A stretch of DNA of 64,000 nt, from contig CM068587.1 in assembly GCA_035048485.1 (NCBI GenBank), positions 54,283,501 through 54,347,500 of the forward strand, read 5' to 3'. Shown here piece by piece: positions 1 to 64,000 of this stretch (positions are counted from its first letter, which is position 1; each line of letters starts with the position of its first letter). A program made the position numbers and the translations under genes. This DNA comes from Pteria penguin. Lineage: Eukaryota; Mollusca; Bivalvia; Pterioida; Pteriidae. Below the pieces are notes generated by a model that saw nothing but the letters and a program-made list of their open reading frames with translations, did no database searches and had not been told where the DNA came from.

Positions 1-210
1 TGTGGTATACCTAGAGATAAACCTTTATGCTATGGACCCACCTGAGCAGTGAGGGATCTTTTACATGTAGTACACCTGGAGATAGACCTATATGCTCCGG
101 ACCCACCTGAAGCAGTGAGGGATCTTTAACATGTCACATCTATTGTGATCTGAGCTCTCAGTTTTCACTGCCTCATCGGAAAAATTGGTCACCCCTGAAC
201 CTCCAGTGAG
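1..210. repeat. SINE body fragments (duplicated)
   Basis: Two partial copies of the SINE central domain (GGACCCACC...AGCAGTGAGGGATCTTT) lie side by side. The same domain is in the full SINE at 23657-23943. No tRNA-like head is visible here. Confidence 0.6.
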
Positions 211-240
211 AATCAAGCTCATGTCCTCACACTCACAAGT

Positions 241-1430
241 CAAGAATGCCATCAAATGAATTCTACTTGTGCATAGCCCAGAACATTTAACCTCTGTCAT
301 GGACCTGCATAAAGAATGCCATCAAATGAGCTCTAATGGTGCATGGCCTAGAACATTTAACCTCTGTCATGGACATGCCTAAAGAATGCCATCAAATGAG
401 CTCTACTGATACATGGCCTAGAACATTTAACCTCTGTCATGGACCTGCCTAAAGAATGCCATCAAATGAGCTCTACTGGTGCATGGCCTAGAACATTTAA
501 CCTCTGTCATGGACCTGCCTAAAGAATTCCACCAAATGAGCTCTACTGGTGCATGGCCTAGAACATTTAACCTCTGTCATGGACCTGCCTAAAGAATGCC
601 ATCAAATGAGCTCTACTGGTGCATGGCCTAGAACATTTAACCTCTGTCATGGACCTGCCTAAAGAATGCCATCAAATGAGCTCTACTGATACATGGCCTA
701 GAACATTTAACCTCTGTCATGGACCTGCCTAAAGAATGGCCATCAAATCAGCTCTACTGGTACATGGCCTAGAACATTTAACCTCTGTCATGGACCTGCC
801 TAAAGAATGCCATCAAATGAGCTCTACTGGTGCATGGCCTAGAACATTTAACCTCTGTCATGGACCTGCCTAAAGAATGGCCACCAAATGAGCTCTACTG
901 GTACGTGGCCTAGAACATTTAACCTCTGTCATGGACCTGCCTAAAGAATGGCCACCAAATGAGCTCTACTGATACATGGCCTAGAACATTTAACCTCTGT
1001 CATGGACCTGCCTAAAGAATGGCCATCAAATGAGCTCTACTGGTGCATGGCCTAGAACATTTAACCTCTGTCATGGACCTGCCTAAAGAATGGCCACCAA
1101 ATGAGCTCTATTGGTGCATAGCCTAGAACATTTAACCTCTGTCATGGACCTGCCTAAAGAATGCCATCAAATGAGCTCTACTGGTGCATGGCCTAGAACA
1201 TTTAACCTCTGTCATGGACCTGCCTAAAGAATGCCATCAAATGAGCTCTACTGGTGCATGGCCTAGAACATTTAACCTCTGTCATGGACCTGCCTAAAGA
1301 ATGCCATCGAATGAGCTCTACTGGTGCATAGCCTAGAACATTTAACCTCTGTCATGGACCTGCCTAAAGAATGGCCACCAAATGAGCTCTACTGGTGCAT
1401 GGCCTAGAACATTTAACCTCTGTCATGGAC
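241..1430. repeat. 70-bp minisatellite, about 17 copies, FANCM 3' intron
   Basis: The unit runs AAAGAATGCCATCAAATGAG, then CTCTACTGGTGCATGGCCTA, GAACATTTAACCTCTGTCAT and GGACCTGCCT. Copies are highly similar, with a few 1-bp insertions (AATGGCC). On the gene strand each unit carries GACAGAGGTTAAAT, a weak donor-like site. The unit differs in sequence from the 70-bp unit at 13640-21427. Confidence 0.95.
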
Positions 1431-1658
1431 CTACGTAACGTATTAAGGGATCCTCATATGTCAACAATAACTCATAACCTATGACAGTACTTACTACTAT
1501 CTTATCTGAAGAAAAGTCAAAGAGACAAAAACTGATGAAACACCAGAGAAAATTCCTTTTCAATGCATGGGATCAAATACGAGTTAACAAATTGGAAAAC
1601 TAAAAGGAGATACTACAGGACCAAGTTGTCTTCCTGACTCCTTCAGTGTGATCCTTAC

Positions 1659-1840
1659 TGTTGTGATTTGAGTGAATATTAAGTTGAGGAAGGAAATTAC
1701 ATTTTCTGAAGGTTCTCCAAGAGACAGAAATGGCTTTCGACTTGGTATAGCTGGTATTATGACATCAGATAATTTGTCTTCAAGTTCTTGGTTTTCTTGC
1801 TCTGTTAAGAATCCTGTTTCTACAACAGCTTTCTTTTTAT
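1659..1840 (-). CDS. FANCM: FANCM exon 14, last one visible
   Basis: Acceptor CATTCTGCAG starts a phase-1 exon encoding [20 protein letters not shown] and then [19 protein letters not shown]. This weakly resembles the FLSEEEF...ITLP segment that follows in vertebrate FANCM. The proposed donor ACA|GTAAGG at 1657-1658 is only one option; the left boundary is uncertain. Later exons lie beyond the window. Confidence 0.7.
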
Positions 1841-4800
1841 CTGCAGAATGAACAATACCATCATTTTTCAGTACAATAAACATAATATCATAGTACAATT
1901 TCAAGTTCATCTTGTGCTTTGGGAATTAATTATATAGTTTAAAATAGGCATTCTTATTTGAATTTTCCCATACTTTATATCCACTGGGTTTATGAAAAAT
2001 AAGTACCTTTATTGGTTACACCAGTTTTGGACCGATTTCCCTTGGTATCACTGACTGGTTTAGAGACTTTGAAGTTATGTTTCACCGTGATAAACATCTT
2101 GTGACAGGCCGGGCTCCATCCCTCTGGTACCATGCGGGGGTTGCCGTTATAGAACTGTAGGGTTTTAGCACCGTTTAATATTGCTTTGTGGATGCTCCTC
2201 TTGGAGTACTGGCTCTGGTTGTATATCTGAAGGAGAACCGAAACCGTCTGGCTACTGAAAGCTTATCGTTCAAATTTGATAAATCTTTTATATCAAGACA
2301 GAGAACAGTTTTGGATATTTGCTTGGGGTTGCTCTTTTTGTTTGTTTTTTGTTTGTTTTGTTTTTGGTTTTGTATTTTTGTTTTTGGGTTTTTTTCTGGG
2401 GGTTTTCTTTTTTCTTTTTTTTTTTTGGGGGGGGGGAGGGGAAGGGGTGATTATTTACATCCCATCATGATTACATACATTGGTAACAACACCTGAATAT
2501 GCATTGCACAAAAATTTCAATGTACACAGTGGATCCATCCGCAGCAGTGACAGATCTTTTCACAACATGGGACCTTGGTTTTTAATACATCATCTCAAAG
2601 ACAGGTTACCAGTAAGTCATCAGTGGGGGGATCAAAGCTGAAACCTCTTGACCCTAGGACGAGCACCCTGCCAAGTCAATGTTGGCTCTTGGGCTACCAC
2701 TAGCAGGAGACAGAATGTATTAACCATAAACAATCTAATATTAGGTACATATTATGTCTCTATCTTAAAATGAATTATTTCTGGGGTTCTGTTCTACAAT
2801 GTATTTGTTTCGGACAGTTTCATTCTGCTCCTCTATTAAGCTGTGTCACATTTTATAATAAAACTCAGCAGAGCAGAATAAAACAAGAGAACTCATTTGT
2901 ACCATTAGACATCAAAGATTTTTTGTTTTTTTGGTATTCATATTTCGTAAAAATGAAATACGTTTGATCTTCATTCCATGGTTCTCCCATTATGATCCAA
3001 ACAGACATACAAGTCTGAGAGGGATTGTGCAGCTCACACAGCACATGCAAGGCATTCATCAAAGCTCTGCTTGTAATCGGGAGCTTTTAATCTAAACTAT
3101 GGCTTTGTTTACACAAAGTACATGCCATACGTCCATGTCTTGTCCATGAAAGTACGTCCCAGTTTGATTGTCTTTGTTTTCATTATTTTGTTTTTTACGG
3201 ACATCATTCCAAACTTACATGATATCTGCCAGAGTAAGGTGATAAAAAAAGATCACATTATCAGCAAGAAACCACAGAGACCTTTGACAGGTACCAACCT
3301 ATCAACTTCTACTAGAATTCATACCCACGTTTGATTAAAATGAGAAGTCTAGCACAGCACATAAACTGACAACAAAGTCCCACTGTAATCCTACCTGTTC
3401 CTCTTTTCCCTCTGTGACCAACATCACGATCCTTCCTTCTCTCTTTCTGCCGGTACGCCCCATCCTCTGCACCAATCTTATCGGACTTTTATGAGCATCG
3501 AAGCAGATAATGAGGTCAACCTCTCCAATGTCAAGTCCCTCCTCTCCTACGCAGGTGGAAATCAAGGTGTTGTATCCTCCTTCTCGGAACTCTTTCATTA
3601 CCTACAGAAATATGTCGGGAATTATTTATTTGCTGTTTTCTTGTTCTTAAATGCTTCAGACAAGTTTAAATCACCTACTAGTATATAGTTCAAATCACCT
3701 ATATAGTTCAAATCACCTATATAGTTTAAATCACCTATATGAGAGCGACAACAGTTTTATGGTAGAGATCACTGCATTGTACTTAATCCTCTATATATAT
3801 GTATATTTGAATTTGATTATACACAATGGAAGACCGCAGAATAAACGCAAGTTCTGAAATCTCTCATTACCAACAGAAATATGGCGGGAATTATTCATTT
3901 GATGTTTTCTTGTTACTAAATGCCTCAGCAAGTTTAAATCACCTACCTATATGGAAGCAACAAGAGTTTTATGGCTGAGATAACTGGACTGTATTTATTC
4001 CTCTATATATGATTGTTTGAATCTGACTATATATGTACACTTACAGGCAAGATATTGCAGAATAAATGCATGTTCAGTGTACAATACTCATCACATGTAT
4101 GTTATATTCTTATCTGAAGAATTGATAAACTGCTTTTTATATAAATGTTGATTTTTTTAAATAAATCTGGTATGATTTTCACATAACAATAGGTACACTT
4201 ATCTAACTTTTGTATGAAGAAATGAATTTTCAGTTTTATCAATGATTGACAATTATCTGAATTGTTGATCATACTGAATAGTTAAAATCAAAACAAACAA
4301 TAATAATGTTTGACACTCACTTTAAGTTGCTCTTTTTGAGTAAACCCTTTGGTGACCTTGCCAGCAGAGGACTGACCTATAAAGCTCATGGCCTTGACCA
4401 TTGGTCTATGTTGCTTTAGCATGTCTGTTATCTCAGTCACACTGTCTCGATACTGGGAGAAGATCATAATCCGGGTCAAGGTACTGTCATCACTATTGCT
4501 GCTACCTGCATAGCAAGGTGTGTGGTATAAATGTCTGCTGGATATTCATCATTATGGGATTTTACTTCAAGACACCTTATCCTTTTACAATCCTATCATT
4601 CGTAATTTACTCTATGAATAATACTGATCATTTAGTTAAGGTTTTTGAAAAATTAGAAATATCTAAAATAACTGACTTGGGAAAATGAGGAAGGAACAGT
4701 ACACATATGTATCTAGAAAACTCTCCAAAATTTTGCATGATATTTTTATTCATTATATCCAAATGTTTTTGTGATACCTTGATTGACTTTGTTGAAGTGA

Positions 4801-7800
4801 TCAAGAACCACATCCTGTAGTTTCAGCATCTTTGGATGACCTGCTTGGAAGGGTTTCCTCTGATCTGCAGGAATCTGACTAAATCTGTACAGGATATAGA
4901 ATATAATTTTCATACCTTGAGATGTTTGAATTAGGTCTGGGTACTGATAAGAATGAAATGGCACCGGCATGATATCAAACTGGTAAATTGTGAAATGATG
5001 CAACATTTTGATCGAAACGATACTTAATCAATAAATATTTCCATTTTCAACATATTTCTCAAAATGAACTCTACAGAAAATGGTGGAATTTATTTTCCAT
5101 GAACGCTACTATAGCACATGCACATTAATGATGTAATTAATTGGCAGAGCTAAAACATGAGGCTTTGAAAATGAGGTTAGGAGATTTGAACTAATTGTCA
5201 ACTTACAAATCAGATTTATTTTAGGAATGGAAGTATTTAAGGAATGAAAAATCGATTTGTAGTTCACAAAATTTTTGTGAAAATTTTTTGTAATCGAAAT
5301 ATAAGCCTTAGGCATGAGTATCTTAAAGTTGGTATTTGTGGAAAATGAAGCCTGCATATCACGTGGAAATTCTCTAAGAACCACTTCGCGGTGATATCCT
5401 GGCTTCACTTTTCATGTTCAACAATAAGACACGCCTTTCGTAAATATCCAAATGTTCTATAAAATAATTCTAAATACATGAATGTTTGCTGTTTATGTTA
5501 TAATCAGTTTTTTCACTTCATCTTTCTAACAGTAACTGGTGTCAGTTAGACATCCACCATTCCTGCCGCAGAAAAATTTGCAAAATTTGTAAAATTTTTA
5601 TCTTTAATAGCTATATAATATATAATAGTACAGTGAAGGGTATCATTATAAACCTAAGACAAGTACAGACCAGTAATTTCTGAAAGGTGTTTGGTTCAAT
5701 ATAGATATTGTGTACATGTACTGTTGTCAAATCTTAGTTTAAGTATGTACTATCGTACCTCATTATTACAATAATTACATGTAATTGATTATGTTCAAAA
5801 CATATGAAGTCATTTAAAGCATAAACAGAGTACAGAACTACTGATTACTGTTGATTTGACAATGGATAGCGGTAAATCTGCAACCCAATCCTAAAAGTCG
5901 TCATTCCATATTCCAATGCTATCATATCTAAGATGACCTCAAAATACCTTTTAATTGTATTTGTCTCAGTTCCTTGAAAATCACCTTTAACTAAAAGAAA
6001 CTGTACGTACTCAATGAGTTTAGTCTATATCCTTAAATTATGTAAAATTCCAGAAGTCATTCCATATCGATTTCCACTAGTTTCTCAATACTGAGTAGAA
6101 CTATTTCTTATACAGACTGCACAATATCTATCTGTTCTTTATTTACCTTACGTCTGATGGAGCAAATTTCTCCGAAAGAGTCTGCATTATCTCCATGAAG
6201 TGAACATTTTTGGTCAGTTCTGATCGAGTTCGGCCATAACCCTTTTCTCCGTTTATTATCCCATCCAGGAAGTTGTAAAATGACCGCTGTCCATGCAACT
6301 GTAGTAGCTCCAGGCCATGGTAAAGGCTCATGGCCAGAGCAAAGTCCCCTTCTACCACACCATACTGTGCTTGCTACAGAAAACACATACAAATAAAATG
6401 CATTGCTTTAGATGCAGGTCTGAAAATACACATATTCTAGTCTTTCCCTTATTTTTTTGGTTTGACTTCAACACCATATCTCATAATGCTTAAAATACGT
6501 ATCGTTATATTCGCCGAATGACCTCCACAGACAGCTGGCCCAAAATCATTCTACCAAAAGAAGTGTTTGTGAAACATTGATGCCCTTGGATGGCAGCAGC
6601 TGATGTTAAAGTTTTTGTGAAGTAGGTCAAACGTAAAAGATGGCCACGAGATTTTGTTTAAAAATTTTTGTTAAAAATTTTCTTTAAACAAAAAGGTATT
6701 ATGTTCGTGTTGCCCTGTTTCAACATTTCAGCCCATGACCTTTCCCAAGAAAACATGAATTGGAAAATATTTCACATCTTGACTCTATGTAAATTCTATT
6801 TAAAAGAAATTTTATATAGAAATACAGAATTTTATACAGAAATTTCTTTATAGAATTTACACTGAGTCAAGATGTGAGATATTTTTGAGTTCATGTTTTC
6901 TTGAAAAAGACCATTGGCCAAAACGTTGAAACAGAGTAACATGAACAGGATTTATTGCATTCCCTTTGGAATATTTTGACAAAAAGGTATTATCACAAGG
7001 ACTACATGTGTGAAATATAAAAAGCCTTATCTTTTACAGCTCACAAGTTATTACCAATGTTAAAAGTGGGGTTTTTTGGCCAGTGACAGATAGAAAGACA
7101 GCAAGAAAAAAAAATTAATGCCCATGAATCTCTGATTCAGTGGTCATAAAAAAGTATCAGTATTATGTTTTTCTTTTGTTCTTTACATGGAGGATTATTT
7201 ATAAATTTTTAAATGTACGTCTTTTGATTGTTCTGCTGTTACGGTGAGTGGGAAGGTGGGCCTGTAAACCGGTTAGCCACACCATTTGTTTGGCTTTTGT
7301 CAAATTAAATGACCGTCCTAAGTTGGCATCGTAATTGCACTACAATCAAATATTATTGTAATGTGTTAAATGTTCTATTATATTATTTATATTCATATAT
7401 TGTATAGCTCCATGGTGACTTCTGCCACATAACTGAACCGGTAACTCCTCTTTTTTCTCTCTAATATACAAAACAGAAAAAAAAACCAAAAATTTCCAAA
7501 AAAAAATTATATAAATTATCTCCTAACTGCAAATACTGCTGTGTTTTCATTCTCATTATTATTATTTAGGAATATTCTACTGTTCTGCAATAATCAAATA
7601 ATAGAAACAAGATATGTTTATGAAACATGAATGCCCTGGCAGCAACAAAGTCCAAATAAGGCAAATTTTGAAAAGTAGGTCAAAGATCATGGTCAAGGTC
7701 ATGCATATGGTTCAATGATCTTGGTGTAATTTGAAAGGGCTTTATTAGTGGATCATGCAAATATGAAATCTCAGGTTTCAAAAGTTATGGCAGATAAAGT

Positions 7801-10800
7801 TCACAACAGGCTGACAGACAAATAAACAAACAGACAGGTAAAAACCAATATGCCCCCAATCTATCAATCTGGGGGCATAAAAAGTGACTGCATACCATGA
7901 AAGTAAAACTGAGTAGAGTTTTTTTTATTTTAACAAAGACTTGGCCAGAGATTTACAGTTACATAAGAGAAGACTCTTTGTAAAGCATCAGTTAAGATCC
8001 ACACTTATAATCTAGTTTACAAAGGAAAATTTGATGTGTTTATAAAACACAAACATACCTGGCAGCAATAAAGTTAAAGCTGGACAAAAAGACTAACATG
8101 AAAAAGGCTACATATCATTGTGATAGGACATATAAATGTACACAAAATATACTATATAACAATGTACATACCGGGAGATTTTGTGGAGGATTTTGTCTGA
8201 AAGCGTCCCTGGCCTTGAGGATGAGAAACTTGGACAAGCTGGTGACCTCCCTGGCATACAATGCTCCTTGCCGCTTGAGTCGATTAACCACTAGCTCTAT
8301 CACCTTCAAAACAATTATCATATCAACTATCCTAATTAGTGTCTTATGACTTTTACAGGTAAGTGTTCAGCTCTAAGAGTGGATTTTTATGAAGTACATG
8401 TACTGTCACCAAAGTGTGTTGTGTGATTTCATAAAAATATCTTTTTGTTTCTTGCCTAATATGAAGCCTAAAAGTAAAACAGAAGACAAAATTTGGAAGA
8501 CAAACCTATGAAACCACATTTAGCAGTATTAAAAGTGATACATATAAAGTCTTGAATGGACCAATTACCTGCAAGTACTTTTTTTTAATGGCAGTGAGTT
8601 CATCTCCAAGGGGGACAACAATTTTCTCGACTTTCCTCTCATGAGAATACTGCTTGATGTCTATCGAGTCTTCAGTTCTAAGTTCGATATGAGAAATCAA
8701 GAGATTCACCAGCACCTGTTGTACCGCCTAAATTAAAAAATTCAAATTTGAATTTGAAATATTAAAATTACTGTACAGTAAAAATTTTAGGAACCTATTC
8801 CAATATAGTAAACTTTAATATTTACATTGACATACACTAACATGCATGACAATAATTTTTCATAGCTTCAGTCTCCTTTTCATTTTCCTTGTGTATTCTG
8901 TTTTCTCACTCTTTAAATCAGAAATCCTATTTTTCAAAATACAAAGACATGTTTACATGCTTCAAGTATAAAGATAATGTAGGTTAAATATAATTAAAAC
9001 TTTTCAATCAAAAAAAAACAAACTTGTATCTCAAGACACAATTTATATGATTATAAGTTATAAAGAAAAAAGCTTTCACAGTGCCAGTATTATTCAAGGT
9101 AATTTTGTTTCTAAACCTTTGCATGATTCAAGTATAAAATGTTGCTATCGATAACTAGTGCCAAATGTGACCTTGACACATCTGAGGGTTGCCATGGGTT
9201 TAACTTTCTATCCTTGAAAGATTTTATTTCCCAGCTAACAATGACCCTTGGCTGCAATTAATTAGCTTCTAACTAGGAGCAAACCTTGTTGATCATTTGG
9301 CATGTGATACGTACAATGTTATGTGTGAACATTTGAGTACTCTTACTGCATATAGCCTTACCTTGATATAACTGCCTGGGGTAGCACAAAGCCTTACTCT
9401 GATATCACTGCCTGGTATAGCACATAGCTTTACCTTGATATCACTGCCTGGGGTAGCACATAGCCTTACCTTGATAACACTGCCTGGGGTAACACATAGC
9501 CTTATCTTGATATTACTGCCTGGTGTAGCACATAGCCTTACCTTGATCTCACTGCCTGGGGTAGCACATAGCCTTATCTTGATATCACTGCCTTGTGTAG
9601 CACATAGCCTTACCTTGATAACACTGCCTGGGGTAGCACATAGCCTTATCTTGATATCACTGCCTGGCGTAGCACAAAGCCTTACCTTGATATTACTGCC
9701 TGGGGTAGCACAAAGCCTTATCTTGATATCACTGCCTGGCGTAGCACAAAGCCTTACCTTGATAACACTGCCTGGGGTAGCACATAGCCTTATCTTGATA
9801 TCACTGCCTTGTGTAGCACATAGCCTTACCTTGATAACACTGCCTGGGGTAGCACATAGCCTTATCTTGATATCACTGCCTGGCGTAGCACAAAGCCTTA
9901 CCTTGATATTACTGCCTGGGGTAGCACATAGCCTTATCTTGATATCACTGCCTGGCGTAGCACAAAGCCTTACCTTGATATTACTGCCTGGAGTAACACA
10001 TAGCCTTACCTTGATATCACTGTCTGGTACAGCACATAGCCTTACCTTGATATCACTGTCTGGTATAGTACATACCCTTACCATGATATCACTGCCTGGG
10101 GTAGCACAAAGCCTTACCTTGATATCACTGCCTGGTATAGCACAGAGCCTTACCTTGATATCACTGCCTGGTGTAGCATATAGCCTTACCTTGATATCAC
10201 TGCCTGGTGTAACACAAAGCCTAACCTTGATATCACTACCTGGTATAGCAATTAGCCTTACAATGATATCACTGCCTGGTGTAGTGATTAGCCTTACCTT
10301 GATATCACTGCCTGGTGTTGCCTTTAGCCTTACCTGGATATCACTGCCTGGTGTAGCATACATCCTTACCTTGATATCACTGCCTGGTGTAGCATACATC
10401 CTTACCTTGATATCACTGCCTGGTGTTGCACATAGCCTTACCTTGATCTCACTGCCTTGTGTAGCACATAGCCTTATCTTGATATCACTGCCTGGCGTAG
10501 CACAAAGCCTTATCTTGATATCACTGCATGGTGTAGCACAGAGCCTTACCTTGATATCACTGCCTGGTGTAGCACATAGTCTTACCTTGATATCACTGCC
10601 TGGTGTAGCACATAGCCTTACCTTGATATCACTACCTGGTGTTGCACTTAGCCTTACCTGGATATCACTGCCTGGTGTAGCATATAGCCTTACCTTGATA
10701 TAACTGCCTGGTGTAGCACATAGTCTTACCTTGATATCACTGCCTGGTGTAGCACATAGTCTTACCTTGATATCACTGCCTGGTGTAGCACATAGCCTTA

Positions 10801-13800
10801 CCTTGATATCACTACCTGGTGTTGCACTTAGCCTTACCTGGATATCACTGCCTGGTGTAGCATATAGCCTTACCTTGATATAACTGCCTGGTGTAGCACA
10901 TAGTCTTACCTTGATATCACTGCCTGGTGTAGCACATAGCCTTACCTTGATATCACTACCTGGTGTTGCACTTAGCCTTACCTGGATATCACTGCCTGGT
11001 GTAGCATACATCCTTACCTTGAGATCACTGCCTGGTGTCATGCACAGCCTTACCTTGATATCACTGCCTGGTGTTGCACTTAGCCTTACCTTGATATCAC
11101 TGCCTGGTATTGCCCTTAGCCTTACCTGGATATCACTGCCTGGTGTAGCATACATCCTTACCTTGATATCACTGCCTGGTGTTGTACTTAGCCTTACCTT
11201 GATATCACTGCCTGGTGTTGCACTTAGCCTTACCTTGATATCACTGCCTGGGGTAGCACTTAGCCTTACCTTGATATCACTGCTAGGTGTTGCACTTAGC
11301 CTTACATTGATATCACTGCCTAATGCTGCACTTAGCCTTACCTTGATATCACTGCCTGGTGTAGCATACATCCTTACCTTGATATCACTGCCTGGTGTAG
11401 CACTTAGCCTTACCTTGATATCACTGCCTGGTGTAGCACTTAGCCTTACCTTGATATCACTGCCTGGTGTAGCACTTAGCCTTACCTTGATATCACTGCC
11501 TGGTGTTGCACTTAAAGCTAACACTCTGAATTGCTTAGTGTACTTTACAAGTTCTCTTACAACCTGCAGACCAAAATGTTAGATTATTCTATACCAACAG
11601 AACAATTGCTGATCAGTAAATATAGGTGTTATTACAAGTAATTTAGTTGGAGTTACCTCCCGTGGTTGGCCATGTTGTGGTCAAGCAGGTGTTTTTGTCT
11701 CATGTTCACACTTTTTTTTAATAATTTTGAGAAAGTTGGTTATATTTACACTTCTTTGGAAATGGTTTTGAATTGTATATTTTTTTCAAAACTAGCACAA
11801 GCATTGCAAAAACACAAGTATTATCCTAAATCTAGAGAAATATTTTAAGAAATTTGGTTGATTTATGAACAAATATGATGTAAAGACTGTAGACAAATTT
11901 ATCAAAAGGGAAGTAACACCAATGAAATTTTATGTTAATGAAACATTACTATTGAAGTACATCAGCATTCGTTTACTTTAATACATATAACAGGGGGGGG
12001 GGGGGGGGGGCCGGGTTTATTTAGTGAAGGAAGTAGAAGTACTTCATGTAAACTATCCACTTAGTGCAGATGTTTAGAGTTGTCTTAAGTGACCTAATTC
12101 AAAAATAATTGAGTGATCGTCAAATGCCCGACATCACACATTTTGGCACACTTACTCATGACGTCATAAATAAATGGCCCGTCAAATATGAGATTATCTA
12201 TGACGTCACAATGGACTCTCTAACAGTCAAATGATTAAAAAAGGGAAACAATTACAGGATGTACTGGGTAGTGAGAATGAAATTCAAATTTAAACAAAAT
12301 TTATCATTTTATTTTTATCCTCCTGTATTTTACCTTTTTATTGCATTTGATCATTAATTTTATTTTCTGAAATGTTTAATAGTCCTGAAACAGACTGGCA
12401 CAATTTATACATACCTGACAATAAGCATGGTTACCCTGGGCTTTATGAGCTTCGTCTATGACCAGACACTTGACCATCTCAGCAGGGCATGTTCCTCGGC
12501 TCAAATCGTTGGTCAGCACTTGTGGTGTCAAAAAGAATACTCTGCGACTATGCCAAGACTTACGTCGCTCAGTTGGAGACATATTACCTGAAATAAGGGA
12601 AATTAATCACTCAACAGCTTATCAGAAATAAACAAACATTTTCCAGATCTATTTATTTGTCGCTTTTCTCCACTTTCAAGAATATCACATCTGTCAAGCA
12701 GCAGCACTACCTCTCGTATGTTGAAAGTTTAACCAGCAGCTGAGCATCCTTGATTCAGGAAACAAAAATTTTAAATGTGCCGAGCCCTAGTTATAGGCTT
12801 TGACATAAAGTTTCTGTCTTCAAATATACAACTGACAATGCCATGGATCCAGGGAAGTTTGAACACACCAACATTTCGATTACGACCTATCTTATGTACC
12901 ATCAAAATTCCTTGCTTCAAGGCAGATGATGTCATTTAAAATAATTTTTTGTTACACATAAATATGACATATTTACATTGTAAGGAATGTATACTACTGT
13001 AAGTTTACTATCTTCCTAACACTGGAGCACCTGTCATTTCTGCTGTGTCTGATTGGGGAATCCCCATTATATTGTAGCATGCTTCTATCTGTTGAGCTAC
13101 CAAGGGTTTTGTGGGAGCCATGAATACAACTTTTCCCTGTGGATACCACCTGTGAAAAAAGATCTTATATTATATTTATATCAGAACTATCTAAAGTGTG
13201 TTATGTATAAAGATATCAAAATGTATAACGAATCCACTCTGTGATAAATCATTCACATATTTACAAACACAAATAAAATGACCTGGTACCTTACATTTTT
13301 TAACTTGATGCCCTGATTGGCTAAGCGATTTTTCGTTTATGTCCATCAACGAAATTTTTCCTATGAAATCAAGTCTTAATGCTTTCTTCTTGTGTTCAAA
13401 ACATATATGGAATAAATCTAATCATGTTTTTTTTTTTATGGATGGAGGTATACTCCATAAAAAAGAATGGAAAACTATGTAGTACATGATGCAGTTTTTC
13501 ATCATTTTTAGGGGTATCCATCCCCTAAAAATTTTTACTTTCATGTCTTAATTCTCTGACATACAGATGTGTATAATGGCTAAACTTTTATGATATAAAA
13601 CCCATGAGCTCCGAAAACTATCACAAAACTTAGTGGTGAGAGTCTCAATCTATTCAGTGCAGCCCTATAAACTACTCACTATGCTCTGACACTCCTGTAG
13701 CTATTACTAATGGCAAAATCTACTCAGTGCAGCCCAACAGTCTAATCACTATGCTCTGACACTCCTGTAGCTATTACTAATGGCAAAATCTACTCAGTGC

Positions 13801-14948
13801 AGCCCAACAGACTACTCACTTTCCTCTGATACTCCTGTAGCTATTACTAATGGCAAAATCTACTCAGTGCAGCCCTATAGACTACTCACTATGCTCTGAT
13901 GCTCCTGTAGCTATTACTAATGACAAAATCTACTCAGTGCAGCCCAATAGACTACTCACTTTCCTCTGATGCTCCGGTAGCTATTACTAATGGCAAAATC
14001 TACTCAGTGCAGCCCAATAGACTATTCACTATGCTCTGAGACTCCTGTAGCTATTACTAATGGCTCAATCTACTCAGTGCAGTCCAATAGACTACTCACT
14101 ATGCTCTGACGCTCCTGTAGCTATTGCTGATGGCAAAATCTACTCAGTGCAGCCCAATAGACTACTCAGTATGCTCTAACACTCCTGTAGCTATTACTAA
14201 TGGCAAAATCTACTCAGTGCAGCCCAATAGACTATCACTATGCTCTGACGCTCCTGTAGCCATTACTAATGGCAAAATCTACTCAGTGCAGCCAAATAGA
14301 CTACTCACTATGCTCTGATGCTCCTGTAGCTACAGATGGGTGCAGTCCTAACATAACATGCACGTTAACGCAAAAAGCGGTCACGAGGACTGCTTTAGCA
14401 CACGTGCTAGGACTGCTGGACCGGACGCGTGTGCGCTCCTCGTGTTAACGCAGGAGGGAATTCGCGTTAACGCGATTTATTCCCGCGTGCGCTCGGTCCA
14501 GTCGCACGTTCACATGTCTACATGTATATTTGTAATTCTCTATGCAATACGGATGGAGAAAATTAAATGGATCTAATTGACTTACCGCGAATGTCGCCAT
14601 AAAAACGTGTATTAAATGTAATGTTAAAATCAAACCCTACATTAAGGATTTTATATGTAATACAACAATGGAAATTATCGCGTAGACATGCAATAAGGTA
14701 TATATGAAAAAAAATCCTGAGTTTATACTAGCATTATTAGATTCTAATTTCATTTATTTACTTATTTTTAATTAGTTTATTTATGTTTTTATTTCTTATT
14801 TGGTTATTCATTTATAACTAATTTATTTATGTATTTACATGTATTTCTTATTTAGGTATTTATTATTATTATTTTTAATTAAGCTATTTTCTATGATATA
14901 TGAAAATAATAATTATCATCATTATTATTATATTTATTAATTTTTATT

Positions 14949-14996
<48 letters not shown>

Positions 14997-17900
14997 GTAT
15001 TATCCTAAAAGAAGAATAAATTTCATTCAAGTCAATGTTCGGAAATTGCGTTCAATATTTTTAAAATTCATTCCTTAACTTGGAAGGGTTTTATTTAATT
15101 CTAAATATTTTACCTACACATTAATATGTTTTTCATATTTGAATATACAATGCATATATCGATTCTCCTTCAAAACCTTCTATATGAACATGTTAATACA
15201 AGTTTTAAGTTGTACACAAGCGAACGTGGCTGTCAAACACGTTCATGCGACAGTCAAGCGCGTTAACGCGGCGGTCAATTAAGTTCACGTGGAAATCTGC
15301 GTTAACGCAAACGCGTGTGCTCAGCAGTCCTGAGCGCACGAGGAAAGCAAACTTCACGTTAACGCGACGTTAACATAATGATATGTTAGGACTGCCCCTC
15401 ACTGTATTACTAATGGCAAAATCTACTCAGTGCAGCCCAATAGACTACGTACTTGGCTCTGATACTCCTGTAGCTATTACTACTGGCTTAGTCTACTCAG
15501 TGCAGCCCAATAGACTATCACTATGCTCTGATGCTCCTGTAGCTATTACTAATGGCAAAATCTACTCAGTGCAGTCCAACAGACTACTCACTATACTCTG
15601 ACACTACTGTAGATATTACTGATGGCAAAATCTACTCAGTGCAGCCCAACAGTCTAATCACTATGCTCTGACACTCCTGTAGCTATTACTAATGGCTTAG
15701 TCTACTCAGTGCAGCCCAATAGATTACTCACTATGCTCTGACACTCCTGTAGCTATTACTAATGGCTCAATCTACTCAGTGCAGCCCAACAGACTACTCA
15801 CTTTCCTCTGATGCTCCTGTAGCTATTACTAATGACAAAATCTACTCAGTGCAGCCCAATAGACTATTCACTATGCTCTGATGCTCCTGTAGCTATTACT
15901 AATGGCAAAATCTACTCAGTGCAGCCCAATAGACTACATACTTGGCTCTGAGACTCCTGTAGCTATTACTATTGGCTTAGTCTACTCAGTGCAGTCCAAT
16001 AGACTATCACTATGCTCTGATGCTCCTGTAGCTATTGCTGATGGCAAAATCTACTCAGGGCAGCCCAATAGACTATCACTATGCTCTAACACTCCTGTAG
16101 CTATTACTAATGGCAAAATCTACTCAGTGCGTCCCAATAGACTACTCACTATGCTCTGACACTCCTGTAGCTATTACTAATGGCAAAATCTACTCAGTGC
16201 GTCCCAATAGACTACTCACTATGCTCTGACACTCCTGTAGCTATTACTACTGGCTAAGTCTACTCAGTGCAGCCCAATAGATTACTCACTATGCTCTGAC
16301 ACTCCTGTAGCTATTACTAATGGCTCAATCTACTCAGTGCAGCCCAACAGTCTAATCACAATGCTCTGACGCTCCTGTAGCTATTACTAATGACAAAATC
16401 TACTCAGTGCAACACAACAGTCTAATCACTATGCTCTGATGCTCCTGTAGCTATTACTACGAGCAAAATCTACTCAGTGCAGCCCTATAGACTACTCACT
16501 ATGCTCTGACGCTCCTGTAGCTATTACTAATGGCAAAATCTACTCAGTGCAGCCCAACAGTCTAATCACTATGCTCTGATGCTCCTGTAGCTATTACTAA
16601 TGGCAAAATCTACTCAGTGCAGCCCTATAGACTACTCACTATGCTCTGATGCTCCTGTAGCTATTACTAATGGCAAAATCTACTCAGTGCAGCCCTATAG
16701 ACTACTCATTATGCTCTGATGCTCCTGTAGCTATTACTAATGGCAAAATCTACTCAGTGCAGCCCACTTGACTACGTACTTGGCTCTGACACTCCTGTAG
16801 CTATTACTACTGGCTTAGTCTACTCAGTGCAGCCCAATAGACTATCACTATGCTCTGATGCTCCTGTAGCTATTACTAATGGCAAAATCTACTCTGTGCA
16901 GTCCAATAGACTACTCACTATGCTCTGATGCTCCTGTAGCTATTACTGATGGCAAGATCTACTTAGTGCAGCCCAACAGTCTACTCACTATACTCTGACA
17001 CTCCTGTAGCTATTACTGATGACAAGATCTACTCAGTGCAGCCCAACAGTCTAATCACTATGCTCTGACATTCCTGTAGCTATTACTACTGGCAAAATCT
17101 ACTCAGTGCAGCCCAATAGATTACTCACTATGCTCTGACACTCCTGTAGCTATTACTAATAGCAAGATCTACTCAGTGCAGCCCAACAGTCTAATCACTA
17201 TGCTCAGATGCTCCTGTAGCTATTACTTATGGCTTAATCTACTCAGTGCAGCCCTATAGACTACTCACTATGCTCTGATGCTCCTGTAGCTATTACTAAT
17301 GGCAAAATCTACTCTGTGCAGTCCAATAGACTACTCACTATGCTCTGATGCTCCTGTAGCTATTACTGATGGCAAGATCTACTTAGTGCAGCCCAACAGT
17401 CTACTCACTATACTCTGACACTCCTGTAGCTATTACTGATGACAAGATCTACTCAGTGCAGCCCAACAGTCTAATCACTATGCTCTGACATTCCTGTAGC
17501 TATTACTACTGGCAAAATCTACTCAATGCAGCCCAATAGATTACTCACTATGCTCTGACACTCCTGTAGCTATTACTAATCATTATGGCAAAATCTACTC
17601 AGTGCAGCCCAACAGTCTAATCACTATGCTCTGATGCTCCTGTAGCTATTACTTATGGCTTAATCTACTCAGTGCAGCCCTATAGACTACGCACTATGCT
17701 CTGATGCTCCTGTAGCTATTACTTATGGCTTAATCTACTCAGTGCAGCCCTATAGACTACTCACTATGCTCTGATGCTCCTGTAGCTATTACTTATGGCT
17801 TAATCTACTCAATGCAGCCCTATAGACTACTCACTATGCTCTGACATTCCTGTAGCTATTACTACTGGCAAACTCTACTCAGTGCAGCCCAATAGATTAC

Positions 17901-20900
17901 TCACTATGCTCTGACACTCCTGTAGCTATTACTAATGGCAAAATCTACTGAGTGCAGCCCAACAGTCTAATCACTATGCTCTGATGCTCCTGTAGCTATT
18001 ACTTATGGCTTAATCTACTCAGTGCAGCCCTATAGACTACTCACTATGCTCTGATGCTCCTGTAGCTATTACTTATGGCTGAATCTACTCAGTGCAGCCC
18101 TATAGACTACTCACTATGCTCTGATGCTCCTGTAGCTATTACTTATGGCAAAATCTACTCAATGCAGCCCTATAGACTACTCACTATTCTCTGATGCTCC
18201 TGTAGCTATTACTTATGGCAAAATCTACTCAGTGCAGCCCAATAGACTACTCACTATGCTCTGATGCTCCTGTAGCTATTACTTATGGCAAAATCTACTC
18301 AGTGCAGCCCAATAGACTACTCATTATGCTCTGATGCTCCTGTAGTTATTACTTATGGCTTAATCTACTCAGTGCAGCCCTATAGACTACTCACTATGCT
18401 CTGATGCTCCTGTAGCTATTACTTCTGGCTTAATCTACTCAGTGCAGCCCTATAGACTACTCACTATGCTCTGATGCTCCTGTAGCTATTACTAATGGCT
18501 CAATCTACTCAGTGCAGTCCTATAGACTACTCACTATGCTCTGATGCTCCTGTAGCTATTACTTATGGCTTAATCTACTCAGTGCAGCCCTATAGACTAC
18601 TCACTATGCTCTGATGCTCCTGTAGCTATTACTTATGGCTTAATCTACTCAGTGCAGCCCTATAGACTACTCACTATGCTCTGATGCTCCTGTAGCTATT
18701 ACTAATGGCTTAATCTACTCAGTGCAGCCCTATAGACTACTCACTATGCTCTGATGCTCCTGTAGCTATTACTTATGGCTTAATCTACTCAGTGCAGCCC
18801 AACAGTCTAATCACTATGCTCTGATGCTCCTGTAGCTATTACTTATGGCTTAATCTACTCAGTGCAGCCCTATAGACTACGCACTATGCTCTGATGCTCC
18901 TGTAGCTATTACTTATGGCTTAATCTACTCAGTGCAGCCCTATAGACTACTCACTATGCTCTGATGCTCCTGTAGCTATTACTTATGGCTTAATCTACTC
19001 AATGCAGCCCTATAGACTACTCACTATGCTCTGACATTCCTGTAGCTATTACTACTGGCAAACTCTACTCAGTGCAGCCCAATAGATTACTCACTATGCT
19101 CTGACACTCCTGTAGCTATTACTAATGGCAAAATCTACTGAGTGCAGCCCAACAGTCTAATCACTATGCTCTGATGCTCCTGTAGCTATTACTTATGGCT
19201 TAATCTACTCAGTGCAGCCCTATAGACTACTCACTATGCTCTGATGCTCCTGTAGCTATTACTTATGGCTTAATCTACTCAGTGCAGCCCTATAGACTAC
19301 TCACTATGCTCTGATGCTCCTGTAGCTATTACTTATGGCTTAATCTACTCAATGCAGCCCTATAGACTACTCACTATGCTCTGACATTCCTGTAGCTATT
19401 ACTACTGGCAAACTCTACTCAGTGCAGCCCAATAGATTACTCACTATGCTCTGACACTCCTGTAGCTATTACTAATGGCAAAATCTACTGAGTGCAGCCC
19501 AACAGTCTAATCACTATGCTCTGATGCTCCTGTAGCTATTACTTATGGCTTAATCTACTCAGTGCAGCCCTATAGACTACTCACTATGCTCTGATGCTCC
19601 TGTAGCTATTACTTATGGCTTAATCTACTCAGTGCAGCCCTATAGACTACTCACTATGCTCTGATGCTCCTGTAGCTATTACTAATGGCAAAATCTACTC
19701 TGTGCAGTCCAATAGACTACTCACTATGCTCTGATGCTCCTGTAGCTATTACTGATGGCAAGATCTACTTAGTGCAGCCCAACAGTCTACTCACTATACT
19801 CTGACACTCCTGTAGCTATTACTGATGACAAGATCTACTCAGTGCAGCCCAACAGTCTAATCACTATGCTCTGACATTCCTGTAGCTATTACTACTGGCA
19901 AAATCTACTCAATGCAGCCCAATAGATTACTCACTATGCTCTGACACTCCTGTAGCTATTACTAATCATTATGGCAAAATCTACTCAGTGCAGCCCAACA
20001 GTCTAATCACTATGCTCTGATGCTCCTGTAGCTATTACTTATGGCTTAATCTACTCAGTGCAGCCCTATAGACTACGCACTATGCTCTGATGCTCCTGTA
20101 GCTATTACTTATGGCTTAATCTACTCAGTGCAGCCCTATAGACTACTCACTATGCTCTGATGCTCCTGTAGCTATTACTTATGGCTTAATCTACTCAATG
20201 CAGCCCTATAGACTACTCACTATGCTCTGACATTCCTGTAGCTATTACTACTGGCAAACTCTACTCAGTGCAGCCCAATAGATTACTCACTATGCTCTGA
20301 CACTCCTGTAGCTATTACTAATGGCAAAATCTACTGAGTGCAGCCCAACAGTCTAATCACTATGCTCTGATGCTCCTGTAGCTATTACTTATGGCTTAAT
20401 CTACTCAGTGCAGCCCTATAGACTACTCACTATGCTCTGATGCTCCTGTAGCTATTACTTATGGCTGAATCTACTCAGTGCAGCCCTATAGACTACTCAC
20501 TATGCTCTGATGCTCCTGTAGCTATTACTTATGGCAAAATCTACTCAATGCAGCCCTATAGACTACTCACTATGCTCTGATGCTCCTGTAGCTATTACTT
20601 ATGGCAAAATCTACTCAGTGCAGCCCAATAGACTACTCACTATGCTCTGATGCTCCTGTAGCTATTACTTATGGCAAAATCTACTCAGTGCAGCCCAATA
20701 GACTACTCATTATGCTCTGATGCTCCTGTAGCTATTACTTATGGCTTAATCTACTCAGTGCAGCCCTATAGACTACTCACTATGCTCTGATGCTCCTGTA
20801 GCTATTACTTATGGCTTAATCTACTCAGTGCAGCCCTATAGACTACTCACTATGCTCTGATGCTCCTGTAGCTATTACTGATGGCAAAATCTACTCAGTG

Positions 20901-23900
20901 CAGCCCTATAGACTACTCACTATGCTCTGATGCTCCTGTAGCTATTACTAATGGCTTAATCTACTCAGTGCAGCACTATAGACTACTCACTATGCTCTGA
21001 TGCTCCTGTAGCTATTACTTATGGCTTAATCTACTCAGTGCAGCCCTATAGACTACTCACTATGCTCTGATGCTCTTGTAGCTATTACTTATGGCTTAAT
21101 CTACTCAGTGCAGCCCTATAGACTACTCACTATGCTCTGACGCTCCTGTAGCTATTACTTATGGCTTAATCTACTCAGTGCAGCCCTATAGACTACTCAC
21201 TATGCTCTGATGCTCCTGTAGCTATTACTTATGGCTTAATCTACTCAGTGCAGCCCTATAGACTACTCACTATGCTCTGATGCTCCTGTAGCTATTACTT
21301 ATGGCTTAATCTACTCAGTGCAGCCCTATAGACTACTCACTATGCTCTGATGCTCCTGTAGCTATTACTTATGGCTTAATCTACTCAGTGCAGCCCTATA
21401 GACTACTCACTATGCTCTGATGCTCCCATGAGTAGTGCTACAGTACTACTGAATCAACAACTCACCTGTAAAAATTATACATGACAACAGCTGCTATGAA
21501 GGTTTTCCCTAGGCCCGTGGGTAGAGTGACCATAGTGTTCTTGAGGAGGGACTGGTGTACGATGTTATACTGGTAGTCTCTGACCGGGTAATTGGTGGGA
21601 TATATCCAAAGCTTTCCTGCTGCCTTATCAAAGCCATCAGGGGCCACAACCTGGGATAGCCCAGTACAGGAAGATAAAGACTCGGCTCCCATGGAAATGT
21701 TAAAGACGTCTGATATCCCTGCAGTCTCAGGGAAGCTATGTTGTTTTTCTTTGATTTCATCAGGATTCTCATTTGTATTGTGCACATGTATGCTGCTTGC
21801 TCCAGCACCTATTGTTCCATGTGAATCCAAAAGTCCAAGTGTCTCATCTGCAGCCTAGAAAATAAAACTGGTTTTTATGATTCTTATATTAGAATATGAA
21901 GAACTAACTTCATACTAGTATTAAAAATTTTATACCAAATAATAAAGAATAAGATATAATAAGTAGTCCTCCAAAGGGAAGTCAATTATACTAATAGAAA
22001 TAACACAAACACTCTTTGCCGCAAATTTTCGGCCTCCTGGCCTTTATCAAGCAATAGTTAGAATAGTACAGTAGATCTACGTAACATCCATCTTTACATG
22101 TCTAATATAAACAAGCTTCTGAACTCTGAACGTCATAACGTCATTATTACGCACATAAGAATGGCATTAAAATTGACTTAACATAATAATACAAGTATAA
22201 ATATAAAAACCACATCGACAGACCAACCGCCAGACCGATCAACTGACAATCTGATCGACCAACCGACCGTAAGACAGACCGACCGGGCGATAGTGGCAAA
22301 GTAACACCCCCACATTTCCGAAAAGGGGGAGGGGCCGAAAATTTGCATCAAAGAGTGTTTGTCTTAATAAAGAATGATCCTTCTCTAAAAGTAGAATTAG
22401 TGTCAATGTGAAGCATTGTGACTTATTTGTATGTTTGATTCTTGTTTTATGTCACACCAATGTACCCCATATATGTACTGGTGTACAGGTATATGTTTTG
22501 GTGTACTGGTATATGGAGATGGCATCAGCTGGATGCAGTGCACAGCCATTTTGACCTATGCAAAGGATCCATTCAAAGCACCGTGACACTGAATTCCGGT
22601 TTTTATTGTCATATCTGAATGACAGGACACAGTGAGGGATCTTTCATGTATTACTTCTACCATGATAAGGGACCTGGGTTTTACTGCCTCATTTGAAAGA
22701 CATAGATGAGCCATTGGTGAAAATTGAATTTGGCTTCATTTGACTTGTGGTTACAGGAGCTCCAAGGTCAATCCATGACCTGTACCACTAAACCTGGCAC
22801 CATTTGACTTGTGGTTACAGAAGCTCCAAGGTCAATCCATGACTTTTACCACTAAGTTGAAGACATTACCAACCTATCATTCTACTAGAGTTTCTGAAGA
22901 GTCTGAGGTTCACTGACCATATCTTTTTCAATGTTTTATCACCTTCACTACGTCTAGATTTGTATGTGGAACTGTGTTAAATTATAATATCTATTACACA
23001 TTACTTTTCTAGCATCAGTTAGTACATCAAACAGACTCATCATCATAATGGCTACAAAAATGAGAGAAAAATAGAGCTTTAAGATTTTCATGACTGCTGT
23101 AATTGTGATTGAACTTGTAATAACAATTCCTACATTGAGTGTATTGGGCAGCATGCATTTATCATTCCAGTGAAGTTTCATAAAGTTCCCTAGAATCAAA
23201 ACAGTTTTGTTAATTAAGATTCATCATACCTGCCATAAATATGAGAAAATTTTAAAATATCATGTATTGTCAAATACCGGTAACAGTGAAGAAGCATTGA
23301 TGAATACATGTACATGTGATAAAATTACATTTTTTTTATTTTTAACTCTTTCTTATTTTTCAGAAGGGTAAAGGTGCTTGTAAATTAAAGTAACTGAGCT
23401 TTCTTGATAGCACTTAATTCTTCCCAATGTGTTTGTAAGTGCAGAATTTGTCAGCATCAAATCTGTTTTGTTCCATACCTGTACCAGTATGTCATCATCG
23501 TCGTCTTCTTCACACAAATCTATCACACCACTGGATCCACCAACAGTTGGTCTCTTTCCATCATTAGAGTCAATATGGCTGGCTGTAACGTTAAAAAACA
23601 TTCATGGGTATCTGGTGTATCTGATATTGACATAATCTGCAATTTAGCGTAAATATACTTTTTTTTTGTTTGTTTGTTTGATTATTGTTTTACGTCACTC
23701 CACGATTATTTCACGTATATGGTGACGGCATCTGCCTGATGCATTGCATACAAATTTAGACCTTTGCAACGGACCCACCCGAAGCAGTGAGGGATCTTTT
23801 ACGTGCCACGCCTACCGTGACACGGGACCTCGGTTTTTACTGTCTCATCCGAAAGACAGAACACCGGTGTGCCCCGGGCGGGAGTCAAACCCGCGACCTC

Positions 23901-26509
23901 TCGATCACGAGCCGAGCACCTTATCCACTAGGCCACACCGGCTTCGTAAATATACTAAGCTAAAGCTAAATATCAAATCCATTGCATGTAAACCTGGCAC
24001 ATTACTATAGGTCACTATGTGTAACTTATTTTAGATGAATATTTTGCTGTCTTGTGTACACTAATTTTGACTGATACATGTATAGTACAGTCCAGGTGCT
24101 TTGGAGAAAATGCACTTAGAAAAACACCAGAAATCACAGTAGGAATCCAGGTGAAAATTTACTGGTTCTCATTCACACCTTTGTAAAATACACAGCATAC
24201 TGTGTAATTCTTGAATTTACACCTGAATGTTGCCCATTGTGGCAGGTGGAAAAATTACAAAACACCTGGATTGTACTGTAAACATGGACAGCTATGAGTC
24301 TAATACATGTAATATTATCATAAACTTCTACTTTCAAGATTTCACAATAAAATTGGATCCAGCTAAAATAAGTTTCCTTCTTGAAATACACTGAAACCCA
24401 TATCAATCGATATTTCCAAAAGTATTTTAACATACCATGCAGGAAAAACGTATAATCAAAATGAAGATAAAATCAAACGAAACCTCTTTCAGATTTGTTC
24501 GGTCCCCAACTTTGAAACAATGTAGTCTGTTTTCCTTTGTTCATGATGACATGTCCTTAAGATTTCCTTTCATTCTGAGGCCATGCATACAATACATTGT
24601 AATTAATACATGCATCACATACATATACAATTACATTCATTGCAACCATGGCTCCTCTTTGTTAACTGGAATTCAAGTACATGACTATTGATATCTCATT
24701 TAGAGTGACTAAATAAAACATTTAAGATATACATATATGTGTGTAGCATGTAAATAATATTTAAACTGTTTCATGACTTATATTGATAATCATTGATTGT
24801 TTACAATAGATTTATGCAGTTAGTAAACAGACTTCAGCTTAGTGTAATGGCTCCTTGCGCACAGGATCACCAGTTTTGCTCGTTGACTGCATGGATCACT
24901 TTTTCTGCTCCTCACTTAGAGGAGCACCAAGTTTACTATACATATTAATGCCGATTTTGAGTATTAGGTTTTGTTTTGTATTGCTGTCTAAAGAGTGCAC
25001 ATTGTATATTATAGTTGACATATTGTCTTGATACATATAAACTTTGTGACTGTACGATTTACATAGCGTTATCTTGATTAGTGAGTGTAGATAAAAAGTT
25101 AATTGACTATTACATGTCTTCTTAATTAAACTATATACAACTGGATGTTTTAAAGTGAGACTGAAAATGCCAGGAACTATGCCAAATGCAGAAAATATCA
25201 GAAAGTTCCACAAAAGGCTTGAAGCAAGCTATTTTAAACATTCATTAGCTGAATTTTTCCATGCTATTTTTGAGTATGGAAAATTCCAATTTGAATGAAA
25301 TACAGTACAGTCCAGGTGTTTTAGAAAAATTGCACAAAACACAGTGGGAAAAACACTTAAAATCACAGTGGGGACCCAGGTGGAAATTTACCTGTGCTTA
25401 TTCACACCTTTGTTAATTACACTGTGTATTGTGTAATTCTTGAAATTTACATCTGGATATGGCCTACTGCATGTGGCTGGTGGAAATATTACAAAACATC
25501 TGGTCTGTACTGTAGGAAGAATAATTCAGTGATGGAAAGTTATAAATCATTTGCTTCAGGACTTAATATATCAGACTTTGTGATATGATTTAAGACTAAT
25601 TTCTATTGAAACGGTCGGCTCATACCTTCACCACCGTTTCTATTTCACCATTCATATTTTGTGTGGGAAAACTTTGCTGATAGAAACTGGGTCATTGCAT
25701 CCAAAAATGGAGTAACATGCACAAATCACTTACCTTTTCAGCTAATTAAATCCTTAACTATTCATATCTATCCATTTTCTTGTAAAAACAGTCCATGTAT
25801 ACTCGAATAAATACATCACAAAATATTTGGTGTAGCTCTCTATTACTTCCAAACTGCCATTTAAAATTATGTCAATATGTGGTTTCACTGGCTGAAGAGT
25901 TCTAATTACTGGGGGCATCCAAGGGAAACATGGTTATAAAAATGAAGAAAAGGGTTGTTTTTCACTGAAATTTTCCTAGACATTTATTAAGTATTTGTAT
26001 TTAAAGTGTTTTTAAGATATCTGTAATTTAATTGGCAGGACTTTATGAAAAAAAAATTAGGCTTTAATTTTTTTCCCTATTTAACCTCATGGCCTCACAC
26101 ATGCGCACTCAATCTAGTTTGAACATGGCCATTTGAAAGTAATGGAGAAATACACCAAATAATTTGTGATGTATTATTCGAGTATACATGGATTGTTTTA
26201 CAAGAAAATGGATTAATATGAATAGTTAAGGATTTAATTAGCTGAAAAGGTAAGTGATTTGTGCCTGTCACTCCATTTTTTGGATGCAATGACCCAGTTT
26301 CTATCAGCAAAGTTTTCCCACACAAAATATGAATGGTGAAATAGAAACGGTGGTGAAGGTATGAGCCGACCGTTTCAATAGAAATTAATTTAAGACATAA
26401 TAGTTTGGATGTAAAATAAGTGAATATAACAAGAAATTGTGAGTTAATAATAGAAAGTTTTTATTTTTTAACATTCAAGTTGATTCTCTCTTACACCTGG
26501 GTCTGACAT
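1659..26509 (-). CDS. FANCM: FANCM DNA translocase/helicase, multi-exon, 3' end outside window
   Basis: This is the Fanconi anaemia complementation group M family (Hef/FANCM, SF2 translocase), a nuclear ATP-driven enzyme that remodels stalled forks and anchors the FA core complex at interstrand crosslinks (family knowledge). Fourteen exons are proposed: 26497-26509 (tentative), 23479-23582, 21466-21854, 13031-13149, 12415-12587, 11486-11563, 8569-8727, 8172-8303, 6147-6373, 4778-4884, 4321-4505, 3395-3601, 2022-2226 and 1659-1840. Together they give 760 codons, and all phases agree. Visible motifs (approximate residues): Walker A PTGLGKT (K156), Ia MAPTKPL, II DEAH (253-256), III SAT (284-286), [16 protein letters not shown] and [10 protein letters not shown] (607-614). 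The helical insert between the lobes is in exons 7-9. The family's C-terminal ERCC4-like and HhH parts are not in the window, so the gene runs off the left edge. Introns hold large minisatellites and MITEs. SelL lies head to head upstream. Identification is firm; the first exon and last donor are not. Confidence 0.95.
2022..2226 (-). CDS. FANCM: FANCM exon 13, post-helicase segment
   Basis: The exon has 205 nt, acceptor TCCTTCAG and donor ACTG|GTGTAA. It encodes [17 protein letters not shown], then [20 protein letters not shown], a block that directly follows motif VI in FANCM proteins. Phase 0 in and phase 1 out fit exon 14. Confidence 0.93.
2440..2699 (-). mobile_element. tRNA-derived SINE (degraded), minus orientation
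   Basis: A body with GGATCCATCCGCAGCAGTGA lies left of a decayed tRNA-like head, in which the B-box-like GGTTTC...TTTGATCCC is read on the minus strand. It lies next to a T-rich and G-rich run (2330-2446) that may be its tail region. It is upstream of FANCM exon 13, inside intron 12. Confidence 0.5.
3395..3601 (-). CDS. FANCM: FANCM exon 12, motifs V and VI
   Basis: The exon has 207 nt, phase 0 to 0, acceptor TTCTGTAG and donor CAG|GTAGGA. It encodes [20 protein letters not shown], then [20 protein letters not shown] and [19 protein letters not shown], covering the arginine-finger motif VI. The sequence around its acceptor is duplicated about 260 bp upstream (see the 3586-4080 entry). Confidence 0.97.
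3586..4080. repeat. Direct duplication of about 260 bp covering the exon 12 acceptor
   Basis: Positions about 3586-3855 and 3862-4080 align: both contain CAGAAATATG, GGGAATTATT, AAATCACCTA, GTTTTATGG and TCCTCTATATAT. The left copy includes the acceptor of FANCM exon 12; in the right copy the acceptor AG is changed (TAG to TTG on the gene strand). The left copy also holds four 18-bp repeats (CAAATCACCTATATAGTT) at 3668-3740. Confidence 0.75.
4321..4505 (-). CDS. FANCM: FANCM exon 11, motif IV
   Basis: The exon has 185 nt, acceptor TATGCAG and donor AAA|GTGAGT. It encodes a Ser/Asp-rich linker, then [20 protein letters not shown] and [20 protein letters not shown]. The motif IV and GFTQKEQL blocks are family hallmarks. 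Confidence 0.95.
4778..4884 (-). CDS. FANCM: FANCM exon 10
   Basis: The exon has 107 nt, acceptor CTGTACAG and donor CAAG|GTATCA. It encodes [20 protein letters not shown] and [15 protein letters not shown], the entry to the second RecA lobe (the HPKxxxL block). Confidence 0.93.
6147..6373 (-). CDS. FANCM: FANCM exon 9
   Basis: The exon has 227 nt, acceptor TTCTGTAG and donor AAG|GTAAAT. It encodes [20 protein letters not shown], then [19 protein letters not shown] and a charged stretch ending FAPSDV. The SLYHGxELLQ block is characteristic of FANCM. Confidence 0.95.
6700..6945. mobile_element. Palindromic MITE-like hairpin
   Basis: The left arm (GTTTCAACATTT, then AAGAAAACATGAATTGG and CACATCTTGACTC) is repeated inverted in the right arm (GAGTCAAGATGTG, GTTCATGTTTTCTTG, AACGTTGAAAC). 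The arms are about 110 bp and nearly meet, giving one long hairpin. No coding capacity. Confidence 0.7.
7215..7465. repeat. Interspersed repeat, GGTTAACCAC family
   Basis: It carries GTGAGTGGGAAGGTGGGCC, TGTAAACCGGTTAGCCACAC and, further on, CATGGTGACTTCTGCCACAT. The same blocks recur near 52470, 53900, 59525 and 61450. Class not recognised. Confidence 0.65.
7619..7880 (+). repeat. Interspersed repeat ending in a TGCCCCC...GGGGGCAT hairpin
   Basis: It starts with GTTTATGAAACATGAATGCC, continues with AAGGTCAnn repeats (CAAGGTCATG) and ends TATGCCCCCAATCTATC plus AATCTGGGGGCATA. A second full copy lies at 32650-32897, and partial starts lie near 6565 and 8035. Class not recognised; it has no ORF. 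Confidence 0.65.
8172..8303 (-). CDS. FANCM: FANCM exon 8
   Basis: The exon has 132 nt, phase 0 to 0, with acceptor TTTTGAAG and donor CCG|GTATGT. It encodes [17 protein letters not shown] and [19 protein letters not shown], part of the helical insert between the RecA lobes. The acceptor lacks a long pyrimidine run but the phase and homology fit. Confidence 0.92.
8569..8727 (-). CDS. FANCM: FANCM exon 7
   Basis: The exon has 159 nt, phase 0 to 0, acceptor AATTTAG and donor CAG|GTAATT. It encodes [20 protein letters not shown], then [18 protein letters not shown], the beginning of the family's inter-lobe insert. Confidence 0.95.
9352..11515. repeat. 36-bp minisatellite made of FANCM exon-6 end plus 5' splice site
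   Basis: About 60 units. On the gene strand a unit reads CTAAGTGCAACACCAGGCAG, then TGATATCAAG|GTAAGG; the first half encodes [10 protein letters not shown]. The first unit is the true exon end (11486); the rest lie in intron 6. Because 36 is a multiple of 3, the gene-strand frame stays open from 11524 to 9293. Most units keep AAG|GTAAGG or CAG|GTAAGG. About nine units between 9500 and 10510 have AAG|ATAAGG and so lose the donor. Confidence 0.97.
11486..11563 (-). CDS. FANCM: FANCM exon 6, motif III; source of the 36-bp array
   Basis: The minimal exon has 78 nt, from acceptor TCTGCAG to the first donor AAG|GTAAGG. It encodes [12 protein letters not shown], then [14 protein letters not shown], and in frame with exon 7 ([10 protein letters not shown]) gives the family's motif III block. 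The last 30 exonic bases plus the donor are repeated about 60 times in the following intron. A more distal donor would lengthen the exon in multiples of 36 nt without shifting the frame, so the exon's real 3' end needs transcript evidence. Confidence 0.93.
12085..12230. repeat. Interspersed repeat with ATGACGTCAT boxes
   Basis: The block GATCGTCAAATGCCCGACAT followed by TTTTGGCACACTT, GACGTCATAAATAAATGGCC and TGACGTCACAATG also occurs at 40065-40185, at high similarity. It is preceded by an 18-bp G run (about 11993-12010). Confidence 0.6.
12415..12587 (-). CDS. FANCM: FANCM exon 5, DEAH box
   Basis: The exon has 173 nt, with acceptor TATTTCAG and donor CAG|GTATGT. It encodes [18 protein letters not shown] and then [18 protein letters not shown], which contains motif II (DEAH). 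It ends in phase 0, joining directly to exon 6 (VVRELVKY). Confidence 0.95.
13031..13149 (-). CDS. FANCM: FANCM exon 4, motif Ia
   Basis: The exon has 119 nt and encodes [19 protein letters not shown] followed by [19 protein letters not shown], the motif Ia segment conserved in FANCM and Hef. Acceptor TTTCACAG; donor ACAG|GTGCTC. Phases 2 and 1 match the neighbouring exons. Confidence 0.95.
13640..21427. repeat. 70-bp minisatellite, about 95 copies, FANCM intron 3
   Basis: The plus-strand unit is CTGATGCTCCTGTAGCTATT, ACTTATGGCTTAATCTACTC, AGTGCAGCCCTATAGACTAC and TCACTATGCT. It fills intron 3 from about 40 nt past the donor (21465) to within about 490 bp of exon 4. Variants form higher-order blocks: a 10-bp CATTATGG insertion at 17581 recurs at 19967 (offset 2386), and a GACTACGCAC variant at 17685 recurs at 18875 and 20071. 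The array is split by an inserted element at 14333-15404. On the gene strand many units carry ATAGTGAGTAG. Confidence 0.97.
14333..15404. mobile_element. 1072-bp non-autonomous TA-flanked element nested in the minisatellite
   Basis: It splits one 70-bp unit: CTGTAGCTA on the left and TATTACTAATGG on the right, with TA duplicated (14331-14332 and 15405-15406). The termini are inverted: CAGATGGGTGCAGTCC and, reverse-complemented, CAGTGAGGGGCAGTCC, both followed by TAACATA. TA duplication plus a CAG end fits Tc1/mariner-type insertion. The interior is rich in GCGTTAACGC palindromes at both ends, is AT-rich in the middle, has a (TTA)n run at 14951-14996, and has no transposase ORF. Confidence 0.85.
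21466..21854 (-). CDS. FANCM: FANCM exon 3, Q-motif region and Walker A
   Basis: The exon has 389 nt, from acceptor TTCTAG to donor CAG|GTGAGT, phases 0 and 2. It encodes a low-complexity linker and then [18 protein letters not shown] (the ATP-gating region typical of FANCM), LPTGLGKT (motif I) and [10 protein letters not shown]. The last codon is split as AG|G with exon 4. The next intron (21465-13150) is almost wholly a 70-bp minisatellite. Confidence 0.95.
22004..22368. mobile_element. MITE with ACAAACACTCTTTG inverted ends
   Basis: The left end ACAAACACTCTTTGCCGCAA followed by ATTTTCGGCC matches, inverted, the right end GGCCGAAAATTTGCATCAAA followed by GAGTGTTTGT. Arms about 32 bp, length about 365 bp, no ORF. 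It lies in FANCM intron 2. Confidence 0.75.
22435..22860 (-). repeat. SINE body fragment plus adjacent 60-bp direct repeat
   Basis: The SINE-like body (GGATCCATTC, CAGTGAGGGATCTTTC, CATGATAAGGGACCTGGG) is followed by two copies of GACTTGTGGTTACAGGAGCT with CCAAGGTCAATCCATGAC at about 22740 and 22803. Confidence 0.5.
23479..23582 (-). CDS. FANCM: FANCM exon 2, acidic N-terminus
   Basis: The acceptor is TTACAG and the donor CAG|GTATGG. The exon encodes the stretch [17 protein letters not shown], which continues into exon 3 as AADETL. A similar acidic DDDVLLVAA stretch precedes the helicase core in vertebrate FANCM (family knowledge), which supports this exon. VIDL followed by acidic residues also fits a SUMO-interacting motif. 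Confidence 0.8.
23657..23943 (-). mobile_element. tRNA-derived SINE, full length
   Basis: Read on the minus strand it starts with a tRNA-like head: A-box TGGCCTAGTGG and B-box GGTTTGACTCC. The body contains AAAGATCCCTCACTGCTTCG. It ends in a (CAAA)n/A-rich tail at 23657-23680. The head is tRNA-like but is fused to the body, so it is not a functional tRNA gene. It lies in the FANCM 5' intron. Confidence 0.85.
24081..24280. mobile_element. MITE, TACAGTACAGTCCAGG family
   Basis: The termini TATAGTACAGTCCAGGTG and CACCTGGATTGTACTGTA are inverted repeats. The interior is also palindromic (TTACTGG.../...CACCTTTG). Related copies are at 25301-25514 and 38262-38506. Confidence 0.75.
25301..25514. 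mobile_element. MITE, TACAGTACAGTCCAGG family
   Basis: The ends TACAGTACAGTCCAGGTGTT and AACATCTGGTCTGTACTGTA are inverted. The interior resembles the copy at 24081-24280 (AATCACAGTGGG, CACCTTTGT, ACTGTGTATTGTGTAATTC). It sits just left of the foldback element. Confidence 0.75.
25597..26387. mobile_element. 791-bp foldback element with 9-bp target-site duplication
   Basis: Perfect direct repeats ATTTAAGAC flank it (25588-25596 and 26388-26396). Its ends are identical inverted repeats beginning TAATTTCTATTGAAACGGTC and continuing GGCTCATACC. Arms of about 290 bp pair nearly throughout, around a spacer of about 200 bp. No ORF. A 9-bp duplication with long terminal inverted repeats is typical of Mutator-like (MULE) elements, so a non-autonomous MULE is the best guess. 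Confidence 0.88.
26497..26509 (-). CDS. FANCM: FANCM candidate first coding exon (ATG)
   Basis: Thirteen coding bases on the minus strand encode M-S-D-P plus one base. ATG is preceded by ACCAAA, a good initiation context, and is followed by a GTGTAA donor. The exon ends in phase 1, exactly what exon 2 (starting with CC of a split codon) requires. The call rests only on position, context and phase. Another short exon elsewhere between 23600 and 27400 could be the true start. Confidence 0.35.
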
Positions 26510-27427
26510 TTTGGTCTAAGCTCCACAGTTAAAGGAAAGAGTTCTATACATGATTTGGTCTGAATTTATTAATTTTTCATCATGCTGGCAATAACAAATC
26601 AAAATCCATAATAGCTTGAACCAGGTATCAAAACCTCAGGTTTATCAAATATTTCATAACTTTACAAAAGATTAATAAATTTTCTAGGCAATTATTTACC
26701 AGAATGATGCATTTTTCATCGCATGTTCGCGGGAAAATTAAAAATTTCTTGTATGTCAGTTGTCACTGTGCCAGCCTGTGTGGTATATGTATGACACATT
26801 TCTCATGTTACAACATAAACTGACAAAAGCTCTTGAACTGTCGCAGATGAGTAGCACCTGGAAACTTTATTTCAATATTTAGAAGTCCTCATCCATTATT
26901 TAGATTTGAGTATTTTGATAAAAAACAAAAACATGAAGTTAAAGGAAAGCGGTTAACTACATACCGGATATTTAAAAGACGGTATAAATATAAGAATCGA
27001 TAACGGTTCGGGAAAGAACTTAGGAAATGTAGACTTTAGTACTTTAACTTTCTTTCTGCCAAAAAAATCTTTAAATTGATATTATTAATGAAAGCGATCG
27101 ACATGGGTACATGCAAAAGAAACATGTGTGGAAATGTGATTTAGATATTGAAATCATTTATCTATTCTACAGTATGTGTCTTAAGATAACATTGTGTACG
27201 GCATAACATAGATGTGATGTTTACATTATCCAGGTGTACTTGATTATGAAGGAATGACGGAGCTGCCACTTATTTTTCTGGACCCCGCTCTTATATGTTA
27301 TCAGCTAGTGCAGTGGTGGGCCAGAAATTGGAGCGTCAACCGTCAGTGACATCATACTGAGCACACTGGGGTGATTGATTTAATTTCTTCAGTTATCATA
27401 ATTAACTGATAAATTCGATCCACTGCA

Positions 27428-27508
<81 letters not shown>

Positions 27509-27626
27509 TTTATATATATTTATATATAGATATAGATATGAGTCAATATCAATTAAGTTAATGTTGAGACAGATGTGCTGTAAATGATTCATTGTATGTT
27601 GAATTGTTTTAGACTTGAGGTTGAAG
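26510..27626. other. Head-to-head intergenic region between FANCM and SelL
   Basis: About 1.1 kb separates the candidate FANCM start codon from the SelL ATG. It probably contains both promoters and 5' UTRs, but no clear TATA or initiator pair could be assigned. It contains the (TA)n run at 27427-27505. If the FANCM first exon is misassigned the region is longer. Confidence 0.5.
27427..27530. repeat. (TA)n microsatellite
   Basis: An almost pure TA dinucleotide run, ending in imperfect TATATTTATATATAGATATAG, about 100 bp upstream of the SelL start codon. Confidence 0.95.
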
Positions 27627-27808
27627 ATGGAGTCTGATTGTACATTAGATGCCCTGACAGCTTCACTGAAAGAGATCAGGGACACAAAGGAATCCGTCCT
27701 ATCAGCCGTAAGGAATTACCTCAAAACAGACGGCACAGAAAACTTTATAGAGAAAGGCATTGGACAGATGTTTAAGCTAGCTGTATCATACAGGAAAGCA
27801 TTTGATAG
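27627..27808 (+). CDS. SELENOL: SelL exon 1
   Basis: The ATG at 27627 is preceded by GTTGAAG; in this frame it is the first ATG before MESDCTLDALTASLKEIRD. The exon ends GATAG|GTAATT in phase 2. Its last 18 bases and the donor are the seed of the 40-bp array that follows. The 5' UTR boundary was not determined. Confidence 0.88.
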
Positions 27809-30800
27809 GTAATTATATTCATGTAACATACAGGAAAGCATTTGATAGGTAATTATATTTATGTAACATACAGGAAAGCCTCTGATAGGTAATTATCTTC
27901 ATGTAACATGCAGGAAAGCATTTGATAGGTAATTATCTGCATGTAATATACCGGAAAGCATTTGATAGGTAATTATCTGCATGTAACATACCGGAAAGCA
28001 TTTGATAAGTAATTATCTTCATGTAACATGCAGGAAAGCATTTGATAGGTAATTATCTGCATATAACATACAGAAAAGCATTTGATAGGTAATTATCTTC
28101 ATGTAACATACAGGAAAGCATTTGATAGGTAATTATCTTCATGTAACATACAGGAAAGATGTGAAAAACGATGGCCAGACTAGCATTCAATCTCAAAACC
28201 CTTTATCAACAGAGTAGGTGCTCAATCACTCAGTCTACTACTTGGGCCAGTATTATGATATTCATGTACATACATACAGTCTGCCAGTTCTCTTCCCTGC
28301 CAGTTTGAAGTTCAGATTTCCTAAAACCTCCTAAACTCCAGTCTTAATCCTTCTAAACTAAACTCCAGTCAAAAACCTCCTAAACTTCAGTCCTCCTCTC
28401 ATGATTGATGAGTGCACCTTCCTATAACAAATATTATTCACTAATGAGAGTTTGAATCTCCATAATCTGTAAAAATTAAGGCAGAGATTTAAAGCGCTCA
28501 CCAGACTGAACTTTGATTTCAGATGCCTCTGCCACCAATTTTCAGATAAATTACCTCTTATCTGTCAGGGCCACTGACTTAGTTTTCTGTAAAAGGATAT
28601 GATTGAATGTGCTATACACATATCTCATTGATCCTGAAAAATATGACTGATTCATTATAAATATATACTTTAAGTGATTTACTGATTGGGCATTATTTGT
28701 TATATTGGATGCATACATAGATCAAGTATGAAAACGAACACTGTTAAATGTATTTGATATTGCAGATTAGAAGTAACAAGTAAAGAAAAGTTTGATAGAA
28801 TAGTCAAGGAACATTTCAGGTAAATTAAGAATGTGAACTGGGTTATAAGACCTGGGTCCGGCGCCATAAACTGAGAATATACTTAAGTCAAAATTTTCAT
28901 TTTAATTTATTTCATTATCAAACGTTCAAATAAATTTTTATGCAAAATGGTTTAATTCTATTTATCAGTAGAATAAAACTAAATAAAATCCAAATCCTAG
29001 TTATTAATTCATTGATGAACAGAAGAATATGAATTTTTGACTTAAGTATATTCTCAGTTTATGGCACACGACCCTGAACTTACATTAATTTAGGAAAGAA
29101 ATACCTATTTTTAGATCAAGAAATTTATTTACCTATCTATATAAGACTATACATGTCTATCTAAAGATAAATATACAATGTACAGGCTTCTGTAAATAAA
29201 ATTTAAGTAATTAATTTTTAAGATATTTTTAGGCTTCACTGATACATATTTTTCAGTATAGTACTTTAAATCATAAAACTTGCAGATATTTCATTCCTGT
29301 ACATGATTAATTATAGACAACTTGCATTTTGGAGGTACATATAGTAATGAACTGTACGTGTGTTGTTACTGGGTTTTTTTTAGACATCATGAGATTCAGG
29401 AGCTTGAAGAAGAAATTCATTCTTATGAAGTATGTCAATTCATCACTTTCAGTGTTTTCCTTAAAAAATCCTCTTTTTTCATATTACATGTAAATCTAAG
29501 AAAAATGTTTATTTGTAATTTTTAAGTTCTGGAAAGGTAACAGTTGCAACTTGCTCTTTTTTACCAGTCTTATCTAGACGATTTAATCCCACAGTCAGTA
29601 ACATGTCGTCTTAACGAATACTTGTAAAATATAATTTAATGAAGTCCTGTTTGTCTACACTGAACATTGACCTGCATAGCTTTAACAAAATTAATGATAT
29701 AACTTTTGATATGAAAGCAGGACATACTGCACAATTTCCATAGATTGATTTATGTTGTTTATCAGTGAATAGAGTGCTGGGTTTGCATATTGTTCATATA
29801 ATTTATAGATTCTAGCAGTGTAAAAAATTCAACTCTTCTGAATGTAAGCAGAAATGAAAAGTAATTCAGTAAGATGAATCTAAATCACATCATACTGTTT
29901 GTTGTCTATATTTCATATAGAGCAACTTTCTCTTATTTTCAATGTGAGTCTTGTATAGAAACTTGCAGTTCATATATAAAGAACTACGGTAACAATTAAT
30001 TTGACTTGTCAATATTTTCCTTAACAGAGAGAATGGGATGATTTCCTTCTTGACATAGATAAGACTTTGGTAACAGTGGGTAAACCTTCCTTAGTTGTGA
30101 GGGACTTAGCACCTGTTGACCTAGATCTCATTGATGCCAGAACTGATGTAACGACCAATCTTCAAACCTATATCAGAGGTAGACACCTTCTCTTGGTGCT
30201 ACTACGACACTTTGCCTGACTCCCATGACGAGAACACCTGAAACAGCTTCAGAAAGATGAGGTTTAGTGGATAATTGTGTTTACATTTTGATTTTATTAT
30301 GACTTGTTGTTGTTCAGTGTCCACCTACCAGAAGCTTGTGTGGTTCAGTGGATGAGGTACTCTGCATGTGACATACAGGTCCAGGGTTTGAGTCCTGTCG
30401 TGGGCACGCCAGTGTCCTGTTTTTTCGGATAAGACAGTAAAAACCAAGATTCTGTGTCACAGTAAGCGTGGCACATTAAACGATCCTTCTCTGCTTTGGG
30501 TCAGTCCACTGCAAAGGTATTAATTTATACACAATGCAACGGGGGAATGCCGTCACCAAATAATCGTTGAGTGACATAAAACAATAATCAATAAACCTGA
30601 ATCCATACGTTAAACTCTCGTTCTCGGAAATTTCTCTCATTTAGGTGAATTGTTGCTAGCTGCTTGAGGCATTAGTGTTTTGTAAACACATTTTGATGAA
30701 ATTTTAATTAAAACAAATAAAAATTATATCAGAGATTTGATTGGTGTAGATGGTGCCTCCTGATAGCATTAGTAGCCAAAAATCAGACTTGTCACGAGAA

Positions 30801-33800
30801 CATCAGCATTGATATGTTCTCAATGTGCTGGTTTAAGACTTACTGAGCTTAGGTAGACTAAAATAGCAAAGACCTTGACGAAAGCATACTAACTCATATA
30901 AATCAAGATTATGTAAATATGAATTTATTATTAGTATTGGATCTCTATTTTATTAAAATGTAGAGTTTTACATATTTCTGATATCTCGAGATAATAAATG
31001 GAGATACATGTATTATTTTCATTTTCTATATTGATATGCACAACTTAATGATATTCTTACAGATGCTGATCACAGAACAGAATGCAACAATTGTTGTTGT
31101 GTCTTTTGGAGTGAGGGAGGGAGCCTTAAAATGGCTGGAGGACACAAAGTGTCCTTATCCCATGTTACTAGATCAGAAAAGACAGGTAGGCCTATCATGT
31201 TACTAGATCAAAAAAAGACAGGTAAGCCCATCATGTTACTAGATCAGAAAATACAGGTAGGCTCATCATGTTACTAGATCAGAAAATAAAGGTAGGCTCA
31301 TCATGTTACTAGATCAGAAAATACAGGTAGTCTTATCATGTTACTAGATCAGAAAATAAGGTAGGCTTATCATGTTACCAGGTCCCAAAAGACAGGTATG
31401 CCCATCATGTTACTATATCAGAAAATACAGGTAGGCTCATCATGTTACTAGATCAGAAAATACAGGTAGGCTCATCATGTTACTAGATCAGAAAATACAG
31501 GTAGACTCATCTTGTTACTAGATCAGAAAATACAGATAGGCACATCATGTTACTAGATCAGAAAATACAGGTAGGCCCATCATGTTACTAGATCAGAAAA
31601 TAAGGTAGGCTTATCATGTTACTAGGTCCCAAAAGACAGGTAGGCCCATTATGCTACTACTTCAGAAAAACAGGTAGGCTCATCATGTTACTAGATCAGA
31701 AAAGACAGGTAGGCTCATCATGTTACTAGATCAGAAAATACAGGTAGGCTCATCATGTTACTAGATCAGAAAATACAGGTAGACTCATCTTGTTACTAGA
31801 TCAGAAAATACAGATAGGCACATCATGTTACTAGATCAGAAAATACAGGTAGGCCCATCATGTTACTAGATCAGAAAATAAGGTAGGCTTATCATGTTAC
31901 TAGGTCCCAAAAGACAGGTAGGCCCATTATGCTACTACTTCAGAAAAACAGGTAGGCTCATCATGTTACTAGATCAGAAAAGACAGGTAGACTCATTATG
32001 TTACTAGATCAGAAAATACAAGTAGGCTTATCAGGTTATTAGATCAGAAAATAAAGGTAGGCTCATCTTGTTACTAGGTCTGAAAAGACACTGTAGGCCC
32101 ATCATGTTACTAGATCAGGAAAGACAGATAGGGCCATATCATGTTACTATCAAAACAGCATGTCACTCATACAAATGATATTGATATACCTGTATCTGTC
32201 AAACATAATGCTAGATTTTCTATGTACTGATTGTGATTTGGTGAGGTGATTAAAGACACCCAGCTATTAGTATAGGTGATCAATGTACAATTACCAGATT
32301 ATGCTTCTTCATGTGTCCAACTTCCGGTCTCCATGTTGTGGTACAAGTGAAATATTGTGGAAAGCGAAATCAAATTCTAATAAACCAACATTTGAATCAA
32401 TGGTCAATACCATAAAAAATAAATGCAGCTCTTCTAGAGTAACATTGATTGTGAATTTATGTGTAGTTCATGTTTAAAAAATTGTCTTTGTATTTTTACA
32501 GCTCTACGCATCTTTCGGATTGAGACGCTCTGTTCATAAGGTATATATACATGTATTTTTAACAGTCTTTCAAGAAATATAAAAGTATCTGGTTACTGTT
32601 TAAAAAGGAGAATAAGTGACACCTACTGAAATATTTAAACAATCTGTGTTTGTGAAATACATGTACTAATGCCTCCAGTGTCACTAAAGTCCAAAAAGTT
32701 ATTTTTAGCGTTAAGGTCATTGTCAAAAGGCCATTGACCTTGGTGTCATTTCAATGTGCTTCATTAGTTGAGTATGCATGTCAAAAATGAAGTCTCTATT
32801 TCTCAAGGTTCAAAAGTTACAGCCAAGGTTAAAGTTGACAACAGACAAACAGGACAAAAACATTATGCCCCCAATCTGTCTATCTGGGGGCGTAAAGAAA
32901 ATTAGAATATTTTACAAACCGTCCAGACATACCTTCTTGACCAATAAAGATACACACTCATCTTTAAATCACATCACACAAGAATTGCAGTATTCTACAT
33001 GTCCCATGTATCAAATACAGCAACACAGGTCTTCCTTCGTGAAGAGATACAGTTAACATAATATTTGACAACATATTTTAATGTATAATCTAGATTATTT
33101 TATGACAGGATCGTTAAGCCAGTTTTACCTCCTTTTTGTCAGGTATGGAGTGTAAGCTGTATGGTGTTCTATGCAGAGAAGATGGCACAAGGTGTGTCCC
33201 TGATCAAACCCTATGACAATGTCCATGACGACCCACAGCAGGTAAACAGATTTAGCATGCTTAGCAAAGGCAAAATGTTTAAATACTCCACATGAGGGTT
33301 TTTAAGTTTTATTTTATTTTGCTCCATATGAACATTAACAACAAAGTGTGTATTTAGCAAAAGGTTATTAATTTTTAAAATGTGATGCAGAAATTGGAAC
33401 AGTTGTTGCATTTAATGGATTTAAAGTATCCATGCACTTGGCCAAATTATCAGATGCTTATAGTGATGTATACTGGAGACTTTTGCCTTGGCTTAAAAAC
33501 GTACATATTTGTAGCTATTGAAAATAAAAATAACAAATGTAAGCTTAAATAATATTTTTTCATTTATATTAAGGATTTCAGTGACTGAGGGAAATTATCA
33601 TGGCTCAGTATATAACATGCTCCTAGCACACAGATGTTCTTGGTTGATTCTAGTCATGGGAAGCTCACCGTGTTCTGTCTTTAGTGCGAAAAATCTGTAT
33701 CAGGGTTGAGTCAGGCATGTAAAAGATCCCTAACCTCTTTGCTTTGGGTCTTTTGCATAGGTGTGATTTTCTGCACGATGCCTCAAGGTAGATGTCACCA

Positions 33801-35215
33801 TGCAAGTGAAAAAATCTCGGCGAGATAACGAACATCAAAAGAACCAATGACCAAGTGAGCTAAGGTGCCTTGCAGGAACTTGCCATAGGTTTAAATTCAT
33901 GATGGTTCTGGTTTTGATCCCTAGTTTAGGCAAGTGGGAAGGTGTGCCAGTGTTCCTGCTGAAGGTCAGTGGATTTCTCCAACATTAAGCACTGGTCACC
34001 ACTACAAGTCAGTGGCTTCCTTCACCACTTAACACTGCATACTACATGTACCTAAGAGGGGTTAGTTGACTGGTGTTTTACGATGCTTCTACAATTTTTC
34101 AGTTGTATTGCGACATGGAAGCAGAAGGTAACCAACCTCTGAATAATCGTGGCACAATCTGGGAATGGAGCCCAGATTGTAGGCGCCGCAAGCCAAGTGC
34201 TTAACCATTACACCACACCTGCCCCACCGCAGAGGGGAAATAAACCAATTATGACACAAACCAGTAACATACATCTGAATTTCTAACATGGATACTATTT
34301 ATTGTGCGTATTTTATTACAGATGGGAGGTGACTTTATCATCGACAGTAAAGGTGTCATGCAGTACATGTATTGCAGCCAATTCTCCAGTGATAGGCCAC
34401 CCGTTGCTGAGCTAGTCGAGAAACTAAAGGTTTGTATACTCGATGTGAAGCATTCCAGCGACACAGATTTTGTGCATTCAGTGAAGTGATTCTCTCACTT
34501 CTATCCAGACTAGATACGATTCCGTTATCAATATTAGGTGGGTCTGCTTGTATATGCAACCCAAGATGTAGTTTCCATGACAGGTGCTAGCTTTGAACTA
34601 CTTAATGCAGTAATACTACTGCAAATATACACATGTGAAAGTAAGAACTCGCTCAAGTAGCAAGAGCATGGCAATTACTGATAGAACACCTTCTGCATGG
34701 TTAAACTCAATTATACTCCAACATATTTAGTGAGAATTTTTGCATTTAGACTCAAGGTAATTATATCTTTGGTCAACACTGAATGCCACACTCTAGAATG
34801 ACTTAGCTGCATGTACCATACGCATGGTGGCAAATTATACAAGTGGAGAAATCAGACAAAGCAAACTACGTTCTGTATGTTCTTTTCCACTGTCAGCAGC
34901 CATGACTTAGTTGCCAGTTTTGGAATAATGTTGCTGACCTTCAGAAGTTTGTGTATGTTGTTCATGTTTAAATGTATATTATATCCAAGTATCAAATCAG
35001 TTCCTGGTTTCTGCCACTATATATCTCTTTAAGAAGTTAGTCATCTCATCAATCCTTGATCTGATAGAGTTACATTTGTACAAGTATATTAAAAGTTGCT
35101 GAAAGTGTGTAGAACACCAGTCAACCAACTAAATATACAAGTTCTACATGTTTTATTATCAACACATTTTTGTTATCTATTTCAGAAACTAAACGAGAAA
35201 ACTTGTAGATTATGA
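27627..35215 (+). CDS. SELENOL: Selenoprotein L (SelL), peroxiredoxin-like, two selenocysteines
   Basis: SelL is a thioredoxin-fold, peroxiredoxin-like selenoprotein of aquatic animals whose Sec-x-x-Sec motif can form a diselenide (family knowledge); its physiological substrate is not known to me. Nine exons sum to 915 nt: 27627-27808, 28766-28819, 29384-29429, 30028-30261, 31063-31185, 32502-32540, 33143-33241, 34322-34429 and 35186-35215. The product is 304 residues. Exon 4 reads HLLLVLLRHFA-TGA-LP-TGA-REHLKQ, putting Sec at 158 and 161 where peroxiredoxin-like relatives have CxxC. Downstream blocks TIVVVSFGVREGALKWL, CPYPMLLDQKRQLYASFGL and GGDFIIDSKGVMQYMY are typical of the AhpC/TSA-like (PRXL2) fold. 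The N-terminal 120 residues are helical and charged. The stop is TGA, followed at once by a SECIS hairpin. Ordinary gene finders would cut the protein at codon 158. Confidence 0.93.
27791..28158. repeat. 40-bp minisatellite seeded on the SelL exon 1 donor
   Basis: About nine copies of CAGGAAAGCATTTGATAGGT followed by AATTATCTTCATGTAACATA. The first copy contains the true exon end and donor GATAG|GTAATT; the others are intronic and nearly all keep the GTAATT donor. Use of a later donor would add AGG TAA, an immediate stop. Confidence 0.95.
28766..28819 (+). CDS. SELENOL: SelL exon 2
   Basis: The exon has 54 nt, acceptor ATTGCAG and donor CAG|GTAAAT, phase 2 to 2. With the split Arg codons it encodes RLEVTSKEKFDRIVKEHFR. 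Confidence 0.88.
28854..29074. mobile_element. MITE with GGGTC...GCCATAAACTG inverted ends
   Basis: The left end GCCATAAACTGAGAATATAC, then TTAAGTCAAAATT, is repeated inverted at the right end (GAATTTTTGACTTAAGTATA, TTCTCAGTTTATGGC). Arms about 45 bp, length about 220 bp. It lies in SelL intron 2. Confidence 0.75.
29384..29429 (+). CDS. SELENOL: SelL exon 3
   Basis: The exon has 46 nt, acceptor TTTTTTTAG and donor GAA|GTATGT, phase 2 to 0. It encodes HHEIQELEEEIHSYE, a charged helical, possibly coiled-coil, segment. Confidence 0.87.
30028..30261 (+). CDS. SELENOL: SelL exon 4 with both Sec codons
   Basis: The exon has 234 nt, phase 0 to 0, acceptor CTTAACAG and donor GAG|GTTTAG. It encodes REWDDFLLDIDKTLVTVGK, a linker, then GRHLLLVLLRHFA followed by TGA-CTC-CCA-TGA and REHLKQLQKDE. 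The frame is open across 78 codons if both TGA are read as Sec. A donor-like AGAG|GTAGAC just before the Sec motif could mislead gene prediction. Confidence 0.92.
30217..30228 (+). other. SELENOL: Sec-Leu-Pro-Sec (UxxU) redox motif, two recoded TGA codons
   Basis: TGA at 30217-30219 and 30226-30228 are in the exon 4 frame and separated by CTC CCA. They fall at the N-terminus of the helix where peroxiredoxin-like proteins carry their CxxC redox pair, after the HFA strand. Double recoding within four codons is the defining trait of SelL. Confidence 0.9.
30334..30597 (+). mobile_element. tRNA-derived SINE in SelL intron 4
   Basis: The head has A-box TGGTTCAGTGG and B-box GGGTTTGAGTCC. The body includes AAACGATCCTTCTCTGCTTT and GGGGGAATGCCGTCACCAAA. 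The tail is AAACAATAATCAATAAA. Same family as 23657-23943, inserted in the opposite orientation. Confidence 0.8.
31063..31185 (+). CDS. SELENOL: SelL exon 5
   Basis: The exon has 123 nt, acceptor TTCTTACAG and donor CAG|GTAGGC, phase 0 to 0. It encodes MLITEQNATIVVVSFGVREG, then ALKWLEDTKCPYPMLLDQKR and Q. Its last 25 bases and donor seed the array in intron 5. Confidence 0.92.
31160..32145. repeat. About 35-bp minisatellite seeded on the SelL exon 5 donor
   Basis: About 28 copies of CATGTTACTAGATCAGAAAA followed by TACAGGTAGGCTCAT. The first copy spans the true exon end and donor (GACAG|GTAGGC at 31185/31186). Later copies mostly keep ACAG|GTAGGC. A block at about 31500-31640 is duplicated at about 31797-31940, including the rare variant AGGTCCCAAAAGACAG. 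Confidence 0.95.
32502..32540 (+). CDS. SELENOL: SelL exon 6
   Basis: The exon has 39 nt, acceptor TTTTTACAG and donor AAG|GTATAT, phase 0 to 0. It encodes LYASFGLRRSVHK, the LYxxFGL block common to AhpC/TSA-like relatives. Confidence 0.92.
32650..32897 (+). repeat. Interspersed repeat ending in a TGCCCCC...GGGGGC hairpin
   Basis: Second copy of the family at 7619-7880: GTTTGTGAAATACATG, TTAAGGTCATTGTC, GACAACAGACAAACAGG and TATGCCCCCAATCTGTC with ATCTGGGGGCGTAAAG. It lies in SelL intron 6. Confidence 0.65.
33143..33241 (+). CDS. SELENOL: SelL exon 7
   Basis: The exon has 99 nt, acceptor TTTGTCAG and donor CAG|GTAAAC, phase 0 to 0. It encodes VWSVSCMVFYAEKMAQGVSL and IKPYDNVHDDPQQ. Confidence 0.92.
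33620..34226. repeat. SINE-like cluster in SelL intron 7
   Basis: Two decayed tRNA-headed pieces. One is read forward near 33850-33925 (AAGTGAGCTAAGGTGCC, GGTTTTGATCC). The other is read on the minus strand, ending near 34226 (GTGTGGTGTAATGGTTAAGC), with body near 34060. Neither folds as a clean tRNA by inspection. Confidence 0.5.
34322..34429 (+). CDS. SELENOL: SelL exon 8
   Basis: The exon has 108 nt, acceptor TTATTACAG and donor AAG|GTTTGT, phase 0 to 0. It encodes MGGDFIIDSKGVMQYMYCSQ then FSSDRPPVAELVEKLK, the GGDFIID beta-strand and final helix of the fold. Confidence 0.92.
35186..35215 (+). CDS. SELENOL: SelL terminal coding exon
   Basis: Acceptor CTATTTCAG, then KLNEKTCRL and a TGA stop at 35213-35215. 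The TGA is only about 16 nt from the base of the SECIS stem. Confidence 0.88.
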   Translation, partial: KLNEKTCRL

Positions 35216-35230
35216 GGCAGATATGGGTGT

Positions 35231-35301
35231 ACTGATCTTTACATGATGGTCACAGCTAAAACCAGAATTTCTGACAGCCGTGGTCGGAGAACAAAGGCAG
35301 T
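35231..35301 (+). promoter_or_regulatory. SELENOL: SECIS element in the SelL 3' UTR
   Basis: All parts of an animal SECIS can be folded by eye. Lower stem: ACTG (35231-35234) with CAGT (35298-35301), and CTTT (35237-35240) with AAAG (35293-35296). Quartet: ATGA at 35243-35246 opposite GGAG at 35286-35289 (UGA/GA). Core helix: about 11 pairs, TGGTCACAGCT with AGCCGTGGTCG, with one A-C mismatch and several G-U pairs. Apical AAAA bulge at 35258-35261. A small extra stem CAGA/TCTG above the bulge makes it a form 2 SECIS. It is the cis signal recruiting SBP2 and the Sec machinery (family knowledge). Confidence 0.9.
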
Positions 35302-35371
35302 CACTACCTCAGCTTCTTACATTTAATCATTATTATATGTTATTTTCAATTATATTTTTGATACAATATTG

Positions 35372-35377
35372 AATAAA
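35372..35377 (+). terminator. SELENOL: SelL polyadenylation signal AATAAA
   Basis: AATAAA lies about 70 nt past the SECIS and 157 nt after the stop, followed by a TG-rich stretch (GGTTTGTTG). It gives a short 3' UTR that includes the SECIS. Confidence 0.7.
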
Positions 35378-35379
35378 CA

Positions 35380-36320
35380 TTGTAAAAATTTGGTTTGTTG
35401 AGCATTTACCAGAACACCAAAGCATTATAAAGTGCATGGATAAATAAGATCCCCGTGTCTGTTGATGTCTACCCTTGTATTACATGTACTGCAGGTCTTT
35501 CAGAAATTCCCGATCAAAATCAATGAAAATTGAACATATGAATCGAGTTACCACCCTGTACATGCAGGGTTTGTCTGTTTTTTGTTTTACACTGTATCAC
35601 ACATCAGAATCATTTAATCTATCACCGACACGATTTTGATCCGAGATGAAAAAAGCTGACAATGCTATCAGAAGCTGATTGTATATAAACCCCTTTACAG
35701 AAAGTGCAATTTTTCATATTTCCAAATAAATTCAGAAAATTTTGAGAAAATTTTCTTGCATTAAAAAAGCTGATCAGAATCATGCCTGCTATCAGATGGC
35801 AAAGTACTCAGAGAAAAATACCCACCTTTAGCAGAACTTTTCATAAAGCCAGGAAATAACCTTCAGATAAAATATGAAAACTCTTTTCAATTACCAAAAG
35901 ACCCGAATTCCATAATATTAATACTTGAACCTGTAATATGCGTGTGTTGACTAGACTGGTGATGACTGATGACACTTCATATTCAGGCTAGCTAAATAGG
36001 CTTTGTTGACAAAGAAAGTAAAATTAAACTCTGATAACATAAAGAGCAAGAGAACTTAAAAATCACTTTGAGTTTATGTAGATTCCAGCTTTGAAATTTC
36101 CCTGTTGTTAATGAAATGAATATAAAAGTTGTCGGGGCTAAATGATTGCTTAAGTTTATAAGGGTGGTCAACCTTACAACTAATGAAGTTTCAGTTTGAC
36201 TGCATGACAACATAATACACCATTTTACAGTACATGTTTCCCATCACAAATCATAATGCTTTCTTTGTAGAGAGAGAGAGAGAGAGAGAGTACACCTGAA
36301 TATTCTGTATTGTTTTTTTT
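35380..36320. other. Convergent intergenic region SelL/FAU
   Basis: About 940 bp between two 3' ends. It is AT-rich with no supported ORF and holds a (GA)n run at 36271-36290. No other structure recognised. Confidence 0.6.
36271..36290. repeat. (GA)n microsatellite
   Basis: About ten AG dinucleotides just beyond the FAU 3' end. Confidence 0.9.
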
Positions 36321-36322
36321 AA

Positions 36323-36328
36323 TTTATT
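36323..36328 (-). terminator. FAU: FAU polyadenylation signal AATAAA (minus strand)
   Basis: TTTATT on the plus strand reads AATAAA on the gene strand, about 36 nt after the FAU stop codon. Such a short 3' UTR is usual for ribosomal protein genes. Confidence 0.7.
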
Positions 36329-36363
36329 AATGAAGAAATATTCTCCACAGAACAAAAGTTAGT

Positions 36364-36489
36364 TTATGAGTTAGCATTGGGTCCCTTCCTTCGTCCAAAG
36401 GTTGAGACTACAACACCGAATCTCCTATTGTACTGCATACGACGCTTGGCTCTGCCAGTCTTTGACTTCCTCTTCTCTTGTTTGTCAAC
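36364..36489 (-). CDS. FAU: FAU coding exon 4
   Basis: 126 nt including TAA, acceptor TTATATAG. It encodes [20 protein letters not shown], then [20 protein letters not shown] and S. The basic middle is the most conserved part of eS30. Confidence 0.97.
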
Positions 36490-38749
36490 CTATATAAAAA
36501 GAAAATGGACTACATATGAAATGATGTATAGCATCAGATGTGTTGTGTGAATCTCACTTTAATCATTTAAACAATACTAAAACTCGTGCACCATTCAACG
36601 AAACTGATTTGTAACTAATTACCTGTTAATGAGACAATAATAATTACCTTCGGAGTCTGTCCCTTTACTTTTCCAGCACGAGCGAGGGAACCATGGACTT
36701 TTCCTGTTAGAATAACATAAATATGATTAGATCACCTTTATCAAATATCATTTTACTTGAAGAGAATATTTCAATTTACTTAATTTCAACAAGTGTTAAA
36801 AGTTGCTGACCACTAGTTTTCAGTGTGTGTGTATTGGTTTTTTGGTTTGCTTTTTTCTAATTTTTCCAAGGTGCCTGTACTTTTTCATTTGGGAATTTTT
36901 TAACCCATATGCATAATGCTACATTTGTAAAAGATCAATAATGTTTGGGAAAAATTTAAACAAATTTCGGAGAAAATTTATGAAATTTTCATTAAATTTT
37001 CATTAGGAAGTTAACAGCCTGATTTTGGAAAAAAAAAAACCAAACTGGTTTTAAGATTTATTTTACTACTGAATCACGAATGACAATAATGACAATCTTC
37101 CAACACAAGTTTCTTGTTAGAACTTGGCTGAATCACAATTACATGCTTACAATTGATTATAAACTTTGATTGATGTTTTACGTTTCACACGACTTGCAGT
37201 AGAACAGGTAGACAACTCACCTCCGAGCATGCGTAGATCTACATCTAATGTGGAGAGATCTTCAAAGCCGGACAGGCTCATGTCATCCTGAAGGGGTTTA
37301 CCTCCCAAAAGAATCACCTGTTCATCTAATTCATATCCCTCCTTCTCCAATAGGAAATTCTATGAAAGAAATAATCTTATGTTGAATCAATTGAATATTT
37401 ATGTAACAGTGAATGTGATGGTACATGTACCAGTACAAGTATATTAAAATATCTTTTGCAAATACACAATACATCTACAATGACCAGTGGGCAAATTAAG
37501 TTCCACCCGGACTGTATTGTATGTAGAGTGATTGAATTCTATTTAATGATCGTAATACATGTACAAATGCACAATAATCAATAAATCAGTTTTAAATGTG
37601 ATGCATGATGGAATGACATCATCAAGAAGGCTATACTTGAGGATTTCATGATAACACACATTGCTATCTCACTCCCAGGTGATCAGGTACCTCTGTGAGT
37701 TACCACTGTTATCTCACTCCCAGGTGATCAGGTACCTCTGTGAGTTACCATTGCTATCTCACTCCCAGGTGATCAGGTACCTCTGTGAGTTACCACTGCT
37801 ATCTCAATCCCAGGTGATCAGGTACCTCTGTGAGTTATCATTGCTATCTCACTCCCAGGTGATCAGGTACCTCTGTGAGTTACCATTACTATCTCACTCC
37901 CAGGTGATCAGGTACCTCTGTGAGGTACCATTGCTATCTCACTCCTAGGTGATCAGGTACCTCTGAGTTACCAATCAACATTTTATCTTGGTAATAAAAT
38001 GTACCTTTAATCGGATACATGTATTTATCAGGGCTCTCAAAATATGCCAGTATCCTGACAAATATACTTTTACTGCATTTTAATCATGAGAGTGCAATAT
38101 ACAAACTACAAAAAAGGACAAAATATTACTACAAGTATATATGGACAAACTACTGATACATAGTACTTCTCTCCCCCTGATATCCCTGCTTTACATGAAT
38201 GTACAGAGTAACGCGCATCAACTTTTCCTTGAATTAAAATTGGTTCAGACTGAAATCACTCTACAGTACAGTCTGGGTGGAACTTAATTTGCCCACTGGT
38301 CACAGTGGGCATTTTTGGAGTGGGCAAAAAAAAATGTCCACTGGACACAGTGGACATTCTTGTAAGAGTCAGTTAGAATTAACATACAGGTAAGTGGACA
38401 GCTTGATAGCTCAGGTAAATGTCCACTCCCAATGCCCACTGAAATTTCAGGTGGACTGCCCACTGTGGACAGTGGGCATTCAAAGTTCCACCCGGACTGT
38501 ACTGTAGTAGTATTTTCAAAGCATTTATCCTCTGTTTGGATAATAGAAGATACATGTAAATTCATCATTTCACTTTATTCTACAAGTAAAATCTAGGAAA
38601 AATTTCACTGAGAGGCTCTCCCAAAAAGTAAAAGTTAGTCTTTCATATTAACATGTGTGATGATTGCTATGTACCTTGACATCAGCGACTGTCTCTGACC
38701 CAGTAATCTGGAGAGTATGAATCTGGCTGCCACGTACAAACAACTGCAT
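36364..38749 (-). CDS. FAU: FAU: ubiquitin-like protein FUBI fused to ribosomal protein eS30
   Basis: FAU makes a precursor cleaved after a Gly-Gly into a ubiquitin-like peptide and ribosomal protein eS30 of the cytosolic small subunit (family knowledge). Four coding exons (38675-38749, 37221-37359, 36648-36703, 36364-36489) sum to 396 nt, 131 residues plus TAA. Residues 1-72 are the ubiquitin-like domain (start [17 protein letters not shown], end [10 protein letters not shown]). Residues 73-131 are eS30: [19 protein letters not shown], the basic [14 protein letters not shown] and the tail KGPNANS. The eS30 part is 59 residues, the usual length. The acceptor at 38759-38761 shows that at least one noncoding 5' exon exists; a candidate with a pyrimidine-tract start is at 41985-42024. 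Tail to tail with SelL. Confidence 0.97.
36648..36703 (-). CDS. FAU: FAU coding exon 3
   Basis: The exon has 56 nt, acceptor TCTAACAG and donor AAG|GTAATT. It completes the Gly-Gly codon and encodes [18 protein letters not shown], the start of eS30. Confidence 0.95.
37221..37359 (-). CDS. FAU: FAU coding exon 2
   Basis: The exon has 139 nt, acceptor TTTCATAG and donor GGAG|GTGAGT. It encodes [20 protein letters not shown] then [19 protein letters not shown] and the RMLG of the cleavage site. Confidence 0.95.
37480..37525. mobile_element. Truncated end of the TACAGTACAGTC MITE family
   Basis: GACCAGTGGGCAAATTAAGT followed by TCCACCCGGACTGTATTGTA matches the inverted end of the 38262-38506 copy. 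Only one end remains here. Confidence 0.65.
37660..37974. repeat. 45-bp minisatellite, 7 copies, FAU intron
   Basis: The unit is TTGCTATCTCACTCCCAGGT, then GATCAGGTACCTCTGTGAGT and TACCA. It lies mid-intron, about 700 bp from the upstream exon's donor, and does not match either flanking exon. Confidence 0.95.
38262..38506. mobile_element. MITE, TACAGTACAGTC family, with palindromic interior
   Basis: Ends TACAGTACAGTCTGGGTGGA and TCCACCCGGACTGTACTGTA are inverted. The interior carries repeated GTGGACA/TGTCCAC and GTGGGCA/TGCCCAC blocks that extend the hairpin. In the FAU intron. Confidence 0.8.
38675..38749 (-). CDS. FAU: FAU coding exon 1
   Basis: It begins at [20 protein letters not shown] and ends TVADVK with donor AAG|GTACAT. 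The exon extends 5' to 38758 as UTR, after acceptor TTATACAG. 75 coding nt, phase 0 out. Confidence 0.95.
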
Positions 38750-40064
38750 GGTTGGAATCTGTATAATAAAAAATATTCAATTAATATTCAGTAATGACCA
38801 TTTTCAACACACCTGGTATCATAAAATATGACAAATTCTTACACATGCGGATAGCAGTAGCAGTACTAATACAATGTATGCAGTATTTTTAAGTTTAGAC
38901 ACGTTGACTACCATGAATTGATTACGGTTTTGAAATTTATTTTCCTCATGTTTCTTGAAATATCATTTTTAATTCAATGTTAGTGTAAGTAAACATATAC
39001 AGTGTGTATGAAAATGTTTTTTGTGCTTATACTAGCACAGTTCTCATTAAGTGATTAAGAATACCATAAAAGCCAGCACAAAGCAATTTCTCACCCCTTA
39101 CTTTGAGAAAAATTAATGCCTACTCTCTTTAACAATGACATAAAAAGTGGTGCAATACCCAGGTGTGAATGAAATACAGATGTCGCAATTTGAGTGTTTT
39201 AAATATTTGCACCCGAGATTTCAGTTTCCACCAAAATTACAACACAATTATGAGCATCATTAACATTTTCTTCCTGAAATCCTGATCCTGTAATACATGT
39301 GTATATTGTAAATACCCTATTTATATACATGTATAACATGTGGTTACTGTAAAAACGAAAGTAGATAAAGAATGAAGAAAATACAAGTTACTTTGCAAGG
39401 GGATTTAGGTTAGCTATGTCCGACCGGCGCCCCTTTCATTGGAAGTAAGAATTTAAATACTAGTAGTTATGAAATATGATTACTGTTAAAGAATTAAAGG
39501 TAGAATTGAAATTACTAACATCTGTAAACAAAATCAAATTACGGAGATTTTAACAGTTACATTGTTCAAACAAATTTGGCTTGGGATCCTGCATTAGCTG
39601 AGCAAATCTATGTATCCAACAAAGTTTTTAATCATCCAAGTGATACAAGGAAATGGCTATAAATGAAACCTTCATTACAGTACACATGCACAAATAGAAA
39701 AAAATATATGATTATATCACATTAAATAAAATAATTTGCTTACATCGTCTTGATTATTTTAATGCAGTATTTCAGTGTCTGAAAGCCAAGAGATGCCTGA
39801 CAGCACCTTTTAAATTTAAAAAATTTTCTGAGGGACACGCTCTGAGACCTCCATAACAGGACTGCACCTTGAGCATTTGTATGTGTCATGCCCTTCATTT
39901 TTTAATGATCACCTGCTAGTTCTATACTTAATCAGTTTTTGAGTACCATTCATGTCTAACTGATGGATGCATTCTATGTAGGTGTACAATGCATTTGTAG
40001 ATTGCTGGACAATTCATCAACATGCAACTCCTCCCTAAAACAAGACTACTTGTCTCTGCTCATA

Positions 40065-40190
40065 ATTGACTGATCGTCATATGCCCGACATCACATCTTT
40101 TGGCACACTTTTTCATTATGGCGTCATAAATAAATGGCCCGTTAAACATGATTTTAACTCTGACGTCACAATGAGACTACGTAATGGGCG
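40065..40190. repeat. Interspersed repeat, second copy of the 12085 family
   Basis: GATCGTCATATGCCCGACAT, TTTTGGCACACTTTTTC, GGCGTCATAAATAAATGGCC and TGACGTCACAATGAG match 12085-12230. Confidence 0.6.
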
Positions 40191-40386
40191 TGGTTAAAGT
40201 TGTATCTGGCGATCCCTCAATTGGTGACGTTGTCTGGTCAACCCATCACCAAACTTAATTTCACATCTTATCAAGATAACTCGTCATCAAAAATTTTACA
40301 TACAATGCTGGGGGGAAACTTTGTAAGAAAATCTTAGGGGCCAAGTGGGCCCCTATCTTTTAAAATTTAGGAGCCCACTAAAATTT

Positions 40387-40638
40387 TCACGGGCCCACAT
40401 CTTCTTTAGTGTTTTTCAACCAAGGACGGGATTCTGCCCATTTCAAATTGAAACCTCTTGCCCTCTTTTCATGTTCGTAACTCTTGAAATAATCTATTCG
40501 ATCATCTGCTTTCCGTTTTTGGGGTGGTTTAACACCTTCTATAAATCTCCACATTTTCAGTGATCTCAAAAAACAATCAAGGATGAAAGGGCAACTAAAC
40601 AAAATGGCCGATGTGAGTTCGTTTTGCTGCCACTTCAT
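40387..40638 (-). pseudogene. Possible zinc-finger/transposase-derived gene fragment
   Basis: An 83-codon minus-strand ORF starts MKWQQNELTSAILF and contains PPQKRKADDRIDYFKSYEHE, then RGFNLKWAESRPWLKNTKED. The GFNxKWxxxxPWL pattern resembles the start of the TTF-type zinc finger of hAT-derived ZNF862/ZMYM-like proteins, but the following Cys pairs are missing. Related words (AAGTGGGC, GAGCCCAC) recur on the plus strand to 41100. Possibly a short exon, possibly a decayed repeat. Confidence 0.25.
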
Positions 40639-41274
40639 TCTTTATCGTTTTGAAATTGACCAATTACATTTAATCGTAGTAGTCAAATATTCTACTTGGA
40701 ATATATTTTATTGATAGAACTACCTTATCTGTACAATATTTTCTACAGAAAAAGGAATCCTGTCCTTCCTGATAGATTTTATTAAACCTTACGCATAAAT
40801 CGATAAAACGTCTGTGATCGAAAAGGAAAATGAGCGAGACGACTTTATGTATCCATCGACGCTTTAATAATTCGGAACTATCTCGCACTTTACTCGAAAC
40901 TTATTACGTAGGAAAAGGTCGATGTTATTCAAATGACATTTTATTGAGTGTAACAGGAACTTCGCACATAAACTGCGCAAAGACATCTCGATGTCTTACG
41001 AAAATTACATTAGCCAAGTGGGCGATTTCTTTTAAGATTTCACGAGCCCACATCCAAGAACTGGTCGCCAATGCGAGTGGGCGAGTGGAAAGTTTCCCCC
41101 CTGCAATGTCATGTACGTCCTACTGTATTGAATCTTGTTATACAGATAGTGAAAGAGTGTTTCACTAAAAGTTGTGGGAAAAAGCAATGTTTTGTTGATG
41201 AGTCACCTTGATGAATATGTGTAAGTTTTGGTGATGAGTTGAATGTGCAACTCGTCACTAATTATGAGTGGGGA

Positions 41275-41420
41275 ACAGATGTCTTTTATTGGTCACAAGT
41301 TGTCTTGTTACGAGCTGTCTCGTTAACGAGTTGTCTTGTTATGAGTTGTCTCGGTGACGAGTTGTCTTGTTACCAGTTGTCTTGATACAAGTTGTCTCGG
41401 GGACGAGTCGTCTTGATACC
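41275..41420. repeat. Degenerate 15-16-bp tandem repeat
   Basis: About nine imperfect copies of GAGTTGTCTTGTTAC (variants TCTCGGTGACGAG, TCTTGATACAAG). Confidence 0.8.
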
Positions 41421-41984
41421 CATTTGCAGTTATATCAATGGTGTCCCAGACAAAATAAACCGACCGTATACCATATCTCAAATCTCACACTTAAATAAAT
41501 TCAAGACAAATATACAACACTGGCTAGTGCCTAATGGCAAAACCAAGTCAGACTTATGTCATAACTGACATAATGAAATCTTGACTAATCTGTAATTGTA
41601 TCGTATAATTCCATGGTGACTTCTGCCACATAACTGAGCCAGTAACTCCTCTTTTTTCTTGAATAACCAAGACGTTAATTTTGCCAAAACTGCCCAAAAT
41701 TATAGGACATACTACTCTCTTCGTATGAAACATTACCGACCAGCCCTAGTCTTTGGTAAGTGACATACAGATCTAAGTAACGGGATCAACTAGACACATT
41801 ATTCCGTCTACTGTCGACCCTACCGTAGTAATGCTATGTGCTTTCTTACCTTTTAATCACGATCTAGCGACTTAAATTACAAATAAAAAACAAATCAGAG
41901 AAGTACTTTTAGCTGTCGATAAACTTCATAGTCATACATTGTGAAATTTATCAGCTAAGTTTGTTTTTAAAAGCTATTACTTAC

Positions 41985-42024
41985 ACGTGCTTGTGCAATG
42001 CAAATGGCAGAAGATAAAAGGAAG
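41985..42024 (-). promoter_or_regulatory. FAU: Candidate FAU noncoding first exon with 5'-TOP start
   Basis: On the minus strand the sequence ACAACTTCCTTTTATCTTCT, then GCCATTTGCATTGC, starts with a C plus pyrimidine run as in terminal oligopyrimidine mRNAs and ends at a strong donor GT|GTAAGT (41979-41984). A noncoding 5' exon is required by the acceptor at 38759. It is 3.2 kb upstream, so linkage is inferred and other leader exons are possible. Confidence 0.4.
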
Positions 42025-42029
42025 TTGTC

Positions 42030-43330
42030 GCGCGCATGTAAATCGGAAGTACAATGGAAACCAAAAGCAGTTCGTTTAATATCGTTTCGTAGCTGATGTG
42101 TCATGTTGATGCTTTCTGACTTCGGATTTTAGCAGTGGACATATCTAGAAACTTATGTGAAGATTTCCCCTCAGAGTTTAGGAATTTCCTGGCTATTTAT
42201 TTCATTACCAAATTATAAGAAATGACTGTCAATGAGTTTTGGTATGTTGTGTAGAAAAGTTGGGAGTAATGGAGTCAACCCTCACCTCACTGACAAGCGC
42301 CTTCCGAACGACAAGTAAATAAGAGGAACATAGTCTAGCATTGCAGGACTAGATTCATCCCATTTCACAACGTTTTATTCCACACATTTTCGGCTATTTT
42401 TTTCCACTATGAAAGAATTAAACAGTTCTAATGAATTCATTAACGATTCTTATTGACCTCTTACACCATCATATGGAGAAATTCAGCCCATTTTATTCCT
42501 GAGCTGCATACCACGTGATGTGCAAATTATGCATAGTCATTTGAAAAATCACTTAAATGAAAGTTTATGCCCCGCCTCTTTTGAAAGGAACCGGAAGGGA
42601 CCGTTAAGACCTAGATTTTTAAACACATCAGACTACGGACAACTGATTGTGACGTCATACTTGGTAGAGACACTGGCGTCATGTATCCAAAGATAAGATT
42701 ATTACAACATAAATAAAATATCGCCAAAGTATGCAATGTCCGTAGTTTGGATATAACTCGGAAATAGTCTATTTCTCTTAATGTGCCCACATGAAGTCGT
42801 GTAAATAATGTGAAGGTCAAGGGTGACCTAATATGCTTTCCGTATAAGAAAATAGACGAAGCTGTTAGATTTTTCAAAGTTTTGACAGTTTTTTTTAAAT
42901 GATTTCCCCCTCAGCTCAAAAAGGAACATTTATGCCAAATTCTGGAGGAAAATATAGATGGGATATTCCGGATTTTCGCATTCATATTGTCTGTTATAGA
43001 ATCTGGGTTTGTTCGTTTCGGTGACATATCCGATGTCATTTTCAGTTGAATTCAGGGAAAATGCTAAATTTTGAGAACTTTTCTCTTCTTTCTAAAGGAT
43101 TTCATAGGACACATCGCTTCAAAAGTTTGACTGAAAAAGGAACATTAAATACTGAGGTAATAAGACTCATTATTGTTAGAATTACAAGAGATACAAAAAG
43201 GACTTTGATTGCGAATCTGGATTCGTGTCATTTCCCAATGCCAATGGTAAGTTTTTCATTTTGATTTCTTTTTTATTTCCCTATATAGGCTATACACAGT
43301 ACGATGGCTGGTCCATATCCAATATGGCCG
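42030..43330. other. Intergenic, no supported gene
   Basis: Short ORFs exist on both strands (for example plus 43046-43264) but none shows a family resemblance or splice context. Confidence 0.5.
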
Positions 43331-43545
43331 CTATAGACCCTTTCACAGTAACTGCGGGACTGACATCTTGGGGGAAGAAATGATCACTGTTCCCACAAAA
43401 TGATGTAGGACTAGGACACAATCAATATCTGATTATGACGTCATTTTTTTTTACGGGAAACGTAACTATTCTTCTCCCAAAAATGACGTTATCATTTGCC
43501 AACCGAAATATTAGTCCCTCAGAAATAGCGAAAAGGTCTGTGAGT
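43330..43545. mobile_element. MITE, CTATAGACCCTTTCAC family
   Basis: The left end TATAGACCCTTTCACAGTAA, then CTGCGGGACTGAC, pairs loosely with the right end (GCCAACCGAAATATTAGTCC, then GCGAAAAGGTCTGTGAG). The same terminal words occur at 62826-62995. Confidence 0.6.
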
Positions 43546-43861
43546 TAAGGTCTTTGGTTTTCAACATTAAATTTCATATGTCCCTACGTCATAAATTCGA
43601 GAGCACAAACAGCATGATTAGGATTATGTATCATTAATTTGTTGTTTAACAACACATATAGCAGACAGATCATTTTTGATAGAGACCCGATGCATTGATA
43701 TACCGCAATACGATATATCGCGATACAGAGGTAATGCAATGCACAATACGGCAAGGAGCTCAAAACGATACAACTATACAATAATCCCATTCTTTTATAA
43801 AAATCTGTAAAAAATTTTTAGGTTAGAATAAATTTGTTTCTAACAGAATTAATCATATCGC

Positions 43862-44312
43862 TGTTTTAGTATCGTGATACTATCGTATCGTTTTTCTGAT
43901 ATCGTGATACTATCGTATCGTTGTTCTAGTTTCGTGATACTATCGTATCGTTTTTCTAGTATCGTGATACTATCGTATCGTTTTTCTGATATCGTGATAC
44001 TATCGTATCGTTGTTCTAGTATCGTGATACTATCGTATCGCTGTTCTAGTATCATAATACTATCGTATCACTGTCTTAGTATCGTGATACTATCGTATCG
44101 CTGTTCTACTAGTAGTATTGTGATACTATCGTATCGCTGTTTTAATATCGTGATATTATCGTATCGTTTTTCTACTATCGTGATACTACCGTATCGCTGT
44201 TTTAGTATCGTGATACTACCGTATCGTTGTTTTAGTATCGTGATATCGTATCGCTGTTCTAGTATCGTGATACTACCGTATCGCTGTTTTAGTATTGTGA
44301 TATTCTCATATC
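43862..44312. repeat. 30-bp minisatellite, about 15 copies
   Basis: The unit is TAGTATCGTGATACTATCGT then ATCGCTGTTC. Each unit contains the near-palindrome TATCGTGATA. Frames stay open on both strands, but this reflects the repeat, not a gene. Confidence 0.95.
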
Positions 44313-45356
44313 ATGTGAAGCTGAACCATGAAAACAGGATCAAAATACTTGTTCCAGCGTCGAATTGGCTGACTGGTGGAATTAGTTTGAAGCAGGTTCC
44401 AGCACAGCTCTTTATCCTATTCAAGTAGAATGCAAGTCTCTATTGTTGTATTTATAAAACTGGAAGATATAAACAAAATTTGAAATCTACTGTCTTTCCA
44501 TCACTGAGGGAGCAAGGGTTCAAATGCTTTCATTATACCAACATTTGAGAGAGAGATGATTTAAATGCATATTTTTTATTTCAGATTCTATTTCAGATAT
44601 GTGGTAGATCTTTTCAAATTATGAAATAAGAATAGAGCAATGAAAATATCACATAGATATAAACTGATGTTAGACACTCATGAAAAGTTTGCGACCAAAA
44701 GGGCACATCTCTTTTGAACTTTTCACTTATTCTGGCTTGTGTATTCAAAATTATATACACTCTATTTAGTTATTAAATTATGCACATATTTGACTCTATC
44801 AGTCGGATGTTTTATGTAGTGTGTAGATAGATATAAAACCATCGTATTTCATAAACAATAGAGGGATATTGAATTAACAACTAAAAAGCATATTCATGAT
44901 GTGACACGGTGCATGTACTACAATGATTAGCAAGTTGAAGTTAGAGGAAGCATACGGGATTCCTCTGTTACTGAGATAATGGTAGTATGAAAACAAGTCA
45001 ATGCTTTTGAAATAGTATATCATTTTCGTATGCAATACATAATTGATGATTTTGTGTCTGTTTGTATACGATATAAATACTCAGTTATTCTCTATAAAAA
45101 GGAATTCATAAAAAAAAACCCCGCTGACATTATCTATCTAATAGGACTTTCTAAATTGAGAAATAAATCTGGAAGTCTGTATGTCTATAAGACAAAACTA
45201 TCCCACAAAGAGATGTTGAGCTTTGAGGAAAGTGCATTGTGATATTGGAATGACATTTAACTGATTCCTTTGGTATTTGTTTGCTGGTGTTTCAGATGAA
45301 TTTAATCGTAAGTTTATAAATAGTAGTCATGAAATAAAACGAGTTGCTGCAGCTGG

Positions 45357-45545
45357 GAGTTTATAAGTGTAATAGTGGAAATTTTAAGAGGAGGTCGAGG
45401 TGCATAGTAGTTAGAATGTGAGAAGTAAATTTTAAAACGTTAAAGGGAGTTTGTAAGTGTGATAGGGGAAATTTCGAATAGAGCAGTCGAGGTGCATAGT
45501 GGTTGGAACTTGAGAAATAAATTTTAAAAAGTTAAAGGTTGCTCG
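45357..45545. repeat. Tandem duplication of about 92 bp
   Basis: GTCGAGGTGCATAGTAGTTA, GAGAAGTAAATTTTAAAACG and TTAAAGGG recur about 92 bp later with a few changes. Confidence 0.7.
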
Positions 45546-45879
45546 TAAGTCGATAAATATTTTGAATTAATTTTTGTTTAATCGCATTTGTATGCTATAA
45601 ACTGAAATATTTCTTTGTGCAGGGTCGAAATGAGAAGTCCCTTTTCTTGAAAAATCAGCGACCACCATTTACTGTCGCAAAACGACGATCAGAGTGAGAA
45701 TGCAAATTCGTATTGAAAAGAATAAAGTGATCAATAATTCATGATATTCGTTTTGACAAATCTATGCGCAAAATTCATAACTTTCAGAATTCTGATCCTA
45801 GGTAAAAGTTCAAGTTTAACGAAATACGAAATTTGTTGAAGTGGTTCCAGAGTTACCTCGACCAACCTCGACTTTCAAA

Positions 45880-46600
45880 GAGTTGTAATGGATGGATCCC
45901 CATGAGAATATAGTGAAGTTTTAGCCGGGGTACCTCAGGGGGTCCATACTTAGTCCTATATTGTTTTTAATTTATATGAATGACATTATTACTGATTTAC
46001 AGTCTAATATAAAGCTATTTGCTGATGATACATCACTGTATTTAATAGATGATGACCCTTTGTGTGCTGCTGCCTTATGAATTCCGATCTCCATAAAATT
46101 CATTTATGGTCTGGCCACTGGCTTGTAAATTTCAATACTTAAAAAACAGATAAACTTTTGATATCTCGGAAAACATCTATGTATTCCATCCTATCATATC
46201 CATGGATAACGTGAATGTCAATGGTGTGGATTCTCATAAACATCTCGACATTGTCTTAAGTAAAACTATATGTGGCATGAGCACATTTACGAAATAAGAG
46301 AATCCACATCCTCCAATCTCTTAAAGTCCAACTTGACAGGAAGTCTCTGCAAACACTCTTTTTCTCTTTCATTAGGCATCTTTTTTAATACTCGGATATA
46401 ATTTGGGATAATTGTTGCCTCTATGAAAAAGAAATTGTTGAAAAAATCCAAATTGAAACAGGCAGAATTCTAACTGGGGAAACAAAGTCATGTTCAAAAG
46501 CAAAACTACAAACTGACTTAGGATGGAAGACATTAGAAATAGACGTTACAAGCATCGTCTAATATATTCTTATAAAATGGTAAATGAGGTAAAATGGTAA
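45880..46600 (+). pseudogene. Decayed LINE reverse transcriptase (jockey/CR1-like)
   Basis: Broken frames encode AGVPQG, then SPILFLIYMNDIITDL-like and KLFADDTSLYLIDDDPL, the RT motif with catalytic ADD. Further on are LGYN-like and KSKTTN...RRYKHRL remnants of the C-terminal region. Stops and frameshifts interrupt it throughout. No 5' ORF or target duplication recognised. Confidence 0.8.
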
Positions 46601-47059
46601 AATGAAATATGAGGTGGGGGGGGGGGCAGAAATATGTTTGTGCCCTCACCCCACCGCTGGCCCCTTTTTCTTACGCCCTTGTATTTCTATAATGCACATA
46701 CCATGCATAGGAATGTGATCTAAAGCTGCATATAAAGTATCACGGCCACATAGCACTACAAAAGCGGTTAAACCTTCTACCGAGGGGGGGGGGGGTGTTA
46801 ACGAGGTCCACATTGCAAATGGGATAGGTGTGAAAATAAAATACGAAATAAGAGGTACTATCTCAGTGTAGCTTTACCGTACCACGACTGACGTGGTCAT
46901 GGACTTTATGAAATGTGAGGAGTAATCAGCTATCCTGGTAGTGTGATATTCCCTTGATTGCCTAGCTGTACCCGTCATATACTAGCGATATGTAATCCTT
47001 TCGACATCAGATAAATATTAAACATAAAAGGTCCAAACCAAACCCTTGCATTGTTGTCC

Positions 47060-47125
47060 TAATTGCATTGCCGCAGTGGCGGATTTAGGGAAGAGCGGAG
47101 GAGGCGCGACACCCCCCCCCCCCCG
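47060..47125. other. hAT-like terminal motif next to a C run
   Basis: GCAGTGGCGGATTTAGGG followed by a C-rich run resembles the ends of many hAT-type MITEs (CAGTGGCGGAT...). A similar piece is at 57885-57930. The matching opposite ends were not found. Confidence 0.35.
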
Positions 47126-47338
47126 CAATGACCCAATCTTTTAACAAAACCCTGTATTTTTGCCCATTTTCTGTCGAATTCGACAAAATTCGCCCCTCGA
47201 CATCCATCCATCCCCGGCAAAGTGGGCGTTGGATCCGACGCTGTATCGACATCATTTATTCACACGAATTGTAATATCTTCAGTAAATACATATGCCATG
47301 AGAAGTGATATAAAAGACATACATAAACAAAAACGAAC

Positions 47339-47344
47339 TTTATT
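47339..47344 (-). terminator. Candidate polyA signal for the calmodulin-like gene
   Basis: AATAAA on the minus strand about 365 nt after the stop codon. It is the nearest good match, but the 3' end is unproven. Confidence 0.35.
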
Positions 47345-47706
47345 TACATAATCACACACTTTGACAATACCAAATACTATAACCCATGCAATAAAACTGA
47401 AATTCATGTGATATTCATGGAATTCATGTTGTGAAATAAAATTCTGTCAATCTGATTAAAATCAGACCTTCTTTCTATCTGTGTACTGAAACTTAGAACA
47501 AAATCGAGGAACAAATGGGTCCGGTTTTGATCAGATTGGAAATTCTGTGTAAGTATTTTGAGAAAGTACAAGTGACATTGATTCAAGACATGTATTAAAA
47601 CATTGTTTTGAGCTAGAACAATGTGTAGATTTCTCCTCGGGGTTTTCTCGTCTAGTCCGTCCTACCATCGTCTAATGGAAATGAAATCAGCACTAAGGGA
47701 TGACTC

Positions 47707-56981
<9,275 letters not shown>

Positions 56982-57059
56982 ATTTCACGTAAGGTAGACC
57001 TCGAGCTGCTTGGTGATTGGACTGCTTACTATTGCGTGTTCGGTATTGCTATGAAATGA

Positions 57060-59520
57060 ATTATTGATGCTATATGCCGATCCTCACGAAAAGTTCCCCA
57101 ATTTGTTGTCCAAAGCGATATCCCTCGGTTATATGCGGAGAGTTATAAAACAGTTAACTTTGGCACCATCATCGGTAATTATGAATGAGCAAGTTTGATT
57201 AATTCAACATGACGTCTAATATTTGGTGGAAGAGTTGTCTATAATATTAGCACTTACCATGCATAAAATTATTTTTAATATTAAGTCTATGTCCATACCG
57301 CCACAGAGGGTAATATATTGTAAGAAATGTACAGAATCGGTTATACAAATTTAACACATAAATATGTAGCTTTTAAATGTAGGATACCGTTCTTGCAAGA
57401 GTGTGTATTTCACGAAGCCAAGCCTGGATCGGATGGCGTTGTTTGAAGTCCCAACTTGGCCAATTATTACACTCATTGTTAAACTATATATCACGTGACC
57501 GCTAGTTTACATTTAGGGTCACTTGATACTTCGTTTACAGGAACTTGTGTGTTAACGAATTATTATTTTCTTCTTGATATGATTTCTCCATAGGGCCCTC
57601 GTTCGTATTGTAATTACATTGTATGAAAGCCATACCTAACAGTGACGATTAATTAAGCGCTCCCCTGATACTCTTGCTTTGTAATGGACTCATTTCTGCA
57701 ATGCGCATATATTAATGTCACAATGTCCGATCAACAAGCGTACAAAAGTCTATTCACATGATAATATCAGCGGCGTGTTGAAGTGGCAAAACTTTACTAA
57801 GCCGTGAACCGTCGTCGTTTTTACCATATCCAGTATGACATAAATTAATGCTGTGCGACTGTAACGCTCGATGGACATTCACACTGGCGGATTTAGAGGG
57901 TGTTGAAGGGGTTGCAACCCCCCCCCCCCTTTTCATCCTTTCCAGACTGAATATTGCAAAACACCAGTCATGGGAGACTTTTTTTGTTTGTTTTGGTTTG
58001 GGGGTTGTATTGTTTTTTTGGGGGGGGGGGGAGGGGGGGGGTTGTTTGTTTGCTTCTTTCTTTCAGCTTTCGAAGAGAGTAACTGTGATGATAATGTAAA
58101 TTCACACAATCTTTTATAAAACCGCCAAAATTCAATTGTTTCGATTGGATCAAGTACGTCACGTGATTACTATCTATTTTCCGACACTGGGACCCAGTAG
58201 TAGTTGTTCATTTTGCATTAACTTTCAACGTTAAATCCTTATCTAAGCGTGATCTTTAATATTGTGTTAACATAAACTATTTCTCAAATATAGATTTTGA
58301 TGAAATATTAAAGACGAATGAAGAAGTAAACTCGCTACATGCTTACTTGGTGGGGCTGTGTGTGTGTATGAGATCATGTAACGAATTATGCGTAGGTCGA
58401 TAATGTCATGTGATTTGTAGAACTAAAACAACATTCCACAGTGCAACATACATTGGGACAAAAATAAGTGGGGCCAATTTCATTGGAGATATTAGTGTCT
58501 CCTATTGGATTAGACGCCCCTACCACGAAGAATCGAATTTGCGGACATTTTGTTTTGCACGGATAGAACATACAGCAAAATGGCAAAATTAAATATGGAA
58601 TATATTTCAATAGCTGCATGAATTTTCTCAGAATTCCACTATCGAGTGAAAATTTAATTCGGTATTGTAAACATTATATATCCTGTTACATTCTTTGAAG
58701 ATCTACCATGATCTATTTATGACTGCTCTAAGATTTGATTTAACGTGTGCAATATACCCTAAAATCAAACTGAAAAAATAAAATAAGTAAAGAAATAAAT
58801 AAAGAAATGCCTTGATGAACACAAAAGAAAAAATAGGAGTTACTGGGTCAGTTATGTGGCAGAAGTCACCATGGAGCTATACAATACAAAACATATGTAG
58901 TAAAACAATTCAATTACTTCATTTATAGGAAGTTTACATGAAGGGGTGAACAAAAATGTCCCATAAGAAATATTTGATATAATAGATATAGAACATATAT
59001 ACTTTATAATTCAGTGCACCATATGCGCATTTCGACAACTTATGTCTCTTCAGTGATGCTCGTGGCCAAATGATTGGAATTCTCAAAATATATAAATCTT
59101 TGAAGAACAGTGTTGAATCAAAAGGACCAAAAACGTGAACCAAAGAATCTATCTAAGGACAGAGCTATGCATGAGGGAGATACTCCTTAGTTTTAGAGTG
59201 ATTTATTTAATTTGATGGCTGAAAATTTGAAGTATATATTGCATGTCAGTACAAAAGCACTGAAAACTAGACTTATGATGCCCTCGGGGACTATAAGTCC
59301 ACCAGCAGTGACACCGGCCTAGTGGTTATAATAAATATAGAACATATATACTTTATAATTTAGTGCACCATATGCGCATTTCGACAACTTATGTCTCTTC
59401 AGTGAAAGTTGGCTGTATTTTTGTGTATGGTATGTTATTTTAATATACATGCATATATCCATATAAAGGATTATATGCAAAGTTCTAAAAGTGTGGTATT
59501 TAATTATATTGATTTATATT
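57060..59520. other. Upstream region of the calmodulin-like gene, no other gene seen
   Basis: It contains a hAT-like end with C run (57885-57930), a G run (58016-58042), a partial copy of the GGTTAACCAC-family tail in reverse (58840-58890), and a 75-bp direct repeat at 58978-59055 and 59330-59405 (ACATATATACTTTATAATTC, GCATTTCGACAACTTATGTC). No supported ORF. Confidence 0.55.
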
Positions 59521-59524
59521 GACG

Positions 59525-60165
<641 letters not shown>

Positions 60166-61369
60166 TTTTCATTTTATGGAACGCAACAATTTTAATAGCT
60201 CTCTATATATTCTTATTTCTGTATAGACGACCTTTGCTTCGACTTTGGTAGACTTTATAAAATCTTCTTTTAATCAATAAAATACGGAATAACTACCTGT
60301 CTTTGTGCTTTCACATTTGCTGTTTTCATGTTTTATAGGACACAGCTTTATAATACATTAGGAATACAAAATAAAATTAAAATGAATGATATCAGTAACA
60401 ACGGATGAGACAATTCATTGCATATCTAATAATCTGACAATTGAACAAATGATATAAAATCAACATCGCTCTCTTTAAAATTACATCATATGCAGTTTCT
60501 ATCTCCCGTGGGAAATTGTTCCGTATGACATTTTCAATTATATGCTCTGAATTCATATATGCCATTATCAATGTAATCAATTGGCTTAACAGTAACAGTA
60601 ATATTTTGTTTTCGTTTTTATTTCAATGTGGAAGAAATTCGGTTTCTTAAATATCATCGACAACGCCATTAGGGAATAAAGCGAATTAAATTGTTTCTTT
60701 TCAATGATAAATACTTCTGTTTAGAGGGTTATATCACTAAAATTTCTCATGTGTTTATCTTGCATAATTTCATGTTTTCCATGTAGATGAAATAAGATTA
60801 TTTGCAATGCATGGCAATTGCCTTAAAACTCAAAATATAGATAAATGTGAAAAAGTGATCTCAATACTTGGAAACTAGAGCGGCTGTCATTAATAGGTTA
60901 TGTGCAATACTTCCGTACCTTTCACATTATATTATACTATTGTATATTTTGTACATGTGCGAGGATCGAATTGATAATGTGCTGTCCGAAAATCCCAGTC
61001 AGCAACTGTTTTCTTACACCCCGCCTACTTGAATGAAAAGCGGCATTAAAATTCAATGCTTACATTTAAATGTTTTCCTAAACATCAAAAAAGAGACCCA
61101 TACATAATTATAAAATATGTATAATTCAAAAGACACAATTCTAATCCAAATGAAGATCATCAAAATGCAAGGATTTTCTGTACTGTTTCTGCAGAAAATA
61201 GATAAATGAAAAACAAAATACCGATTTTCCATCAAAACTCTAAGATGTAATTAAGTTTTGGAATAGGAATGGTTATTGCATGCATGCTCCCACTAAATAG
61301 CATTATGACGTCCTAACGTGAGTGTAATGACGTCATTGTAGAAACAGTAACTTAGCAGATTGAAACATT

Positions 61370-61665
61370 TCCCTCCTTCCCCTATACAATACAATACCAT
61401 ACTATAGTGTGTCCTTTCCTTCCTTCCCCTATACAATACAATACTAAACTATAGTGTGTCCTTCGATTGTGCTGCTTTTACGATGAGTGGGGAAGGTGGG
61501 CACCCGTAAATCGGTTAACCACACCAATTGAATGACGTCTGTTACTTCAATTGACCTTCCTAAGTCGGTATCGTAACTGCAGCACAATCGAATATTGCTA
61601 TTGTCATGTTTTGTGTGCATGTCCTTGGTGGTTTGTGTCATACAGCTTTGTCAGATGTCTTCTGT
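61370..61665. repeat. Short duplication plus GGTTAACCAC-family copy
   Basis: CCTATACAATACAATACCAT with AGTGTGTCCTT is duplicated at 61380-61465, directly followed by GAGTGGGGAAGGTGGGCACC, CGGTTAACCACACCAATTG and CCTAAGTCGGTATCGTAACT. Confidence 0.7.
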
Positions 61666-61679
61666 TTTCCCTTTTATAC

Positions 61680-61790
61680 GACACTCTACTATACTGCACT
61701 GTACTATACTATATTATACTTTACTATACTATACTATATTATACTGTACTTTACTATAGTATACAATACTATACTATGTTTTATAGTATA
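61680..61790. repeat. (TACTA)n-type microsatellite
   Basis: Imperfect 5-bp repeats of ACTAT/ACTGT over about 110 bp. Confidence 0.85.
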
Positions 61791-62119
61791 TTTTATATGA
61801 TGGTGTTTTTTTTAAATATTTTGAATATTCAAGAAAAGACATGACTCCAGCAGTAGATCATGCCACACTCCACATTGTTAGGGGTTGTAATTGGCGAAGT
61901 AAACAGAAAGAAACAAACACAAATTACCCATATACTGACTGAAATTATTGAGGGAATTGCGAAGGGACTATACTACAGAGATTAGAGAACAACGTAAGGT
62001 TCAATGAAGTGTCTTACAGTTATTCAGCGTATATGTCATATGCCAGTAAGGTGACGTATACCACTCGGTATTGTTCTAGGCTCGAGGACCCGAAGCCCAG
62101 TCATGTCTGCGACTCGTCG

Positions 62120-62270
62120 GTATCTTGGCGTCAGATGAGATACGATAAAGAGTGCCTTGTCCGACAAAGCAGATCTTATAATGATAAAACTCCCTCGCTG
62201 CTTTGGATGGATCCGTTACAGAGGTCTATGGGTTTTTGTGCAATGCGTCTGGTTGTTAAGTTGTTTGAAA
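62120..62270 (+). repeat. SINE body fragment
   Basis: AACTCCCTCGCTGCTTTGGA followed by TGGATCCGTTACAGAGGTCT matches the plus-oriented SINE body of 30334-30597. Confidence 0.5.
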
Positions 62271-62477
62271 TTAGTTCAGTGTGGATTAAAAGAAGAAAGC
62301 AACAAATCAGTGAGCGGATGATTTGAAATATTTTTTTCTGTAAACCGTTTGAAAAAGCCAGGAGACATAAAAAAAAGATATAATTGTAAGTTTATATGTT
62401 TATCGACTTCCCATATGGAGAATTTTCAAGAATGAATGTTGTATAAATTAATGGTGGGTCCATCTGTATTAAGTACT

Positions 62478-62626
62478 CACCTGCCAATCACCACAACCAC
62501 CACAACCACCTATCAAACACCACAACCGCCTGTTAATCACCACGATCACCTGTCAACCACCCCTACCACCTATCAATCACTACAACCACCTGTCACCGAC
62601 CACAACCACCTGTCAATCACCGCGGC
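62478..62626. repeat. About 24-bp imperfect tandem repeat
   Basis: Six copies of CACCACAACCACCTGTCAAT and related words. Confidence 0.85.
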
Positions 62627-62825
62627 CAATTTTCTCTGATACGAACTACTAAGGTTATATACGAATCAATCTGTATTAAGAAGCTATACCTACCTTATGT
62701 GGTCACGCTTTCCCCCTTCTCTTGTTGACCGCTTAAACAGGTTTGATGTATTTACAAAATATTTTAAAAGAGAAGCATGATGGGTATATTATACCTTACA
62801 TTTCATCTCATTTGCTTTCAACATA

Positions 62826-62995
62826 AACAGACCCTTTTACTATGACTGCGGGAGTGACGTTTTGGTTGGCAAAGTCTTAACTGTTCCGCAAAAAATGTAT
62901 AGACAATGAATTTTTATTAACCATTTTACGGAAAACGTTATTATTTGTCAACCAAAACGTTAGTCCCATAGTACTGGTGAAAGGTCTATAGTCTC
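62826..62995. mobile_element. MITE, AGACCCTTTTAC family
   Basis: Left AGACCCTTTTACTATGACTG then GGAGTGACGTTTTGGTTGGC; right TTGTCAACCAAAACGTTAGT then ACTGGTGAAAGGTCTATAG, inverted. Related to 43330-43545. Confidence 0.7.
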
Positions 62996-63850
62996 ACAAT
63001 GATAGCTTTCCTTGGATTTTAATTAAGTTTATCAAAACATTAAGGAAAGCGTTTTCCACTTGTTTTGATCTCTGACTAGAAAGGCTTCGCACGATTCTTA
63101 TATAGACTTGTGCTTAAAAGAACATCCTATCTGTCGATTTCATTACAGTACTGACAAAATGATAGTTAACATGAACAATGTATTGCCATGGGAATCGCTA
63201 AACAGGCGTACTCTGAGTCTATAATACACAGAATTGATGTAAGTTGTTTTGTTAACGGTCATAATGAGTCCAGTTAGAGTAACGAGTCTCCAAAGATCCG
63301 GTTTATCGACTTTAGTGTGAATGCTCTAACAAAAAGGCATTTTGGCTATCTGTAACCAGATCATATGTTTAACTGATGTCGACCTTCCCATATTTATATA
63401 AAGCATATAGTGATCTCATATCACATGTATATTTAGTGTCCCTTTTATAGTTTTAATATGGAAGCTGATGTGATATCATACAATTTATTGTATTTTGCCT
63501 TTTATGTAGAAAGTGCGTTGTAATTTAAGCTTGGACTTCGCTTTCATCCATTAGACCCATTCATTATGTATGTCCTGAATGGCATGGTGTTATTACAGCC
63601 CACGTCAAACTCTTTGTAAATTAAGTTCAGAATCTAGTTTTGACTACAGTGTAAGAGAGATGAATAGCATGTCGATCATATGTCAGATACACACACGACT
63701 CTATAGTACTACTGCAGTTGACGTTTTTGAAAATGTTATTTTGAAATATATTAAAAGTAATGAAATATAAGATATTTTAAAATATTCTATTTCAAACAGA
63801 AAATTCCTTACTATTTATTGAATCCTTTCGTAAAACAGAATTATTTTCCA
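62996..63850. other. Intergenic, nothing recognised
   Basis: AT-rich sequence with short unrelated ORFs only. Confidence 0.5.
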
Positions 63851-63851
63851 A

Positions 63852-64000
63852 TTTGAGGCGGTATCTGACGTAAAACAATTATGACGTTATCAATTTTCTA
63901 TGAAAGCGTCATATATGGGCTATCATTTTTCTGAGTTTTAGATCAGTTTCCATAGGAATTGATGACGTCATAAGTGTTTTACGTCAGATACCGTTCCAAA
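63852..64000. mobile_element. MITE with GGTATCTGACGTAAAACA ends, reaching the window edge
   Basis: Left GCGGTATCTGACGTAAAACA, TTATGACGTTATCAATTTTC; right AATTGATGACGTCATAAGTG, TTTTACGTCAGATACCG, inverted. Arms about 50 bp. The right flank is at or past the window end. Confidence 0.75.

Follow-up and report, generated by a model that had tools for sequence, protein, structure and literature searches.

The FANCM gene in the window (the whole stretch of 64,000 nucleotides of Pteria penguin DNA analysed here) contains an exon whose end is repeated head-to-tail together with its 5' splice site. This arrangement raises the question of whether the copies are additional donors, by which a helicase of variable length could be produced or the inclusion of an exon could be tuned, or whether they are a neutral expansion of an intron. 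Tandem repeats across exon-intron borders are found in Adh3 and in the globin genes BflGb6 and BflGb9 of amphioxus, where they are called mirages, according to the excerpted text of PMC3087553.

The FANCM exon and its array

Twelve exons of the minus strand, joined by script, form a single open FANCM frame of 712 residues. Residues 74 to 639 matched the structure of the human FANCM helicase (PDB 9el5) with an E-value of 7e-238, the archaeal relative 1wp9 was also matched in the structure-library comparison, and Pfam identified the families ResIII, DEAD and Helicase_C. The joined gene is partial: the array-bearing exon is the fourth of the joined exons and at least one further exon candidate lies upstream (23479-23582), and the window stops before the C-terminal part. 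The closest FANCM proteins to the 459 residues encoded behind the array are all from bivalves, namely Pinctada imbricata (71%), Pecten (67%) and Potamilus (66%); FANCM of Tegillarca matched at 71% over 86% of the query. The protein join between the array-bearing exon and the following exon is consistent with human FANCM, and the preliminary description was thus right in naming the gene and in letting the next exon continue exactly after the residues IK. The end of the array-bearing exon encodes what we take to be helicase motif III.

Table 1. Positions of the FANCM array, the two further donor-spanning arrays and the exons that belong to them.
Feature	Position	Strand	Basis and remarks
FANCM exon, 78 bp, phase 0/0	11486..11563	-	Spliced frame, alignment with human FANCM (9el5)
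Authentic 5' splice site GTAAGG (AAG|GTAAGG), donor at 11485	11480..11485	-	Spliced frame and donor matrix score
Next FANCM exon, starts AVQQV right after IK	8569..8727	-	Spliced frame and human FANCM alignment
Array, 60 units of 36 bp each; first unit, real exon end and donor; units 2-60, intron copies	9356..11515	-	TRF and in-register cutting
9-base stub of a 61st unit, array end	9347..9355	-	In-register cutting
AhpC/TSA-like exon, last 25 bases seed the second array	31063..31185	+	Pfam PF00578, E 3.3e-4, below cut-off; P0122
Second array across a donor, 28.3 copies of a 35-bp unit	31161..32149	+	TRF; stop within seven codons on read-through
Probable coding exon, ATG at 27627, 60 codons and two bases, ends AG|gtaatt	27627..27808	+	Sequence
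Third array across a donor, 9.4 copies of a 40-bp unit	27782..28158	+	TRF; stop in second codon after the exon

The array starts inside the 78-bp exon, occupies the 5' part of the following intron and proceeds in steps of 36 bases without a single indel (Table 1). TRF called it at 9348-11511 with a period of 36, 60.1 copies, 88% matches and 0% indels, and cutting in register yielded 60 full units, in agreement with the approximately 60-fold amplification, with the true exon end as its first unit, that had been noticed before. The window contains 36 occurrences of the sequence GGTAAGGCT, compared to 0.27 expected from shuffles. The unit was originally read as the last 30 exon bases followed by GTAAGG. 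The length of 36 bp was correct, but a division into 29 exon bases and seven intron bases (GTAAGGC) describes the duplicated piece best: the exon has T at the first position of the unit, whereas 53 of the 59 copies have C there and none has T. Units 9 and 13 are identical to the exon end across all 29 bases, 39 of the 59 copies are distinct, and the 59 units diverge further from the exon end the higher their number (Spearman 0.49, P = 9e-5). The array also shows higher-order periods with a lag of five units (units 16-30) and of two units (units 44-60), which indicate copying in blocks; repeated rounds of such copying, together with mutation, would produce this pattern.

A GT donor is present in 51 of the 60 units, GTAAG in 49 and the complete AAG|GTAAGG in 36, whereas nine units have ATAAGG instead: units 28 and 29, and a further seven in the range from 44 to 56. 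From the exon-proximal to the distal third of the array, GT is retained in 20, 18 and 13 of 20 units, respectively. With a generic donor matrix, the authentic donor scored 7.3, which is the second highest value among the 12 FANCM donors scored, and 41 of the 60 units, the real one included, reached the threshold of 7.2 and therefore resemble the authentic donor by this matrix. Four of 18 possible kinds of variants were found at the six donor positions, compared to 37 of 90 possible kinds in the exon part; this scarcity may be due to a weak constraint or arise from the copying itself.

Reading frame and protein consequences

All 720 codons of the 60 units are open. The statement that every unit is in frame and carries a near-consensus donor holds for the frame, but not for all of the donors. 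Relative to the consensus, the array contains 41 distinct variants, of which 14 are synonymous, 27 are replacements and none is a stop, compared to expected numbers of 11.1, 29.2 and 0.6. Few of the possible single changes of the consensus yield a stop. Since only 0.6 (consensus) or 0.3 (exon-like reference) stop variants are expected among these 41, and the chance of finding none is 0.54 or 0.75, respectively, the open frame says little in favour of coding. Selection for coding in the array was rejected, as all three classes of variants are close to the chance expectation. The array ORF was likewise rejected as a known domain: it drew six Pfam families, none of them with a stretch passing on its own, as is often the case for repeats. 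When the array ORF was searched against proteins, with scoring limited to the 7994 candidates that had most words in common with it, one unrelated ankyrin protein with 26% identity was returned.

Use of a distal donor would lengthen the protein by n x 12 residues, placed between the K and the A of SDIK|AVQQV. FANCM relatives were compared among the best 120 of 2827 hits, 105 of which contain the motif. In 104 of these 105 proteins, exactly 20 residues separate ATPG from the next R-x-E; the odd one, P0015, is shorter and lacks the following stretch, and an insertion at the exon junction was found in none of the 105. In the AlphaFold2 model of Pinctada FANCM (mean pLDDT 68.2; 81 for residues 181-190), a helix of residues 184-193, behind the strand 172-177 that leads into motif III, contains the junction K185/A186, and an insertion at this position would be predicted to split the helix. 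The spacing in the relatives and the position of the junction within the helix therefore make the form without insertion the expected functional product.

The 15 of the 120 proteins without the motif comprise P0025 and P0094, which lack the region, and 13 mammalian models that skip the homologous 26-amino acid exon and lose motif III in frame (P0057, P0067, P0070, P0096, P0098, P0101, P0104, P0110, P0111, P0112, P0114, P0116 and P0120). In the skipping models, the segment from VVREL to SDIK is absent and YCQ is directly joined to AVQQV, i.e. skipping of this exon is frame-neutral. Because exactly this piece is skipped, both introns flanking the exon appear to be common to mammals and the bivalve. 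By this comparison of sequences, the array appears to have enlarged an old intron and not to have created a new one.

Further donor-spanning arrays in the window

Two more arrays that span a donor, neither of which had been noticed in the preliminary description, are located on the plus strand (Table 1). The last 25 bases of the AhpC/TSA-like exon (MLITEQ...MLLDQKRQ) match the consensus of the second array at 24 positions, and AGGTA occurs 23 times in this array. In the Pinctada protein P0122, KRQ is joined straight to LYNLFGL, which is encoded by the exon 32502-32540 behind the array. P0122 fuses a CCDC97-like C-terminal domain to its AhpC/TSA part; a similar peptide, EIQELEEEIHSYE, is found near 29390 within the locus at approximately 29300-34430, and the fusion may be common to both. 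The third array follows a probable coding exon (MESDC...AFD), for which no convincing homolog was found; three structure-library hits and one weak Pfam hit were not considered credible. Since two more such arrays occur in the same 64 kb, donor-spanning arrays are not a speciality of FANCM. Among the three, only the FANCM array stays open, while units of 35 and 40 bp break the frame. As these sister arrays run into stops, the open frame in FANCM is most simply explained as a one-in-three accident of the unit length.

Seventeen arrays with a unit of 18 to 160 bp and at least 2.8 copies are present in the window. The sequences of 11 arrays were inspected and three were accepted as exon-derived; six arrays (at 41298, 43852, 48505, 49331, 51278 and 62494) were viewed by their consensus alone. 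The eight inspected arrays that were not accepted include a 45-bp array at 37659-37973 and 70-bp arrays at 242-1432, 13647-14332 and 15405-21426. The latter two, with 10 and 86 copies, respectively, lie in the FANCM intron that follows the first of the joined exons; the array at 15405-21426 starts approximately 40 bases from the donor and bears no resemblance to the exon. In 20 sampled stretches of 10 kb, 27 arrays were found, of which five, mostly chosen for a donor-like motif, were inspected and one was kept. This fourth candidate mirage (L015, 7051-7119) has a 21-bp unit and 3.3 copies and follows an ATG-bearing, putatively coding stretch that ends in CAG|GTAAGT. Since arrays of the sampled stretches were chosen largely for donor-like motifs, and the inspection was not systematic for acceptor-side mirages, the donor-side character of all accepted cases is partly a matter of selection. 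Tandem arrays make up approximately 22% of the window, and many of the sampled stretches also contain minisatellites with units of 20 to 100 bp.

The periods of the 17 arrays of the window add up to 636 bp, for which 0.2 to 0.4 overlaps with a donor are expected, compared to three seen (P 0.001-0.008; P 0.02-0.06 when the FANCM array is left out). This expectation assumes a guessed number of 20 to 40 donors in the window, and the test was devised post hoc; the excess over random seeding is therefore suggestive only. The excess of donor motifs over shuffles is weak, with P values of 0.11-0.39 for the 17 arrays of the window and 0.02-0.33 for the 27 arrays of the sampled loci. It is tempting to speculate that minisatellites repeatedly arise at 5' splice sites in this bivalve genome, with donor-spanning arrays far above random seeding that leave dozens of putative full-strength donors behind in introns, although we consider this somewhat doubtful. 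Donor arrays would then be frequent because the exon is protected by the first donor, and the site may in addition be prone to mutation.

Other features of the window include exon candidates on the minus strand at 36648-37359, presumably of FAU (ubiquitin-like/S30), and at 51806-51949, which we take to encode a calmodulin-like EF-hand protein. An Rfam tRNA match of 44.6 bits is located at 23870-23942 on the minus strand, where ARAGORN made no call.

Origin of the array and comparison with known systems

The FANCM array fits the anatomical definition of a mirage: its unit spans the exon-intron boundary, most units carry splice signals, and tandem turnover has homogenised the units in blocks. 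All units beyond the first copy can be regarded as intron, because the first copy leaves the exon and its donor intact. Furthermore, the first donor is most likely the one used, as its strength matches that of the copies and no other donor yields the normal 78-bp exon. We infer that the array is most likely a neutral mirage on the donor side, and that splicing proceeds mostly or wholly via the donor at 11485. It may have arisen by a short tandem duplication of the FANCM exon-intron border, and the duplicate would have expanded like an ordinary minisatellite, i.e. by unequal exchange or slippage of blocks of one to several units. The first donor would then be used in most or all transcripts, and the distal donors and the open frame would be by-products of copying. 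Some leakage to the donors of the next units would be no surprise, given the similar scores of 41 of the 60 units. Neutral expansion, one of the three readings offered in the preliminary description, is thus the one that fits best.

Another of these readings was a length-variable helicase, in which distal donors are used and multiples of 12 residues are inserted after motif III. The frame that is open through 60 units and the GT kept in 51 of them speak for such a protein, and a unit divisible by three is also what the array shares with coding VNTRs. However, the copies lie behind a strong donor, none of the 105 motif-bearing relatives among the best 120 of 2827 hits carries an insertion, and the junction lies within the modelled helix behind motif III. 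In addition, the variants occur as by chance, both sister arrays are out of frame, and the search with the array ORF found nothing but the unrelated ankyrin protein, so that a helicase of variable length is improbable. Somewhat more credit, although still little, can be given to a regulatory field of decoy donors, whose arrayed U1-binding sites would tune the inclusion of the exon or guard the long intron against premature polyadenylation. The 41 donors that score like the true one are consistent with this reading, as is the fact that 13 FANCM models among the 120 listed, each of them mammalian, skip the 26-amino acid exon; the decay of the distal donors and the presence of similar arrays at other exons of the window, for which a common function is not evident, argue against it.

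Long tandem arrays are often mis-sized in assemblies, and the array could be a false stutter or a collapse. One of the amphioxus mirages was aberrantly assembled in the draft, as stated in a passage of PMC3087553. However, plain stutter does not account for the FANCM array, because 39 of the 59 copies are distinct and show higher-order periods, and their divergence follows a gradient; an artefact is highly improbable. The model of intron gain by tandem genomic duplication requires AG|GT in the duplicated exon piece, and this is indeed included in the FANCM duplication. The model is discussed in the excerpted part of PMC3087553. The birth of an intron is nevertheless the least credible of all readings and can practically be dismissed, as the position of the intron appears to be old: the exon has the same borders as the piece skipped by the 13 mammalian models, and the FANCM intron apparently existed before and only grew.

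If bivalve DNA holds three mirages within 64 kb, mirages would be a wider route of intron growth. Arrays with approximately 40 near-equal competing donors would also be natural substrates to study how the spliceosome selects the first one, and gene predictors could mistake the open FANCM array for protein. The closest parallel is provided by amphioxus, whose mirages, like the FANCM array, are built of units that span an exon-intron border. Amphioxus BflGb6 has six and three units in two haplotypes, and Adh3 data and RT-PCR of the globins suggest that regular splicing is not disturbed by mirages, according to the relevant passages of PMC3087553; a mirage of amphioxus troponin C and similar repeats in PGBD5 are mentioned in an excerpt of PMC3902484. 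In the literature listed by searches for molluscs or boundary-spanning repeats, no report of mirages in molluscs was found; a nematode review among the listed papers contains the word mirage once. In contrast to the few units of BflGb6, the FANCM array of the bivalve comprises 60 copies; it lies on the donor side, whereas amphioxus mirages are reported on both sides, and it is known from the DNA sequence, whereas RT-PCR supports the amphioxus cases. Taken together, and within the scope of these searches, the FANCM array is new in its taxon and in its local density, but not in kind.
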